A stretch of 52,414 nucleotides of DNA from a bacterium (lineage in GTDB: Bacteria; JAJVIF01; JAGGVT01), in contig JAGGVT010000156.1 of the NCBI GenBank assembly GCA_021157815.1, forward strand, positions 1-52,414. Reading direction: 5' to 3'. The translations under genes and the position numbers were made by a program. Every line of letters starts with the position of its first letter. Positions within the stretch are counted from its first letter, which is position 1. Positions 1 to 52,414 of this stretch are shown one piece after another. Under the pieces are notes generated by a model. The model did not search any database and was not told the origin of the DNA. It was given only the letters and a program-made list of their open reading frames with translations.

Positions 1-86
1 CCGTGCCTATTTCTAACTCCTCAATTTGGTTGTATTCGAGATATCTACAATTTTATAAATCCCGATTAACAGTGCTGTTTTAATTC

Positions 87-139
87 GTAACCCTGGAATT
101 CTTTCCCGGGAAAATCCCGGCAAGGGGTTGCCGGGTTAC
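87..139. repeat. Palindromic repeat, GTAACCC family
   Basis: Begins GTAACCCTGG and ends CCGGGTTAC, with internal CCCGGGAAAATCCCGG. It is one of several intergenic elements in this window with the same outer ends (also near 433, 31087, 32713 and 49401). It lies just 3' of the orphan HicB-like gene. No coding sequence overlaps it. Mobility is inferred only from its recurrence. Confidence 0.7.
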
Positions 140-142
140 ATA

Positions 143-304
143 TTACATATCCTCTATTCCGAAACTCTCTATATATAGTTCCACAGCCTCCAGAAGGTTG
201 ACTTGCGCTTCCTCGATTGTTTTACCCTGGCTGACCACACCCAGCTCCACGCATCGGGCGACATACCACTTTTTCTCTTTTGTAATCAAAGCCGTAAATT
301 TCAT
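143..304 (-). CDS. Orphan HicB-like antitoxin-type protein (53 aa)
   Basis: Small protein with the HicB-type partial RNase H-like fold: a beta-rich N-terminus (MKFTALITKEKKWYVARC), then SQGKTIEEAQVNLLEAVELY, the usual turn and helix. HicB proteins neutralise the HicA mRNA interferase and often repress their own operon. I chose the ATG at 304 because GGAGG lies 7 bases upstream; an in-frame ATG at 310 is too close to it. There is no HicA partner on either side, unlike the complete pair near 5009-5650, so this is an orphan or a leftover. A good promoter lies at 374-403. Function as an antitoxin is inferred from family resemblance only. Confidence 0.75.
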   Translation of the reverse strand: MKFTALITKEKKWYVARCVELGVVSQGKTIEEAQVNLLEAVELYIESFGIEDM

Positions 305-373
305 ATACATGCCTCCGGAAAACGGTTTTGTTATCCTTACGTTCAATCGTGTTATTGGTTATTGTACGTTCTT

Positions 374-403
374 AATATACTTCAGCTTTTGTCTAAAAAT
401 CAA
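374..403 (-). promoter_or_regulatory. Sigma70-type promoter for the orphan hicB-like gene
   Basis: On the minus strand TTGATT is followed after 18 bases by TATATT, placing the transcription start near 367 and leaving a ~60-base leader before the ATG at 304. The leader contains the near-direct repeat CAATAACCAATAAC, which could be a binding site. Assigned from consensus match only. Confidence 0.55.
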
Positions 404-432
404 GTTAGTTGCACTGAATGATGAATAAATTC

Positions 433-474
433 GTAACCCGGGAACTTTTCCCCGGCGAAGGGACGCCGGGTTAC
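433..474. repeat. Palindromic repeat, GTAACCC family
   Basis: Starts GTAACCCGGG and ends CGCCGGGTTAC, with internal TTCCCCGGCGAAGGGACGCC. Same ends as the element at 87-139. It sits in the ~340-base gap between the orphan hicB-like gene and the herA-like gene; that gap also holds the promoter at 374-403, the large inverted repeat at 495-567 and a terminator at 571-599. Confidence 0.7.
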
Positions 475-494
475 ATATTGGGAAAATCCCCTCT

Positions 495-567
495 TGGGAA
501 CGCGACTGTCTTGGTTGCCTTGTTGCTGAAGCGACAGGCTTTGCGACCGAGACGGTCGCGTTCCCAG
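495..567. repeat. Long imperfect inverted repeat (23-base arms)
   Basis: The left arm starts GGGAACGCGACTGTCT and the right arm ends AGACGGTCGCGTTCCC. Pairing over 23 bases has about three mismatches, with a ~25-base loop that contains GCTGAAGCGACAGGC. The arms differ from the GTAACCC family, so this is probably a different palindromic element. It could fold in RNA downstream of herA, but the cleaner terminator is at 571-599. Confidence 0.65.
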
Positions 568-570
568 AAA

Positions 571-599
571 TAAAAAAGCGCCAGGGATTAACTTGGCGC
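571..599 (-). terminator. Rho-independent terminator of the nurA-herA operon
   Basis: On the minus strand the hairpin GCGCCA...TGGCGC (6 base pairs, 10-base loop) is followed directly by TTTTTTAT. It lies about 45 bases past the herA-like stop codon, as expected for the end of that operon. Confidence 0.75.
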
Positions 600-643
600 G
601 TGGATTTATTTCGTTATTAATTGCAATATAAATATCCCGATAT

Positions 644-2413
644 TTAAAACTCGATCTCACGACCCTCCGACCTCGCGAACGCTGTTTCAGCGCCGAGGTC
701 ATCCTGCAGTGAATCGCCCTCGAGTACCTCATCCTCACTCGGAATATAGAGGTCGCCCGGGACACATGCCGGGAGCGGGAATGTGAAGAACAACGGCTGT
801 GTGAATTTCGCGTGTTTGAGAAGCAAAGTACCTCGCGGCACCGTACTCAGACGTGCTTTCAACTCGGGACTCAGCCAGCCGTAGATTTCATCTTTCAATT
901 CAGCGTAACCGGTTCGCCCATACATAAGAGTTGCAGCGTTATCTACAATCTGCTTGTCAACCTCGGATGCGAACTGCTCGATTCCGAATAGTGTTACGCC
1001 AAGAGAACGGCCGCGAGCGGCAAGGTGGATGAGGTCGGTTTTAATTGAACTGGCAAACGCGTCGCCGCGGGGAGCGAATTTATTCAGCTCGTCAACGAAC
1101 ACGATGATGTTGTCGAGATGCGCCTCGCCTTTTCTTGTTTCAAGCAATTCCTCAAGACGCCTGATAACCTTGTTGAATATGAGCCGCTGGCCGCGCTCGT
1201 TTATTCCCTGCATGTCTATTACGAAAATGTCCCCGTTTTTCAATTGCTCGACTGGAATATCAACCGGCTTGTCCTGCCCCATAGCGATGAGGCCATCGTA
1301 GAATAAGGGAAGACCGGACAGGTTCTTAACTGTTTTATAGAAAATATGTTTCGGATGCCCATGCCAGTTTGTATGTCGCGGGTCGTAAGTTGCCCGGCGT
1401 TCCTCTGCGAGCCATGCCATCAAACTGTCATAATCGTCAATGTCCTGTTTTTCGAGAACGGCCTGGATATCGACCCAGACAGCCTCGATAGCGTCATCCC
1501 ACGCCATGCGGTCAAATAGTACATTAATGTTGTCCTGGATTTCACCAATCGACCAGATGAAAGGTTCGACCTTGCCGTCTTTTCTGTTCGATATGACACG
1601 CGCCGCGCTTTTTCTATCGAAAGGCGCGAATATTCGCACGTTGCTAAACGGTTCGGGGTCGATTCCCATAATGTCATACATCTTGCGGCTTCTAACCGCC
1701 AGAGTATCATTTCCCCATAATGCCGGATTTGGTTTGTCGAAATAAAGAAGGTCCTTGCCCTTTACGTTGAATACCACAACGCCTATTTTACGGCCACGCT
1801 GCTCGGCACAGTATGTGAAAATCGATTTCAGAATGAACTCAACAACGGATGTTTTTGTTGCAAGGCCGGAAATTCCGCTTACATTCAGATGCGCCCCCTC
1901 AGGCCCCATAACGAAGGACTCATCAATAATCAACGATGTCATTTCACCATCACCGTTTTCAAAGACACCAATCGGAATACCCTTGTCTTCACCCTTGTAC
2001 TGGTCCATGCCCAATGCGTATTCGATGCCGTCGGGAGATGCGAAATAGACATCGCTTCGATGCACCGGACGCACTTTTCCAATCGTGTTGCCGATTGTTT
2101 CGCATTTTGCCAGCATGACCTCCTCGGGTTTGGTCGGCGGTTCAGCCTCTGGTGTGCCAAAGTCATGCGAAATATAGTCCATTAAAAAATCGTCCGTGTT
2201 CATGACAGACTGCATCGAGACTATAATTCCGAATGTGATGACACCATCCTCATCAACACAAGCCATCAGGTTTCCCAGCTCGACATTATTAGCATCGTGG
2301 CTGATCCAGAAATGAAATTCAGCCGTTGTGGATGGATATGTCTTTGTTGAGACCGTTTTCCCAATTACATTTTCGAGAAGATTCAAATACCTGGCATTCT
2401 CTTCTGTTATCAT
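644..2413 (-). CDS. herA: HerA/FtsK-type ATPase (DNA-end processing helicase/translocase)
   Basis: A 589-residue RecA-fold ATPase of the HerA (DUF87) type. HerA forms a hexamer that translocates DNA and works with the nuclease NurA on double-strand ends. Residues ~1-165 form the N-terminal barrel-like part. The P-loop is the variant GISGLATKTS (~180-189), which I recall as typical of a bacterial subgroup rather than a defect. Walker B is IIVFVDELNKFAP with Asp441 and Glu442; GRSLG and GIEQ follow, consistent with the arginine and sensor motifs. The start at 2413 has GAGG 7 bases upstream. The nurA-like gene ends 80 bases upstream on the same strand, and a terminator follows at 571-599. The ATPase assignment is firm; the repair role is inferred from the pairing. 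Confidence 0.88.
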   Translation of the reverse strand: MITEENARYLNLLENVIGKTVSTKTYPSTTAEFHFWISHDANNVELGNLMACVDEDGVITFGIIVSMQSVMNTDDFLMDYISHDFGTPEAEPPTKPEEVMLAKCETIGNTIGKVRPVHRSDVYFASPDGIEYALGMDQYKGEDKGIPIGVFENGDGEMTSLIIDESFVMGPEGAHLNVSGISGLATKTSVVEFILKSIFTYCAEQRGRKIGVVVFNVKGKDLLYFDKPNPALWGNDTLAVRSRKMYDIMGIDPEPFSNVRIFAPFDRKSAARVISNRKDGKVEPFIWSIGEIQDNINVLFDRMAWDDAIEAVWVDIQAVLEKQDIDDYDSLMAWLAEERRATYDPRHTNWHGHPKHIFYKTVKNLSGLPLFYDGLIAMGQDKPVDIPVEQLKNGDIFVIDMQGINERGQRLIFNKVIRRLEELLETRKGEAHLDNIIVFVDELNKFAPRGDAFASSIKTDLIHLAARGRSLGVTLFGIEQFASEVDKQIVDNAATLMYGRTGYAELKDEIYGWLSPELKARLSTVPRGTLLLKHAKFTQPLFFTFPLPACVPGDLYIPSEDEVLEGDSLQDDLGAETAFARSEGREIEF

Positions 2414-2493
2414 AATCTATACCTCAGAATTCATTTTTTCCTTTGTGATGCTTTTAATTTATTTAAATCCCCTGAGGGCATTCATAAATACAT

Positions 2494-3450
2494 TTAGAAA
2501 AATCGTAAAATCGAATTCTCATCAGTTGTTTGTATATTAAGAAAAACCCGGGCGGTAATCAACGGATATAACCGCCAGTTCTCCTTTTCGGAATGCGGAT
2601 GTATCGGATATCGCTCGGCAAGTATCCCGGAACTGATTACCGTGATCTTGCTTTCCATGTCATCGGTGTTTACAAGCGAATTTTCGATTTTAATAATTCC
2701 CCAGCTTGGGCCTTTTCTGATATCGGAGTACATTCTAAGATGCCAGAAATAACCGTTTCCATTTGCGCCAATCTTAAACGGCGCGCCGACTTCATCCTCG
2801 CCAAGCCCAAGGCTGGCCTCTTCCTCAATTGGAGTCAGTTCCGGATTATTGTAAATCCCAATCCAGTTTCCATACTTAAGAATATCCTCTGACGGCCTTA
2901 GTGAGCCATCCACAAGAATCATGTGATCCTCATCACCGATTAATTCCGCATAGGTTAAAAAGACACTTTCCTTGACATCCGCAAGGATATCCATGATGCG
3001 AGTCGCGGCGCTGTCGCAAATTCCCAGATATGAATCGGATATTGGATACCGCTCAATATCAAGCCCCGATTCGATATGGGCATCCACAATCTCATCGCTG
3101 CCGTCAACGCCGTCCGGGACAAGCACAACCTCACGAATTATCGGTGCAAAAAACGGCTGCATCTGCCCGTTGTTTCGTGCCAGAACTCCGGATGTTACAA
3201 TCGCGTACAGAATTGGAAGCGACGGGGCATCCTCTCGTGGGATATGGCCAATAATGTATGCTCGTGCCAAAGCGCCCTGAAAGAAGACAAACTCCGTCGG
3301 TTCGAATTTCCTGTTACCGGGTTTTAAATCCATCATTTCAGGAGGGGGAGCATCAGAATTTCCCGAGGTTTTAAGCTCGAAAATCTCCGGTGATGGAATC
3401 CCGCCAAGTGATACCAGAAGGTTATTCGTTAGTCGTAAATATTCGCTCAT
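2494..3450 (-). CDS. nurA: NurA-like domain protein, probable HerA partner
   Basis: A ~318-residue protein with features of the NurA nuclease family: MILVDGSLRPSED in mid-protein and a C-terminal block with AERYPIHPHSEKENWRLYP. NurA resects DNA ends together with HerA, and the next gene on this strand is herA-like. The family's N-terminal DGS-type acidic motif is not obvious (FFQGAL stands in a plausible position), and the YP-x(5)-AH type histidine motif is not conserved after RLYPLITARVF, so nuclease activity is uncertain. I chose ATG 3450 (MSEYLRL); ATG 3474 is an alternative, and neither has a strong ribosome site. A good promoter lies at 3578-3606. The NurA call depends largely on context plus the two motifs. 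Confidence 0.68.
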   Translation of the reverse strand: MSEYLRLTNNLLVSLGGIPSPEIFELKTSGNSDAPPPEMMDLKPGNRKFEPTEFVFFQGALARAYIIGHIPREDAPSLPILYAIVTSGVLARNNGQMQPFFAPIIREVVLVPDGVDGSDEIVDAHIESGLDIERYPISDSYLGICDSAATRIMDILADVKESVFLTYAELIGDEDHMILVDGSLRPSEDILKYGNWIGIYNNPELTPIEEEASLGLGEDEVGAPFKIGANGNGYFWHLRMYSDIRKGPSWGIIKIENSLVNTDDMESKITVISSGILAERYPIHPHSEKENWRLYPLITARVFLNIQTTDENSILRFF

Positions 3451-3534
3451 TGATTTTAAGACTCTGCAAAACATCGACCGGCGATGCAGTCAGCCGGGTT
3501 GTTAAAGGTAAAAAAGATAAAGCTCAATCACGAC

Positions 3535-3567
3535 GCATGACAATCATGCAAATTGCGCTAAGCGCAA
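3535..3567. promoter_or_regulatory. Two dyads just downstream of the nurA-herA promoter
   Basis: GCATGACAATCATGC (3535-3549, 6-3-6 dyad) and TTGCGCTAAGCGCAA (3553-3567, perfect 7-1-7 dyad) lie where transcription from the 3578-3606 promoter would begin. Such sites can be repressor operators; as RNA they could also be short hairpins in the leader. No regulator can be named. Confidence 0.45.
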
Positions 3568-3577
3568 AAGCTGTATG

Positions 3578-3606
3578 ATTTTACAGGATTTGAAGTGGGA
3601 TTTCAA
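3578..3606 (-). promoter_or_regulatory. Promoter of the nurA-herA operon
   Basis: On the minus strand TTGAAA is followed after exactly 17 bases by TAAAAT. The start point would be near 3571, ~120 bases before the ATG at 3450. Consensus match only. Confidence 0.65.
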
Positions 3607-3771
3607 TCAGGAATTGGGGGTAAAGTTGATTTCGTGGCGGATGTGGTACGTTGGAAATCCTGAGCGTGGTCGAAGGGCAGACGGTATCGACCCCGTCTCG
3701 GGGCGCATGGGGAGATTGGCTGGCACTTGGGCTGACATTTAAGATAAGAAGAAAATTGAGACATGGATAAT

Positions 3772-3984
3772 TTAAGTCTCAGTTTTTAAGGGAACAGATT
3801 TGGAATAATAACGATAGATGAATTTGAAAGCAAGATAAAGCCCTACAACTGGAATCAAAGATAAAAAGGCATATAGAAATCCCAATAATACTTCCATGAA
3901 TGATTTAATCTTGATTGCTAATATAATGCCTAATACAATTGACGGAAAAAAATAAATTGATGTAATGGATATGAAAAGTCCCAT
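3772..3984 (-). CDS. Small two-helix membrane protein, unknown function (70 aa)
   Basis: The 70-residue product is mostly hydrophobic with two likely membrane segments (about residues 2-22 and 31-55) and a basic, polar tail ending SKSVPLKTET. I do not recognise a family. It begins 24 bases after the stop of the 39-residue membrane protein at 4009-4128 on the same strand, so the two may be co-transcribed. No clear Shine-Dalgarno site precedes the ATG, which lowers confidence. The surrounding 3640-3760 stretch has no gene; it contains a GC-rich hairpin around GACCCCGTCTCGGGGC. Confidence 0.45.
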   Translation of the reverse strand: MGLFISITSIYFFPSIVLGIILAIKIKSFMEVLLGFLYAFLSLIPVVGLYLAFKFIYRYYSKSVPLKTET

Positions 3985-4008
3985 AAAAAAGTTAATATGA
4001 AAAAGGTA

Positions 4009-4128
4009 TTAAATTTTGAAAGGTTTGGGTATAGATGACAAACTTGAGATTAATGCGATACCTATGAAAATAAACCACAATGTTAATGCTTTTCTATAGA
4101 TAATATCTTCACTCTTCACATTTACCAT
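4009..4128 (-). CDS. Tiny single-pass membrane protein, unknown function (39 aa)
   Basis: An ATG at 4128 is preceded by an excellent ribosome site, GGAGA six bases upstream. The product starts MVNVKSEDIIYRKALTLW, continues into a single hydrophobic segment (FIFIGIALISSL) and ends IPKPFKI before TAA at 4009. It is too short for usual gene finders. A weak promoter candidate (TTGATT-17-TACTCT, 4195-4167 on the minus strand) lies upstream. It is followed 24 bases later by another small membrane protein. The family is unknown; evidence is the ribosome site, the membrane segment and the gene pairing. Confidence 0.5.
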   Translation of the reverse strand: MVNVKSEDIIYRKALTLWFIFIGIALISSLSSIPKPFKI

Positions 4129-4580
4129 TTCTCGTCTCCTTGGACTACTGTCTTGTCAGCGTTGTAAGAGTATCATTTATCATTGTTTTAATCAAGATGA
4201 TAGAATATAATCAGGTGTTAATAACCTTCTGGCAAGTCCTGAGGGTGACAAGATGTTCACAAAACCTGAGAAAGAGGTGAAACAAAAACTGGAACCAAGT
4301 TATACTTCCCAGGAGAAGTCTAGAAAAAGGGGATAGCGGCTTTTACAGCATTATATTGGCGTAGCGTTAATGAATCGTTATAAAAGGCGCTGTTTTCTTT
4401 AAAAGACTGGTTTTTTTGCAAATCAAAGGATGTTTTGATATACTCAGAAAGCATCTTAAGTAATAATCTTGACCAATGCTAATTATAGAAGGGGTTGGTC
4501 TAAGTGTATTATAAGAAATGGTTTGCATGCATATCACAGAATCTAAATCAGATTTTGCAAATTCGAAATAATAATATAAG
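4129..4580. other. Gap with no convincing gene
   Basis: This ~450-base stretch is AT-rich. It carries the weak promoter candidate for the small membrane protein gene (4167-4195, minus strand) and a 27-codon plus-strand reading frame at 4253-4336 that vaguely resembles part of a methionine sulfoxide reductase B. Minus-strand sequence next to the palindrome at 4583 reads NLYYYFEFAKSDLDSVI, which may be the decayed continuation of the GIY-YIG gene. Confidence 0.4.
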
Positions 4581-4796
4581 TTAAAGGGGACAGGCACCTT
4601 TATTGACCTCGTTCCTGCATCTTTTTCCTTGGTAGCAAATAAAGGTGCCTGTCCCCTTTATCGAGTGCTTTTTTGTGAAACCGTCCGCTAGACCATTCTT
4701 GTGCTGGTACACTCGTTTTATTAGATCGGATGTGAGTCCTATGTATAGTGTTCCTCTTTCTCTGCTTGCGAGGATGTAGATGTAGAATTGTTTCAT
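4581..4796 (-). pseudogene. GIY-YIG endonuclease gene interrupted by a palindromic element
   Basis: The reading frame from ATG 4796 begins MKQFYIYILASRERGTLYIG and runs through LTSDLIKRVYQHKNG...FTKKHS. This is the N-terminal half of a single-domain GIY-YIG (UPF0213/YhbQ-like) endonuclease, normally ~80-100 residues with a C-terminal REKQIKxW-type helix. The protein goes wrong exactly where the 77-base palindrome at 4583-4659 begins: the remaining residues (GTGTFICYQ...) are translated repeat. The distal part is lost or lies decayed beyond the element. Only the truncated N-terminus is intact, so I call it a pseudogene. An in-frame upstream extension to 4964 reads through repeats and is not coding. 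Confidence 0.75.
4583..4659. repeat. GGGACAGGCACCT inverted repeat inserted in the GIY-YIG gene
   Basis: Perfect 22-base arms: AAAGGGGACAGGCACCTTTA at the left and its complement at the right, with a ~33-base middle. The core GGGACAGNNACCT recurs in the element at 37597-37693. From general knowledge, this core is common near REP-associated Y1 transposases, so these may be non-autonomous copies moved in trans; no transposase is visible here. Confidence 0.8.
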
Positions 4797-4836
4797 AGTG
4801 AATATTATCGCATATTTGGAATTAGAAGAAAAATGG

Positions 4837-4856
4837 ATTCCCGCTTTCGCGGGAAT
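4837..4856. repeat. ATTCCCGC hairpin repeat
   Basis: ATTCCCGC-TTTC-GCGGGAAT, followed by GACGGGGG. Short repeats of this form are dispersed in many bacterial genomes. Here it lies upstream of the broken GIY-YIG gene among other repeat debris, including GGTACCGGTTACGAATTTAC at 4885 and GGTACCGGGTACAAATTTAC at 4985. Confidence 0.65.
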
Positions 4857-5008
4857 GACGGGGGTTTTCAACCTTGTGTAATTGGTACCGGTTACGAATT
4901 TACGAATTAATATGCAACCCGGCGACGCCTTGCCGGGCGAAGACAAAATACGACTAAAGCCCATAGATGCGTCCCCGAATTAATCGGTACCGGGTACAAA
5001 TTTACGAA

Positions 5009-5272
5009 TTAAAGAGCCCTTAATATTTCAAGAAATTCCTCGACGTTTGATTCTGCTTTTCGAATCAGGCTTTTTATCAGCGATGGTTGAAGTTCTTTGT
5101 TGTGGAAGGGGATAGCAAGGTTTAACAACTTTTGAGGATGGTTATATACTTTATGTGAGCCATGTTGCGTGGTTAATTCATAGCCCATTTTCTCAAAAAC
5201 CATTGCAACCAACTCAGGCTTGACAGGTTTGAGAATTTTGCTTCCCGATGGTTTTTTCTTTCGAGCTATCAT
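5009..5272 (-). CDS. hicA: HicA-type mRNA interferase toxin
   Basis: 87-residue protein of the HicA (YcfA) family, a double-stranded-RNA-binding-like fold that cleaves mRNA when free of HicB. The key motif GSHKVYNHP (around residues 37-45) carries the expected glycine, serine and catalytic histidine; KPELVAMVFEKMGYEL before it and LAIPFHNKELQPSLIKSLIRKA after it match the family layout. An N-terminal basic tail (MIARKKKPSGSK) is somewhat long. The gene starts 3 bases after the hicB stop codon, so the pair is translationally linked, antitoxin first. The identification is strong; toxicity is not shown. Confidence 0.88.
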   Translation of the reverse strand: MIARKKKPSGSKILKPVKPELVAMVFEKMGYELTTQHGSHKVYNHPQKLLNLAIPFHNKELQPSLIKSLIRKAESNVEEFLEILRAL

Positions 5273-5275
5273 CGA

Positions 5276-5650
5276 TTATGCTGTAATGGAGGTTTCCTTT
5301 AAAAGTGGGAAGTGGCTTTTGACGGGTAATGGATTGGTTCCTTCGTCGTATGTGGCGGGTTGTTTATAGTAATTGCGGTTGGGGATGTTGATTTTCTCTT
5401 TAGTAAAGCCCAATTCAACCAGCATTTCATCAATCTTGCCGGCGCTGATTGCATCGATCAAAGTTGCAATTATCATATTCGCGAGATTGTTCATGGCTTC
5501 CGTGCGTGATTCTCCCTGGTCAATAAGCCTTAATTCAGTGCATTCGGCAAAGAACCAGCCATCCTCTTCCGAGTAGCTGCATGATAGAACAGCCTCAACA
5601 ATTCGGAAATTCCAGTCAATGAAAATATATGAATGATCTGATACAGCCAT
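5276..5650 (-). CDS. hicB: HicB-type antitoxin
   Basis: 124-residue protein with the HicB fold: SCSYSEEDGWFFAECTELRL, then DQGESRTEAMNNLANMIIATL. It should bind and block HicA, encoded immediately downstream. The C-terminal ~40 residues are not an obvious ribbon-helix-helix or helix-turn-helix domain, so autorepression cannot be read from the sequence. AGGTGA precedes the ATG at 5650. A perfect TATAAT (minus strand, 5686-5691) stands 36 bases upstream, with a poor -35 (TTCATT at a 16-base spacing). It overlaps no other gene and forms a two-gene unit with hicA. Confidence 0.82.
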   Translation of the reverse strand: MAVSDHSYIFIDWNFRIVEAVLSCSYSEEDGWFFAECTELRLIDQGESRTEAMNNLANMIIATLIDAISAGKIDEMLVELGFTKEKINIPNRNYYKQPATYDEGTNPLPVKSHFPLLKETSITA

Positions 5651-5766
5651 GTTTCACCTGATGTTTATAAATATCGACATTTTACATTATACCATTATTC
5701 AACATTTAATGAATTAATTCGTACCGGGTACAAATTAATCAATGACAGTAATCCTCTTTTATCGCT

Positions 5767-5795
5767 TTGATTTATCCGCGACTTCATCATATACT
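5767..5795 (+). promoter_or_regulatory. Promoter of the membrane protein/glycosyltransferase unit
   Basis: TTGATT is separated by 17 bases from TATACT, with a start point expected near 5803, about 40 bases before the ATG at 5841. Confidence 0.6.
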
Positions 5796-5840
5796 TTCAT
5801 ATTCGTTTTATCGCGTTAAGTTGATGCGTGCGAATCGTTC

Positions 5841-7235
5841 ATGATGAAAAGACAGCTTATTATAATACTGGTGATTAACGCTATCGCTCTTGCGGTGCTG
5901 GGGAATCATGGGCCCACGACAACGCGCGAGGCGCTGGGGCTTTTCGCGATGGCGAATATCGCTGACAGCCGGACGGTGGTTCTGCCGTCGGCGTTTGGGC
6001 ATTATCAGGAAGCTGTTAAAATTGATAATGACAAATATCTCGCGCCGCAGCCTTTATGGCAGCAGATTGGCGGTTCGATTTCATATGAAATTGCGAAAGT
6101 GTTTTTCGGCGTTGAGCATGACTGGGATGGCCTTCGGCGATTCTACAGGATTGCATCGTACCTGGGCAACCTGATAGCATCGACGATGCTGATAATCCTG
6201 TTCGCACGAGCACTGGAGGTCAAGGGTGTCAGGGGAAAGGAGATTCTTCTGATGCTTGTCCCGCTGGCATTTTTCAGCCTTGTTTTTACCGCCGGCATGG
6301 TTCTGCAGGTTCATCTTTTTGTCGCGGCGCTTTGTTTCTGGGCGCTTCATGAGATCAACACGGGAGTTTACAGGATTAATCGCGATTTGCCGTCCTGGAA
6401 ATCGTTCATTTTAGCCGGAGTTCTTCTGGCGTTTGCCGGATGCCTGTCCATTCCCGCAATAGGCGTAGGGGTTGGTTTTCTCGCGATGTTCATCACGCAG
6501 AAAGATAAACGATTCGCGCGCGCGGTTGTGAACATGATCGTTGGAGCGCTGATTCCGATTATTCTCACAGCGATTGTAATCGCGATTTTCTCCAAACAGG
6601 TTGGCGGATTCATCCCTCCATGGCCTGAGGCGGTGGTGAGGGGCGATGACAGTCCGGGTGCGGTTATCAGATACTTCTTCCATTCAACAATTGGATTCAA
6701 CGGTTTCTTTCTATATTGCCCGTTGGCGCTGATTGGAGTTCTGTCGCTAGTGAAGAGATTGAATCATTTCCAGAGGCTGGCTGAAAAGAAAAAGAAACTC
6801 GATCACTACGCGCGCGGGCAGTCATTGATAGCGATGTCGGTTTACTGGGGCGGAATTCTCAGCCTTGTCCTGTTCTGGCTCGCGGCATTGATGAACGGTA
6901 TTCCGCCAAATTTCACACCGGAACATCTCCAGATGGCGTCAATTAAAATCGGCGGAAGTTCAATCGCGCTGGCATCAAATCTGCGCTCCTACGGCACCAT
7001 GCAGCTTCTGTTTCTCCTTCCGCTTCTGCATTATTTCAACCTTCACATTTTCAAGGAGCGTCCATTTGCCAAATTCAAGGTGTTCTATCATGAAGCTGTT
7101 AGGATTGGCGCTCTTGTCGCGATTGTCGGGCTGGCATCGCCGGCAGGAGGGTATCTGGTGCCGTTTATCTGGTCGCTGAACCAGATTGCGCTGTCGGTGA
7201 CATCGTATTTCCCGATGGGGACGTTGTTGTGGTGA
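5841..7235 (+). CDS. Polytopic membrane protein, possibly GT-C-type glycosyltransferase
   Basis: 464 residues with roughly ten hydrophobic segments (for example IIILVINAIALAVL at the N-terminus and MLIILFARAL near residue 115). The first external loop carries TTTREALGLFAMANIADSRT and a long segment before the second helix, as in GT-C enzymes that use polyprenol-linked sugars. No clear DxD or other catalytic motif is visible, so the enzyme class is a guess from topology and from the next gene, a polyprenol-phosphate mannose synthase type that starts 9 bases after this stop codon. Such pairs make a lipid-linked sugar and transfer it outside the membrane. No Shine-Dalgarno site is obvious before the ATG at 5841. 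Confidence 0.6.
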   Translation: MMKRQLIIILVINAIALAVLGNHGPTTTREALGLFAMANIADSRTVVLPSAFGHYQEAVKIDNDKYLAPQPLWQQIGGSISYEIAKVFFGVEHDWDGLRRFYRIASYLGNLIASTMLIILFARALEVKGVRGKEILLMLVPLAFFSLVFTAGMVLQVHLFVAALCFWALHEINTGVYRINRDLPSWKSFILAGVLLAFAGCLSIPAIGVGVGFLAMFITQKDKRFARAVVNMIVGALIPIILTAIVIAIFSKQVGGFIPPWPEAVVRGDDSPGAVIRYFFHSTIGFNGFFLYCPLALIGVLSLVKRLNHFQRLAEKKKKLDHYARGQSLIAMSVYWGGILSLVLFWLAALMNGIPPNFTPEHLQMASIKIGGSSIALASNLRSYGTMQLLFLLPLLHYFNLHIFKERPFAKFKVFYHEAVRIGALVAIVGLASPAGGYLVPFIWSLNQIALSVTSYFPMGTLLW

Positions 7236-7243
7236 TGGTATAA

Positions 7244-7978
7244 ATGAAAACGCTGATTATCATACCGACATACAAGGAAAAAGAGAATGTGCCTAATCTC
7301 GTTCCGCGAGTGCTTGAACAGGACAAGGGTGTCGAAATTCTTTTCATCGATGACAACTCACCCGATGGCACAGGTGAAATCATAGATGGAATCTGTGCTG
7401 AAAATCCGAGAGTGCATGTAATCCATCGCGAGGGGAAACTGGGACTCGGGACAGCGTATGTAACCGGATTCAAATGGGTGCTTGAAAGGGATTACGGTCG
7501 CGTTTTTGAAATGGATGCCGATTTCTCGCATGATCCGAATGACATCCCGCGGCTTATCGCGGCAAGCAACGAATATGACCTGGTAATCGGTTCAAGGTTT
7601 GTGGGCGGAATCCGTATCATGAACTGGCCTTTCAAGCGACTGCTTCTATCGATGATGGCAATGGTTTATGTCAAATGGATTACGGGGCTTAAACTTGAGG
7701 ACCCCACTAGCGGATTCAAATGCTACAACCGCCGTGTCCTTGAGGGTATTGACCTTGATCGAATACGCTCAAACGGATATTCGTTCCAGATTGAAACCAA
7801 CTACAAATCGAAACTGGCAGGATTCACAACCATAGAGGTTCCAATCGTTTTCACGGAACGCGCGGATGGTGTTTCGAAGATGAATAAGAAGATAGTTTTC
7901 GAGGCAATCTGGATAGTATATAAGTTACGAGTGTATGGAATCCTGAGATGTCTGCTCAGACGAAAAGGCAAGCCGTGA
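7244..7978 (+). CDS. Polyprenol monophosphomannose synthase-type glycosyltransferase
   Basis: 244-residue GT2 enzyme resembling DPM1/Ppm1, which move a sugar (usually mannose from GDP-mannose) onto polyprenyl phosphate at the cytoplasmic face. Motifs in order are IIIPTYKEKENV, LFIDDNSPDGTGEI, EGKLGLGTAY, FEMDADFSHDP (the metal-binding DAD at residues 91-93), and LEDPTSGFKCYNR, with the conserved SGF. It ends in a basic tail without the C-terminal membrane helices of longer relatives. Located 9 bases after the polytopic membrane protein gene, whose product may be the acceptor-side enzyme. The exact sugar is not deducible. Confidence 0.88.
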   Translation: MKTLIIIPTYKEKENVPNLVPRVLEQDKGVEILFIDDNSPDGTGEIIDGICAENPRVHVIHREGKLGLGTAYVTGFKWVLERDYGRVFEMDADFSHDPNDIPRLIAASNEYDLVIGSRFVGGIRIMNWPFKRLLLSMMAMVYVKWITGLKLEDPTSGFKCYNRRVLEGIDLDRIRSNGYSFQIETNYKSKLAGFTTIEVPIVFTERADGVSKMNKKIVFEAIWIVYKLRVYGILRCLLRRKGKP

Positions 7979-8583
7979 TGCAAATTGCCATACAGGATGA
8001 AACAGCCTGTCTTTAAGCGGTATTTAAGCTGCGTAAAAATTTGTCAATTTTCAAATAATGATGAAAATTGCATCATAAAATTGAAATCTCGTTGAGTTAA
8101 ATCTGCATTGTCGTTTCGGAATCTCTTAGAAAACGATTAAATTAAATCAGATTATAGTACGATTTAATGTATAACAGGAGTATTTCAGAAAAAGTTATGT
8201 CATATTGGACATTTCGTTGAATTATTTTCATTTCGGGCATATGCTGGCAATGAAATTGTTATAACATAAGGCGTCGTTATCCCTGGAATGCCCCCTTTCC
8301 TCATTAGAAGGCCTGGGAAAGGGGGATTTGAAAAATAGTATTAACTTTTATATAATGAAAAGTATTATTTTAAAAAGTTGGGAAGTTTAATTTAACCAAA
8401 GGGGAGAGGAGTTAAATGTGAGATAGTGTTTTCGAAACTGGCGCGGGTTCCATCAGGGGCGCGTTAGTTTGTGTGCATTTTTGGCGATGCTATAAAGGTT
8501 GCTCTTTATTTGCATGGGCGATACTTTTTTAACGAAGTACAAACGTGGAGGTTAAGGAATAAACCTGGAGGTTAATTAAAATA
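7979..8583 (+). other. 605-base intergenic region and pilus-operon leader
   Basis: No gene is convincing here. A weak ACAGG/CCTGT hairpin with CTTT (7991-8014) may end the glycosyltransferase unit. An inverted repeat CCCCCTTTCC...GGAAAGGGGG spans 8290-8325. A strong promoter follows at 8328-8356, leaving ~220 bases of leader before 8584. The leader contains a ribosome-site-like GGAG before an ATG-TGA start-stop (8416-8421) and two GGAGGTTAA boxes near 8550 and 8570. I could not fold it onto a known riboswitch. Confidence 0.5.
8328..8356 (+). promoter_or_regulatory. Strong promoter of the pilin operon
   Basis: TTGAAA, 17 bases, then a perfect TATAAT. The start would be near 8363. Adjacent to the 10-base-pair inverted repeat CCCCCTTTCC...GGAAAGGGGG at 8290-8325, which touches the -35 box and could be a regulator site or an older terminator. 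The nearest downstream gene is the PilX-like gene at 8584. Confidence 0.75.
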
Positions 8584-11229
8584 ATGAAAGTGTTTTTTGG
8601 ATTCAAATTGATTTCCTGGGATGAACGAGGCGCGTCGCTTGTAGCCATCGCGATTATTTCTTTCTTCGTGGCGCTTGTTGCTCTGACTACACTTGCGTTG
8701 ACAAAAGCTGAAATCGAGTCTGTTGATGATCAGACCAGTGTTCAGCAGGCGAAGCTGGTTGCCGAGGTTGGATTGGAGCATGCTCTTGTGGGCCTGCGCC
8801 AGGGTCAGGACGACTATGTCCCCGAGGAAACCGAGGGTCTTCGCGATATGACCATGCAGGAGTTGTCTGATTACCTGCGCGACCCGGAATCCAACAGAGG
8901 GGTTGTTTATGATGAGGATCCCGACAGAACGTATTATTCCGCAATGGAGAAAACGAATATTGAATCGACTCCTTCCCCAACCTTCGAGACCATTCCCGGT
9001 GACAGTGCAAAGATAAACCTCACTTATGTTGATGACACAACTGTTGTTCGCGACATGAAAGAATATGATTACCAAAAACGTGTCGATAAGAATGAAAACT
9101 ACATCGTTTCACTTGGTGAGTCTCGCCGCAGCGATTCAGATGCTCGAAGCGCGATCAGCGCGAAATCATTTGAGGAATCGTCCACAATACTGGAACGGCG
9201 TGAGGTTCAGACTCAGGTTTTTAATGAAAATCATCTTGACCCGCCATATATCGAATCGGAACATGATTCCTATGACAGCAGCCTCAACAGAAGCTGGGTT
9301 GTTTCATATCCGAACGACCCATCAAACCAGTATCGTGGAATAACTGGAATCAACGTGGTAATTGACCAGGCGAGTCTTGGGCTTGGTTCCGTTGGCGATA
9401 CGCTTTCCTTCAGTTCGTGGAATGAGGCGACATCATCGTTTGACCCGCCATTTGATATTCTGTCGGGACCGCTTTCTGAAGGAACGTTGATGTATCAGTC
9501 AGCTTCACCAATTCCGACCAAGGCGATTAAAATCACGATGCTTACGGATTCGACTGATGATACGGCAAATGCCACTGCCAACTACGGATTTAAAGTAACC
9601 GGAATTGAGTACCATTATGACAGCGATGTTATCGAAGCATGTTATGAAACACCCCATCCTTATTCTGAAATTGAAAACAACATTTCATTCGCTGCCAAAC
9701 CGGATTTAATCCAGGTTATCTATTCTCCTTACGCTTTGCCAACATGGCGTGTAAATCCCATTGAGAAACCGGGGGATGGCATTGTTCTGCCCTGGGACAA
9801 GGATGAGCTTGCCACGGAGTTACCTGAAAATGAAGGCAGCGGAAGTTTAAGCGAGAGCTTGTATGAAAAGATCCGTCTTAAAAATGTAGGCGGTAATGAA
9901 TATCAGGTTATGCGGATTCATTTTGACAGTGAGTTCTATATAGAAAGCGGTGATGTACTGGATGTTTTCAATGGTAATACGGGTGCGATGATTGCATCCT
10001 ATACCGGCGCTGCCGGTGCGAATGCATACACGCCGTATGCTTTCCGTTCGAATCCCGATTTCCCGCTTGCCCTGATTCTCATGCTGCGACGCGACGGCAA
10101 CAACGATGAGCTTCCCGATCCGTATGGATATAAAGTTGATATTCTTGAATACAGTGATGAGAATGGCAACAGGGCTGTTATTTACAATCCTGTGCAGGGA
10201 ACGGCTCATGCTGAAAATATTGGATACAACGACGGCATGGCTGGAGCGATGAGAACTAATTTTGTCTTCAAGCCTGGTCCGCCTGAAATGGGTGGAACAG
10301 TTACAAACTGGAAAGTTGTATTCGACTGGGACGCGGATCTTCTGAATCTGGCGTCTGATTCAGACAGAATAATTCTCAGAAGGTCAGCCATTACAGGTCC
10401 AATGGTTAATGATTTATATTTCGTTACACCGGATGGCACTTATGGAGGCAATATTGGTGTTGTTCCGGGTTATATCAACATTAGTGAATTACGCCATTAT
10501 ATAATTGATATGGGCACAAGGTTCTGGCTTGAGATAATCACTGAATTCGATACCGAGAATTCATTCGCGAGAGTTGTGTCGAACCATGGATGGAGCATAT
10601 CTCACATTGAGGTTGCTTATAACAATGCCATTGCCGTCGATAACACAGCGCCAAGGTTGAGATCATCGTCGGTTACGCTAAAGTCGGCGGAAACCTGCGA
10701 AGCGACGCTTCTGAATCTTGAGTATCCATCATTTGGAAGCGAAGCTGATAATCGTGGTGAATGGTGGGTGAATTCAAAAGACCAGAAACAAATCCTTCTG
10801 CATTTTGACCTTGAGAGTTTCCGTCTTGAAGAGAATGACGCTATTTACATTTACAATGAAAATGGCTACTTGATGAAACTTATCCGTCCGGAAGGATATG
10901 ATGATAGTGGATTTACACATGGTGGAATATACGATCCGGACAATGATGACACGGGCGGCGGGACCATTGGATTTGAATTCCCGCCCAATCCGCCTGAAGA
11001 ATTAATCGAATCGCACGGTTGGGTTATCGTTACATCCGATTCAGCTCAGATTGTGCTTATGGGTGACGGCTCACCGAATATCGGATATTCCGGGTTCGAC
11101 ATCGACCGTATTGCATACTGGAGTCCTGTGGTAAATATTCGTAACATCATGACTGAATTCAGTTCAGATGATACGGATGAGTATTCGTTTAAGGTTACAG
11201 ATCCGGTCGATAAATTCCGTCAGTATTAA
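8584..11229 (+). CDS. PilX-like minor pilin with repeated CUB-like modules
   Basis: 881 residues. The N-terminus has a short basic leader ending ERG, then a 25-residue hydrophobic helix (ASLVAIAIISFFVALVALTT) with no glutamate at position 5, as in PilX/GspK-type minor pilins. The first ~80 residues (TSVQQAKLVAEVGLEHAL) match the PilX N-terminal helix. The rest is an unusually long ectodomain: about four beta-rich modules near residues 220-345, 430-525, 545-680 and 695-860, each with a pattern recalling CUB domains (for example MRIHFDSEFYIESGDVLDVF, then GYKVDILEY). CUB-like domains bind partners or sugars outside the cell. It is first in the prepilin operon. Start ATG 8584, with GGAGGTTAA upstream. 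Confidence 0.72.
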   Translation: MKVFFGFKLISWDERGASLVAIAIISFFVALVALTTLALTKAEIESVDDQTSVQQAKLVAEVGLEHALVGLRQGQDDYVPEETEGLRDMTMQELSDYLRDPESNRGVVYDEDPDRTYYSAMEKTNIESTPSPTFETIPGDSAKINLTYVDDTTVVRDMKEYDYQKRVDKNENYIVSLGESRRSDSDARSAISAKSFEESSTILERREVQTQVFNENHLDPPYIESEHDSYDSSLNRSWVVSYPNDPSNQYRGITGINVVIDQASLGLGSVGDTLSFSSWNEATSSFDPPFDILSGPLSEGTLMYQSASPIPTKAIKITMLTDSTDDTANATANYGFKVTGIEYHYDSDVIEACYETPHPYSEIENNISFAAKPDLIQVIYSPYALPTWRVNPIEKPGDGIVLPWDKDELATELPENEGSGSLSESLYEKIRLKNVGGNEYQVMRIHFDSEFYIESGDVLDVFNGNTGAMIASYTGAAGANAYTPYAFRSNPDFPLALILMLRRDGNNDELPDPYGYKVDILEYSDENGNRAVIYNPVQGTAHAENIGYNDGMAGAMRTNFVFKPGPPEMGGTVTNWKVVFDWDADLLNLASDSDRIILRRSAITGPMVNDLYFVTPDGTYGGNIGVVPGYINISELRHYIIDMGTRFWLEIITEFDTENSFARVVSNHGWSISHIEVAYNNAIAVDNTAPRLRSSSVTLKSAETCEATLLNLEYPSFGSEADNRGEWWVNSKDQKQILLHFDLESFRLEENDAIYIYNENGYLMKLIRPEGYDDSGFTHGGIYDPDNDDTGGGTIGFEFPPNPPEELIESHGWVIVTSDSAQIVLMGDGSPNIGYSGFDIDRIAYWSPVVNIRNIMTEFSSDDTDEYSFKVTDPVDKFRQY

Positions 11230-11230
11230 A

Positions 11231-11299
11231 TTTCCCGGGTGTTTAATGAACACCTTTGGGAAACAGCCTGGGATAATGGCGTTGTATCAACTAACGCCA
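11231..11299 (+). promoter_or_regulatory. Intercistronic hairpins between the PilX- and PilV-like genes
   Basis: Two stems: TTTCCC-GGTGTT-TAATG-AACACC-TTT-GGGAAA (nested, 11231-11263) and TGGCGTT-gtatcaact-AACGCCA (11277-11299). There is no T-tract, so they are more likely RNA-stabilising or processing elements than terminators. Confidence 0.45.
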
Positions 11300-11317
11300 A
11301 ACGGGAGTAAACAGATA

Positions 11318-12946
11318 ATGAGAGCATTAAGAAGTAAAATATCTGAATTAATCTCCTCTGATGCTGGTTTTACGCTTCTTGAAGTTGCGTTTGCCGGTGC
11401 GATAATGGTTATTGTCGGACTTGCTTATCTTGGAACCATCTCTCAGAGCATTTCAATCGCGCAGCTTTACACGGATCAGAACCAGGCGAATATATTAATC
11501 GAACGCGAGATAGAAGTTCTTAGAAATACGAAATTCGATACGATTCCCTTTAAGCAAACATCAGAACCGGACAAGCTCGAGGAAGTTCCGGATTATTACG
11601 ACAATATTGCAATCGCCAATCTTGATCCACTTGAACCGGGCTTTGTCGGGTCAAGCGGCGATCAGCTTGATTGCGACGATTTCAACGTGTTCGATAGTGT
11701 TCGTGCCAGCGATGAAAATAGCAAACGATGGATGGCTGTTGAAAATGGGCCTCTTGTTACAGCCGGCAGTTTTGTGCCAAGAACTGATGAGCCAATTATC
11801 ATCGATAACCCGGACGATCCAACTGAACCAATCATTATCAATCCACAGGATTATCAGTTTCCCATGGAGATTAACAGCGAAAGCCAATATGTTTATGTTG
11901 CTTTCCAGAAGTTGCAGAAAATTCACAGGATTATTTACGATAACCGGTTTAATGTTCGAGGAGACGATTCGCTTCCTGATACGGATATTGATTACCGATG
12001 CCAGCGAAACAGCATCTGGCAGAGGGATTATCAGATTTTCATTTCAGCCGATAGTGAAATAATGCCCGGTCTCCCATTCAGGCCTGATTACAATTCAACC
12101 GAGGTAATCCAGGAAGAAACGGAGCTGGGATACGGTTCAACGGGATTAATTGAGGTTTACAATAACTTTGAAGAACCGCTTGAAGCTACCGTTCTCGGTG
12201 TGGCGAATATATCTGTGGAAACGGATTTTGATTCCACATACCATTATCCTTATGCAACCGAGCTTGAAGCGTATGGTTACAAACTGGCAACATCCTATAA
12301 GGAGCGGTATGTGTTCGAAAATGGCGATGTTCATGTAGGCAACTATATAATGTTCATGCCCAAATACCTTGATTCCGGTTTCGACCTTTTCAGGCGGATT
12401 TATCTGGTTGAGGGTGAAACTGATTTCCCGCCCACACTGCAAAAACAGCCTTTGTACAGGATTCAGCTGAAGATTTACATGCATGACGATTCACGCAACA
12501 CGGATAGTTTTGTGAAGGAATTCTGGTGGCAGGAGGACGACAAGGAAATCATGGAATTTACCATGACCCTGGCAAGGAAAGTTACACCTGCTCAGGATAA
12601 CCTTCCGGGCCTGCAGGATTTGCCAAGGCATACCTACTATTATAACGATGAAGATGCCGAGTTTTCCTATACTATTCCGGGTGCGAATCGAATAAGGGCG
12701 CATTTTAGCACATTCGAACTGCAGAATTATCCGGATACCGATTACTTGGAGTTTTATGACAAGACGGGTGACCAGTACGGTGGACAGTATTTTGGGACCA
12801 TGATATCGTTATTCAGCCTTGGCCCATACAGCCCGTGGGTTGATGGTGATACAATTAAAATTCAATTCAAATCAGATGATTATGCGTCCAGTATTCCGAA
12901 CGCGAATCTTGACGGATTTGAAGTTGACTTTGTTGAAATTGATTAA
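11318..12946 (+). CDS. PilV-like minor pilin with C-terminal CUB-like domain
   Basis: 542 residues from ATG 11318 (GGGAG upstream; the frame is open from 11168 but overlaps the previous gene). A leader ending SSDAG is followed by FTLLEVAFAGAIMVIVGLAY, a type III prepilin signal with Glu5, as in PilV/GspI-type minor pilins. The ectodomain is very large for this family (typical PilV is 130-180 residues). The last ~110 residues (RIRAHFSTFELQ, then YLEFYDKTGDQYGG, then DTIKIQFKSDDYASS and LDGFEVDFVEI) read like a CUB beta-sandwich. The middle has a proline-acidic stretch (DEPIIIDNPDDPTEPIII). Second gene of the operon; an adhesive role is inference. Confidence 0.72.
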   Translation: MRALRSKISELISSDAGFTLLEVAFAGAIMVIVGLAYLGTISQSISIAQLYTDQNQANILIEREIEVLRNTKFDTIPFKQTSEPDKLEEVPDYYDNIAIANLDPLEPGFVGSSGDQLDCDDFNVFDSVRASDENSKRWMAVENGPLVTAGSFVPRTDEPIIIDNPDDPTEPIIINPQDYQFPMEINSESQYVYVAFQKLQKIHRIIYDNRFNVRGDDSLPDTDIDYRCQRNSIWQRDYQIFISADSEIMPGLPFRPDYNSTEVIQEETELGYGSTGLIEVYNNFEEPLEATVLGVANISVETDFDSTYHYPYATELEAYGYKLATSYKERYVFENGDVHVGNYIMFMPKYLDSGFDLFRRIYLVEGETDFPPTLQKQPLYRIQLKIYMHDDSRNTDSFVKEFWWQEDDKEIMEFTMTLARKVTPAQDNLPGLQDLPRHTYYYNDEDAEFSYTIPGANRIRAHFSTFELQNYPDTDYLEFYDKTGDQYGGQYFGTMISLFSLGPYSPWVDGDTIKIQFKSDDYASSIPNANLDGFEVDFVEID

Positions 12947-13005
12947 TATATGATACGTTTGAGATTTGAGTTATAATCGGATTTATGAGAGTATTAGAGG
13001 TTATT

Positions 13006-13058
13006 ATAAAGTGTAAACTTTATTAAATGATGGGGAATAAGCAGTTAAATGAAACTGC
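13006..13058 (+). promoter_or_regulatory. Intercistronic hairpins before the PilW-like gene
   Basis: ATAAAGT-GTAA-ACTTTAT (13006-13023) and GCAGTT-aaatga-AACTGC (13041-13058) lie in the 142-base gap between the PilV-like and PilW-like genes. Likely RNA structures that tune expression within the operon. Confidence 0.4.
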
Positions 13059-13088
13059 GGAGGTTCGTGGAGAAAAGGCAAGTTTAAA

Positions 13089-13757
13089 GTGGCAAGAGCG
13101 AAATATCAAAATATCCTGACACCATTCCTCAATGAGGATGGGTTTACCTTGCTTGAGGCAGTTATCGCATCCGCGATAACTGCTGGAACGCTGGTTATTG
13201 TTCTGCTGTTCAGCATGCGCTCATTTGAAATAGCGAGCGAGATAAATACTGTGAACGATGTCAATCATTCGTTCAGGCGCACCCAGAGAGCTTTTGTGCG
13301 TGATGTTCAGATGGCGCAGTATTTCTTTTTTGGCGCTGATGTGGATAATGAAAACAATCAGATTCCAAATGAGTTTATTGACAGAAGAGTTTTGACAGTT
13401 GGCCGCGAGAATGAAGATGGTGAGATGATCTGGTCGCGGTACGCGGTAAAAATTGGTACCGAGACAACAATATATTATCTTCTTGTTACTACAAACGAAC
13501 TTGAAGGCGCTGAACATTTCGAGACGAATATCATCGCCACAAATGTGCAGGACATGTATTTCGTTTACTATGACGAGGATGATATTGAAACAACAAAGGC
13601 TGAGGATGTTCGTCGAATTGAAATGACACTTGTTCTCGAAGAGAATAATGTTACAGAAATGATGCATTTCTCTTCGACTCTCAGGGGAAAGAATCTTGGA
13701 GTCGCCCTTCCTGATGAGAATATTGAAGTTCATCAGAATACGAACTTTGTGAAATAA
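13089..13757 (+). CDS. PilW/GspJ-like minor pilin
   Basis: 222 residues starting at GTG 13089; an AAGG lies ~10 bases upstream. Leader MARAKYQNILTPFLNEDG, then FTLLEAVIASAITAGTLVIV with Glu5. After the helix come FRRTQRAFVRDVQMAQYFFF, and later IATNVQDMYFVYYDEDD with RRIEMTLVLEENNVTEMMHF. This pattern is usual in GspJ/PilW minor pilins, which sit near the tip of the pilus or pseudopilus. Third in the operon after the PilX- and PilV-like genes, the order found in minor-pilin clusters. Unlike the two before it, it has normal length and no CUB-like part. Confidence 0.78.
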   Translation: MARAKYQNILTPFLNEDGFTLLEAVIASAITAGTLVIVLLFSMRSFEIASEINTVNDVNHSFRRTQRAFVRDVQMAQYFFFGADVDNENNQIPNEFIDRRVLTVGRENEDGEMIWSRYAVKIGTETTIYYLLVTTNELEGAEHFETNIIATNVQDMYFVYYDEDDIETTKAEDVRRIEMTLVLEENNVTEMMHFSSTLRGKNLGVALPDENIEVHQNTNFVK

Positions 13758-13768
13758 AACAGCGAATT

Positions 13769-14302
13769 ATGAACTTTTTTGAAAGACATACAAATCACCT
13801 TTTGGGCAATGCCTACGATGACAGCGGTTATACGTTAGTCGAAATGCTGTTTGTATGCATGATTATCGTAACAATTGCGATGATGAGCATGGGAGCATAC
13901 AGCAAGCAGAGGAAGTTCGGAATTGAGTCGATTTGTGTCACCAAACTCAAGCAGATTGCGCAGTATCAGGAATCATACAGAGACATTGGCGACCCGTCGT
14001 TGAATCCTGATGCATCATACGGAACGTTTTTCAATTTGCAGAATGCCGGGTTCATTCCATCGTGCTTTGTGTCGGCTGATAATGAAGCTCACGATGTCGA
14101 AGCGTTTATTAGGTATTACAAGATAGAGATTGTACGATCACCGACAGGACTGACCGAGGAGCCTGATAGAAACCAATATATGGTATTTGCTTCACCGATA
14201 GGGGCGCCGTACAAGAAAATGCGGATTTTCATGATGCAGGAAGATGGTGAGGTTTATTTCTTTTCAAACAATACTGACGGTGCGCGTATAGTCTGGGAAT
14301 AA
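13769..14302 (+). CDS. Type IV prepilin-like protein 1 of the tandem array
   Basis: 177 residues, leader of 20 ending YDDSG, then YTLVEMLFVCMIIVTIAMMS with Glu5. Position 1 is tyrosine instead of phenylalanine. The globular part has KLKQIAQYQESYRD, AFIRYYKIEIVRS and QYMVFASPIG...RIFMMQEDGEVYFF, the layout shared by most members of the array: an aromatic spine helix, a YS-type strand and a C-terminal DG turn. It starts 11 bases after the PilW-like gene and overlaps nothing. The role as a pilus or pseudopilus subunit is from the signal and context; which is the major subunit cannot be said. Confidence 0.8.
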   Translation: MNFFERHTNHLLGNAYDDSGYTLVEMLFVCMIIVTIAMMSMGAYSKQRKFGIESICVTKLKQIAQYQESYRDIGDPSLNPDASYGTFFNLQNAGFIPSCFVSADNEAHDVEAFIRYYKIEIVRSPTGLTEEPDRNQYMVFASPIGAPYKKMRIFMMQEDGEVYFFSNNTDGARIVWE

Positions 14303-14346
14303 TGTGCATATTACTGTCAGCGGTTTCCGCGGGACAGGAGCCTGAT

Positions 14347-14847
14347 ATGAAGTTCACTGAAATGAGAGACATATTGAAAGTACATGATGACAATGGATAT
14401 ACAATCCTTGAGGTTATCATGGTGGCGATGATAATCGGCATATTGATTACCATAGGCACGGCGCATTACCTCGAAGCCAGACGGCTGGCATCGGAGCATC
14501 TATGCGCCACAAGGCTTGCCAATATCGATGTGTATGAAAAAATGTATTATCGCCAATATGCGACATACGCCACATTTCAGGAACTTCAGGATGAGGGTTT
14601 CATTGATGCGGCATATACAGCGCATGATGATGTTCTGTCCAATGCAACACCATATATCCCCGAGTATTTCATGACGTTTAATATCTCAAGTGATACATAC
14701 CAGGTGTCGGCACAGACGGTTCATGGTGATTTCAACGCCGTTTATGTTCGCTGGCGCATGTCCGGCGGACTTGAAGACAAACGGGGCATGTTTGTTGATC
14801 AGACGGGAGTTGTCAGATATCTCTATAACAGACGTCCCGTGTTTTAG
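14347..14847 (+). CDS. Type IV prepilin-like protein 2
   Basis: 166 residues from ATG 14347 (AGGAG 6 bases upstream; an earlier ATG at 14302 overlaps the previous stop codon but lacks this site). Leader MKFTEMRDILKVHDDNG, then YTILEVIMVAMIIGILITIG, Glu5 present. Next are LANIDVYEKMYYRQYATYAT and ELQDEGFIDAAY. The C-terminal part (TVHGDFNAVYVRWRMSGG) diverges from the other array members and lacks the FIxxYS motif. It is followed 3 bases later by the next prepilin gene. Confidence 0.78.
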   Translation: MKFTEMRDILKVHDDNGYTILEVIMVAMIIGILITIGTAHYLEARRLASEHLCATRLANIDVYEKMYYRQYATYATFQELQDEGFIDAAYTAHDDVLSNATPYIPEYFMTFNISSDTYQVSAQTVHGDFNAVYVRWRMSGGLEDKRGMFVDQTGVVRYLYNRRPVF

Positions 14848-14850
14848 TTT

Positions 14851-15399
14851 ATGACTGGAGAAAGAGTGTTTAATCATTACGGCATATTCAGTAATTCAGA
14901 TTTGGAAAGCGGCATGACGCTGGCAGAGATTCTGGTTGTCATTGGGATTATCTTGATAATCGGGACACTCGCAATACCGAGTATCGTGCAGGTAAAGCGC
15001 AGGCATTTCGAGGATATCGCGATGCTTAAGCTCAAGGATGCCGCGAATGCAGAGAAACGCTACTTTCAGCAGTACAACAGGTTCGGGAAATATTATGAGC
15101 TTGTTGATGCCGGATTCCTGCCACATGGTTACACAACGAGGCTTGAATACTGGGGCCCAATTACAGGAATAAGCACAAGACCGTTCATTGAAGCGTACAG
15201 TGTTCGATTCCTGGTGCCGGAAAGTCCGAATTCGCTCTATTTTAAAATCGTGGCGTATCCTGTTGATGAGGCGCTTGGGCTCAGGGCATTTAATGTTAAT
15301 ATGTATCTGAACTTCGAGGGCAGGCCGGATTTAATATACCAGGACCCGCCTTTGAGAAATGGATTGCTGGATGACGGTTTGCCGATAGGGCATATTTAA
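14851..15399 (+). CDS. Type IV prepilin-like protein 3
   Basis: 182 residues. Leader of 21 ending LESG, then MTLAEILVVIGIILIIGTLA: Met at +1 and Ala at +4 are unusual, Glu5 is kept. It then has LKDAANAEKRYFQQYNRFG and ELVDAGFLPHGY. FIEAYSVRFLV and FKIVAYPVDEALGLRAF match the shared array signature; a C-terminal extension (PDLIYQDPPLRNGLLDDG) is specific to this member. It begins 3 bases after member 2, so the two are likely translated together. Confidence 0.8.
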   Translation: MTGERVFNHYGIFSNSDLESGMTLAEILVVIGIILIIGTLAIPSIVQVKRRHFEDIAMLKLKDAANAEKRYFQQYNRFGKYYELVDAGFLPHGYTTRLEYWGPITGISTRPFIEAYSVRFLVPESPNSLYFKIVAYPVDEALGLRAFNVNMYLNFEGRPDLIYQDPPLRNGLLDDGLPIGHI

Positions 15400-15464
15400 T
15401 AAAATAGTCAGTTTTGGGTAATAACTATATGGAAGAAAGGTCGGAATAAATCAGGAAGAATCGG

Positions 15465-15929
15465 ATGGCTTTGAGAATGGACAGAAACAGGCAGAAAGAA
15501 TCAGGATTCACGCTAATCGAGGTGCTGGTAGTTGTTGGTATTCTTGGAATCCTCGCGGTTCTGGCGATTCCATCACTGACCGGGACTGAAAGGTCGGCGA
15601 GGGAATCGGCGTGTGTCCGGGGTTTGCGCTCACTGGCTGATGCGGAAGAGATTTACTATGTACATCAGAAGCATTATCCCGGCGGCGAGGATGGCGTCCA
15701 CTGGTTTCGCCTTAGAAGCGTAGATGCCATCGACCCGAAAGTCTATAAAGGAAGCAAGAATGATTCGTTCATTCGCGACTATTCACTGTTATTCTATTCG
15801 ATTGGCCCATGGGCGCAGGCGTATTCGGTTGTGGCATACCCGATTAATCCTGAGCTGGGGATGCGGACTTTTATTATGAAAGATGACGGTATCATCAGAA
15901 ACACTGATAACGAGCCGATTAGGGGCTAA
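15465..15929 (+). CDS. Type IV prepilin-like protein 4
   Basis: 154 residues, textbook signal: MALRMDRNRQKESG leader, then FTLIEVLVVVGILGILAVLA with Pro at ~22. The helix continues ACVRGLRSLADAEEIYYVHQ; the globular part contains SFIRDYSLLFYS, YSVVAYPINPELGMRTF and KDDGIIRNTDNEP. This is the clearest example of the array's C-terminal signature. One cysteine is visible at ACVRG, so no disulfide loop of the classical pilin kind. It stands 65 bases after the previous stop and 51 before the next ATG. Confidence 0.84.
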   Translation: MALRMDRNRQKESGFTLIEVLVVVGILGILAVLAIPSLTGTERSARESACVRGLRSLADAEEIYYVHQKHYPGGEDGVHWFRLRSVDAIDPKVYKGSKNDSFIRDYSLLFYSIGPWAQAYSVVAYPINPELGMRTFIMKDDGIIRNTDNEPIRG

Positions 15930-15980
15930 TTTTTACAAGGCTGTTGTTTGATAAAAAAACAAAAAGAGCGGAAGCGCGTT

Positions 15981-16475
15981 ATGACTGAAAACTTTAACAG
16001 AAAGAAAGACAAAAACGGATTCACGCTGGTGGAGATACTGGTCGTTGTTGGAATCCTTGGCATAATCACAGTACTTGCGATTCCGGCATATTCGAGAGTG
16101 CAGAATTCCGCTCTGGAAGCGGGAGCGGTAAAAGGCCTGGAAGCGGTCTATAGCGCTTATCAGCTTTACTATCGCGACCACGGATATTATCCGCCCGCGC
16201 GATCAACATATACAACAGAGTTCTATCATCATGTCAGGATGTATCTTCCCAGAGACCTTACAGATGCTTCCGTTACAGACAGTTTTATAAAAGGCTACGA
16301 GTTAAGGGCGCTGACAAGGCCATTCGCTGGTGGTGTGGTTGAGAATGGGCTCATACGGGGTTCGCATTATTTTACAATCATGGCGATTCCGGTGAACACA
16401 AATCGAGGTTTAAGGACGTTCTTTATCGAACCGAACGGAATTGTTACTGACGGCAATACTGAAAACCCGATTTAA
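15981..16475 (+). CDS. Type IV prepilin-like protein 5
   Basis: 164 residues from ATG 15981 (GGAAG six bases upstream; a TTG at 15948 is in frame but gives a 24-residue leader). Leader MTENFNRKKDKNG, then FTLVEILVVVGILGIITVLA. Next comes ALEAGAVKGLEAVYSAYQLY, then YYPPARSTYTTEFYHHVR, then DSFIKGYELRALT, FTIMAIPVNTNRGLRTFFIE and PNGIVTDGNTENP. It is closest in its first 60 residues to member 4, suggesting duplication. The next gene's start lies 40 bases downstream. Confidence 0.83.
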   Translation: MTENFNRKKDKNGFTLVEILVVVGILGIITVLAIPAYSRVQNSALEAGAVKGLEAVYSAYQLYYRDHGYYPPARSTYTTEFYHHVRMYLPRDLTDASVTDSFIKGYELRALTRPFAGGVVENGLIRGSHYFTIMAIPVNTNRGLRTFFIEPNGIVTDGNTENPI

Positions 16476-16515
16476 TGAAATCGGGATGATGAAAATAAAT
16501 TCGAGGTATCGTTGC

Positions 16516-16992
16516 ATGAAAAGCTCGAAAGACATATTTAAAAATAACAGTGGTTTCACGCTGATAGAAATCCTGCTTGTTGTTGCGATAATCGCGATTC
16601 TGGTAACGATGGCGATTCCGCAAATTACCGGAACCCGCCATTCAAGCTATGAACTAAGCGCGATGCGTGCGTTGAAAGCTGTAGGCGCGGCGCAGCAGGC
16701 ATACAATAACGCATACGGCACTTTCATTCCGTATGAATGGCTGCAGGCGCGTAATTATATCTCGCCGAACTATCTCAAAGGTTCCGTTTCGGACAGGGGC
16801 AGGATAGCGAAGCATTATTCAATCAGGGTAATTATCGATGGCCCTATCACGACCCCGAGAGGTGTGAGATATACGGGATTCAGTGTAATAGCTGTCCCCG
16901 ACAGGGGTTTCGGGTTGAGGTATTTCAGATTGCAGGAGGATGGCGAAATTGAGCAAAGCGCGTCGGGAGCAGGGGGCTGGGAAGTAAGGTAG
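16516..16992 (+). CDS. Type IV prepilin-like protein 6
   Basis: 158 residues from ATG 16516 (GAGG 9 bases before); ATGs at 16486 and 16489 are alternatives. Leader MKSSKDIFKNNSG, then FTLIEILLVVAIIAILVTMA with Glu5 and Pro22. It has AMRALKAVGAAQQAYNNAYG, WLQARNYISPNYL, AKHYSIRVIIDG and FSVIAVPDRGFGLRYFRLQE plus a short DGEIEQ turn and glycine-rich tail. The signature is present with IAKHYS in place of FIxxYS. Confidence 0.82.
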   Translation: MKSSKDIFKNNSGFTLIEILLVVAIIAILVTMAIPQITGTRHSSYELSAMRALKAVGAAQQAYNNAYGTFIPYEWLQARNYISPNYLKGSVSDRGRIAKHYSIRVIIDGPITTPRGVRYTGFSVIAVPDRGFGLRYFRLQEDGEIEQSASGAGGWEVR

Positions 16993-17072
16993 TTAAATTA
17001 GAACGGCGGTTTTTCGCCTGAGATAAAATATTTTCTGAAGCTCGATCAACTAACAGTGGAGCTGCAATAGAA

Positions 17073-17549
17073 ATGGTGAATCGATTGAAAATAATAAAAA
17101 ATGATGAGGGTTTCACCCTCTTGGAAATACTTGTCGTGGCATTTATAATTTCAATTCTGGTCACGATGGGAATAACCAGTTTCATCAAAACTCGCCAGCG
17201 TGGAATAGAAGCCGCGGGCATGCATGGGATGCAGGCTCTTGGCGCGGCGATGCAGGCGTATCACAACGACTACGGCCGATTCACGAATTTCTATTCACTG
17301 CAGCCGGCATATATTGAAGCTGGTGTAAGGCTGAGCGATACATATCCGCCGAGGCCAAATCCGTTTATCAGGCACTTTTCGCTCTCATGGACCTTTGCTT
17401 CCGCACAACCGCATATATTCAGTATTAATGCGATTGGGATATATGACCACTGGCGCGCTGGAAATGACAGAATTGAGTTGATGATTACTAATAATGGAGT
17501 ATTGAAAAAACGTCAGGCGGGTGTGGGTGAGTTTGTGCCTGCGAATTAA
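17073..17549 (+). CDS. Type IV prepilin-like protein 7
   Basis: 158 residues, leader MVNRLKIIKNDEG, then FTLLEILVVAFIISILVTMG. Next is GMHGMQALGAAMQAYHNDYG, followed by FIRHFSLSWTFASAQPHIFS and INAIGIYDHWRAGNDRIELM, ending with a TNNGVLKKR turn. The shared GxRxF step is replaced by an insertion with two aromatic residues. A Shine-Dalgarno-like GGAG lies ~12 bases before the ATG at 17073. It is followed by 227 bases that hold two palindromes before the next prepilin gene. Confidence 0.82.
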   Translation: MVNRLKIIKNDEGFTLLEILVVAFIISILVTMGITSFIKTRQRGIEAAGMHGMQALGAAMQAYHNDYGRFTNFYSLQPAYIEAGVRLSDTYPPRPNPFIRHFSLSWTFASAQPHIFSINAIGIYDHWRAGNDRIELMITNNGVLKKRQAGVGEFVPAN

Positions 17550-17567
17550 GTGTAACTGACTGGCAGC

Positions 17568-17639
17568 AGCCCGGTTTCTCATTAACCGGGATTATGACAA
17601 GTTAAGTTGTGTTTTCCCCGGTTAATGAGAAACCGGGCT
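17568..17639. repeat. Perfect 23-base inverted repeat inside the pilin operon
   Basis: Arms AGCCCGGTTTCTCATTAACC...(23 bases) match their reverse complement perfectly across a 26-base loop. It lies between prepilin genes 7 and 8 and ends CGGGCTAC, so it resembles the GTAACCCGG family by its outer ends. A strong RNA hairpin here could separate upstream from downstream expression. Confidence 0.8.
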
Positions 17640-17708
17640 ACGAAGAAGTAAGTGGCATAACTGGATTTTTTGATTGAAGAGGTTATGTGCGGGTTGAGTT
17701 AGATTTTT

Positions 17709-17729
17709 CCCGGGAAATGGATTCCCGGG
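17709..17729. repeat. Short palindrome CCCGGGAA...TTCCCGGG
   Basis: CCCGGGAA-ATGGA-TTCCCGGG, then CTAC. It lies 48 bases before prepilin gene 8, is similar in sequence to the 87-139 element, and may be a reduced copy of the same family. Confidence 0.65.
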
Positions 17730-17776
17730 CTACATAGAAAAAAACGACTGGTTCAGTGAAAGTGTTGTGAGGTAAT

Positions 17777-18247
17777 ATGAACTTCATAAGAAATAAAATG
17801 AACAATGATAGCGGTTTTACGCTTATCGAAATGGTGCTTGTGGCGCTGATGGTTCTGATTCTAGCCACGATGGCCATTGCGAGCATGCGCAGGGCGCGTG
17901 AGGCAGGCCTTGAAACGGCCGCCCAGAAAGCTCTGAAATCGCTGGCTGAATCGCAGGAAATGTTCTACCAGGACAACTATGATTACGCGGATGATTTCAG
18001 CCAGCTTCTTCAGCGATATCTGCCGCGAACATATACTGACGCGGACAGGTCGAATGGTTTTATTCGTTCCTACAGCGTCCTGTTCCAGGTAAATGGCACA
18101 CCTGTACTTGGAACGAGCCGTATCGCCCAGAACAGTGTCTATCCCAATTACACGATATACGCAGTTCCGCTTGCCAGTAATCTCTCGCTAAGAACCTATT
18201 GGATAACGCAGTCAGCGCGTGTTTCCGATTATGTGGCACTGCCATGA
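17777..18247 (+). CDS. Type IV prepilin-like protein 8
   Basis: 156 residues. Leader MNFIRNKMNNDSG, then FTLIEMVLVALMVLILATMA. It has ALKSLAESQEMFYQDNYDYA, LLQRYLPRTYTDA, GFIRSYSVLFQV and YTIYAVPLASNLSLRTYWIT, so the shared signature is complete up to the final strand, where DG is missing (TQSARVSDYVALP). It ends 13 bases before the start of the next gene at 18261. Confidence 0.82.
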   Translation: MNFIRNKMNNDSGFTLIEMVLVALMVLILATMAIASMRRAREAGLETAAQKALKSLAESQEMFYQDNYDYADDFSQLLQRYLPRTYTDADRSNGFIRSYSVLFQVNGTPVLGTSRIAQNSVYPNYTIYAVPLASNLSLRTYWITQSARVSDYVALP

Positions 18248-18260
18248 CAGAGGACAACCG

Positions 18261-18734
18261 ATGAGATTGAATATTACAAATAGATATTTGAAAGACGAAA
18301 AGGGATTTACCCTTATCGAGGTTCTCACAGTAGCCGCGATGATTGCCATACTCGCGACAGTGGCACTCGCCAGCATGCATAGAAGCAGGGAGGCGGCTTA
18401 TGAAGCGCAGGCAATCGGCGCGCTTCGAACGCTGTCAAGCATGGAATATGTTTATTTCTTCGATAACAAAGTGTTCGCTGACTGGCATCAACTGCAGGCT
18501 GTGGGTGATTTGGTCGATTCGGATTATGTCAAAGCGGACGATATGGATAACGCGTTTGACCATCCGATCGCAATGAAATACTCGCTGCATTTTGTAATCA
18601 ACGATAACGGCAGTGATTTTACAATTTACGCTTATCCCCAGTTGACAGCGCATTATTACTTGAGAGCTTTCAGTGTTTTTAGTGATGGCGCGATTAATAA
18701 CGCGGGATTTGAATTGAACCCAACATCGCCGTAG
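18261..18734 (+). CDS. Type IV prepilin-like protein 9
   Basis: 157 residues from ATG 18261 (AGAGGA 6 bases before; a frame opening at 18219 would overlap the previous gene). Leader MRLNITNRYLKDEKG, then FTLIEVLTVAAMIAILATVA. Next are AIGALRTLSSMEYVYFFDNK, DWHQLQAVGDLVDSDY and AMKYSLHFVINDN, then FTIYAYPQLTAHYYLRAF and SDGAINNAG. It carries the array signature with MKYSL for FIxxYS and LRAF for GxRxF. Confidence 0.82.
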   Translation: MRLNITNRYLKDEKGFTLIEVLTVAAMIAILATVALASMHRSREAAYEAQAIGALRTLSSMEYVYFFDNKVFADWHQLQAVGDLVDSDYVKADDMDNAFDHPIAMKYSLHFVINDNGSDFTIYAYPQLTAHYYLRAFSVFSDGAINNAGFELNPTSP

Positions 18735-18820
18735 CGGTGTTGAAATAGAAATTATTATTTTGTTTAACGAAAGAAACTGATTCTTGCTGATATGAGATTC
18801 AGATAACATCGGAGGCAGCG

Positions 18821-19258
18821 ATGATAAAAATGTTTAATAATCTTCTCCACAGGAATGACCGGGGATTTACACTACTGGAACTTCTGGTGGTCAGTTCGAT
18901 TATCGGAATTCTTGCGGCGATAGCCATCCCATCGCTTGGCGGGTCGCGTCGAAGCGCGTTGCAGGCGGCTTGTGTCAAGGGATTGAAATCAATTTGCGAC
19001 AGTGAGGAGATGTTCTATCGCCTGAACGGGCGCTACACGGATAACTGGAGCGAGCTGGATGACTTTCTGCCAAGCGCGTATTCAAGCTATGCGATGAAGC
19101 GTTATTTCATCGAGTCATACAGCCTGCAATTTTCAAGTGATCCATCTCGACAGACTTTTACCGTTTATGCATGGCCTTACTATGGCAAGATGCGACTTGG
19201 CACTTTCAAGATAAACGATGAGGGTGTTGTTACCACAGAGACCAACAGGCCGGTTTAA
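18821..19258 (+). CDS. Type IV prepilin-like protein 10
   Basis: 145 residues, the shortest member. Leader MIKMFNNLLHRNDRG, then FTLLELLVVSSIIGILAAIA with Pro22. It has ACVKGLKSICDSEEMFYRLN with two cysteines nine residues apart, YFIESYSLQFSSDPSRQTF, WPYYGKMRLGTF and INDEGVVTTETNRP. GGAGG lies about 5 bases before the ATG, the strongest ribosome site in the array, and the gene has an 86-base gap in front; it may be among the better translated. Its stop overlaps the first possible ATG of the next reading frame (TAATG). Confidence 0.84.
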   Translation: MIKMFNNLLHRNDRGFTLLELLVVSSIIGILAAIAIPSLGGSRRSALQAACVKGLKSICDSEEMFYRLNGRYTDNWSELDDFLPSAYSSYAMKRYFIESYSLQFSSDPSRQTFTVYAWPYYGKMRLGTFKINDEGVVTTETNRPV

Positions 19259-19290
19259 TGATATTTCAGTATTTTGCTTTTTGGAAAGTC

Positions 19291-19899
19291 ATGTTGAAGA
19301 ACATTTTTCTACATAATGAATCCGGCCATACATTGGTTGAAATCCTTGCTGTTTGCGGCATAATAACGATACTTGCGACCATTCCGGTAGCGTATATGCG
19401 TGAGGCGAAAATCCGTGCGAATGAAACAGCCGCTCTGGGCGCGCTTAATCAAATGGCAGCCGCGTATGAGATGTACCGCGTGGTTGGCGACCGCCAGCGC
19501 TTCTATCCGCATTTCTATTCACATGGTTTAATCACTGATACGGTTACTTTTCACAATCCTGAGGAAATATGGGATGAGCTAATCAGGCAGGGACTTTTGC
19601 CGTACAAGTACGCAGCTAATAATCACAATACGCCGAACCTGCTGGCACCAGGTTATTCTTTTTCAATCTACCCGGTAAATTATGACGTAGTGGATAATTA
19701 CAGCATTAATCCGTGGGATAGTTATGCCTTCGCGCTGATTCCATTTCCCGGAAGCCGTCAACCCAGAACAATGGCGCTTATTCATGGTGAGTATTTCGAT
19801 CATTATTTTACAAACGCCCGCGCGTATAAAACATCATCAACATCGTCGGACATTTCAGACGCGCGGATATTCACTTTCAAGGACCCTGAGCCTGATTAG
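19291..19899 (+). CDS. Type IV prepilin-like protein 11 (longer form)
   Basis: 202 residues from ATG 19291, which gives a 12-residue leader MLKNIFLHNESG with GGAAAG just before it; an ATG at 19258 overlaps the previous stop but would add a hydrophobic stretch atypical of a leader. Mature start HTLVEILAVCGIITILATIP with His at +1. Next is ETAALGALNQMAAAYEMYRV, then a long insertion (VGDRQRFYPHFYSHGLITDT) and ELIRQGLLPYKYAANNHNTP. The C-terminus (PRTMALIHGEYFDHYFTNAR) diverges. Members 11 and 12 share the longer form and ELIRQGxLP/LTREGxLP, suggesting a sub-group. Confidence 0.8.
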   Translation: MLKNIFLHNESGHTLVEILAVCGIITILATIPVAYMREAKIRANETAALGALNQMAAAYEMYRVVGDRQRFYPHFYSHGLITDTVTFHNPEEIWDELIRQGLLPYKYAANNHNTPNLLAPGYSFSIYPVNYDVVDNYSINPWDSYAFALIPFPGSRQPRTMALIHGEYFDHYFTNARAYKTSSTSSDISDARIFTFKDPEPD

Positions 19900-19921
19900 A
19901 AACAGGATTAAATCAGGTGGC

Positions 19922-20518
19922 ATGCGAGTTTTGCTTTTGAAATTGGAAAATAGAAAATCGATATCTAACAACGACATGGGGTTCACTTTGCTTGAGCTCC
20001 TTATCGTTTGCACTATCATTGGCATATTGGCAACGATGTCGGTCTCACTTGTAAGTCGCGCGCGAGTGAACGCTCGTGAGACTGCGGCAGTTGTCACACT
20101 GAATTCATTCGCAGGCGCCTGGGAATCATACTGGGCACGACACGGCACGTATCCTCACTGGGGCGAGGGCATGAAATATTCCGATCCGCAGCAGCTGTTC
20201 AGAACGCTTACTCGTGAGGGATATCTGCCATCAGCCTATAGCCAGGTGCCGTATTATGAACCTGACAAGCAGTTTTACCAAATCACCGATGACTATGCTC
20301 TTGAGATTTTTCCGTTCACTGACGGCGACGGAAGACGTGCGCCATCTAATTACTACTGGCTGCTCTTGCATCCACTGGGATTTCAAAGACAACAGGGATA
20401 TCTTGGAATAGGAACTGATTCGAGTTGTGGAAAAGCGGCGGTTAGGGTGCGTCTTGGTGACTCGAGAGGTGATATTAACCAGTTTACGATTTATAGCCTT
20501 CACCACAGGGAAAATTAA
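19922..20518 (+). CDS. Type IV prepilin-like protein 12 (longer form)
   Basis: 198 residues from ATG 19922. Leader MRVLLLKLENRKSISNNDMG, then FTLLELLIVCTIIGILATMS with Glu5. Next is ETAAVVTLNSFAGAWESYWA, then HGTYPHWGEGMKYSDPQQLF and LTREGYLPSAY. The C-terminal part (YALEIFPFTDGDGRRAPSNY) holds a possible acidic loop (TDGDG); its function is not known. Last gene of the prepilin array. A 361-base gap with a new promoter separates it from pilM. Confidence 0.8.
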   Translation: MRVLLLKLENRKSISNNDMGFTLLELLIVCTIIGILATMSVSLVSRARVNARETAAVVTLNSFAGAWESYWARHGTYPHWGEGMKYSDPQQLFRTLTREGYLPSAYSQVPYYEPDKQFYQITDDYALEIFPFTDGDGRRAPSNYYWLLLHPLGFQRQQGYLGIGTDSSCGKAAVRVRLGDSRGDINQFTIYSLHHREN

Positions 20519-20879
20519 TTAATGCTGTAATATAAAGCGCTTTAAGGCTAATTCAAATTAAATTAATTGTTACCGATAGATTTTTATGGATGCGTTTGAT
20601 GGATTCAGTAATGAGTATTCTTTTATTTATTTAATTTCGATTGAGTCTTTTAAAGTTATGTGATGTACTTCATACTGATGAGCGATTGAGATTTCAGGTT
20701 TTCCGTTTATTCAAGGGTTAGATAGCGTTTTTAGTAATTTCTGATTGTCAGGCTGATATTAAAGATGCAGGAAAATGTGGCATTTTAGCATACGTGTTTT
20801 CTTGACAATGAACAGGGTTTTAAGTACAGTTTTGGTTTAAGTACTTTACAAGTATTCCTTTGAAATACTGGAGGTTTAT
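20519..20879 (+). other. Intergenic region between the prepilin array and pilM
   Basis: The 361 bases hold no gene. TAAAGCGCTTTA is a palindrome near 20533. The region is AT-rich, and its right half carries a strong promoter at 20812-20840 and the pilM ribosome site. Confidence 0.5.
20812..20840 (+). promoter_or_regulatory. Promoter of the pilMNOPQ unit
   Basis: A perfect TTGACA at 20812-20817, 17 bases, then TACAGT. The start would be near 20847, about 33 bases before the GTG at 20880. Separate from the array promoter, so the core machinery can be expressed independently of the prepilins. Confidence 0.72.
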
Positions 20880-22073
20880 GTGGCTTTACCGTTTTTAAAC
20901 ACCACCCCCAAGAAAGCTCTGGGTTTGCATATTGGCGCCAGTCAAATCAGAGTGGTGGAGATTGAACGGGGCAAGGCTGATTTGATGCTGACGAATATCG
21001 GCTGGATTGAAACGCCGTCAGAAGCGTATGTGGGCAGCCACCTGGAAAACCCCAGCATAATCGCTGGCGCGGTTTCCCGTCTGCTTGCATCGCGAAACAT
21101 CCGAACGAAACGTGTGTTGGCGACAATTGATGCAAACGATACTATCGCGCGAACGATATTGCTTCCATCCATGGCAAAAAAAGATCTTAGAAAAGCGATT
21201 ATTTTCGAGATGGAAGCTTCTCTGCCATCAACTGGTGAAGAGAATATTCTCGATTACCAGGTTCTCAGGGTTTTCGAAAATCCCGAGGATAACTCCGAGC
21301 AGGTGTCAGTGTTGATTCTCTCGACCCAAAGGCAGAATACTGTCGCCGTGGCCGAGGCTATGACACAGGCTGATTTGAAGCCGGTTGCGATTGACCTTAC
21401 TCCGGTTGCCTCTTTCCGCGCTGAGAAGCGAAGTGACACATATTTGGAAAATGGAGAGGACCTGATAATAATCACGATTAATGACCGATGCACGGACCTC
21501 ACGATTATCAACCAGGGTAACGTTAGATTTGTGCGTTCACTGCCGATAGGTTCCGCAAATATTCTAGATGCCATAGGTGAAAAGCCCTTGTTCAACGATG
21601 TGGTTGACCGACTGGCAAAGGAGCAGGAAAAAGAACATGAACCCGCTGATGAACCTGAGGATGAAGTGAAAGCGTTTGACCCGTTCGGCGGTTCTGATGC
21701 TCCATCACCATTTGCAGGCAGCGCCGGCCAGCCCATGATGATGGATAAAGACGAAAAACCGGGTATCGGTCGCATTGAAAGTTTGATTACTGAACTTGCC
21801 GACGAAACTCTGAATACAATGCGATACGGCCAGTCTATTGGCAAGGAACAGACCGATGTCAAGTACGCGATGTTAAACGGTTATTTCCCATACAAGGAAG
21901 AATTTATTTCAAGTTTGAAGGAAAAACTTGGCCAGGACGTTTACCCGGGAGACCCGTTCTCCTCTCTTGATTTGACAAGTCCTGGACTGGAGGAAGAATT
22001 GATTGACAGGTTTGCTCCAAACTTTTCTGCGGCATGCGGTCTTGCGCTGAGGGGGGTGGGTGAGTATGAATGA
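20880..22073 (+). CDS. pilM: Type IV pilus assembly protein PilM
   Basis: 397-residue actin-like ATPase that sits on the cytoplasmic face and binds the tail of PilN. The N-terminus (KKALGLHIGASQIRVVEIER) has the phosphate-1-type loop, then VLATIDANDTIARTILLPSM and KAIIFEMEASLP, typical of PilM, and IDLTPVASF. Residues ~247-300 are an acidic, proline- and glycine-rich insertion (EHEPADEPEDEVKAFDPFGG and a MMMDKDEK stretch) absent from short PilM proteins. The start is GTG 20880 with GGAGG five bases upstream; an ATG at 20878 is out of frame. The last bases overlap pilN. Confidence 0.88.
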   Translation: MALPFLNTTPKKALGLHIGASQIRVVEIERGKADLMLTNIGWIETPSEAYVGSHLENPSIIAGAVSRLLASRNIRTKRVLATIDANDTIARTILLPSMAKKDLRKAIIFEMEASLPSTGEENILDYQVLRVFENPEDNSEQVSVLILSTQRQNTVAVAEAMTQADLKPVAIDLTPVASFRAEKRSDTYLENGEDLIIITINDRCTDLTIINQGNVRFVRSLPIGSANILDAIGEKPLFNDVVDRLAKEQEKEHEPADEPEDEVKAFDPFGGSDAPSPFAGSAGQPMMMDKDEKPGIGRIESLITELADETLNTMRYGQSIGKEQTDVKYAMLNGYFPYKEEFISSLKEKLGQDVYPGDPFSSLDLTSPGLEEELIDRFAPNFSAACGLALRGVGEYE

Positions 22074-22656
22074 TGATTATCTCATTAATTTACTCCCGTC
22101 AGAATATTTGCCCAAGCCGGAATTCAAAGGATTTCCGCTTTTTGTTATCGCTGTTCTTGTGCTTGTTGGCGTGTTTGTTTTTTTGGATAACACAAGAATA
22201 ACGGGCAGAATTAATACACTTAAGGAATTAAAAAAAAATCAAACAGCGTTGGTTAATAGGCGAACTCCGCTGGCATTGGAGGCTCTGGACGTTCAGGCGC
22301 GAAGCAGAGTGCTTTTTTCCTATGGTGTTTCCATTTGGTCAATGTTGCATCAGATCCCTCCCTGGATTGATGTCTATAATGAGATTGAGGAGAGTATTCC
22401 AAAGGGAATGTGGATTGAGAGCCTGACACTTGTCGGAGGGGGCGAAAGGAAATGGCCCAGTTTTACCATGGTGGGTATTGTCGCGGGAAACAAACCGGGG
22501 ACTGTATTGGATTTCTATGCATTAATGTTGGAACCGGATAGCAAGTTTGAGAAAGTCAAGATATCCGGTTATACATTTATCAAGCATGACAGGCAGGACG
22601 CGGTCATGTTTAATATGAGGTTCTCAATAAAGAAATCCGGATTTGAGGGTTTTTAA
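22066..22656 (+). CDS. pilN: Type IV pilus assembly protein PilN
   Basis: 196 residues. The N-terminus MNDDYLINLLPSEYLPK contains the conserved INLLP motif that docks onto PilM, followed by one membrane helix (PLFVIAVLVLVGVFVF), a coiled region and a ferredoxin-like fold. It forms the inner-membrane alignment subcomplex with PilO. The start at ATG 22066 (GTG 22060 is in frame) overlaps the last codons of pilM, indicating translational coupling. Assignment is secure from the motif plus the gene order. Confidence 0.87.
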   Translation: MNDDYLINLLPSEYLPKPEFKGFPLFVIAVLVLVGVFVFLDNTRITGRINTLKELKKNQTALVNRRTPLALEALDVQARSRVLFSYGVSIWSMLHQIPPWIDVYNEIEESIPKGMWIESLTLVGGGERKWPSFTMVGIVAGNKPGTVLDFYALMLEPDSKFEKVKISGYTFIKHDRQDAVMFNMRFSIKKSGFEGF

Positions 22657-22674
22657 CGCAAGGAGCATTGGACT

Positions 22675-23466
22675 ATGCTGAAGATTTACCTACAGATATT
22701 TGGCACGCTTGCGTTGGGTTTGATAATTCTGTTGAATTATAACGTCTTTATGAAAAAACCCAACAAAGAGAAGATAGTGGAACTGCAAAAAGAGATGAAA
22801 ACTCTTGAGGTAACAGCGCAGACACTTGACAAAGTACTGAATCATCGCCCTCATTTTGGCACGCTTGAGAATTTTCAATCGCAGGATCTCGATGATGTTC
22901 GTGTGTTTTATGCGGACTCTTTTAATGAACCGGCGTTTATGGGTAAGCTGCAAAAGCTGGTTGACCTTTCAGGATGCACAACAAACGGAATTATCGTTGG
23001 GAATATCAAAGGAGTATCGAATCCTTTGAAATATGAGTTTTTTAAAACCAAACAGAAGGAAAACCTGGAAAAGAGCATTAACTCGTTTGTAAGCACCATG
23101 GATGAATATGCCGGTAATACCGCAAAATGGCAGTCGATTGTTGGTGATAACAGCGATTATTCATCAAGATTGGTGTTTTACCATTCGATATCAGGAGGAA
23201 AGAAATTTCCATCTTCGATGAATAAGGGATTTGAGGTTCACAGGTTTAAACTGAATCTTAAGGGCAATTACACAAGCTGCAAGAAATTCCTGTATCTCGT
23301 CAGCAGAAACAGGCCATTTACGGAAGCCATTGTTCATTCATTTGTACCAATAAATGAAAAGCAGGGCGTTGAAAAGATGTTTGCCTGCCGCGTGACAATC
23401 CTTACGTATAGGGACAAGAATGAGAAGATGCACCCAATACAGAAAATGGTGGATGTTCAGGTTTAA
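22675..23466 (+). CDS. pilO: Type IV pilus assembly protein PilO-like
   Basis: 263 residues: one N-terminal helix (LQIFGTLALGLIILLNYNVF), then a coiled stretch (EKIVELQKEMKTLEVTAQTL) and a C-terminal ferredoxin-like domain with FEVHRFKLNLKGNYTSCKKF. This is the arrangement of PilO, the partner of PilN in the periplasmic alignment complex. It has an insert around residues 110-185 relative to common PilO proteins, which are ~200 residues. AGGAG lies ~9 bases before the ATG. It starts 18 bases after pilN. Confidence 0.8.
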   Translation: MLKIYLQIFGTLALGLIILLNYNVFMKKPNKEKIVELQKEMKTLEVTAQTLDKVLNHRPHFGTLENFQSQDLDDVRVFYADSFNEPAFMGKLQKLVDLSGCTTNGIIVGNIKGVSNPLKYEFFKTKQKENLEKSINSFVSTMDEYAGNTAKWQSIVGDNSDYSSRLVFYHSISGGKKFPSSMNKGFEVHRFKLNLKGNYTSCKKFLYLVSRNRPFTEAIVHSFVPINEKQGVEKMFACRVTILTYRDKNEKMHPIQKMVDVQV

Positions 23467-23515
23467 CGGCACCAGGGGGTGAAGTTAACCTAACAGAGTT
23501 GTCAGAGGTAAAGAG

Positions 23516-24448
23516 ATGAACAAGAAAAATACAAAAAGAACAGACAAGTGGGCTATGTTGCTCATAGTTGCCGGAATCATTCTTGGGATAAATCTTTTCG
23601 TTGCGGTGTTGAGCCCTGACTGGACGAATACAGTGCAGGAAAACGCTGTAGGCAGGCTGGATGCATATTTCAATAGCAAAGTGGTTTTAAGCGAAAGTGA
23701 TACGCATGCGGTTACCGCCGGGCAGGGTGGAGTTAACGTTCAAAGAGCCAGAGATAATGCTAAGAGAGCAAGGAGAGATATCGAGGGTGGAGGTTCTCTG
23801 AACTCAGGAACTACAGAAAGCGCGGAAACACAATCTCCAGCAGCAGGATCAATTGCTGGTGAAAAACCGCCGCCACCGCCTCCTGCTGATTCGCCTGCTA
23901 AAAAAGGCGCCAAAGGCAAACAGGAAATCGACCCGGTAGTTCTGAAAAAAGCGCTTAAATATTTCCAGGATTCACTTTCTGACAGGGATGTTATCTGGGA
24001 AGGGCAAACCGAACCTGACAGGCCTTACGTCTCAAAATCATTCAGAGATAATCCGTTCGACAAGGTTGAGGAAATAAATATTGGCTCGGTTCTAGAAGGA
24101 CTAAATCAGATTCCGTCGGAACCATTCTATCCTCCGCCGGGTGAGTCTAAAAGAATCACCCCGGACGAACTTGAGGAATATCTTAAAACCGTCAGCCTTC
24201 AGGGTATCATTGTTATCGATGATCGGTTTTACGCCGTTATGAGATCTGGCCCAAGACATTTCACCAGAGCGGTGGGTGATGAATTCAAGGACAAGTTTGT
24301 TATTAATGTGGTTGATATAAGCTTTGAAAACGTATTGCTCTCAGATGAATTTGGCAACAAGGGCCTGATTGGTTTTGATTACGCGCGCGGATTTGAGGCT
24401 CAATCCATTGATAATGTGCTGTATTTATCGCACTATGGTAAGAAATGA
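23516..24448 (+). CDS. pilP: PilP/GspC-like membrane-anchored link protein
   Basis: 310 residues with an N-terminal membrane helix (WAMLLIVAGIILGINLFVAV), not a lipobox as in most PilP proteins. A disordered alanine-, glycine- and proline-rich linker (PPPPPPADSPAKKG) leads to a C-terminal beta domain: LQGIIVIDDRFYAVMRSGPR, then RAVGDEFKDKFVINVVDISF and VLLSDEFGNKGL, the homology-region layout of PilP and GspC. Such proteins bridge the inner-membrane PilNO complex to the secretin. Its position between pilO and pilQ supports the role. AGAGG precedes the ATG at a spacing of 7. PilP in the role sense; structurally GspC-like. Confidence 0.75.
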   Translation: MNKKNTKRTDKWAMLLIVAGIILGINLFVAVLSPDWTNTVQENAVGRLDAYFNSKVVLSESDTHAVTAGQGGVNVQRARDNAKRARRDIEGGGSLNSGTTESAETQSPAAGSIAGEKPPPPPPADSPAKKGAKGKQEIDPVVLKKALKYFQDSLSDRDVIWEGQTEPDRPYVSKSFRDNPFDKVEEINIGSVLEGLNQIPSEPFYPPPGESKRITPDELEEYLKTVSLQGIIVIDDRFYAVMRSGPRHFTRAVGDEFKDKFVINVVDISFENVLLSDEFGNKGLIGFDYARGFEAQSIDNVLYLSHYGKK

Positions 24449-24797
24449 TATTCTCCGGTTTGATTACTGGTGGATATAAATATAGGAAAAATGGTATAAT
24501 CCGTTGTTTTACAGGCGGGGAAATGGTTTTAGATTTGTGTTTTAACTGATATAATCGGCAACGTGATGGGAGGTTTCGAATTAGGTTTTCCGAACACCCG
24601 TCAATGTCTTTTATGAGGAGATTGATAATATATTTGCTTTAACTTTCAGTTATATTAAATGTATTAAAATCGGATTGGAATTCTTAACAAGGCGAAATAT
24701 GAAAACGATACAAATGCCGGGCAGTTTACATAGAGCGATGTCGGTATATAAGAACATCAGTAATCGAAACAACAAAAGCCGAGGAGTTTACCACTCG
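24449..24797 (+). other. Gap before pilQ with possible promoters
   Basis: About 349 bases. Two TATAAT boxes are visible (near 24494 and 24552); one has a TGGATA 18 bases upstream, so pilQ may have its own promoter, though the match is weak. In-frame start codons for pilQ exist at 24675 (TTG), 24699 and 24738, but the sequence before 24798 does not look like secreted protein. Confidence 0.4.
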
Positions 24798-27700
24798 ATG
24801 AGCCTTCCGAACGACCGAAGGATAAAAGCAATACGAAACTTAACCGGATTGTGCATACTTTTCGTGGTTCTAAGTTTCACGCAGGCCTCACGGGCAAATC
24901 CCATGGCCTCCACCACTCTGGATGATATCCGCTTTACCACATGCGGAGAGGGGTGTATCCAGGTGATTGTCAGCGGGTCCGGTGAACTGGATCCCGGACA
25001 GGCAACCTATATCGCGAATCCAGCGAGACTTGTTTATGATTTCAAGGATACAGTCCTTGGATATAATGATGGTCGCACGCGCAAATTCCCGATCGAGGTT
25101 GGTGACCTTAACACAATTGGGATTTCCCAATACAAGCGTCATCCGGATGTGGTCCGGCTTGTTCTGTACTTCAGAAGCGGTAATGAGAAAAGCCTGCGTA
25201 ACACGATTCTGGCATCGAATGATGATGGCAAATTGGTTATGACATATTCTCTCGATGGCACCATGCCGGGAGTCGAAAAGATTCCGGGCGATAGTAATGG
25301 CCTTATCGACAAGCTTCTTCATCAGAGGATGGGTCCCGAAAGAGACCGTTTTGACCTTCATGGTGACATTGCCTTTGAGGATCCCGTTGTACGGTTTGTT
25401 AAAGGCGGATTAATCATTAACTTGAAAGGTATTCAATTTAAGGTGCCGGCGGAATCAGGCAATAACATGCAGGTACCTGTCAGTGGCGCGTTGATAGATG
25501 AAATACAGGTTGTGAATCAGCCTGATGGCGCTACTTTGTTCCTTCGAATCAAGGATTCCGCAAGGACATACCTGGTTGATTATGAGATTGATCGCAATGA
25601 TAGCATGTCATTGGGACTTGAAGTGCATCGATCATATCAGTCAGATTCGGGTAAGGAACTGGCTATACCGAAACCCAAACCTGTAACATCCAGCGATGGC
25701 AAAGTTACGGGCATGGTTTATGTGCTTGGAAGTTCGATGGAGAAAGGCGACTCCGTCGATGCCTCAGGCGTGTCAAGGATTATCAGGATCCAGTATCAGC
25801 CGCTTTCAATCGGTGAGAGATTCATCATTGAGGCTACCGGCGATTTCAATCCCAGTTTCCAGAAGCTCGGATTCCCAAATCGCCTGAACATGAGATCGGA
25901 CAACACGACTGTGATATTGCCCCGCGAAGCTGATGATAAGTTCCAGGTGAGAATTGAAGGCGCGATGTCCAAACTTATGAAGGTGTTCTTGAAGGATCAT
26001 GACGGCACACCTGAATCTGTAATCCAGTTTTATTATGAAATAGAAGAAAACGAAGATATTCAGTATGACCTGTATATCACAGATACCGAGAATGTTTATT
26101 ATCTTGATTTGATTCCAATAGCGATGTCTTATTCGGCAACTCCGCCTGTCAAGGTTGATATTCCGCTGAAACCCGAACAAGCCCCCATTGATTTGAAACC
26201 AGTAGTGACTATTCCGGTTGAACCGGTTAAAGCTGAGAAAGTCGAGACGGTAGAAGCGGAGACGGTTGAGCCCGAAGTGGAACCAGTCGAGGATGATGTT
26301 GTTTCCTTCAATATTCCCAATGAAACGGAATATGAATCGGTTGTCAGCATTCCAATATCACCCGACAAAATTGAAGAGACAGCTGAACCGGCAGAACCTG
26401 TAATGCCGATTGAACCTGAGATTGAAAAAGAACCTGAGGTAGTTGTCGAAAAGCCGGTTGAATCCATTGTCGAAATTGAAAAAAATTGTGAAGCCGCGCC
26501 TGAGCCAGTTAAGGCTGCTCCAGTGGAAACCTCACCAGTCAGGATTGAGTTTGTCAAACTTGATAATTTTGACAGGTTTATAATCTCAAGCGATACTCCA
26601 ATTGATGAATACAACCATAACGAGCTTAACTATCCGAGCCGGTTCGCGATTGAATTCCCGGGAAGGTCTATCGATTTCAATGCGCTGGAATCCGGCAAAT
26701 CGAGATACATTCAAGGTAACGCGACTGAAAGCGTTAGAATCATTGCGCGTGATTTACCTGTTCAAAAATCTGTATTCTACATATTCCTGAATGGCAAATG
26801 GGATGAGACTGACTGTGAAATATCAGGAAGCCCCAACAGGATTGTTATTGATGTCCGCTCGCTTGCTTCTCAAATTGAGGAACAGATAGATGAAACAATT
26901 ACAGAACCCACACCGGCGTTTTTCGAACCGGATATCATAGAGGTTGAACCTGAACCTGAACCTGTGGTTGAGATACCAAAGGTTGTTAACCCGGAGGTTG
27001 TTAAACCTGTAACTGTTGCAACAGTTGAACCAGAGGAAGAAGAAAGCAGGAGCATGTCTTTCCTGCTTGATGATGTTGAGCTGGACAAAGACGATGCAAT
27101 TGAAGAAGTTATCATAGAAGCGCCTGTAGTCGAGGTTATAGAGGAAGAGCCGATTGAGGAAGAGGTTGCTCCACTCGTTGAGGATGAGCCGATTCAAGAG
27201 GCTATTGTTGAAGAAGAAGACGATTTCATTGAAATAAAAGTCTCTGAAACCAAAGAGGAGAAACCGGAAGAGACTCAGGTTGCGGCGCTGTACCATAAGA
27301 CAGATGCTTTCCCGCTAAAGAAAGGCGAGATTAAGAAAGCGGATATATGCATTAATTCCATTAAGTTAAATGGGGGCACAGGGCTAGGCCAGATTATTGT
27401 TTACACAGATGGTGGCAGGATACCTGAGCCGGATGTTAAATGGTGGAACTATCCTGTCAGATTAAGTTTCGATTTCGATGATATTGGCGTTGATCTGAAT
27501 GGCGTTGATCCGACCAAATGGAGCAGCGATATTGACAGTACGGTAATAAGCAGGATTCAGGTAGATCAACATTCCGGCGGGCGAGTTCCGCTTGGCGCGT
27601 CGATGAATCTTTATCTCAACCCGGGATATGACAGTTCCAATATTTCCGTCAGCTTTGAACCTGTCAGCGATTCAGCTCTTAAAATTTCGTTTGTAGAACC

Positions 27701-29198
27701 GGGACAACTTGTTGCTCAGGTTGAACCGGAAGAAATAGAAGAACCCAAGGAACCGGAAAATACAATCAAGATTACAGATGAGGATTTCACAATCGAGGAC
27801 CTTGAAAGCGAACCTGCGGAGGAAGCCAAATCGGAAACTACGTTAGTGGCTGGCACAGGCCGTTATCTTGCCGGTTCAAAAGTTGCAGTGGTATCTGAGG
27901 ATGGTTCGGATGGCGAAGGTGCGGCTGAAGAGCCGCTTGTTACGATGGTTATGCAGAATGCGGAAATCGAGGACCTCCTGTTCCTGATAGCGGAGAATAC
28001 AGGCATCGACATCTCGATTGAATCAAGATCTGTAAGAGGCACAATTTCCCTGAAAATAACGAAAAAACCAATTAGTGAAGTGTTTGACCTTATTGCAACA
28101 CAGGGTAATTTTAAATGGAACAACTACAAGGGAACATACATATTCGGTAGTGAGGATTTCATTTGGGATATCCCCGGCGTGATAACACCTCGTGTTATCA
28201 GATTGAAATACGCTGACCCGCTTAGGGTGCGCCAGGTGCTTACTCAGCTTCGACTAGGTGGCGCCAGGTCTGTAACGCTTTATCAGGCCGGGAATATTGG
28301 CAGTTCAAGCGGCAGGGGACAGGTTCCAACCGCGCAGAATGCACTTATTCTCAAGGGTGACACTCAGCAGTTGAGAGCCATGATGGATGTTATCAAGCAG
28401 ATTGACGTTCCGCCGCTTCTGATAAAAGTCAACATGAAAGTTATTGAGTATTCTCTCGCCAATGATAAAAACACCGGATTCAACTGGTCGATAATGCCGC
28501 GAGGCGGATCATCAGGGGGAACCGATAAAGGGTTTATCTCGTTTAGTTTAGCAGAGAAAGCTGATCCGGGAGGTCTGCCGCTGACTTTCCAGGGATTCAA
28601 ACGGCAGTTCCCGTTTGATATAAGCATGATCTACAACTTCCTGGAAGACAAAGGCGATGCTAAACTTCTTGCCGATTCAACATTGACAGTAACCAATGGC
28701 GGTCGCGGTGAGTTCTTTGTCGGTGAAACGGTACCGTATAGAAGCACGTTCCAAGTGTCTGATTTCGGGCGTGTAACACAGCGAGTCCAGCAGGAAAGCG
28801 TTGGTATCAATATGAGTTTCCAGGCTCAGGCATCGGATGACGGCATGATTACGTTGTATATTGACCCGAACATTTCAAACCTGAAAGAGATTACCGATAT
28901 TGGTCCCAGGACGTCCAACAAGACGTTTAAAACGACGATTCGAATACCATCAGGGCAGCCATACGCTATTGGCGGCCTGATTAACGAGAGCGACAGGACA
29001 TCCTATGACAAAATCCCGTTCCTGGGTGATCTTCCGTTGCTTGGCAATTTGTTCAAGGGTAAGAGCAGGAGCGTTCAGAGAAGTGAAATGGTTATTGTGT
29101 TCACGCCTGAAATAGTGCATGATGCGGCAACAAGGAAGTACTCAGATATTTATGATTTCGAGCCTGATGAAGGCGTGGCTTTCAGCCTTAATGATTAA
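24798..29198 (+). CDS. pilQ: PilQ-type secretin with multiple AMIN-like domains
   Basis: 1,466 residues from ATG 24798, about twice a normal PilQ. Residues 1-34 are a signal peptide (LTGLCILFVVLSFTQASRA). Beta-rich AMIN-like modules, which bind peptidoglycan, appear at about 38-155, 177-280, 323-440, 581-695 and 844-975. They are separated by long glutamate/proline/valine-rich linkers at ~461-578 and ~694-842. Next come the STN/N0 domain (1044-1118), an N1 domain (GDTQQLRAMMDVIKQIDVPP at its end) and the secretin pore with VGETVPYRSTF, then FLGDLPLLGNLFKGKSR and MVIVFTPEIV. It forms the outer-membrane gate for pili. GAGGAG is 11 bases before the chosen start; the frame is open to 24675. Confidence 0.9.
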   Translation: MSLPNDRRIKAIRNLTGLCILFVVLSFTQASRANPMASTTLDDIRFTTCGEGCIQVIVSGSGELDPGQATYIANPARLVYDFKDTVLGYNDGRTRKFPIEVGDLNTIGISQYKRHPDVVRLVLYFRSGNEKSLRNTILASNDDGKLVMTYSLDGTMPGVEKIPGDSNGLIDKLLHQRMGPERDRFDLHGDIAFEDPVVRFVKGGLIINLKGIQFKVPAESGNNMQVPVSGALIDEIQVVNQPDGATLFLRIKDSARTYLVDYEIDRNDSMSLGLEVHRSYQSDSGKELAIPKPKPVTSSDGKVTGMVYVLGSSMEKGDSVDASGVSRIIRIQYQPLSIGERFIIEATGDFNPSFQKLGFPNRLNMRSDNTTVILPREADDKFQVRIEGAMSKLMKVFLKDHDGTPESVIQFYYEIEENEDIQYDLYITDTENVYYLDLIPIAMSYSATPPVKVDIPLKPEQAPIDLKPVVTIPVEPVKAEKVETVEAETVEPEVEPVEDDVVSFNIPNETEYESVVSIPISPDKIEETAEPAEPVMPIEPEIEKEPEVVVEKPVESIVEIEKNCEAAPEPVKAAPVETSPVRIEFVKLDNFDRFIISSDTPIDEYNHNELNYPSRFAIEFPGRSIDFNALESGKSRYIQGNATESVRIIARDLPVQKSVFYIFLNGKWDETDCEISGSPNRIVIDVRSLASQIEEQIDETITEPTPAFFEPDIIEVEPEPEPVVEIPKVVNPEVVKPVTVATVEPEEEESRSMSFLLDDVELDKDDAIEEVIIEAPVVEVIEEEPIEEEVAPLVEDEPIQEAIVEEEDDFIEIKVSETKEEKPEETQVAALYHKTDAFPLKKGEIKKADICINSIKLNGGTGLGQIIVYTDGGRIPEPDVKWWNYPVRLSFDFDDIGVDLNGVDPTKWSSDIDSTVISRIQVDQHSGGRVPLGASMNLYLNPGYDSSNISVSFEPVSDSALKISFVEPGQLVAQVEPEEIEEPKEPENTIKITDEDFTIEDLESEPAEEAKSETTLVAGTGRYLAGSKVAVVSEDGSDGEGAAEEPLVTMVMQNAEIEDLLFLIAENTGIDISIESRSVRGTISLKITKKPISEVFDLIATQGNFKWNNYKGTYIFGSEDFIWDIPGVITPRVIRLKYADPLRVRQVLTQLRLGGARSVTLYQAGNIGSSSGRGQVPTAQNALILKGDTQQLRAMMDVIKQIDVPPLLIKVNMKVIEYSLANDKNTGFNWSIMPRGGSSGGTDKGFISFSLAEKADPGGLPLTFQGFKRQFPFDISMIYNFLEDKGDAKLLADSTLTVTNGGRGEFFVGETVPYRSTFQVSDFGRVTQRVQQESVGINMSFQAQASDDGMITLYIDPNISNLKEITDIGPRTSNKTFKTTIRIPSGQPYAIGGLINESDRTSYDKIPFLGDLPLLGNLFKGKSRSVQRSEMVIVFTPEIVHDAATRKYSDIYDFEPDEGVAFSLND

Positions 29199-29237
29199 TA
29201 GATTATATTCAGATATCTTATTATCTGGAGGAATGAA

Positions 29238-29825
29238 TTGAAAATGCGAATAATAAATATGGTGATGGTTCTATTGGTTCTGATTGCTTTGACAGGATGT
29301 GAAGCGATCACTGGCAACAAAGGCGGACCACCTAACCCGTATTATTTCGAAATGAAGGGTTCGTGTGGTGGTGATGTTGTTACATTAGATGGACCTTTAA
29401 TCGGCACGAAGACTTTCATGTATATTGATTTTGAAACAGGCAATGTGAATGATGAATTCGACATTTCCATATTGATTGACTCTCCTTCTGTGCCGGCGGC
29501 GGATAGACCCATTCCATTGATTGATACTGTTGTCTTCAGAACTATTAGTACGAAACCGCATTCAGCCAATGGTGTCAAACGAGCTGAATTTTATTTGTAC
29601 GCGCCATGTTTCAGTGATGGCCCTTACTCGATCACTTTTGTTATTACTGATCCTCATGGTGACAGCGGAACTTTCTTTGCCGGGTTTACCATCGGTGAAT
29701 CATGTATGTTTGCAAGTGATCCATGCAAGTGTGTAACTCAGTGCGGAGAGTGCACGTTGTTACGCTACAAGTTGAGTGATCGATGCTATTGTAATTGTCC
29801 GTTATGGAATGAGAAATGTGAGTAA
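29238..29825 (+). CDS. Cysteine-rich lipoprotein, possible secretin partner
   Basis: 195 residues from TTG 29238, with GGAGG six bases upstream. The lipobox LTGC gives a lipidated Cys at residue ~21, and a GNKGG tether follows, so it is an outer- or inner-membrane lipoprotein (no Asp at +2). The middle is beta-rich (TFMYIDFETGNVNDEFDISI); the last ~42 residues contain nine cysteines (CMFASDPCKCVTQCGEC...CYCNC), suggesting disulfide stabilisation. I do not recognise a family. It is 39 bases after pilQ, so a pilotin-like role for the secretin is plausible but untested. Confidence 0.7.
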   Translation: MKMRIINMVMVLLVLIALTGCEAITGNKGGPPNPYYFEMKGSCGGDVVTLDGPLIGTKTFMYIDFETGNVNDEFDISILIDSPSVPAADRPIPLIDTVVFRTISTKPHSANGVKRAEFYLYAPCFSDGPYSITFVITDPHGDSGTFFAGFTIGESCMFASDPCKCVTQCGECTLLRYKLSDRCYCNCPLWNEKCE

Positions 29826-29876
29826 ATTTAATAAAATTACTTTGAACCTATTATCCCTTCGAGGAGATAAGAGTAT

Positions 29877-30857
29877 ATGATTAAGAAAACCATACTTGGA
29901 ATAATTTTATCGGGAATCCTGATTTTTCCCGCGTATGCACATGACTGTGCCCAACCTTCTGATTCGGGCAGTTCCTGTCACGGAGATAAAGCCATTTCAA
30001 ATCATGCGCCCATGCAGGACTGGATGATGCATGCTATTATGCCGTCAAATCCGCTTGATGCGGAAGCCAAGGAATTCATCGCTTCAGATGTCAAGAGGAT
30101 TGCCATTCTGCCATTCAGCGACTATTCATCCATATCGCCGCTGCCATCCGAATCAGGCACGTATTGGGCATCCAGGCGTATCCATGATTTCATGAGCGCT
30201 GAATTTATCAAGATGGGGAAACTGGTTGTTCCTTATGACGTGATGTCAGCCGCACTTGCTGAAATCCGTGGGGAGAAAGCCGCTGAACTTACAGGCATGG
30301 CTTTCCTGCAAAACCAGATGACGGACCTGGCGATATCCGGTGAAGCGCAGAAAACTGTTGCTGAGGTGATGGTCAAAGGCGGACAGGTTAGCGCCGCGTC
30401 GGGTGTTTATTCACTTGACCTTACAGCGGATGAGATTGTCCTGCTTGGAAAAGTTCTCAACGTGGATGCGGTATTCATGGGCAGTATCAGTGATTACGGA
30501 ACTGATGAATATATCAAAGCTGATGCCCGCACTTTCATCCCGCCATTCCTGGGGGTGTGGAATCCAACTCAAAAAGCCCAGATTCGAATGCTTGTATATT
30601 TGTACGAGACTGGAAATGGCCAGTTGATATGGGCTTCGATGGAGGAAACATCCTACGAGCCAACTTTCCCCTTGTTATCAAGCGCGAACAAGAACTATGA
30701 GAAACTGAACCGGCGCCTTGCGGAAAATATAGTGAATCATTTCAGGGATGTTTTTCTGAACATGAAGTTTACTGGCAGATTCAAACCATCTCCAACAGGT
30801 GGACCCGGTACAGTCAGGCGGGAGAAGGATATCAGGATTATTATGAAACAGAAATGA
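29877..30857 (+). CDS. CsgG/LpoB-like periplasmic or outer-membrane protein
   Basis: 326 residues. A signal peptide (MIKKTILGIILSGILIFPAYA) ends in AYA; a lipobox is absent, though Cys24 is near. Residues ~72-82 read KRIAILPFSDY, followed by DFMSAEFIKMGKLVVPYDVM and later VLNVDAVFMGSISDYGTDEY with RMLVYLYETGNGQLIWASME. This matches the CsgG/LpoB/GNA1162 class of alpha-beta proteins that assemble at the outer membrane, including curli secretion pores. It lies 51 bases after the lipoprotein gene and ends the pilus operon before the terminator at 30888. The role in pilus assembly is inferred from position only. Confidence 0.75.
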   Translation: MIKKTILGIILSGILIFPAYAHDCAQPSDSGSSCHGDKAISNHAPMQDWMMHAIMPSNPLDAEAKEFIASDVKRIAILPFSDYSSISPLPSESGTYWASRRIHDFMSAEFIKMGKLVVPYDVMSAALAEIRGEKAAELTGMAFLQNQMTDLAISGEAQKTVAEVMVKGGQVSAASGVYSLDLTADEIVLLGKVLNVDAVFMGSISDYGTDEYIKADARTFIPPFLGVWNPTQKAQIRMLVYLYETGNGQLIWASMEETSYEPTFPLLSSANKNYEKLNRRLAENIVNHFRDVFLNMKFTGRFKPSPTGGPGTVRREKDIRIIMKQK

Positions 30858-30887
30858 TATCTTTGCGTTTATAACCATGAAATCTTA

Positions 30888-30916
30888 AGGGGAGCATTCG
30901 CTCCTCTTTTTTCTTT
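30888..30916 (+). terminator. Rho-independent terminator of the pilus operon
   Basis: AGGGGAGC-ATTC-GCTCCTCT (8 pairs, one G-T) runs into TTTTTCTTTT. It lies about 30 bases after the last gene of the pil operon. Confidence 0.8.
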
Positions 30917-30939
30917 TGCAGTCAGCAGGTCGGGATTAT

Positions 30940-31068
30940 ATGTCAGAACTTAAAGCATACTCAGAGGTCTTTGCGTTCAGTAGCGTGATTGCGTTTTTCG
31001 CGTTTCTGATTGTGAGGGCATACATGCTGTATCTTCAGGTGCACTCGGCGCTTAACATGTCGTTTTGA
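30940..31068 (+). CDS. Possible 42-residue single-helix membrane protein
   Basis: ATG 30940 opens a frame MSELKAYSEVFAFSSVIAFF followed by AFLIVRAYMLYLQVHSALNM and SF to TGA at 31068, with one membrane helix and codons like the neighbours'. It is located just beyond the terminator, and no promoter or strong ribosome site is obvious. It may be real or chance; too short to decide by sequence alone. Confidence 0.28.
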   Translation: MSELKAYSEVFAFSSVIAFFAFLIVRAYMLYLQVHSALNMSF

Positions 31069-31429
31069 ATGAATCCAGGATTTAATGTAACCCGGCATCC
31101 CTTTGCCGGGGAAACAGATGGCTATCTCGTGCAAAGCCGCGGTAAAAAGAAACCGCGGTAAAAAGAAACCGCGGTAAAAAGAAACCGGATTACAATTAAA
31201 TGTGTTAAGAGACAGTTGGATTTAATGAATTGGTTTTCGGTATGATTAACCGGATTAGTTGTTATGATGCATTTTTACTGGCTGAATCATGATAATATAT
31301 TCCACAATAGCCTTGAATAATGGTAAACTGAATATAAATTACAATTTGTTTTGTGAGAATTATTCCGGGGGAGATTTTATTAATACCTGCAAGGGGTAAT
31401 GCATAAATAATCCCGGAAGGTGATGGGGA
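31069..31429 (+). other. Intergenic region with repeats upstream of the glycosyltransferase gene
   Basis: The first half is the repeat at 31087-31192, described separately. A modest promoter candidate, TTGAAT-16-TAAATT (31313-31340), lies ~90 bases before the glycosyltransferase start at 31430. Nothing else coding is seen. Confidence 0.4.
31087..31192. repeat. GTAACCCGG element containing a 16-base triple tandem repeat
   Basis: Begins GTAACCCGGCATCCCTTTGC and ends CCGGATTAC. In it CCGCGGTAAAAAGAAA stands three times in a row (31137-31184). The first ~55 bases match the element at 32713-32787 closely, so the tandem triplication is a later change within one copy. Confidence 0.75.
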
Positions 31430-32647
31430 ATGATTAAGATCAAATATGTAATCGCTGATGGCAGTTCATTCGAGGCGATAACGCAAAGGGTGCATCATCT
31501 CGCCGGAAAACTATCCAAGGACGAGTATGTCCTTTACATAGAGGAACCGGGAAACATAGTATCGGTTTTCCTCAGCCAGGAAAAACCGATATCGAACTTA
31601 TGGCGATGGAAAGAGGGGCTGCGTCTTGTGCGCAAGAATACCTATGTTTTCACGCCGCCGGTGATGCTGCCGTTTGGCTATATCCTCCCGTCAGTCAATG
31701 CTTTCAATCATTTTATTCAAGGGCTTTTCCTTCGGCTTTTTCTCAAGGGCATTGACTTGTCCAACGCGACTGTCATTGTGCCGAACATACTGGGGAAAGC
31801 GTGGCGGCATTTCTTCTTGAAATCACCAATGGTTTATGACTGCTGCGATGAAATCACCGAATTCAAGATTCCATCGATGAGGAGGGATGTTGTAAAACGC
31901 GAGGAGATAGACCTGATGCACGATTCGGATCTCGTTGTTGTCTCCTCTCAACTTCTCTATGAAAAGAAGCGAATATACAACAACAACATGGAGGTTATCC
32001 GTAACGGATGCGAGTATGAATTCTTCGCTCGCACGGAGGAACTTCGCGATTCCGAACCGCCGGCTGATATCGCGAATATCAAACGGCTGGGGCCTGTAAT
32101 CGGGTTCTTCGGCAATATAAGCACATGGTTTGATATTGATATCATTTCAGGCATTTTAAATAAACACAACAAATGGCAGATTGTGTTAATTGGGCCGGTG
32201 TTCATTTCGAAAGAGCGTTTGAAAGCGTTCCCGAATTGCCATTTTCTTGGCAAGAAACCATATAGTGAACTGCCGCGTTATCTTGCGCATTTCGACTGCG
32301 GGATTATTCCATTCATGCAGAACGAACTGACTAAATATGTCAATCCTGTCAAAGCTTATGAGTATCTTGCTGGAGGGGTTGGCGTAGTCGGAACGCCGCT
32401 TGATGAATATAAATACTTTGATAATCATGTTATTCAGGCGGACTCGGCAGACGGATTCGTGAAAGCAATCGAGCAAGTTATGAGACAGAATTACCGTGAG
32501 GCGCGCGCCAGGAGAATGGAATTCGCAAAGAAGAACGACTGGCAGGAACGTCTGGATGGATACGTTAAGCTAATCACTGCAGCTGAAAAAGAGCATGCCG
32601 GGAAACTGTCGATGCTCTCCAACGCGGCGTCAACTCTGGCGGAATAA
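31430..32647 (+). CDS. Glycosyltransferase, GT-B fold (group 1/4, TuaH-like)
   Basis: 405 residues. Elements are VYDCCDEITEFK (the YDxxDD-like motif after the first domain), VVVSSQLLYEKKR, then VIRNGCEYEFFA and GFFGNISTWFDIDIISGILN at the domain linker, IVLIGPVF and NCHFLGKKPYSELPRYLAHF. The catalytic-type E motif is GIIPFMQNELTKYVNPVKAY (NPVKAYEYLAGG). This resembles the teichuronic-acid TuaH or cellulose/exopolysaccharide GT4 families, which use nucleotide sugars in the cytoplasm. No donor or acceptor can be named. The start has AAGGTGA upstream. It stands alone on this strand. Confidence 0.82.
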   Translation: MIKIKYVIADGSSFEAITQRVHHLAGKLSKDEYVLYIEEPGNIVSVFLSQEKPISNLWRWKEGLRLVRKNTYVFTPPVMLPFGYILPSVNAFNHFIQGLFLRLFLKGIDLSNATVIVPNILGKAWRHFFLKSPMVYDCCDEITEFKIPSMRRDVVKREEIDLMHDSDLVVVSSQLLYEKKRIYNNNMEVIRNGCEYEFFARTEELRDSEPPADIANIKRLGPVIGFFGNISTWFDIDIISGILNKHNKWQIVLIGPVFISKERLKAFPNCHFLGKKPYSELPRYLAHFDCGIIPFMQNELTKYVNPVKAYEYLAGGVGVVGTPLDEYKYFDNHVIQADSADGFVKAIEQVMRQNYREARARRMEFAKKNDWQERLDGYVKLITAAEKEHAGKLSMLSNAASTLAE

Positions 32648-32712
32648 CGCATCAAGTTGAATAATACGTCATTCCCGAGAAAGGCTCTATTGAAAAAACT
32701 TAGGTATTTAAT

Positions 32713-32787
32713 GTAGCCCGGCATCCCTTTGCCGGGGAAACATGAGGCTATCTCACGCAAAACCCCGGTGAAGGGACACCGGGTTAC
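32713..32787. repeat. GTAGCCCGG...CCGGGTTAC palindromic element
   Basis: Left end GTAGCCCGGCATCCCTTTGC, right end GGGACACCGGGTTAC, with an inner CCGGGG...CCCCGG pairing. It lies in the 180-base gap between the convergent glycosyltransferase genes. Member of the same family as 31087 and 49401. Confidence 0.75.
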
Positions 32788-32828
32788 TATTAGTGGCAGT
32801 TGAAAAAAACTTTTTCAGAAACGACTGA

Positions 32829-33695
32829 CTAATTGCTGTACTCAGGAGGGTTGTTTTTATTATGAAGGTCCCGATTTATTCTCTTTATCTCACTCGCGTG
32901 TTTGCGATGGAAAATCCGGTATGATTTTATCTGAATCAAGGTCATCTTTGAAAGAGGGTTTTTCTTTGTGAGGCGCTGGTGATGATGTATAAAAACTATT
33001 CGTGGAAAGTAAACCACTTTCCTGCCGCTTCTAATCACTCTAGCGCAGAAATCGGAATCCTCGTAACCGTAGAACATGCTTTCATCGAGATAGCCGATTT
33101 CATCCAGAAGGCCGCGATGAAAAAACTGGCTCGCGCCTGAAACAAAACCCGCCTCCCTTAGGGACATAGGGTCAAAATCCCTCATGCGGTGGCGTCTGAA
33201 TGTAAGCGATTCCCTGACGCGGTCGGAGCCGTCAAGACGGTTTACAACAAGGTCCATCGGTGTCGGCAGTGTTCGCCCCGTGTCCTGAAGATCGCCAGCC
33301 GGGTAGTAGAGCCTGAATCCAACCATACCGACATCGGGATTCGCTTTAAGGTATTTGACAGCCTCGTAAAAATCACCCTCGCGGTACTCGCAATCGGCAT
33401 CCACGATGTAAATGTAATTCCCCAGGCAATTTTTCAACGCCTGATTTCTAGCCAGCGCGACACCGTTGTTGGTGTCGTTTTCAATCAGGATGACATCGCT
33501 GTAATCGGATTTCAGCATCTCGATTGTGCCGTCAGTCGAGGCGTTGTCAACAAACACGATTTCATGCGGAATGTTTCGCAGGGGCTTTTTAAGAGAATCC
33601 AGCAGGCGTTTAACGTGTTCGCGGCAATTCATCGCGATTACAGCGACACTTATTTCCGGTGTTTGGAATATATCTTTTTCTATTTCCATATCCAC
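32829..33695 (-). CDS. Glycosyltransferase family 2 (rhamnosyltransferase-like)
   Basis: 288 residues, GT-A fold: ISVAVIAMNCREHVKRLLDS, then IVFVDNASTDGTIEML and NGVALARNQALKN, metal motif YIVDADCEY and FVSGASQFFHRGLLDEIGYL. These are WbbL-type traits. The motif EDSDFCARVIRSG, where the catalytic Asp lies, is intact. The start (ATG 33695) overlaps the end of the radical SAM gene by 16 bases, so they form a coupled pair. Substrate unknown; surface polysaccharide or modified cofactor sugars are both possible. Confidence 0.82.
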   Translation of the reverse strand: MDMEIEKDIFQTPEISVAVIAMNCREHVKRLLDSLKKPLRNIPHEIVFVDNASTDGTIEMLKSDYSDVILIENDTNNGVALARNQALKNCLGNYIYIVDADCEYREGDFYEAVKYLKANPDVGMVGFRLYYPAGDLQDTGRTLPTPMDLVVNRLDGSDRVRESLTFRRHRMRDFDPMSLREAGFVSGASQFFHRGLLDEIGYLDESMFYGYEDSDFCARVIRSGRKVVYFPRIVFIHHHQRLTKKNPLSKMTLIQIKSYRIFHRKHASEIKRINRDLHNKNNPPEYSN

Positions 33696-35146
33696 CCAAG
33701 CTTTTTGAAAAACGTTCTCACTGTCTTAATAAAATCGACCGGATTTCTCAGGCGATGAAGCTGTCTGAGGAAAAATCTTGGCCGGAAGAAGAACGTGCGA
33801 TTCGCCCAGCGGAGCATTTCATCCATGTCATCCCGCGTGAAATGCGGGTATTCCATGACCCATTCGCGCTGTGAATCGGAGGGGTAATAATCGCCTTTAA
33901 CGAACCACCCGTTTTCCTTTGCCAGTGTGTAAAAAACTGTTCCGGGAAATGGATTTGTCGCGCCGACCATGATGCTGTCAACGTCGAGTTCAATCGCGCG
34001 TTTGATAGTGTGCCTGATTGTTTCCTTCGTTTCAAGCGGCGATGAGCCAATCAGGATATTCGCCTTGATAAACACATTGTGTTTTCGAAGCAGTTTGATT
34101 GCGTTCTCTGTCTGCTCAACAGAAACGCCTTTTTTGATATATTCAAGAATTGCGGGATTAAACGATTCAACGCCAATATCAACAAATTTGCAGTTGGTCT
34201 CGGACAGGATTTTCGCGATTGGTTCGGTGACCATATCAGCGCGAGCAAGGCAACCCCAGGCGAGATTGTGTTTCTTGAAAGCCTCGGCAATTGCCCGTGT
34301 GCGTTCTTCTCCCCATAAAAACTGGTCATCTATAATGCTGACAGCCTTGTAGCCGTCCTTTGCAATCTGCTCAATTTCCTCTATGACATTTTCCACCGAC
34401 CTCATTCGAACGGGCGGTTTGTTTTCGTTTGTCTTTTTATATTCCAATTCTCTTGCGAAACTAAGTGAGCAGGGTACGCAGTATATGCACTTTGCGGTGC
34501 ATCCGCGGCTGGTCAGCATGACAGTTACAGGCGATACGCCAAACTTGGGCGAGAAATATTTCGATGCATCCACAAGATGCCGTGCCGGATGATTCAGCGC
34601 GTCCAGGTTTTCAATCACGCCGCCGGTAGGGTAATTCTCAACCTTGCCGTTGAGTTTTGCCGAGATACCGGGGATCGCGGTTTGAATGTCGAACATGTCT
34701 CGGTCTGATTTTCCGCTAAGCGTATTGATAATGTCCACGCAGGAAAGTTCCGGCTCGCCTCTGATTACAAAAGTTCTGTCATCAACAAGGAAAAAATCAG
34801 GATCATCGGTCGGAGCGGGACCTGAATAAATCACGGGAACATCAGGATTTATCTCCCGGAGTATTGCGTGAGCGTTGATATCCATTTCCTTTGCGAGCAG
34901 GGTTGAGTAAACAACGTAAGCCGCAGACTTGTCATTTTTCAAATAATCGCGATACTGCTCTTCAGACCATTTCTCAATTGGTACATCCATTATTTTTACT
35001 TCGTAGCCGGCCGCTTCAAGTTCGCTCGCTGTGTACAGCACGAAGATATTGGGCATGGGGTACAGTCCATAGTTGCATCCGAAAATGCGTTCTACGGCTC
35101 GTTTGCCGTTCGGGACATAAGGTGTCAGCATTGTAACGCGGGTCAT
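33680..35146 (-). CDS. Radical SAM protein of the B12-binding type, unknown substrate
   Basis: 488 residues from ATG 35146. The N-terminal ~170 residues are the Rossmann-like segment (YTASELEAAGYEVKIMDVPI) typical of cobalamin-binding radical SAM enzymes, but no DxHxxG cobalamin-histidine motif is visible. The radical cluster motif is SRGCTAKCIYC (Cys216, 220, 223), followed by FVDIGVES and ANILIGSSPLETKETI, as in elongator-type SPASM-less members. A promoter at 35157-35185 leaves almost no leader. Neighbour: a GT2 gene that overlaps its 3' end. The reaction is unknown. Confidence 0.82.
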   Translation of the reverse strand: MTRVTMLTPYVPNGKRAVERIFGCNYGLYPMPNIFVLYTASELEAAGYEVKIMDVPIEKWSEEQYRDYLKNDKSAAYVVYSTLLAKEMDINAHAILREINPDVPVIYSGPAPTDDPDFFLVDDRTFVIRGEPELSCVDIINTLSGKSDRDMFDIQTAIPGISAKLNGKVENYPTGGVIENLDALNHPARHLVDASKYFSPKFGVSPVTVMLTSRGCTAKCIYCVPCSLSFARELEYKKTNENKPPVRMRSVENVIEEIEQIAKDGYKAVSIIDDQFLWGEERTRAIAEAFKKHNLAWGCLARADMVTEPIAKILSETNCKFVDIGVESFNPAILEYIKKGVSVEQTENAIKLLRKHNVFIKANILIGSSPLETKETIRHTIKRAIELDVDSIMVGATNPFPGTVFYTLAKENGWFVKGDYYPSDSQREWVMEYPHFTRDDMDEMLRWANRTFFFRPRFFLRQLHRLRNPVDFIKTVRTFFKKLGWIWK

Positions 35147-35156
35147 AACAGGCAAT

Positions 35157-35185
35157 AGTTTATTAAGCTGTTTTAATGGTGTCAA
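35157..35185 (-). promoter_or_regulatory. Promoter of the radical SAM/GT2 unit, apparently leaderless
   Basis: Perfect TTGACA, 17 bases, then TAAACT on the minus strand. The start falls near 35150, only ~4 bases before the ATG at 35146, and no Shine-Dalgarno site exists. A divergent promoter for kbl lies at 35235-35262. Confidence 0.65.
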
Positions 35186-35234
35186 GCATCATTGTGAAAC
35201 AGCAGCGATTATTTTTTAGATGATTTAAGCCTGC

Positions 35235-35262
35235 TTGACAATCAGCCTGAAATGAATAAAAT
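35235..35262 (+). promoter_or_regulatory. Promoter of kbl
   Basis: Perfect TTGACA, 16 bases, TAAAAT. The transcript would have ~85 bases of leader before the kbl ATG at 35354. Confidence 0.65.
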
Positions 35263-35353
35263 TGCTGCGCGGCATAAGCGGATTTCATTGTCACGTTTTC
35301 CCGCTGTTATTCAGGTTAAAATACGCATAATTGACTTCGTCGGAGGTTATCAA

Positions 35354-36553
35354 ATGTTCAAAGATTACAAAGAGCATCTTCAAAAGGAACTGGAAGGCAT
35401 CCATTCAGCGGGATTGTACAAGGATGAAAGAGTCATCATGGGACCTCAATCTGCCGCAATCAAGGTTAAAACGGGAGAAGAAGTGCTCAACTTTTGCGCT
35501 AACAACTATCTTGGTTTGTCATCCCATCCGAAAGTCATAGAGGCAGCGCACAAAGGACTGGATGAATGGGGTTACGGGATGAGTTCGGTTCGCTTTATCT
35601 GCGGAACACAAGACATTCATAAAATCCTTGAAAAGAAAATTGCCGATTTCCTTGGAATGGAGGATTGTATTCTTTATTCCTCATGTTTTGACGCTAACGG
35701 TGGGTTGTTTGAAACGCTGCTTCCGGGACCGGAATATGCAATCATATCAGAGCAGTTGAATCACGCATCAATTATTGACGGCGTCCGACTGTGCAAGGCT
35801 GAACGCTATCGATATGAACATAACAACATGCGTAATCTGGAGGAAATTCTCCAGAAAACACAGGATAAAAAAGCAAGGTGTATCGCGACGGACGGCGTTT
35901 TCTCGATGGATGGAGACATTGCGAGACTCGATGAAATCTGCGAACTTGCTGACAAATACAACTCGATGGTAATGATTGATGACGCTCACGCGACAGGTTT
36001 CATGGGGAAGACGGGACGAGGCACGCATGAATATCGCGGCGTGATGGACAGGGTTGATATTATTACATCAACACTCGGCAAGGCAATGGGCGGCGCATCG
36101 GGCGGATTCACAGCCGCGCGCAAGGAAATCGTTGACATGCTGCGTCAGCGATCACGCCCATACCTGTTCTCGAATACAGTGCCGCCTCCGATTGTGGCAT
36201 CCGCAATCGCTGTTATCGACCTGCTCAGTGAAACAACAGAGCGCCGGGACAAGCTCGAAGCGAACACGAAATATTTCCGAAAGAAGATGACTGAAGCCGG
36301 ATTCGATATCAAACCGGGCGAGCATCCGATTGTTCCGATTATGCTTTATGATGCCAAGCTCAGCCAGGATTTCGCGCGCGACCTTCTTGATGAGGGTATC
36401 TACGTTATCGGATTCTATTATCCGGTGGTTCCGAAGGGGCAGGCGAGAATTCGAGTCCAGCTAAGCGCCGGCCATGACATGGAGCATCTCGACAGGGCAA
36501 TTGAGGCGTTCACTAAAATCGGCAAGAAGTACGATTGCCTTAAGAAGAACTAG
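35354..36553 (+). CDS. kbl: 2-amino-3-ketobutyrate CoA ligase (glycine C-acetyltransferase)
   Basis: 399 residues, the same length as E. coli Kbl. This PLP enzyme splits 2-amino-3-ketobutyrate with CoA to glycine and acetyl-CoA in threonine breakdown. Visible motifs are [51 protein letters not shown], and the PLP lysine in [14 protein letters not shown] (Lys ~243). ATG 35354 has GGAGG 7 bases upstream; the frame opens earlier at 35252 but that region is the promoter. The usual partner, threonine dehydrogenase, is not adjacent. Related alpha-oxoamine synthases (BioF, HemA) share the fold; the GTQDIH and FxGxxFDANGG features favour Kbl. Confidence 0.9.
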
Positions 36554-36586
36554 AATTTCCTATTAGAAATTTGCAGATATTATAAA

Positions 36587-36641
36587 GCAGAGGGTTAAAA
36601 CCCTCTGCAATACATAACCGGACATAATGTCCGGTTTTTTT
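36587..36641 (+). terminator. Tandem hairpins ending kbl
   Basis: First stem GCAGAGGGTT-AA-AACCCTCTGC (perfect, 36587-36608). Second AACCGGACATAATGTCCGGTT with seven Ts (36616-36641), a classical intrinsic terminator. The first stem may be an extra barrier or an RNA-processing site. Confidence 0.85.
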
Positions 36642-36642
36642 G

Positions 36643-36763
36643 CCCCACCCCAACCCTCCCCACAAGTGGGGAGGGAGCAGATTGTTTACCCCTACTTGGT
36701 GGGGGGATTAGGGTGGACAATTGTTTCCACCTGCTTCGTGGGAATGAGGGTGGGTGATGTATA
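36643..36763. repeat. GC-rich repeat (CCCCACCCCAACCCTCCCC type)
   Basis: Contains CCCCACCCCAACCCTCCCC, CAAGTGGGGAGGG, then CCCCTACTTGGTGGGGGGATT and TTCGTGGGAATGAGGGTGGG. The halves can pair. It fills the short gap between the kbl terminator and the DUF4846 gene. Repeats of this sort are common near gene ends. Confidence 0.5.
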
Positions 36764-37594
36764 ATGTTAATAATGAACAGCAGCATCCCTAGAATATTCA
36801 CGCCAATTCTATTCCTTCTTGTACTCGCGACCAATTCCGCGGGACAAAGCAACCATCCGGATTCCGTTGCGATGATTCCCTGTGTCGATGATTATATCCG
36901 CATCCAGTTAAAAGACGATTCGTTTGCCGATTATGTTCGCCATCTCCCTTTGAAGGAAATCGGCTCGCCTGTGAAATCGTGGAGCGGCAGCATTATTCAT
37001 GAAGGCGATGAGATTCATGCCGTAATTGATTGGCAGTTGCCGCATAAAGTGCAGCAATGTGCGGATGTCGCGATTCGTCTTCGTGCTGAATATCTGAGTG
37101 AACACGGTCAGATTGAAAAAATCAAATTCAAATCACTCAGTGGGAACAGCATTGAATATTCGAAATGGCTTCATGGGCGATATGCTCTGAACAGTGCGGG
37201 GAGCAAAATTGAATATCGCAAATCGCAACGGGGCAGGCGGGATACGGATGAGGAATTCGAGAAATATCTGCGTTTCGTTATGACCTACGCGAACAGTTCA
37301 TCTCTGGCACGTGATTTGAAAACCGTTGGGGAATCCGGATTGCTGCCGGGTGATATTTATATCCAGCCTGACCCATCCGGGCGTGGCGGAATCGGGCATG
37401 TGTCTGTAATTCTGGATGTATGCGAAAACACACATGGCGAGCGCCTTTATCTTTTCGGTTACGGCTTCATCCCCGCACAGGATTTTCATTTGCCGCTGCC
37501 GGAGACGGGTCAGGGAATCGGGAAATGGTTCACTCTCGATGGATACAGGGATTTCATCGCGATGTTCGGAGACGGTGATTTCCACCGGCTTTAG
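36764..37594 (+). CDS. DUF4846 family exported protein
   Basis: 276 residues with an N-terminal hydrophobic segment (IFTPILFLLVLATNSAG) that is probably a signal peptide. The rest matches DUF4846 well: DDSFADYVRHLPLKEIGSPV, then HAVIDWQLPHKVQQCADVAI, LRAEYL, EYSKWLHGRYAL, FEKYLRFVMTYANSSSLARD, GDIYIQPDPSGRGGIGHVSV and YGFIPAQDFHLP. The function of this family is not known to me; a papain-like or lipid-associated role cannot be assumed. GIGHVSVI, at the family's usual PGHA site, keeps the histidine. ATG 36764 is the first codon; an alternative is 36773. It is followed by a GGGACAG repeat. Confidence 0.85.
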   Translation: MLIMNSSIPRIFTPILFLLVLATNSAGQSNHPDSVAMIPCVDDYIRIQLKDDSFADYVRHLPLKEIGSPVKSWSGSIIHEGDEIHAVIDWQLPHKVQQCADVAIRLRAEYLSEHGQIEKIKFKSLSGNSIEYSKWLHGRYALNSAGSKIEYRKSQRGRRDTDEEFEKYLRFVMTYANSSSLARDLKTVGESGLLPGDIYIQPDPSGRGGIGHVSVILDVCENTHGERLYLFGYGFIPAQDFHLPLPETGQGIGKWFTLDGYRDFIAMFGDGDFHRL

Positions 37595-37596
37595 GG

Positions 37597-37693
37597 AAAT
37601 AGGGACAGTTACCTGTTTTATAATCCGCATGGTTAAGGCAAAGTCAATCGCCAGTGTTTATCGGCGACATAAAATAGGTAACTGTCCCTATTT
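37597..37693. repeat. GGGACAGTTACCT inverted repeat
   Basis: Arms of 25 bases (AAATAGGGACAGTTACCT...) pair with one mismatch across a ~47-base middle. It lies 2 bases after the DUF4846 stop codon. Core GGGACAGNNACCT is shared with the 4583-4659 element though the flanks differ, which fits a family mobilised in trans. Confidence 0.78.
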
Positions 37694-37768
37694 TTCCCCG
37701 TTGCTTTTAACATAAATAATATATAGACTGTTCAATCGAATCCCAAAAGCGTCTGGTGATTTAAAACC

Positions 37769-38590
37769 ATGATTGAGCCATGTTATCAATTCCCAAATGA
37801 CCCCGCTGAAATTCTTGAGTTTCTGGAATTGGAATCTCCCGCATGGAAATTTGAATTTGAGTCGGAACATTCATCCACGCAGATACTCGCGAAAGACGCT
37901 TTCAAAAGTGGGTTAAGAGATAGAACTGTTTTTTTCGTAAGGAGCCAGACAGCCGGACGCGGGAGGAAAGATCGATCATGGCTGAGCTCCAGCGAGGGGT
38001 TTGATCTTGCGATGACGCTTCTAATCCCGGTATCCGTGCAATTAAAAAACGTCGCGATTATGAGCCTTGCCGGTGGGATATCGACAGCGGAGGCTCTTCG
38101 CGAAATAACAGGCAAAGACTTTCGTGTTAAATGGCCCAACGACATTTGTTTCCAGAATTCAAAAGTGTGCGGGATTCTCTCAGAACTTCTGATTAACCAG
38201 GATGATCGTGCTGTGGCAATGGGGATTGGAATTAATGTCAATTCCAAAGCGGATGATTTCCCGCAGGATGAATTTATGTATGCAGTCAATACTGTTTCAT
38301 CGATTGCGGGATGTGAAATTGATCTGGCGGATTTGACGGTTGAGATATTAAGGCGCATTGATGATAACGTTACGCATCTTGAAAATAATGCTGTGGATAA
38401 AGTTCTTGTGAAGTGGGATTCAATTGGCTGGATGACGAGACGGAAAATCAGGTTTCGTGAAATATCTGGAGAGTGGGAGCGAGGCATTGCCATTGGGATT
38501 TCAGGGGATGGTCACCTGGTTATCAGGGATATTGAGAGCGATGCGGTCAGGACATTGATTGAGGGGGATGTAATCCCGGATGATAAATAA
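37769..38590 (+). CDS. birA: Biotin--[acetyl-CoA-carboxylase] ligase, stand-alone
   Basis: 273 residues, group I biotin protein ligase without the DNA-binding domain: the catalytic core starts at once (LEFLELESPAWKFEFESEHS), then TAGRGRKDRSW (biotin loop), ALREITGKDFRVKWPND, then KVCGILSEL and AMGIGINVNSKADDFP. It activates biotin as biotinyl-AMP and attaches it to carrier proteins. The C-terminal part (REISGEWERGIAIGISGDGH) is the SH3-like domain. Without the N-terminal helix-turn-helix it should not act as a repressor. A weak GGTGA precedes the ATG. Confidence 0.9.
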   Translation: MIEPCYQFPNDPAEILEFLELESPAWKFEFESEHSSTQILAKDAFKSGLRDRTVFFVRSQTAGRGRKDRSWLSSSEGFDLAMTLLIPVSVQLKNVAIMSLAGGISTAEALREITGKDFRVKWPNDICFQNSKVCGILSELLINQDDRAVAMGIGINVNSKADDFPQDEFMYAVNTVSSIAGCEIDLADLTVEILRRIDDNVTHLENNAVDKVLVKWDSIGWMTRRKIRFREISGEWERGIAIGISGDGHLVIRDIESDAVRTLIEGDVIPDDK

Positions 38591-38796
38591 GATGATAAAT
38601 AAATAGAAATATTGTTGTTTTGTGGCGTTTGCAGTATAATGAAAGTGTAACCCGATTTTTTACGATGACCTCGGGGTGGCGGTAAGGATAGAGTTACTCC
38701 TCTCTTTTGTATTTTCCTCTTTGCAAATCTTTCCGCTTCGGAAGCCCCACCCCGGGGAGAGAGATTAATTTCCTTCACATAGTGAGGAATCGATAT

Positions 38797-38826
38797 AAAG
38801 AGCTCGGTTTCGAGCTCTTTTATTAT
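38797..38826 (+). terminator. Intrinsic terminator before dnaE
   Basis: AAAGAGCTCG-GTTT-CGAGCTCTTT (10 perfect pairs) followed by TATTATTTTTT. It probably ends transcription from the birA side. Confidence 0.8.
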
Positions 38827-38843
38827 TTTTTACACTGAAATAA

Positions 38844-38872
38844 TTGCCATTGGCCTGATTAAATCTTATAAT
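38844..38872 (+). promoter_or_regulatory. Promoter of dnaE
   Basis: TTGCCA, 17 bases, perfect TATAAT; start near 38879, about 31 bases before the ATG at 38910. Confidence 0.7.
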
Positions 38873-38909
38873 TCAGATAGTATCAAATTATTTTCAGAAA
38901 AGGTGAATT

Positions 38910-41900
38910 ATGCCCGGGCGGGGATTCAGCCATCTTCATGTTCACAGCGAGTATTCCATTCTCGACGGTTTAATCCGTATCGAGGAGTTGATAGCATGGA
39001 CAAAGGAACATGGCAAGGATTATGTGGCGCTTACAGACCACGGCAATATGTATGGAGCCGTGCATTTTTTCAAAGCCGCCAAAGAGGCTGGATTGAAGCC
39101 CATTATCGGAATTGAGGCTTATATCTCACCGACAAACAGGTTTGATAAGGAACTTGCGCAGGCGGATGCCAGCAATCATATTGTCCTTTACGTGGCTGAT
39201 TCCGTTGGTTATAAAAATCTAATGAAGTTAACGACCCTGTCATTTCAAGAGGGTTTTTTCTACAAACCGCGAATCGACCTTGAACTGCTTCGAGAGTATA
39301 ACGAGGGGATTATCGCGACAACCGCTTGCCTGAAGGGAAGAGTCAACCAACTGTTCAGGAGGGGGCATCCTGAAGATGCGCGAAAAGTATTCGAGGAATA
39401 TCTTGATATCTTTGGCAAAGACAGGCTTTTCATTGAGTACATGAATAACGGCATGCCTGAACAGGTTCAGCTAAAACCATATCTTGAGAAGCTCAGCGAT
39501 GACTATGGGATTCCGATTATCGCCACCAATGACGCGCATTATGTGAAACTGTCCGATGCGCCTTATCAGGATGTCATGTTGTGTATCCAGACGAAAGCCA
39601 AACTTAAGGATACCGACCGCATGAGATTCCCCACTAACCAGTTCTACCTGAAAACCCAAGATGAAATGCTCGATGCCATGGATGGCAACTCACAGTGGCT
39701 TGAGAATTGCGACCTTGTCGCGAAGATGGTTGATTTCGAAATGGAGCTTGGCACTTTCCACTTTCCGAATTTCGAAACACCGGATGGTTCCACATCGGAA
39801 GAGTATCTTGCGAAAATTTCGCATGAGGGTTTGAAAAACAGGTTTCAGGGAAAGGAGGTTTCCGAGGAGTATTCATCAAGGCTTGATTATGAAATTGGAT
39901 GGATAAACAAACTCAGTTTCGCCCCATATTTTCTAATCATAGATGATTTTGTTCGATACGCTATTAAGAAAGGAATCAGCAAAGGTCCCGGTCGCGGCTC
40001 GGGCGCTGGTAGTCTGGTTAGCTATGCGCTGGGCATTACGGATGTTGACCCGATTAAATTTGATCTGCTGTTCGAGAGGTTCATCAATCCGGCAAGGAAG
40101 AGCATGCCGGACATGGACCTCGATTTCGACCCGATAAGGCGTGAGGAAGTAATTGATTACGTAAGGGAAAAATACAATTCCGAATATGTCTGCAACATCA
40201 TTACATTCAACCGGATGAAAGCGCGAGCGGCGATTCGAGACAGCGCCAGGATTCTTGATATTCCAATCCCCATGTCTGACAGGATTGCCAAAATGATTCC
40301 GATGGGAAATACCATCAGTGAAGCGATGGAAGAAACCCCGGAACTCGCAAACCTGTACAAAAATGACAACACGGTTCGATGGTGGATTGATACCGCGATG
40401 GCTATTGAGGGATTGATTCGAAATGAGGGAGTTCATCCGGCGGGGATTGTTATCGCGAACAAACCGGTTGTCGAATATGCCCCACTGATGGTGTCACGTC
40501 GAGACAACCTTATGGTCTGCCAATACCCGATGAAGGATGTCGATGCGATTGGGCTGATAAAAATGGATTTTCTTGGCCTTCGAACGCTTACATACATGGA
40601 GGATTGTATAAACCTTGTAAAAGAAACAAAGGGAATTGAGATTAAGCCGATGGAGATTCCCCTTGATGATGCCAATACATACAGCCTGCTTTGCGAAGCC
40701 AACACCCTGGGCGTATTCCAGCTGGAAAGTTCCGGAATGAGAAGTTTGATGATGGATATTCGACCTGACTGGATAGGGGACGTTATCGCGCTTATCGCTT
40801 TGTATCGCCCGGGGCCAATCAAGCGCGCGCCAAGATTCGCGGCTCGCAAGCACAAGCGGGAAAAAATTTATTACGCTCATCCCGAACTTCAACCGATTCT
40901 TGAAGAGACCTACGGCGTTATCACATACCAGGAACAGATTACGATGATCCTGGTTAAACTGGCTGGAATTCAACTTACGGACGCTGTCAGCATTATCAAG
41001 ATTATATCCAAGAAACGCAGCGCTGATGAGATTAACCAGTACAGAGATGAATTTGTTCAGGGCACAATCGCCAAGGGGATTGCCCCCGGAATCGCTAATG
41101 AGGTTTTCAGTGACATTGTCGAGTTTGCCGGATATGGTTTTAACAAGTCGCATTCCGCCGCTTACGGCCTGCTTGCGTACTGGACAGCGTATCTTAAAGC
41201 CAACTACCCGTTGGAATTTTACTGCTCGTTTCTCTCATCGGAGATGCAAGATACGGATAAAATCGCCCAGATACTTGGTGAGATTCAAAGGAGGAAGATT
41301 GAGATCTTTCCACCTGATGTGAATACATCATTTGACAAATTCACGGTTGAGAATGAAGGAATCAGATTCGGCCTTGTCGCAATCAAGGGAGTCGGCGAAC
41401 AGGCGGCGGTGGAGATTATGAAAGCACGCGGCAAGGGTGGGGAATTCGCAAGTTTACTGGATTTCACAAAACGCGTGGACCTTCACCTGGCAAACAAGGG
41501 AGCCATTGAAAACCTGATTAAAGCAAGCGCGATGGACAGCCTTCCCGGACACCGCGCGCAAAAATGTGAAGCTCTGAATAGAGCTATCGACATTGGAAAA
41601 CGAACTCAGGAGGATAAAACAAGAGGACAGGAACAGCTGTTTAATATGTCGAGTACTGCGGATGATGACGGCATGAGCACCCTTATGAATATCCAGGAGT
41701 TTTCCGAACAGCAGATGCTTCGAATGGAAAAGAAACTAACCGGTTTCTATCTGACAGGACATCCGCTTGAACGGTATAGAAAGAGGCTTGAGAAGGCGAT
41801 TACGCATAATATTGACGAACTCAATAAACTGGAGGACGATACTGAAGTCACGATTGGAGGGCTGGTTTCACATCTGGAGTTTAAAACCTCACAGAATAAT

Positions 41901-42482
41901 GAGGATTATGCAATCATGTCGCTGGAGGATTTTACAGCTTCAACTCAGGTGATGGTGTTTGAAAGCAAACTGGAAAAGGTGAGAAAGGACCTTATCCCTG
42001 AGGCGGTATTGCGAGTGAAGGGAATTGTTCGCAGCGAGACAAGGGAAACTCAATCTGACAGCGGGGACGCAATTGAAACAAGGCAGGTCAAACTGTTTCT
42101 TAACTCGTTGAAGAGGTATTCAAAAGATACAGTGGAAATCGATGAATCCGACCGGCAGGATATTGGCGTGGCGACGGTATCCCACAAGGTTGACAAGTGC
42201 GAAACCATGGAACTCGGTTATTCATCAGATGAATCAATGCCAACTGTAAAATATGCTGAACTGACATTTATTCTTCCCATGGAGACTGAGAAACTCAGGG
42301 AAGTGGGTACGCGTGTCAGAAATGTTGTTAATGAACATGAGGGCGAAACCAGATTAAACGTGTATTTCAAATTAAACGGCGGACGATTCAGGATTGACCT
42401 TGGCCTGGACAGCGGTTGTGATTATTCCAAAGTAAGGGAAATAATCAGAAAGGAACTGAATGGCGCGAGATTTAATCCGTAA
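38910..42482 (+). CDS. dnaE: DNA polymerase III subunit alpha (DnaE)
   Basis: 1,190 residues, the replicative polymerase. The PHP domain comes first (FSHLHVHSEYSILDG, LTDHGNMYGAV), then the Pol3 catalytic region with GPGRGSGAGSLVSYALGITD, metal-binding aspartates PDMDLDFD (~399-406) and IKMDFLGLRTL (~552), the finger YRPGPIKRAPRF, and a helix-hairpin-helix plus OB-fold (EVTIGGLVSHLEFKTSQNNE) at the C-terminus. The PHP histidines look intact, so a proofreading-like function is possible as in other DnaE1-type enzymes. AAGG stands six bases before the ATG. It is followed by ssb ~110 bases later. Confidence 0.95.
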   Translation: MPGRGFSHLHVHSEYSILDGLIRIEELIAWTKEHGKDYVALTDHGNMYGAVHFFKAAKEAGLKPIIGIEAYISPTNRFDKELAQADASNHIVLYVADSVGYKNLMKLTTLSFQEGFFYKPRIDLELLREYNEGIIATTACLKGRVNQLFRRGHPEDARKVFEEYLDIFGKDRLFIEYMNNGMPEQVQLKPYLEKLSDDYGIPIIATNDAHYVKLSDAPYQDVMLCIQTKAKLKDTDRMRFPTNQFYLKTQDEMLDAMDGNSQWLENCDLVAKMVDFEMELGTFHFPNFETPDGSTSEEYLAKISHEGLKNRFQGKEVSEEYSSRLDYEIGWINKLSFAPYFLIIDDFVRYAIKKGISKGPGRGSGAGSLVSYALGITDVDPIKFDLLFERFINPARKSMPDMDLDFDPIRREEVIDYVREKYNSEYVCNIITFNRMKARAAIRDSARILDIPIPMSDRIAKMIPMGNTISEAMEETPELANLYKNDNTVRWWIDTAMAIEGLIRNEGVHPAGIVIANKPVVEYAPLMVSRRDNLMVCQYPMKDVDAIGLIKMDFLGLRTLTYMEDCINLVKETKGIEIKPMEIPLDDANTYSLLCEANTLGVFQLESSGMRSLMMDIRPDWIGDVIALIALYRPGPIKRAPRFAARKHKREKIYYAHPELQPILEETYGVITYQEQITMILVKLAGIQLTDAVSIIKIISKKRSADEINQYRDEFVQGTIAKGIAPGIANEVFSDIVEFAGYGFNKSHSAAYGLLAYWTAYLKANYPLEFYCSFLSSEMQDTDKIAQILGEIQRRKIEIFPPDVNTSFDKFTVENEGIRFGLVAIKGVGEQAAVEIMKARGKGGEFASLLDFTKRVDLHLANKGAIENLIKASAMDSLPGHRAQKCEALNRAIDIGKRTQEDKTRGQEQLFNMSSTADDDGMSTLMNIQEFSEQQMLRMEKKLTGFYLTGHPLERYRKRLEKAITHNIDELNKLEDDTEVTIGGLVSHLEFKTSQNNEDYAIMSLEDFTASTQVMVFESKLEKVRKDLIPEAVLRVKGIVRSETRETQSDSGDAIETRQVKLFLNSLKRYSKDTVEIDESDRQDIGVATVSHKVDKCETMELGYSSDESMPTVKYAELTFILPMETEKLREVGTRVRNVVNEHEGETRLNVYFKLNGGRFRIDLGLDSGCDYSKVREIIRKELNGARFNP

Positions 42483-42510
42483 AAGAAAAAAAATAATATG
42501 AACATTTGTC

Positions 42511-42539
42511 TGGTAATTTAGTTGTAATGTGTTTATAAT
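42511..42539 (+). promoter_or_regulatory. Probable ssb promoter
   Basis: A perfect TATAAT at 42534-42539 with a weak -35 (TGGTAA at a 17-base spacing). Start ~50 bases before ssb. Consensus only on the -10. Confidence 0.4.
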
Positions 42540-42595
42540 ATTAAGTCATATCAACAGAAAACCAACAGGATTTCACATCCTGAAAGGAGACAGTT

Positions 42596-43087
42596 ATGTC
42601 AGGAGTAAACAAAGTTATTTTAGTCGGCAATCTTGGTGCGAAACCCGAGGCAACGTTCACAAAATCCGGTATTCCTATGACGAAATTTCGTATTGCTACA
42701 ACTGAATGGATTGGCAAGGATGAGAGCGGGAATAAAAAGGAACACACCGAATGGCACAGAATAGTTACATGGCGAGGACTTGCTGAAGTCTGCGACAAGT
42801 ATCTTGATAAAGGCACGAAAGTCTATATCGAGGGAAAGATTCGAACAAACAAATGGACCGGGGATGATAATGTAACGCGTTACACTACAGAAATCATAGC
42901 TGATAATATGGTTATTCTAACGCCAAAGGGAACACGTGAATCTGTTCCTGAAATGGAAGTTGACGCACCCGGCGTATACCCGTCATCGTCGGGAACATCA
43001 TTTCCACCCAAGGATTCCGGTACAGGCGGGGGCGCAACCAATGTCGATCTGGATAAAGACGAAGACCTCGACAATACGTTTTTATAA
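42596..43087 (+). CDS. ssb: Single-stranded DNA-binding protein
   Basis: 163 residues. OB-fold (residues ~1-105): MSGVNKVILVGNLGAKPEAT, FRIATTEWIGKDESGNKKEH, TEWHRIVTWRGLAEVCDKYL, KGTKVYIEGKIRTNKW and YTTEIIADNMVIL. A flexible serine- and glycine-rich tail (SSSGTSFPPKDSGTGGGATN) ends in an acidic tip DKDEDLDNTFL. That tip departs from the usual DDDIPF-type end, which docks partner proteins. AAAGGAG lies six bases before the ATG. Convergent with fliG, 37 bases apart, with no clear terminator between. Confidence 0.93.
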   Translation: MSGVNKVILVGNLGAKPEATFTKSGIPMTKFRIATTEWIGKDESGNKKEHTEWHRIVTWRGLAEVCDKYLDKGTKVYIEGKIRTNKWTGDDNVTRYTTEIIADNMVILTPKGTRESVPEMEVDAPGVYPSSSGTSFPPKDSGTGGGATNVDLDKDEDLDNTFL

Positions 43088-43124
43088 TTTGGATTTGTTG
43101 GCAGTTAAAATGAGTCAGTGGTGA

Positions 43125-44120
43125 TTATGTAATCATCTCGGTTTCGCCGCGCGCGATAATGATTTCGCCGGCATCCTCGAGTGATCGAATCACCTTGACA
43201 ATGCGTTGCTGTCCCGCCTCGACATCTTTAAGGCGCACCGGACCCATGAATTCCATGTCCTCTTTGAGCATTTCAGCGGCGCGTTTTGACAGGTTGCCAA
43301 GAATCTTGCTCTGAACTTCCTCAGCGACTCCCTTGAGCGCGAGTGAAAGTTCTTTGGTGTCAATCTCTCTAAGAACCTGCTGTATTGAACGGTCATCAAG
43401 AGTAACAATATCCTCGAAAACAAACATCTTGTTTTTAATCTCAGCGGCGAGGTCTGCATCTTCTTTTTCGATGTTCTCGAGGATTGACTTTTCCGTGCTT
43501 CTGTCCACATTGCTGAGGATTTGGACAACTGATTCCACGCCGCCAGCCTGTGTCATTTCCTGGCTCATGACACTTGACAGATTTTTTTCAAGAACATGTT
43601 CAACCTCGCGAATGACTTCCGGAGATGTTCTATCCATCAGAGCGATTCGACGGGTTACATCAGTTTGTATTTTTGGTGTAAGTTGGGAGATGACCATTGA
43701 TGACTGGGCTGGTCGAAGATATGCCAGCACCAGCGCTATGGTTTGCGGATGCTCGTTTCGAAGGAAATTCGCCAGGTTGGACGAGTCGGTTCTTCGGATG
43801 AAATCAAAAGGTGTAACCTGCAGGAATGTGCTCAGTTTATGCACTACCTCATCAGCTCTGTCAGCGCCCAGAGATTTTTCAAGGAGTTCCCGGGCGTAAT
43901 CCACACCGCCTTCAGTGATATATTTCTCCGCGATCACAGTTTGGTAGAAATCCTCGAAGACCTCGTCAAACGCGTCACTCTCAACCTTCCCGATATTGGC
44001 GATCTGCATCGTGAGATCCTCAATCTCGCTATCGACAAGGTGAGGATATACGCTGGCTGCTATCTCCTCGCCGAGAGCAATCATGAAAAGAGCCGCTTTC
44101 TGTCCACCGGTTAATGCCAT
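43125..44120 (-). CDS. fliG: Flagellar motor switch protein FliG
   Basis: 331 residues, exactly the family's length. It is part of the C-ring: the N-terminal domain binds FliF, the middle domain has EHPQTIALVLAYLRPAQSSM (the EHPQ motif), and the C-terminal domain carries the charged residues that meet the stator (DLAAEIKNKMFVFEDIVTLD, then RDIDTK-like and KRAAEMLKEDME motifs). GGQKAALFMIALGEEIAASV is the typical start. No Shine-Dalgarno site is seen before the ATG at 44120; a possible promoter with a dyad lies at 44134-44167. Last gene of the flagellar block. Confidence 0.94.
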   Translation of the reverse strand: MALTGGQKAALFMIALGEEIAASVYPHLVDSEIEDLTMQIANIGKVESDAFDEVFEDFYQTVIAEKYITEGGVDYARELLEKSLGADRADEVVHKLSTFLQVTPFDFIRRTDSSNLANFLRNEHPQTIALVLAYLRPAQSSMVISQLTPKIQTDVTRRIALMDRTSPEVIREVEHVLEKNLSSVMSQEMTQAGGVESVVQILSNVDRSTEKSILENIEKEDADLAAEIKNKMFVFEDIVTLDDRSIQQVLREIDTKELSLALKGVAEEVQSKILGNLSKRAAEMLKEDMEFMGPVRLKDVEAGQQRIVKVIRSLEDAGEIIIARGETEMIT

Positions 44121-44133
44121 AAGTTCAGATTTA

Positions 44134-44167
44134 ATTATACCGTAGTTTGGATATTTTATAAATATCC
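44134..44167 (-). promoter_or_regulatory. Possible fliG promoter overlapping a perfect dyad
   Basis: On the minus strand TTTATA-17-TATAAT (44162 to 44134) stands 14 bases before the fliG ATG. GGATATTT-TAT-AAATATCC (44149-44167, perfect 8-3-8 dyad) overlaps its -35. It could be an operator or an RNA hairpin after fliF. Confidence 0.45.
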
Positions 44168-44171
44168 AGTT

Positions 44172-45755
44172 TTATTCTTTTAGCCACGTCTTGAGCACTC
44201 GCGCGGCTTCTTCCGGATTCTCCTTCGCGATTCTCACAACTTCCTCCCGCAACTTGGCAGTAACAGCATCCGGGCCTTGCGCTGAAAAAATATCCGGATC
44301 AACTGCCCCGATCGTCTCTGCTGCAAGTTCACCAGACTCAAGCCCTGGCAATGAAGCTGCAACGGGCAGTTTGATTGGCTTCATGAGTTTGAACAGAGTG
44401 AATCCAAGCAATACTGCTGTAAGTATTAAAAGACCATAAGTGATATTCTGTTTTTGAGATGCCGCTGCGATGGTTTTCGCTCGCGCTTCTTCCATTTCCT
44501 TCTGGAATGTCGTATCGAATATCTGCGCGGAGACTGTCAGTGTGTCTCCACGTGTTTTATCGAAATTGACAGCGTTCCGGACAAGATTTTCCAAACTTGT
44601 TTTTTCGGACGGTTCCAGTTTCTCAGCGTTAAGAAGAACAGAGACACTCAGGCGTTTTATCGCTCCCTGGGCGAATAATGTTTTTGTCAGTTTTTCGTTT
44701 ACTTCGTAATTTCTGGTTTCCGAAGTTTCATCCGATTTGCTGGATGTTTCCTGAGTGTTGGATGCTGCCTGGTATGATGGCAGGTTCGCTGTAGCTCCGG
44801 CGACACCGCCACCGCTTGCAGGTGAATTTCGTGTTGATATTTCAGATATCTCATGGCTTCGCAGTATTCCGGTATCGGTTCCGGCGATTGGATCGTATTC
44901 GGTTTTTTGTTCCTCAACCTTGTCGAAATCGAGATCAGCGCTGACAGCAATCGTGATGTTGCCCATGCCATACGCCGGTTCAAGCACCATTTTGATCTTT
45001 CTCTTCAGTGATTCCTCGAACTGCCTTAGATAGCTCTGTTGATTGGGAAGCGGCTGCAGGTCATATCCATCTGCCATTGAACCACCAGCCAGCATGTTCG
45101 CTTTGTCATCCATTACTGTGACATTGGATGAGTCCAGTCCGGGAACAGCGCTGGCGACAAGGGCTGAAATAGCAGCCATTTTTGACGACTTAATCTTCAT
45201 GGCTCCCTGCAGTTTAAGCACGACAGACGCGGTTGGTTCCTGCTGGTCCTCCATGAAGGGTGTTGGATCCGGTATAACCAGATGGACACGCGCGAATTCA
45301 ACCTCTTCAAGGCTGATGAGAGTTCTGGCAAGTTCGCCCTCAAGCGCGCGCTTGTAATCCACCTGCTGCTGGAACGATGACAGTGTCATCCGGTTCTTGT
45401 CGAAGAGTTCATATCCTGTTTGCGCGGATGGCAGAAATCCTTTTCCAGCGAGTGCGATTCGCATTCTGTCGCGATCTACCAGGGGAACATGAATATCCTT
45501 GCCACCGGCACGAACTTTGTAGGTGATATTTTGGGCATCCAGTTCCTGGATTATTTCAGAGGCATCTTTCAAATCCAGTCCGCCGTACAGAAGAACATAA
45601 TCGGGTTTGAATGCGTAAGTGACCAACAGAAAGATTCCAACCACAACCAGTATCAGAGCGCTGCTGATTATGATTTTCGAATTCAGATCAAGCGAATTGA
45701 ACATGTTCTTGATCTGGTCGATTCCTGTTGCTTGTGTTTCGTTTTCCGGTTCCAT
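44172..45755 (-). CDS. fliF: Flagellar MS-ring protein FliF
   Basis: 527 residues from ATG 45755 (GGGGA upstream; the frame is open to 45791). Two membrane helices flank the large periplasmic part: IIISSALILVVVGIFLLVTY (~25-47) and QNITYGLLILTAVLLGFTLF (~415-440). Between them are LLYGGLDLKDASEIIQELDA, then KGFLPSAQTGYELFDKNRMT and QVDYKRALEGELARTLISLE, ARVHLVIPDPTPF, the ring-building motifs. The cytoplasmic tail (EVVRIAKENPEEAARVLKTW) binds FliG, encoded next. Base of the flagellar rotor in the inner membrane. Confidence 0.94.
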   Translation of the reverse strand: MEPENETQATGIDQIKNMFNSLDLNSKIIISSALILVVVGIFLLVTYAFKPDYVLLYGGLDLKDASEIIQELDAQNITYKVRAGGKDIHVPLVDRDRMRIALAGKGFLPSAQTGYELFDKNRMTLSSFQQQVDYKRALEGELARTLISLEEVEFARVHLVIPDPTPFMEDQQEPTASVVLKLQGAMKIKSSKMAAISALVASAVPGLDSSNVTVMDDKANMLAGGSMADGYDLQPLPNQQSYLRQFEESLKRKIKMVLEPAYGMGNITIAVSADLDFDKVEEQKTEYDPIAGTDTGILRSHEISEISTRNSPASGGGVAGATANLPSYQAASNTQETSSKSDETSETRNYEVNEKLTKTLFAQGAIKRLSVSVLLNAEKLEPSEKTSLENLVRNAVNFDKTRGDTLTVSAQIFDTTFQKEMEEARAKTIAAASQKQNITYGLLILTAVLLGFTLFKLMKPIKLPVAASLPGLESGELAAETIGAVDPDIFSAQGPDAVTAKLREEVVRIAKENPEEAARVLKTWLKE

Positions 45756-45895
45756 GACTATCCCCAGTCTTGAAAAAGTTTTGAAATGCAAATTTCGCGT
45801 CCCGGATGTTACCTTGTTTTAAGAACATTCAAGAAGCGATTCCAACGTATGTATTTATAAATCTACCCCTAACCTAAAAGCCCCCTCTGCTTTTA

Positions 45896-46195
45896 TTAAA
45901 CCGGCATACGGGATATCTCCTGGTATGCCTCGACTATCTTGTTTCTGACCGACATCATAAGTTCCATCGCTATTGAATATTTCTCCATCGCGATGACAAC
46001 CTCGTGCAGTTCAACATTCTCGCCTTTGGTGAACGCAATCTGCATCGAGTCAGATTCCGTTTTCAGCTGGTTTATTTTATCTATCGCTTCAGTCAGCATA
46101 TCGCCAAAGGAGGAGCTGTCGCCGCCCGCCTGTTTTAACGGCTGTGACTGGCCTTTACCGATAAGCATGTCTATTTGATTTATTCCATGGACCAT
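45896..46195 (-). CDS. fliE: Flagellar hook-basal body protein FliE
   Basis: 99 residues, the rod adaptor between the MS ring and the proximal rod. FGDMLTEAIDKINQLKTESD, EVVIAMEKYSIAMELMMSVR and NKIVEAYQEISRMPV are the diagnostic C-terminal block. AGGA stands 7 bases before the ATG. Gap to fliF is ~140 bases and contains no coding sequence but a purine-rich stem (AAAAGC...GCTTTT on the minus strand). Confidence 0.92.
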   Translation of the reverse strand: MVHGINQIDMLIGKGQSQPLKQAGGDSSSFGDMLTEAIDKINQLKTESDSMQIAFTKGENVELHEVVIAMEKYSIAMELMMSVRNKIVEAYQEISRMPV

Positions 46196-46217
46196 TTATC
46201 TATCCTGCTTTGTTTGT

Positions 46218-46625
46218 TTAACTGCTAATCTGCAACGCTCTAAGCAATATCTCCTTTGATGTTTCCAGGGTTGTCAGGTTCGCCTGATACGCTCTGCTCG
46301 CGGCGATCAGATCAACCATTTCGAGAATAGGATTAACATTGGCGTAAGCGACATAACCCTGTTCATTCGCATGCGGATGAGATGGGTCGTAAACAAGTTT
46401 CGGCGGCGCATTGTCATCCACAATCGCTGCAACTTTCACGCCGGAGATGCCATCGCCGGCTGTAACCGGATTGGACTGGAAAATCGCAAGTTTCCGCCTG
46501 AAGATGTCATCGCCGGGTTTGGCGGTGTTATTCGCGTTTGCCAGATTGGATGCGATGAGATCCATCCGGACTCTTTCCGCTGTAAGCCCTGAACCTGATA
46601 TTTGAAAACTTTCAAAAAGTCCCAT
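46218..46625 (-). CDS. flgC: Flagellar basal-body rod protein FlgC
   Basis: 135 residues. Proximal rod subunit: FQISGSGLTAERVRMDLIAS, then NLANANNTAKPG, EQGYVAYANVNPILEMVDLI and SRAYQANLTTLETSKEILLR, all standard FlgC elements. GGGAG lies ~8 bases before the ATG. It lies 22 bases before fliE and 15 bases after flgB, so the three are co-transcribed. Confidence 0.94.
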   Translation of the reverse strand: MGLFESFQISGSGLTAERVRMDLIASNLANANNTAKPGDDIFRRKLAIFQSNPVTAGDGISGVKVAAIVDDNAPPKLVYDPSHPHANEQGYVAYANVNPILEMVDLIAASRAYQANLTTLETSKEILLRALQISS

Positions 46626-46640
46626 GATTTATTCTCCCTG

Positions 46641-47051
46641 CTAACGTCTGCCCTCGGATATAACCGATTTCAATCCCGCGAAATTCTTCGACAAGAATCT
46701 GCTAACCGCAGTGAAATAAATTGAGTTCGCGCTCAGTTCGGCAAGTTCATGTTCAAGGTCAACATTGTTGCCATCCTGGCGCATCGTTGTGCTTTTATCC
46801 CGAATGATTGACATGTTGCCTGACAATTTGGATTTCGAACCTGCCAGGTGGCGTGGATGGGTTTTTGTCAGAACGGACGGATTGACACTTCCCGCCGCAC
46901 TCTTCTTTTCATCCATTAAAACCTTGAACGCTTTATATCCGGGTGTTTCGATGTTTGCGATGTTCGATGAAATAGCACGGTTTTTTGCCGTACTGTAATC
47001 CAGTCCTTCGGATAGAATCTGGATTCTGTCTGAAAATATTTGTGGTGACAT
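46641..47051 (-). CDS. flgB: Flagellar basal-body rod protein FlgB
   Basis: 136 residues. Rod protein paired with FlgC: RIQILSEGLDYSTAKNRAIS, then SNIANIETPGYKAFKVLMDE and NNVDLEHELAELSANSIYFT. The gene starts with AGGGA six bases upstream. The 100 bases before it contain overlapping dyads CTTATAAG (47074) and GACTTAAAGTC (47081). It is the first flagellar gene of this block after the HDOD gene. Confidence 0.94.
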   Translation of the reverse strand: MSPQIFSDRIQILSEGLDYSTAKNRAISSNIANIETPGYKAFKVLMDEKKSAAGSVNPSVLTKTHPRHLAGSKSKLSGNMSIIRDKSTTMRQDGNNVDLEHELAELSANSIYFTAVSRFLSKNFAGLKSVISEGRR

Positions 47052-47151
47052 GCTGTTTCCCTGTTAATCAAAACTTATAAGACTTAAAGTCGTAAACCAA
47101 AAAAAAATGCATTTCCCGTTATTCTTTCGTCATTTCCCAATTATTCTTTAA

Positions 47152-48045
47152 TTACTGTTCAGATATCTCGACAAGCTTGACTGACTTATTATCATCCGGG
47201 AAAAGATCTCCCATCTGTGTCATTTCGCTTGAGAGGTATTCCTCAACGTGCTTTTTAACAGTCTCGTCAATGCCCAGTTCCTTGATGATAAATTCCTCAA
47301 GGCTTTCTGAGTCTTCGTTATTGCCGATGCCGATTCCGAATTCCCTGACCCATGTATCAGCGAGATTCACAATTCCAATCAGCGCTTTATTATCATCGCT
47401 TTCGAGCGGGTTATGGTGTTTTCTAACAGCAAAGGCCATGAACTCGGGAAAGTTCCATTTTTCAAGGATTCGTCCGCCTACCTCAGCATGATGAATTCCC
47501 AGAAGTCTTTCTTCAGCGATTGCAAAGTTGATTTTATGTTCATTGGCGAGTTCCACAACTTCGTTGTATGATCCTTTGAGGAAATTACCGAGAATCAGTT
47601 TACCGATATCATGAAGAATACCTACAGTGAAAGCTTCATCCGGTTTGGCTTTTTCAGAGAGTTTTGATATCAATCCAGCGACGTAAGCGACTGCATAGGA
47701 ATGTTTCCACAGTTCGCCCTTGGAGATCATATAGCCCTCGACAGCGCCGTTGAGATGAGTTGACGCGGAAGCTGTAATCAGAAGAGTTCGAATTTGGCGG
47801 AATCCAAGAATGACAATCGCTTCCGATAACGTGCGAATTTGTCGTGGGTATCCATAAAACGCCGAGTTCGCCATTTTGATTATTTTAGCCGTTATCGATT
47901 GGTCCTTGCTGATCAAATCGGTAAGATCACGAATTGAGCACGCCGGATCATTCAGCATAGCAATGCTTCGATTGACAACCTCGGATAAAACCGGCAGATT
48001 ATTCACCGATTCCAGTATTTGTTTATCTGTTACTTTCTTTAGCAT
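47152..48045 (-). CDS. HDOD domain protein (signal or regulatory)
   Basis: 297 residues, almost all one HDOD domain: NNLPVLSEVVNRSIAMLNDP at the start, SITAKIIKMANSAFYGYPRQ, EAIVILGFRQIRTLL, VGILHDIGKLILGNFLKGSY (HD motif) and LGIHHAEVGGRILEKWNFPE. HDOD proteins are related to HD hydrolases and often regulate motility, but usually lack catalysis. Position upstream of flgB on the same strand suggests a link with flagella. No Shine-Dalgarno site or good promoter is visible before the ATG. Its partners are unknown. Confidence 0.85.
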   Translation of the reverse strand: MLKKVTDKQILESVNNLPVLSEVVNRSIAMLNDPACSIRDLTDLISKDQSITAKIIKMANSAFYGYPRQIRTLSEAIVILGFRQIRTLLITASASTHLNGAVEGYMISKGELWKHSYAVAYVAGLISKLSEKAKPDEAFTVGILHDIGKLILGNFLKGSYNEVVELANEHKINFAIAEERLLGIHHAEVGGRILEKWNFPEFMAFAVRKHHNPLESDDNKALIGIVNLADTWVREFGIGIGNNEDSESLEEFIIKELGIDETVKKHVEEYLSSEMTQMGDLFPDDNKSVKLVEISEQ

Positions 48046-48258
48046 AATTGTATAAGTTTACCCAATAAAACTAGACGCTTATTTTGCTCTTATGACAAAC
48101 TTGTGCAAAATTGTGAATAATTTGTGTGTAATATTTTCATGAAATCTTTTCAGTAAAATTAAATCCTATTAAATTTAATCAAATCTGTACACGTCTAATT
48201 TTTACTCAAAAACGTGTCCTGACTTGTTAAAGTTATTCACATGCATAGTCAACCTGAC
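48046..48258 (-). other. Gap between GT2 and HDOD genes
   Basis: 213 AT-rich bases, including ATTAAATCCTATTAAATTTAA and TTTACTGAAAAGATTTCATG on the minus strand. A promoter for the HDOD gene is expected here; only a weak TTTACT-18-TATTAC match was found. Nothing coding. Confidence 0.35.
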
Positions 48259-49278
48259 CTACGTTGATTTCAATTTCCTGGCAATTCGTCCGCCGCGAAT
48301 AAACTCTTTCAACCTGCCATATTCTTTCCCGTCAGCGTATATTATTCTGCCCTTGTTGATTGCCCTCACAGCTTTTGACGGGAAAACAAACCAACTTAGT
48401 AAGAGCAGAGGCGATGTTATGAACGTTCGAATGAACTGATATAGTTCCTGCAGGGCGATTGGAAAAAAATCTCTAATCAACCCTGACATCTCCTCATTTT
48501 TCAACCAGACAAGGTATCTGTTTGTATGCGCCTTGAACCTGATTGGAAACGATTTACGTCCGCCGCTTCCGCCGCCTGCGTGTTTCGCCTGTGCATCCGG
48601 GACATATCTTGATTCATAACCTTTGAAAAGAAGCCTGTAATCCAGATCAACATCCTCAAGGTAACTGAAAAAGTCCCGGTCAAAAATCTCGCTGCCTATT
48701 GACACATCGGAAAGCGCTTTGCGGTTATACAATGCCGCGGAGGCGCTTACTCCGAATACTTCGCAGGATTTGTCATAATCTCCTGCCGGTTCGTTTTTTC
48801 CTCTCGCCTGTACGATTCTATCGGTGAATATTTCATGCCCGGCGGAATCGATTGTTTTGTCCTTATTATTAATATCTATCCGCCAATTTAGAATTTTCCC
48901 CGCAACTGAACCTTTCGGACGATTTCCCCCGATTTCAATCTCATTCACAAGCCTGGAAATGTAGTCAGGATTCATGACGACATCCTGGTTGAGCGCCAGG
49001 ATATAGTCTCCTGATGCGTGTGCTATTCCGCGATTCATTCCCCGGGCGAATCCGATATTGGCGGGGAGAAGTTCCAGTTTCCAGATAATGTTTTTATTGG
49101 AGCTAACGGAGTCCAGCAGTGGGCGAAGCGTATCCGCGCTGCCATCAGTGGAACCGTTGTCAACGACAATTAACTCCAACGGCAAATAGCTCTGGGAGAC
49201 AATACTCTCAAAGCAATCATTCAGAAATCGCTTTGGATTCCATGTGAGGAGAATTATCGAGACAAGCTTATACGACAT
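48259..49278 (-). CDS. Glycosyltransferase family 2 (WbbL-like)
   Basis: 339 residues. VSIILLTWNPKRFLNDCFES, then LELIVVDNGSTDGSADTLRP, ANIGFARGMNRGIAHASGDY, ILALNQDVVMNPDYISRLVN (DxD-type NQDV), FGVSASAALYNRKALSDVSI and FFSYLEDVDLDYRLLFKGYE (EDVDLDYR). A C-terminal membrane-proximal helix (LLLLSWFVFPSK) anchors it. Typical of dTDP-rhamnosyl- or similar transferases for surface glycans. AGGA lies 7 bases before the ATG at 49278. Promoter at 49318-49346. Confidence 0.85.
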   Translation of the reverse strand: MSYKLVSIILLTWNPKRFLNDCFESIVSQSYLPLELIVVDNGSTDGSADTLRPLLDSVSSNKNIIWKLELLPANIGFARGMNRGIAHASGDYILALNQDVVMNPDYISRLVNEIEIGGNRPKGSVAGKILNWRIDINNKDKTIDSAGHEIFTDRIVQARGKNEPAGDYDKSCEVFGVSASAALYNRKALSDVSIGSEIFDRDFFSYLEDVDLDYRLLFKGYESRYVPDAQAKHAGGGSGGRKSFPIRFKAHTNRYLVWLKNEEMSGLIRDFFPIALQELYQFIRTFITSPLLLLSWFVFPSKAVRAINKGRIIYADGKEYGRLKEFIRGGRIARKLKST

Positions 49279-49317
49279 CCGTTAATCCTGCACCGGACGC
49301 CATAATAATCCACTGAG

Positions 49318-49346
49318 ATTATACATTAGTTTTAATCTGATTTAAA
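49318..49346 (-). promoter_or_regulatory. Promoter of the GT2 gene at 48259
   Basis: TTTAAA, 17 bases, TATAAT on the minus strand; start near 49311, ~33 bases before the ATG. Confidence 0.55.
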
Positions 49347-49400
49347 GTCTTATATTGGATTATTTGGTTATTTCTGAATACATCTTTTTCGAAATTAAAA

Positions 49401-49493
49401 ATGTAACCCGGTATCCCTTTATCGCGGAAACATGTAACCCGGTATCCCTTTACCGACGAAACATGTAACCCGGTGTCCCTTCACCGGGGAAAA
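49401..49493. repeat. Triple tandem 31-base GTAACCCGG repeat
   Basis: ATGTAACCCGGTATCCCTTT occurs at 49401, 49432 and (as ATGTAACCCGGTGTCCCTTC) 49463, 31 bases apart, each followed by a variable ~11-base end. Each unit corresponds to half of the palindromic elements elsewhere. It lies immediately 3' of the DAHP synthase stop codon at 49495. Confidence 0.8.
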
Positions 49494-49494
49494 C

Positions 49495-50505
49495 CTAATT
49501 TACATTTACATTCATGACAGATGCCAGTTTGCGAATCTCAACCATAAGCGATTTGAACTCATCCGGATTCAATGACTGGCCGCCATCCGAAAGTGATAAC
49601 TCCGGATTTGTATGAACTTCAATAAGAAGGCCATCCGCTCCCGCGGCGAGAGCGGCTTTGCTCATCGAGGATATGAAATTGCGCTTTCCTGTTGCATGCG
49701 ATGGGTCAACGATTATCGGCAGATGCGATTTCTCTTTCACGGCGGGAATAATCGAAAGGTCGAGAGTGTTTCGAGCGAAATTGCCAAACGTGCGTATTCC
49801 ACGCTCGCAGAGAATGACATTCTCATTTCCGCCTGAAATAATATATTCAGCCGCAAGAAGCAGTTCCTCGATTGTCGCCGACATTCCGCGCTTCAACAGA
49901 ATCGGTTTTGATGTTTTCCCCAGGCGTTTCAAAAGCGAAAAATTCTGCATGTTGCGCGAACCGACTTGAATCGCATCGGCAATCTTCTCGACCCTGCCAA
50001 CGGAATTGACATCGATTGCCTCGGTTACAACAAGCACACCGGTTTGTTTTCGGATTTCAACCAGGATATCAAGGCCCTCATACTCCAAACCCTGGAAGGA
50101 GTAGGGGCTGGTTCTAGGCTTAAACGCGCCACCGCGCATCAGCGCAAGGTTTTCAGATTTCAAAAGTGACGCGATTTCCAATCCAAGTTCGACACTCTCA
50201 ACCGCGCAGGGGCCTGCCATAACACAGAAATTCCCGCCACCGATACGGCGGTCGCCGACCTCAATAATCGTGTCCTCAGGTTTGTGATTTCGCGACGCCA
50301 GTTTGTATCGCGCCTCTGTATGGACAATCCGCTCAATTCCGTTAAACGCGCTCAGCGACGGCACCTCGACACTATCATCTTTGACATAAATCATTGCAGC
50401 CGTGCCGTTGCGAAGAACATCAGCATTCAGGTTGAACTCATCCAGACGTTCAACCACACGATTGACATCGCTTTCACTTGCACTATTTCGCATGAAGATT
50501 AGCAT
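49495..50505 (-). CDS. aroF: 3-deoxy-7-phosphoheptulonate synthase, type I beta
   Basis: 336 residues, first step of aromatic amino acid synthesis (PEP plus erythrose 4-phosphate to DAHP). The N-terminus (MLIFMRNSASESDVNRVVER) is the ferredoxin-like regulatory domain found in the Thermotoga-type enzyme. Then VMAGPCAVES, MRGGAFKPRTSPYSFQGLEY, VVTEAIDVNSV, IQVGSRNMQN, KPILLKRGMSATIEELL, ICERGIRTFGNFARNTLDLS, then PIIVDPSHATGKR and the ADGLLIEVHTNPE block near the C-terminus, all matching catalysis and metal binding. AAGG stands close to the ATG; a TATAAT (50544-50549, minus strand) lies ~39 bases before it. Confidence 0.92.
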   Translation of the reverse strand: MLIFMRNSASESDVNRVVERLDEFNLNADVLRNGTAAMIYVKDDSVEVPSLSAFNGIERIVHTEARYKLASRNHKPEDTIIEVGDRRIGGGNFCVMAGPCAVESVELGLEIASLLKSENLALMRGGAFKPRTSPYSFQGLEYEGLDILVEIRKQTGVLVVTEAIDVNSVGRVEKIADAIQVGSRNMQNFSLLKRLGKTSKPILLKRGMSATIEELLLAAEYIISGGNENVILCERGIRTFGNFARNTLDLSIIPAVKEKSHLPIIVDPSHATGKRNFISSMSKAALAAGADGLLIEVHTNPELSLSDGGQSLNPDEFKSLMVEIRKLASVMNVNVN

Positions 50506-50677
50506 GATTTACCTTAAAAACTCCCTGCTGAAAAGAGTATGGAATTATAACATATTGAGGCTGGATTTAAGGAGTCTGCAAATTGCAGGTTGAGGAAGAG
50601 CCGAACAGTTTGTGGATGAGAACTTAAAAAATGGTGAGGTGAAGTAATAATTTTGTTTTCTATTTCTCATGAATCAA
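50506..50677 (-). promoter_or_regulatory. Upstream region of aroF with probable -10 box
   Basis: A TATAAT (minus strand, 50544-50549) with a weak -35 (CTTAAA at 16 bases), and a CTGCA-AAT-TGCAG dyad at 50576-50588. No gene is present here. Confidence 0.4.
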
Positions 50678-50706
50678 TTGATCAATTTATCTTTTTAAGG
50701 TACGAT
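50678..50706 (+). promoter_or_regulatory. Promoter of the right-end four-gene cassette
   Basis: TTGATC, 17 bases, TACGAT; start near 50713, about 50 bases before the ATG at 50763. Confidence 0.55.
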
Positions 50707-50762
50707 CAAATAAGTAAAACTTATTCGGGCTTATCAACTATAAAACATGAAATGGAGAGGCG

Positions 50763-51107
50763 ATGAAACGTATGGATAAAATCGTATTAAGTCCTGAAAC
50801 AAAAGAGCGAATGAAAAAATTTAATCTTTCGCATGAATCGTTTACTGATTCCAAGTGTTTTCTCGTTGATAGCGGAGTAGAAAATAACGATGGGAGCGAA
50901 TCATTATTTTTCGCATGGGAAGATGCTGGAAAAGTCTTCTCACTTGACTACATTCCCCAAGATTATCCAATGGTATCAGTTACCAGATGGGGAACGCTTG
51001 AAATTTTTGCAAAAGAGACTATATGGCATGATTGGATTTATCATGGTATTAACAACGATAAATTACGGAAAATGGTTGATAAATTCAAGGGGGAAAACGA
51101 TGATTAA
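50763..51107 (+). CDS. Hypothetical protein (114 aa), cassette gene 1
   Basis: I recognise no family. The protein is acidic, with an N-terminal helical part (MKRMDKIVLSPETKERMKKF), then beta-rich SLFFAWEDAGKVFSLDYIPQ and VSVTRWGTLEIFAKETIWHD, ending in a lysine-rich helix. It is small, soluble and has no signal peptide. GAGAGG lies close before the ATG. The stop overlaps the next gene (51100). The AT-rich codon use differs from that of the pilus locus. Possible roles are a defence or toxin-antitoxin partner, but nothing shows this. Confidence 0.6.
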   Translation: MKRMDKIVLSPETKERMKKFNLSHESFTDSKCFLVDSGVENNDGSESLFFAWEDAGKVFSLDYIPQDYPMVSVTRWGTLEIFAKETIWHDWIYHGINNDKLRKMVDKFKGENDD

Positions 51108-51312
51108 GCAAAATATCTTGAAAAATACAGATTGGGCACACGCAATTGCCAGGAGAATCGCAGACGAATGGGATGGACAAAAAGATTCTCCTGAGGACGC
51201 TAAGCTCTTGAAGGATGTCCTGGCAGATTCGTTATCAAAATCGCCAATTGCTTGTGAGAAACTGATTGGAACCGGAATTATTGAAGAAGACTACTTTGAA
51301 CCCTTAACTTGA
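51100..51312 (+). CDS. Hypothetical protein (70 aa), cassette gene 2
   Basis: Starts at ATG 51100 (GGGGGA 5 bases upstream), overlapping the end of gene 1. A soluble, mostly helical protein: MIKQNILKNTDWAHAIARRI, then DEWDGQKDSPEDAKLLKDVL and PIACEKLIGTGIIEEDYFEP. Unknown family. Overlap and strong ribosome site support real coding and translational coupling with gene 1. Confidence 0.6.
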   Translation: MIKQNILKNTDWAHAIARRIADEWDGQKDSPEDAKLLKDVLADSLSKSPIACEKLIGTGIIEEDYFEPLT

Positions 51313-51339
51313 GTTTAAGTAATTTGTGAATGGTGCAAA

Positions 51340-51468
51340 ATGAATAAACCGAAAAGGTCACGTTTAAGAAATCGTTTAGATTCAGTTCGCGGACAAATTC
51401 AACAGCTAAGAAATATCAAGATTGATATTGAGGATTATCGAATAGCAGACGCAGCTTATGAGATTTAA
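51340..51468 (+). CDS. Small basic protein (42 aa), cassette gene 3
   Basis: A 42-residue frame: MNKPKRSRLRNRLDSVRGQI, then QQLRNIKIDIEDYRIADAAY. Arginine-rich at the start and helical, possibly with a coiled-coil of heptads (LRNRLDSVRGQIQQLRNI). No strong ribosome site. Spacing of 27 bases after gene 2 is typical of an operon. Unknown function; may be a chance frame. Confidence 0.42.
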   Translation: MNKPKRSRLRNRLDSVRGQIQQLRNIKIDIEDYRIADAAYEI

Positions 51469-51511
51469 GCAGGAATAATTACAGACATATCATCAGCATA
51501 AGGAAATAATT

Positions 51512-52243
51512 ATGAAGCAATATGAAGCAGTGATAAAAGTTATGGAAGAAAATGGAGGTTTTGCAACTTTGGGATATCTATATCAGCACGTTCTTAAAGT
51601 CGAAGATTGTATATGGAGAACAAAAACACCTCATGAAAGCATAAGAAGAATAGTGCAGGATAAACGTTTCTTTTTCAAAATCAGACCGGGATTGTGGGCA
51701 TTGAACTCCCGCAGACATGAATTGCCAGATAATATATTATTGCGAAAACAAGACTTAAAAGAAAAACAAGAGGAATATTCACATAGTTACTATCAAGGTC
51801 TCTTAGTTGAGATTGGCAACCTTAAACAATTCAATACTTTCGTTCCTAACCAGGATAAGAACAAATTATTTCTTAGCAAAAAACTGTCCGATATAACCAC
51901 ACTTCCAAATATATTAGAGTTTACATATGAAAATATTATTAGCTATGCGAAAACAATTGATGTTATCTGGTTTAATAGTCGAAAGATGCCCTCAGATTTA
52001 TTCGAGGTTGAACACACAACAGATTTTCATAGATCCCTACTGAAATTTGCCGAATTGCAGGATTTCTATGCCAATTTTGTCATCGTTGCCGATTCGAGCA
52101 GAAAGGAAAATTTCATTTCGAAATTATCTTTAACTTCTTTTAGTTCTATTAAAAATCGAGTAGGATTCTGGAGCTATGAACAGGTTGCCAAATATCACTC
52201 CAAAACCAGTGAATTGAATGATTTAGGATATGATTTTAATTAA
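51512..52243 (+). CDS. HARE-type helix-turn-helix protein with nuclease-like C-terminal domain
   Basis: 243 residues. Residues ~1-67 resemble the HARE-HTH winged helix used by some restriction and transcription proteins (MKQYEAVIKVMEENGGFATL, then TPHESIRRIVQDKRFFFKIR, PGLWAL). The rest (95-200) has an alpha-beta layout with IDVIWF and DLFEVEHTTDFHRSLLKFAE, where Asp150, Glu165 and Glu167 suit a PD-(D/E)xK-type nuclease core. I recall FEIEHSTS-type proteins of this build near defence genes. AAGGA stands seven bases before the ATG. Enzyme activity and target are unknown; the family assignment is inference. Confidence 0.55.
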   Translation: MKQYEAVIKVMEENGGFATLGYLYQHVLKVEDCIWRTKTPHESIRRIVQDKRFFFKIRPGLWALNSRRHELPDNILLRKQDLKEKQEEYSHSYYQGLLVEIGNLKQFNTFVPNQDKNKLFLSKKLSDITTLPNILEFTYENIISYAKTIDVIWFNSRKMPSDLFEVEHTTDFHRSLLKFAELQDFYANFVIVADSSRKENFISKLSLTSFSSIKNRVGFWSYEQVAKYHSKTSELNDLGYDFN

Positions 52244-52414
52244 CAGGATATCACATCCTTAACGACATCAGCTGGTTTAAACCGAATGCAAGTCCCAATC
52301 TATCATGTAGGTATTTCACTGCGAGCCATGAGACATTAATCTGGGCGAGAAAACACAAAAGCGCGAGGCATATTTTCAATTATCAAGCGATGAAAAATGG
52401 TTTCTTCCCAGAAG
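52244..52414. other. Right end of the window, nothing recognised
   Basis: 171 bases. A short minus- or plus-strand gene cannot be excluded because the window stops here. No promoter, repeat or RNA gene was recognised. Confidence 0.4.

Follow-up and report, generated by a model that had tools for sequence, protein, structure and literature searches.

The window analysed here, a 52,414-nucleotide stretch of bacterial DNA that is a single contig of a 3.2-Mb genome in 221 contigs (G000), carries fifteen intact prepilin genes in a row, and is best interpreted, from its sequence, as holding the locus for the minor pilins and alignment complex of a type IVa-like pilus from a poorly sampled bacterial class. 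We propose, with a probability of roughly 0.55, that the minor-pilin set that forms and primes the tip of this pilus has grown from about four or five to fifteen individually conserved subunits. The open reading frame listing and a prepilin-signal scan place the fifteen frames, none of which has internal stops, at 8584-20518 on the plus strand. Three large prepilins come first and are followed by twelve small ones (13769-20518), with pilM, N, O, P and Q downstream (Table 1). All of the PilX-, PilV- and PilW-like genes and the twelve small prepilins named in a preliminary description of this DNA are present and intact. The cluster does not, however, start at 8328 as that description had it, as this position belongs to a -35/-10-like site (11/12) and the first gene begins at 8584.

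Table 1. Features of the pilus locus and the basis on which each was assigned.
Feature	Coordinates	Strand	Basis
Promoter-like TTGAAA-17-TATAAT, upstream of cluster	8328..8356	+	Consensus scan, 11/12; weak
Large PilX/GspK-like prepilin, 881 aa, without Glu5; beta-rich C-terminus and possible CUB-like stretch	8584..11229	+	Open reading frame, orthologue alignment, hhalign
Large PilV/GspI-like prepilin, 542 aa; predicted C-terminal CUB domain at ~12635-12943	11318..12946	+	Prepilin signal, profile match, Foldseek
PilW/GspJ-like prepilin, 222 aa, GTG start	13089..13757	+	Signal scan and positional best match
Small prepilin 1	13769..14302	+	Signal; orthologues in 4/4 genomes
Small prepilin 2, frame open from 14302	14362..14847	+	Signal, tree
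Small prepilin 3, Pro22 present	14851..15399	+	Signal, Pro22 pattern, tree
Small prepilin 4, Pro22 present	15477..15929	+	Signal, Pro22 pattern, tree
Small prepilin 5, Pro22 present	15981..16475	+	Signal, Pro22 pattern, tree
Small prepilin 6, Pro22 present	16516..16992	+	Signal, Pro22 pattern, tree
Small prepilin 7	17073..17549	+	Signal, tree
Gap with dispersed REP-like palindromic repeat	17550..17776	.	Sequence; repeat count in genome
Small prepilin 8	17798..18247	+	Signal, tree
Small prepilin 9	18261..18734	+	Signal, tree
Small prepilin 10, Pro22 present, most conserved of array	18830..19258	+	Signal, Pro22 pattern, tree, identities
Small prepilin 11	19291..19899	+	Signal, tree
Small prepilin 12	19922..20518	+	Signal, tree
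pilM	20880..22073	+	Pfam PilM_2, E 2.5e-25
pilN-like	22060..22656	+	Pfam PilN, E 0.019 (weak); position
pilO-like	22675..23466	+	Position, conservation; no Pfam match
pilP-like	23516..24448	+	Position; no supporting Pfam match
pilQ secretin, 1507 aa, AMIN domain	24675..29198	+	Pfam Secretin, E 6e-39; AMIN, E 4.1e-7
Lipoprotein-like gene after pilQ; lipoprotein-like gene at same place in relatives	29238..29825	+	Sequence, position
Conserved gene after lipoprotein, CsgG-like by eye	29877..30857	+	tblastn, two relatives, 29-30%; no Pfam match

Genes of the array mostly overlap or lie less than 100 bp apart, exceptions including 227 bp between small prepilins 7 and 8 and 361 bp before pilM, and this spacing suggests that the fifteen genes form one operon. 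It could be argued that the subunits are alternatives of which only one or a few are expressed at once, giving conditional tips or pili, as the gap between prepilins 7 and 8 bears a repeat and promoter-like sites occur inside the array. The tight spacing and frequent overlaps make this proposal doubtful, and the wide gap is not common to the relatives, shrinking to ~80 bp in one of them (G001) and giving way to overlapping genes in another (G002), while the promoter-like matches (54 in the consensus scan against 36 expected, some of them within the array) are mostly expected by chance. The repeat in the gap is a REP-like palindrome, CCCGGTTAATGAGAAACCGGGCTAC, with 59 copies in the genome at ≤3 mismatches and none for the reversed control.

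Each small prepilin has a short leader ending in G, followed by F/Y/M/H-T-L-x-E and a hydrophobic helix, with Glu5 present in 12/12 and a mature length of 130-190 aa. Eleven match Pfam N_methyl (PF07963) at E ≤ 0.005, eight of these above the curated cut-off. Small prepilin 3 reaches only E 0.19, its identity as a prepilin being backed by its signal (ESG↓MTLAE) and its orthologues. Weak matches to Lactamase_B_6, DUF4381 and CBM39 fell below the Pfam cut-off and were disregarded. An FTLxE-type signal had been attributed to every member of the cluster; a class III prepilin signal with Glu5 is indeed found in 14 of the 15, but not in the first large protein, which starts RG↓ASLVA and lacks Glu5, as do PilX and GspK. 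The residue is absent from all three complete copies in the orthologue alignment, and Pfam PilX_N gives a hint in one orthologue only (E 0.13). PilX without Glu5 has been described in Myxococcus xanthus, Pseudomonas aeruginosa and Neisseria gonorrhoeae (PMC7541494).

The search for relatives returned 59 genomes, only three of which (G001, G002 and G003) belong to the same class, the others sharing only the domain. A contig search with the single PilM gave no match, and one with an alignment recovered two relatives only. Both G001 and G002 contain the PilV-like and PilW-like genes and exactly twelve small prepilins in a single unbroken run, and the order of prepilins and pil genes is identical to that in the window. 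Complete copies of the PilX/GspK-like gene are present in G002 and G003, and that of G001 is truncated where its contig stops. In G003 the locus is split, with prepilins 1-7 on one contig, 8-12 and pilM on a second, and the PilX-like, PilV-like and a truncated PilW-like gene on a third. The small prepilins thus number exactly twelve, in one common order, in 4/4 class genomes, and none of the array genes is broken in the three relatives. A chimeric or broken assembly, or another artefact of metagenome assembly, was considered and rejected, the array recurring in three further genomes and once lying within a contig of 1.88 Mb that belongs to a near-complete genome.

Conservation extends to the individual genes. 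In comparisons of the window, G001 and G002, the positional counterpart is the best match for 14 of 14 genes, and in a maximum-likelihood tree each of the twelve positions is a clade of its own, with 11 changes required, the minimum possible, compared with 37.6 in shuffles (a star marks 11 of the 12 position groups; support for position 11 is 80/82). The duplications are therefore older than the split of these families. Within the array the C-terminal parts share a pairwise identity of 18-37% (median 25%), which bears out the earlier claims that the twelve diverge strongly past residue 25 and are not recent copies. Between orthologues the corresponding identity is 30-57%, similar to that of PilM, N, O and Q (~21-50%), and thus the array pilins are not hypervariable. 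Comparison of G001 with G003 gave pN values of 0.08-0.25 and pS values of 0.66-0.93; as pS is mostly saturated, these indicate strong purifying selection rather than exact ratios. Pro22, a mark of shaft-forming pilins, occurs only at positions 3, 4, 5, 6 and 10, the other seven lacking it, in an identical pattern in 4/4 genomes. Many pilin genes in a row could in principle serve as silent copies for antigenic variation, as the preliminary description had suggested. Every gene is, however, complete with its own start and leader, near-identical copies are absent, orthology is strictly one to one, and number, order, length and Pro22 are fixed in the class under strong purifying selection, which leaves such a reservoir extremely improbable.

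Subunit numbers of this kind, which had been flagged as far above the usual, are constant within the class and not ordinary outside it. The longest prepilin run among 28 pilM loci from other genomes is four (several of the loci are short because of contig ends), and in nine further genomes, most of which are rich in prepilins with 12-60 N_methyl matches each, runs do not exceed five by spacing. Two prepilin-rich genomes of other groups (G018 and G121) have dozens of N_methyl genes, but these are scattered, with runs of at most 4-5. A seven-prepilin cluster in G094 was examined as a second large array and rejected, as it reads as two adjacent K-J-I-type sets, T2SS-like in character. The sampled genomes, far from covering all bacteria, contain no equal array outside the class. 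Likewise, 4/4 class genomes have a full-length relative of the PilV-like protein, whereas a search of 381-382 others yielded none, the match in G384 being confined to the CUB part.

The neighbours of the array are pilMNOPQ and not Gsp genes (GspD/E/F, GspL/M). PilQ contains a long low-complexity middle rich in Glu, Pro and Val between its AMIN-type and secretin domains, and is 1668-1677 aa long in two relatives. Several PilB-, PilT- and PilC-type genes, named from size, domain and context, are located at a distance from the array in every class genome; three PilB-type ATPases are candidates to serve the array locus, and in G001 a pilT-like gene directly follows the cluster. A putative Tad-like set is also present in each class genome. 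A second, distant PilM homologue (22-23% identity; G000:C67, G001:C72, G002:C1:65288 and G003:C138) mostly lies in a longer frame of ~673-720 aa and possibly belongs to a T2SS-like system. At its start the cluster has a K-I-J-like trio reminiscent of T2SS minor pseudopilins, and the array might thus be viewed as a specialised pseudopilus that serves protein secretion or DNA uptake, with the twelve small pilins, which could conceivably bind cargo, as adaptors for different substrates. This interpretation, also raised in the preliminary description, is less likely given that pilMNOPQ with an AMIN-type secretin adjoin the array and that a separate T2SS-like prepilin group is encoded elsewhere in two relatives (G002 and G003); we regard it as improbable. 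Just upstream of the array, 5841-7978 encodes a membrane protein with multiple passes and a glycosyltransferase of family 2 (DPM1-like by eye). G002 has a homologue of each at the corresponding position, and the two proteins might glycosylate the pilins. Elsewhere in the window we noted by eye, all on the minus strand, a HerA-like ATPase and NurA-like gene pair (644-3474), a HicA/HicB-like toxin-antitoxin pair (5009-5650) and fliG- and fliF-like flagellar genes (43125-45791).

PilA-type pilins are encoded as single genes elsewhere in G000 (C150 and C90), G001 and G002. They group together and apart from the array, and their C-terminal identity between G000 and G002 is 61%, compared with 33-57% for any array member. 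Because these separate pilins group apart and are more conserved, the array is read as a set of minor pilins, with the PilA-type protein as the putative major subunit. Codon usage was uninformative, since array genes and PilA could not be separated from the background and ribosomal protein genes barely differ from it, leaving no usable bias. The preliminary description had also raised a pilus of several alternating subunits, which may hold. A different view is that several or all of the twelve small pilins are interspersed or recur along the shaft, making a heteropolymeric pilus with a fixed subunit set. Consistent with this are twelve one-domain Glu5 pilins of similar size, each kept individually, five of which have Pro22 like shaft pilins, and the precedent of a bacterial heteropolymeric pilus in Streptococcus sanguinis, which has two major pilins (PMC10628169). 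That known heteropolymer consists, however, of two closely similar major pilins, whereas C-terminal identity in the array is only ~25%, and the distinct, more conserved PilA-type genes also argue against a mixed shaft, which we consider unlikely.

Two of the large prepilins offer clues to what the tip may display. Over the C-terminus, a profile of the PilV-like protein matched cubilin in the PDB (E 4.7e-8), with weaker matches to other CUB proteins. Foldseek, run with a model of mean pLDDT 34, returned CUB chains as its first 17 matches (probability 1.00, E ~1e-3 to 1e-2), and the Pfam CUB match was below the cut-off. The predicted C-terminal domain of the PilV-like protein is a CUB domain. 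The AlphaFold models of the two large prepilins have mean pLDDT values of 34 and 32 and are partly credible at the CUB end of the PilV-like protein only. Alignment of the PilX-like C-terminus with the PilV-like CUB region by hhalign (E 0.00029, probability 40%) is only suggestive of a CUB-like fold there. Modules of the CUB type may be borne by bacterial pilus tips. In the open-licence literature we found no paper that connects minor pilins of type IV pili with the CUB domain, although an earlier description, also of such an array, may exist elsewhere.

If the array is an enlarged minor-pilin set, assembly may be pictured as follows. All fifteen subunits would be processed by prepilin peptidase and would assemble into one filament. 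The Glu5-lacking PilX/GspK-like protein would begin a tip complex with the PilV-like and PilW-like proteins, these large prepilins lying outermost and exposing CUB-type modules as adhesins. Each of the twelve small one-domain pilins would then be added at a defined place, generating an unusually tall tip or priming stack, below which the PilA-type pilin encoded elsewhere would polymerise into the shaft, with PilMNOPQ and the unlinked PilB, PilC and PilT homologues as the machine. It should be emphasized, however, that pilins with and without Pro22 alternate along the array, a pattern that fits no simple order from tip to shaft. A tentative extension, that the filament or a long part of it comprises at least twelve different obligate pilins in defined order, and so a programmed subunit sequence, is possible but less likely than our leading view.

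In the well-studied bacterial type IV filaments, major subunits number one or two and minor subunits about four or five; the need for several minor pilins is still under debate. As the fifteen-gene row keeps its number and order across distant relatives, pili of this lineage probably use about three times the usual kinds of subunit. Fifteen distinct subunits in an order fixed over family-level divergence provide a natural test, and the fixed set suggests that information is carried by subunit position or identity. The twelve independent orthologue sets would allow contact inference with more genomes, four being too few. In the T2SS the pseudopilins GspGHIJK number five, with GspK lacking Glu5; the locus described here shares the K-I-J-like starting trio but adds twelve more small prepilins and pilMNOPQ. 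In M. xanthus, priming of the pilus is the task of PilY1 and four minor pilins, which are located at the tip and have been proposed to act in adhesion; the genome has three clusters of four minor pilins plus PilY1, twelve minor pilins in all, and one cluster can suffice (PMC7541494). The systems would be alike in a tip or priming set with PilX-like (Glu5-lacking), PilV-like and PilW-like members, but here a single cluster holds fifteen distinct subunits, and no PilY1 match was obtained in the four class genomes, the control genomes being silent too. The S. sanguinis type IV pilus, from a monoderm without a secretin, comprises five pilins, two of them similar major subunits, and resembles the present system in having several pilins and, at the tip, modular pilins with adhesin domains (PMC10628169).

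Follow-up and report, generated by a model that had tools for sequence, protein, structure and literature searches.

CUB-like modules on two minor pilins of a bacterial type IV filament gene cluster

CUB domains are binding modules described mostly in animal proteins; complement proteases and cubilin are examples. The original prediction placed such modules on two adjacent minor pilins encoded in a bacterial window (the whole 52,414-nucleotide stretch of DNA analysed here), several on a PilX-like protein and one at the C-terminus of a PilV-like protein, and named a CUB profile search and structure prediction as checks. We asked whether these modules are CUB domains, where the two pilins would sit in a filament and what the modules would do there.

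The PilX-like and PilV-like pilins and their neighbors

The PilX-like protein (881 aa) is encoded by the open reading frame listed at 8584-11229 on the + strand, with a ribosome-binding site, GGAGG, at about 8567. Its PilX/GspK-like minor pilin part (8584..9237, +) has a class III pilin signal that reads DERG/ASLVAIAII, followed by a long N-terminal helix and the remainder of the pilin part. Among the 14 pilins of the cluster the PilX-like protein alone lacks Glu5, and this residue is also missing in the three PilX homologues of the class (4/4 with the window protein). Among the PilX homologues the family matched most often is GspK (NF037980; 3/4, best E 4.5e-4), and all of these matches are below curated cut-offs. 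K subunits lack Glu5, and K caps the HIJK complex (PMC9934059). As part of the overall explanation that we favor, we consider it fairly probable that the PilX-like protein is a K-like minor pilin.

The PilV-like reading frame is listed at 11168-12946 (+, 592 aa). Its probable start is the ATG at 11318, which is preceded by GGGAG and lies 89 bases past the stop of the PilX-like gene. Read from there, the gene encodes a PilV/GspI-like minor pilin (11318..12946, +) with the signal SSDAG/FTLLEV and with Glu5 present. The PilV homologues match the GspI (0.0047) and PilV (0.011) families, both below cut-offs; the best match to Pfam N_methyl among the homologues is 0.00039, and the window PilV itself gives 0.24.

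The next minor pilin gene (13089..13757, +) encodes a probable J subunit, PilW/GspJ-like and with Glu5 present, whose orthologue in a second genome of the class (G001) matches GspJ at 0.0029, below the cut-off. Eleven more small pilin genes follow (13769..20518, +), and the fourteen form one run at 8584-20518. This is far above the usual minor-pilin operon, and many of the pilins are small and alike in layout. Both the PilX-like and the PilV-like protein are conserved in three other genomes of the class at 28-40% identity, and another pilin gene comes after the pair in G001 and in G002 too. Homologues of the pair were found only in the four class genomes and in none of the other 55 genomes sampled.

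CUB modules on PilV and PilX

The C-terminal module of PilV (12623..12943, +) is 107 aa long and contains no cysteine. It covers residues 434-540, counted from window position 11324, in agreement with the predicted range of 430-542. When the four PilV C-termini were made into a profile and compared with PDB sequences, 13 of the 14 best matches were CUB proteins, including cubilin (8e-13), MASP-3, TSG-6, MASP-1, C1r, PCPE-1, MAp19 and MASP-2. Adding the fourth PilX module (M4) to the profile gave the same outcome (cubilin 1.5e-14, TSG-6 3.2e-4). The cubilin E-values sum several domains, and we put weight on the breadth of the CUB matches and on an independent profile.

The independent profile contains no pilin sequences; for a local search it was made as an HMM of nine bacterial non-pilin CUBs. 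With the pilin CUB profile as query, genomes of other bacteria yielded its source modules, which lie in S8 and M4 peptidases and further secreted proteins. Six such modules were aligned to make the profile, and each has a Pfam CUB match: the first scores 36 bits, which exceeds the cut-off, and the best E-value is 9e-10. With the independent profile we recovered the PilV C-terminus from all four class genomes (3.7e-12 to 5.6e-10); in the window's own genome it had no other match at E 0.001. Aligned to this profile by hhalign, the PilV module reached 99.1% (E 1.1e-18). In a local search at Z=5000 the nine-CUB HMM found the window PilV at 3.5e-12 and the whole window PilX at 1.5e-6, a value summed over several weak stretches, while the PilX homologue of G002 gave 5.3e-9. 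The best of 450 shuffled sequences reached 0.59, and unrelated reading frames from the window and two loci were weaker still. WD40 matches of the peptidase-CUB profile were rejected as repeat artefacts, being made up of many weak stretches with none significant alone.

Searches with single sequences were less sensitive to the module. Pfam CUB scored the whole PilV protein at 14.9 bits and the module alone at 18.0 bits, below the cut-off of 21.4; it gave no match on PilX and none in a search of the window's own genome, and phmmer of the single proteins against the PDB found no match. For the PilV module the profile search bears out the original prediction, with support from two independent profiles and their controls. 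On this evidence the identification of the PilV C-terminus as a divergent, cysteine-free CUB domain is well supported.

The modules of PilX span residues 219-847, close to the predicted 220-860. M4 (10645..11124, +) ends in GFDIDRIAY and matched the independent profile by hhalign at 97.5% (E 5.3e-12) and a larger profile at 98.0%; its HMM match is split by a long inserted loop. The PilV module aligned to M4 itself at 95% (E 2.5e-8). M1 (9238..9627, +) starts with YIESEH, ends with GFKVTGIEY and gave 92.7% (E 4.3e-7), or 94.2% with the larger profile. M2 (9631..10167, +), which runs from YETPHPY to GYKVDILEY and has a long insertion, gave 82.6% (E 9.7e-6), or 90.7%. For both M1 and M2, 0/80 shuffles reached the observed score. 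M2 is the weakest of the three matching modules, its match covering 74 columns only. M3 (10186..10626, +) matches in its end motifs only and gave 5.9%, or 21.2% with the larger profile, over just 26-27 columns. The motif G-[FYWLV]-x-[VIL]-x-x-[VIL] closes all five modules (PilV and M1-M4), and [EQGR]-[ST]-[PEA]-H ('ESPH/ETPH') opens M1-M3. We conclude from these comparisons that CUB identity is well supported for M4 and moderately supported for M1 and M2, and that M3 is a possible CUB-like module. CUB-like modules on both minor pilins are confirmed, both reading frames being present and the profile matches lying far beyond chance; the more specific claim of several CUB modules on PilX and one on PilV holds for PilV and M4 and moderately for M1 and M2, with M3 as a possible further case.

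Structure prediction yielded no usable fold. AlphaFold2 models of the full-length proteins from four-row alignments had a pLDDT of 41.6 for PilV and 39.0 for PilX, poor values that reflect the four homologues available for alignment, and they cannot serve as fold evidence. Foldseek with the PilX model returned mixed beta-sandwich matches, none at 0.001. These models and matches, together with the single-sequence Pfam scores below the cut-off, could also fit modules of some other beta-sandwich that acquired CUB-like motifs by convergence. We consider this very improbable, since CUB-specific matches came from two independent profiles with controls, and an unrelated segment of PilV used as a control in hhalign scored no better than its own shuffles. 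The profile-profile scores of the PilV module, M4, M1 and M2 lay above all 80-150 column shuffles, by 14-42 s.d.

The middle region of PilV (11669..12283, +) may hold a discoidin/CBM32-like (galactose-binding-like) fold, which we treat as a lead only. With the low-confidence PilV model, Foldseek returned the CBM32 of EndoD, the F5/8C domain of a chitobiase, DDR1 and neuropilin-2, with probabilities mostly of 0.9-1.0 and E-values of 7e-4 to 5e-2. The Foldseek table carries no query ranges, and the region was set by eye at residues about 116-320 from F5/8C-like sequence features. Sequence-profile searches for discoidin in this region gave no support, just one match at chance level.

Relation to bacterial and animal CUB domains

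The original prediction described CUB modules as mostly animal, and this needs correction: the CUBs nearest in sequence belong to peptidases that bacteria secrete, of the S8, M4 and trypsin-like types (loci L022-L026 and L067-L069). Like the PilV module these are cysteine-free, and they share with the pilin modules the ESPH/ETPH start, the GFxIDxV end and a profile match of 3.7e-12. The difference lies in the partner: the peptidase CUBs are joined to proteases that carry a secretory signal, the CUBs described here to pilins. In two other bacterial genera the CUB module lies inside the catalytic domain of an S8 peptidase (L024, 1477-1779; L025, 1486-1785), and three adjacent trypsin-like proteins on one contig (L067-L069) each have an N-terminal CUB-like module starting with ETPHPY. 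A search for CUB pilins elsewhere covered about 385 sampled genomes and two small phyla; those CUB-bearing proteins that were examined proved to be secreted peptidases or proteins of other kinds, none of them pilins. Since the nearest CUBs sit on bacterial secreted peptidases, it is simpler to suppose that domain shuffling brought the pilin modules from a bacterial source, and such a source is probable.

By profile, the CUBs of animal proteins (cubilin, TSG-6, C1r/C1s, the MASPs and PCPE-1) belong to the same domain family. In contrast to these, the PilV module has no cysteines, and the modules of PilX carry long insertions. The conserved cysteines of canonical animal CUBs are absent both from the PilV module and from the bacterial CUBs that match Pfam CUB, and because of the latter we did not count them as defining. 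The C1s residues Glu45 and Asp98 touch a lysine on the partner protein, and the Ca2+ site requires Asp53 (PMC4222235). In an alignment of the four PilV modules the equivalent of Asp53 never varies, nor does a Tyr close to the start, and animal CUBs share both. At the Glu position of the Ca2+ triad the window and G002 proteins have Gln and the other two keep Glu; the position equivalent to Asp98 holds either Asp or Asn. With the Asp53 equivalent kept and the other two positions variable, Ca2+ binding by the PilV CUB module is possible.

A candidate adhesin at the filament tip

Downstream of the pilin run we found genes for PilM (20880..22073, +; PF11104 2.5e-25; TIGR01175 2.5e-32, below the TIGR01175 cut-off), a weak PilN-like protein (22060..22656, +; PF05137 0.019) and a secretin of 1507 aa with the secretin part at its C-terminus (24675..29198, +). 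About 1000 residues lie ahead of the secretin part. The secretin matches GspD at 1.4e-45 and PilQ at 1.9e-35, both below the curated cut-off. Three PilT proteins score above the cut-off in the genome; their genes lie on other contigs and might belong to a different pilus. Searches of the four class genomes, including one that is 99% complete, did not find the tip adhesin PilY1. The minus strand at 44172-45791 encodes a FliF/YscJ flagellar M-ring protein. A flagellum, or an export system related to it, is therefore probable in this organism as well.

Besides the CUB homology, several observations speak for the explanation that we favor below: the pilin signals, the loss of Glu5 in PilX only, a gene order that fits K-I-J, the presence of both proteins in four genomes, and PilT. 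Against it stand the K, I and J family matches below curated cut-offs, a secretin score that is slightly higher for GspD than for PilQ, the location of the PilT genes on other contigs, the poor structure models, the partial match of M3 and the Gln in place of the triad Glu in the PilV module of the window. The family leads point to GspK, GspI, GspJ and GspD as much as to PilX, PilV, PilW and PilQ, and the locus could encode a type II secretion pseudopilus in which CUB-bearing K-like and I-like tip pseudopilins recruit or expel secreted substrates without any adhesion outside the cell. We regard this as unlikely, as PilM adjoining the cluster, along with the three PilT of the genome, speaks for a pilus that retracts, and fourteen pilins are many for a type II secretion system.

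We favor, as fairly probable, the explanation that PilX and PilV are K-like and I-like minor pilins of a type IV filament, enlarged by CUB domains (three or four in PilX and one at the C-terminus of PilV) into modular pilins that form a tip adhesin in place of PilY1. As members of an initiating K-I-J complex both would sit at the filament tip with their CUB modules facing outward. The predicted position of these minor pilins near the tip fits the K-like protein without Glu5, the I-like protein, the K-I-J gene order and the failure to find PilY1. The modules would bind an extracellular ligand, such as a glycoprotein, a polysaccharide or an exposed Lys/Arg-rich protein, some of them possibly through a Ca2+ site. 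The pilus would then attach and be pulled back by the PilT of the genome, and the PilX/PilV pair would take the part of PilY1 in this lineage, in which PilY1 was not found.

CUB on both tip partners might instead reflect a structural role, in which the modules stabilise or cap the tip complex or join PilX to PilV by CUB-CUB contacts, with no ligand outside; the CUB modules of C1r and C1s serve complex assembly (PMC4222235). However, the modular pilins examined to date display effector modules (PMC8179133), and three to four modules in PilX exceed the needs of a contact, which makes a purely structural role quite improbable in our judgement.

The closest precedent for the tip adhesin that we propose is provided by PilB and PilC of Streptococcus sanguinis, modular minor pilins that bind host proteins and glycans, have a predicted tip position and belong to a pilus without PilC/PilY1; the modules are a vWA domain in PilB and an Ig-like plus a ConA-like lectin domain in PilC (PMC8179133, PMC9934059). 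It is by analogy with these proteins that we suggest a tip-effector role for PilX and PilV. Both systems have large minor pilins with C-terminal binding modules, no PilC/PilY1 and a predicted tip complex. In contrast to S. sanguinis, here the module is CUB, several copies occur in one pilin, the K-like subunit itself carries them, and a diderm-type secretin is present. With the PilY1/PilC adhesin of diderm type IV pili the pair would share the role of tip adhesin; PilY1 is a non-pilin protein with a C-terminal beta-propeller, whereas PilX and PilV are pilins. A more elaborate version, in which a PilY1-free tip complex has CUB on both its K and I pilins and also a discoidin/CBM32-like domain on PilV, reminiscent of neuropilin, and thus an animal-type, partly Ca2+-dependent adhesive head, is conceivable but on balance doubtful.

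Modular pilins are already known, with 264 architectures counted (PMC8179133), and CUB on bacterial secreted peptidases was met repeatedly. What appears to be new here is CUB as a module grafted onto pilins: the text of PMC8179133, as distinct from its data set, does not mention CUB, and in the literature searched no paper links CUB with pilins as a grafted module. The PilV module, at 107 aa and without cysteines, is small enough for expression, which makes the claim directly testable. If it is true, CUB would join the modules that bacteria graft onto pilins, the CUB domains of bacterial proteases would be linked to pilus adhesion, and a lineage in which PilY1 was not found would have a candidate for its replacement.
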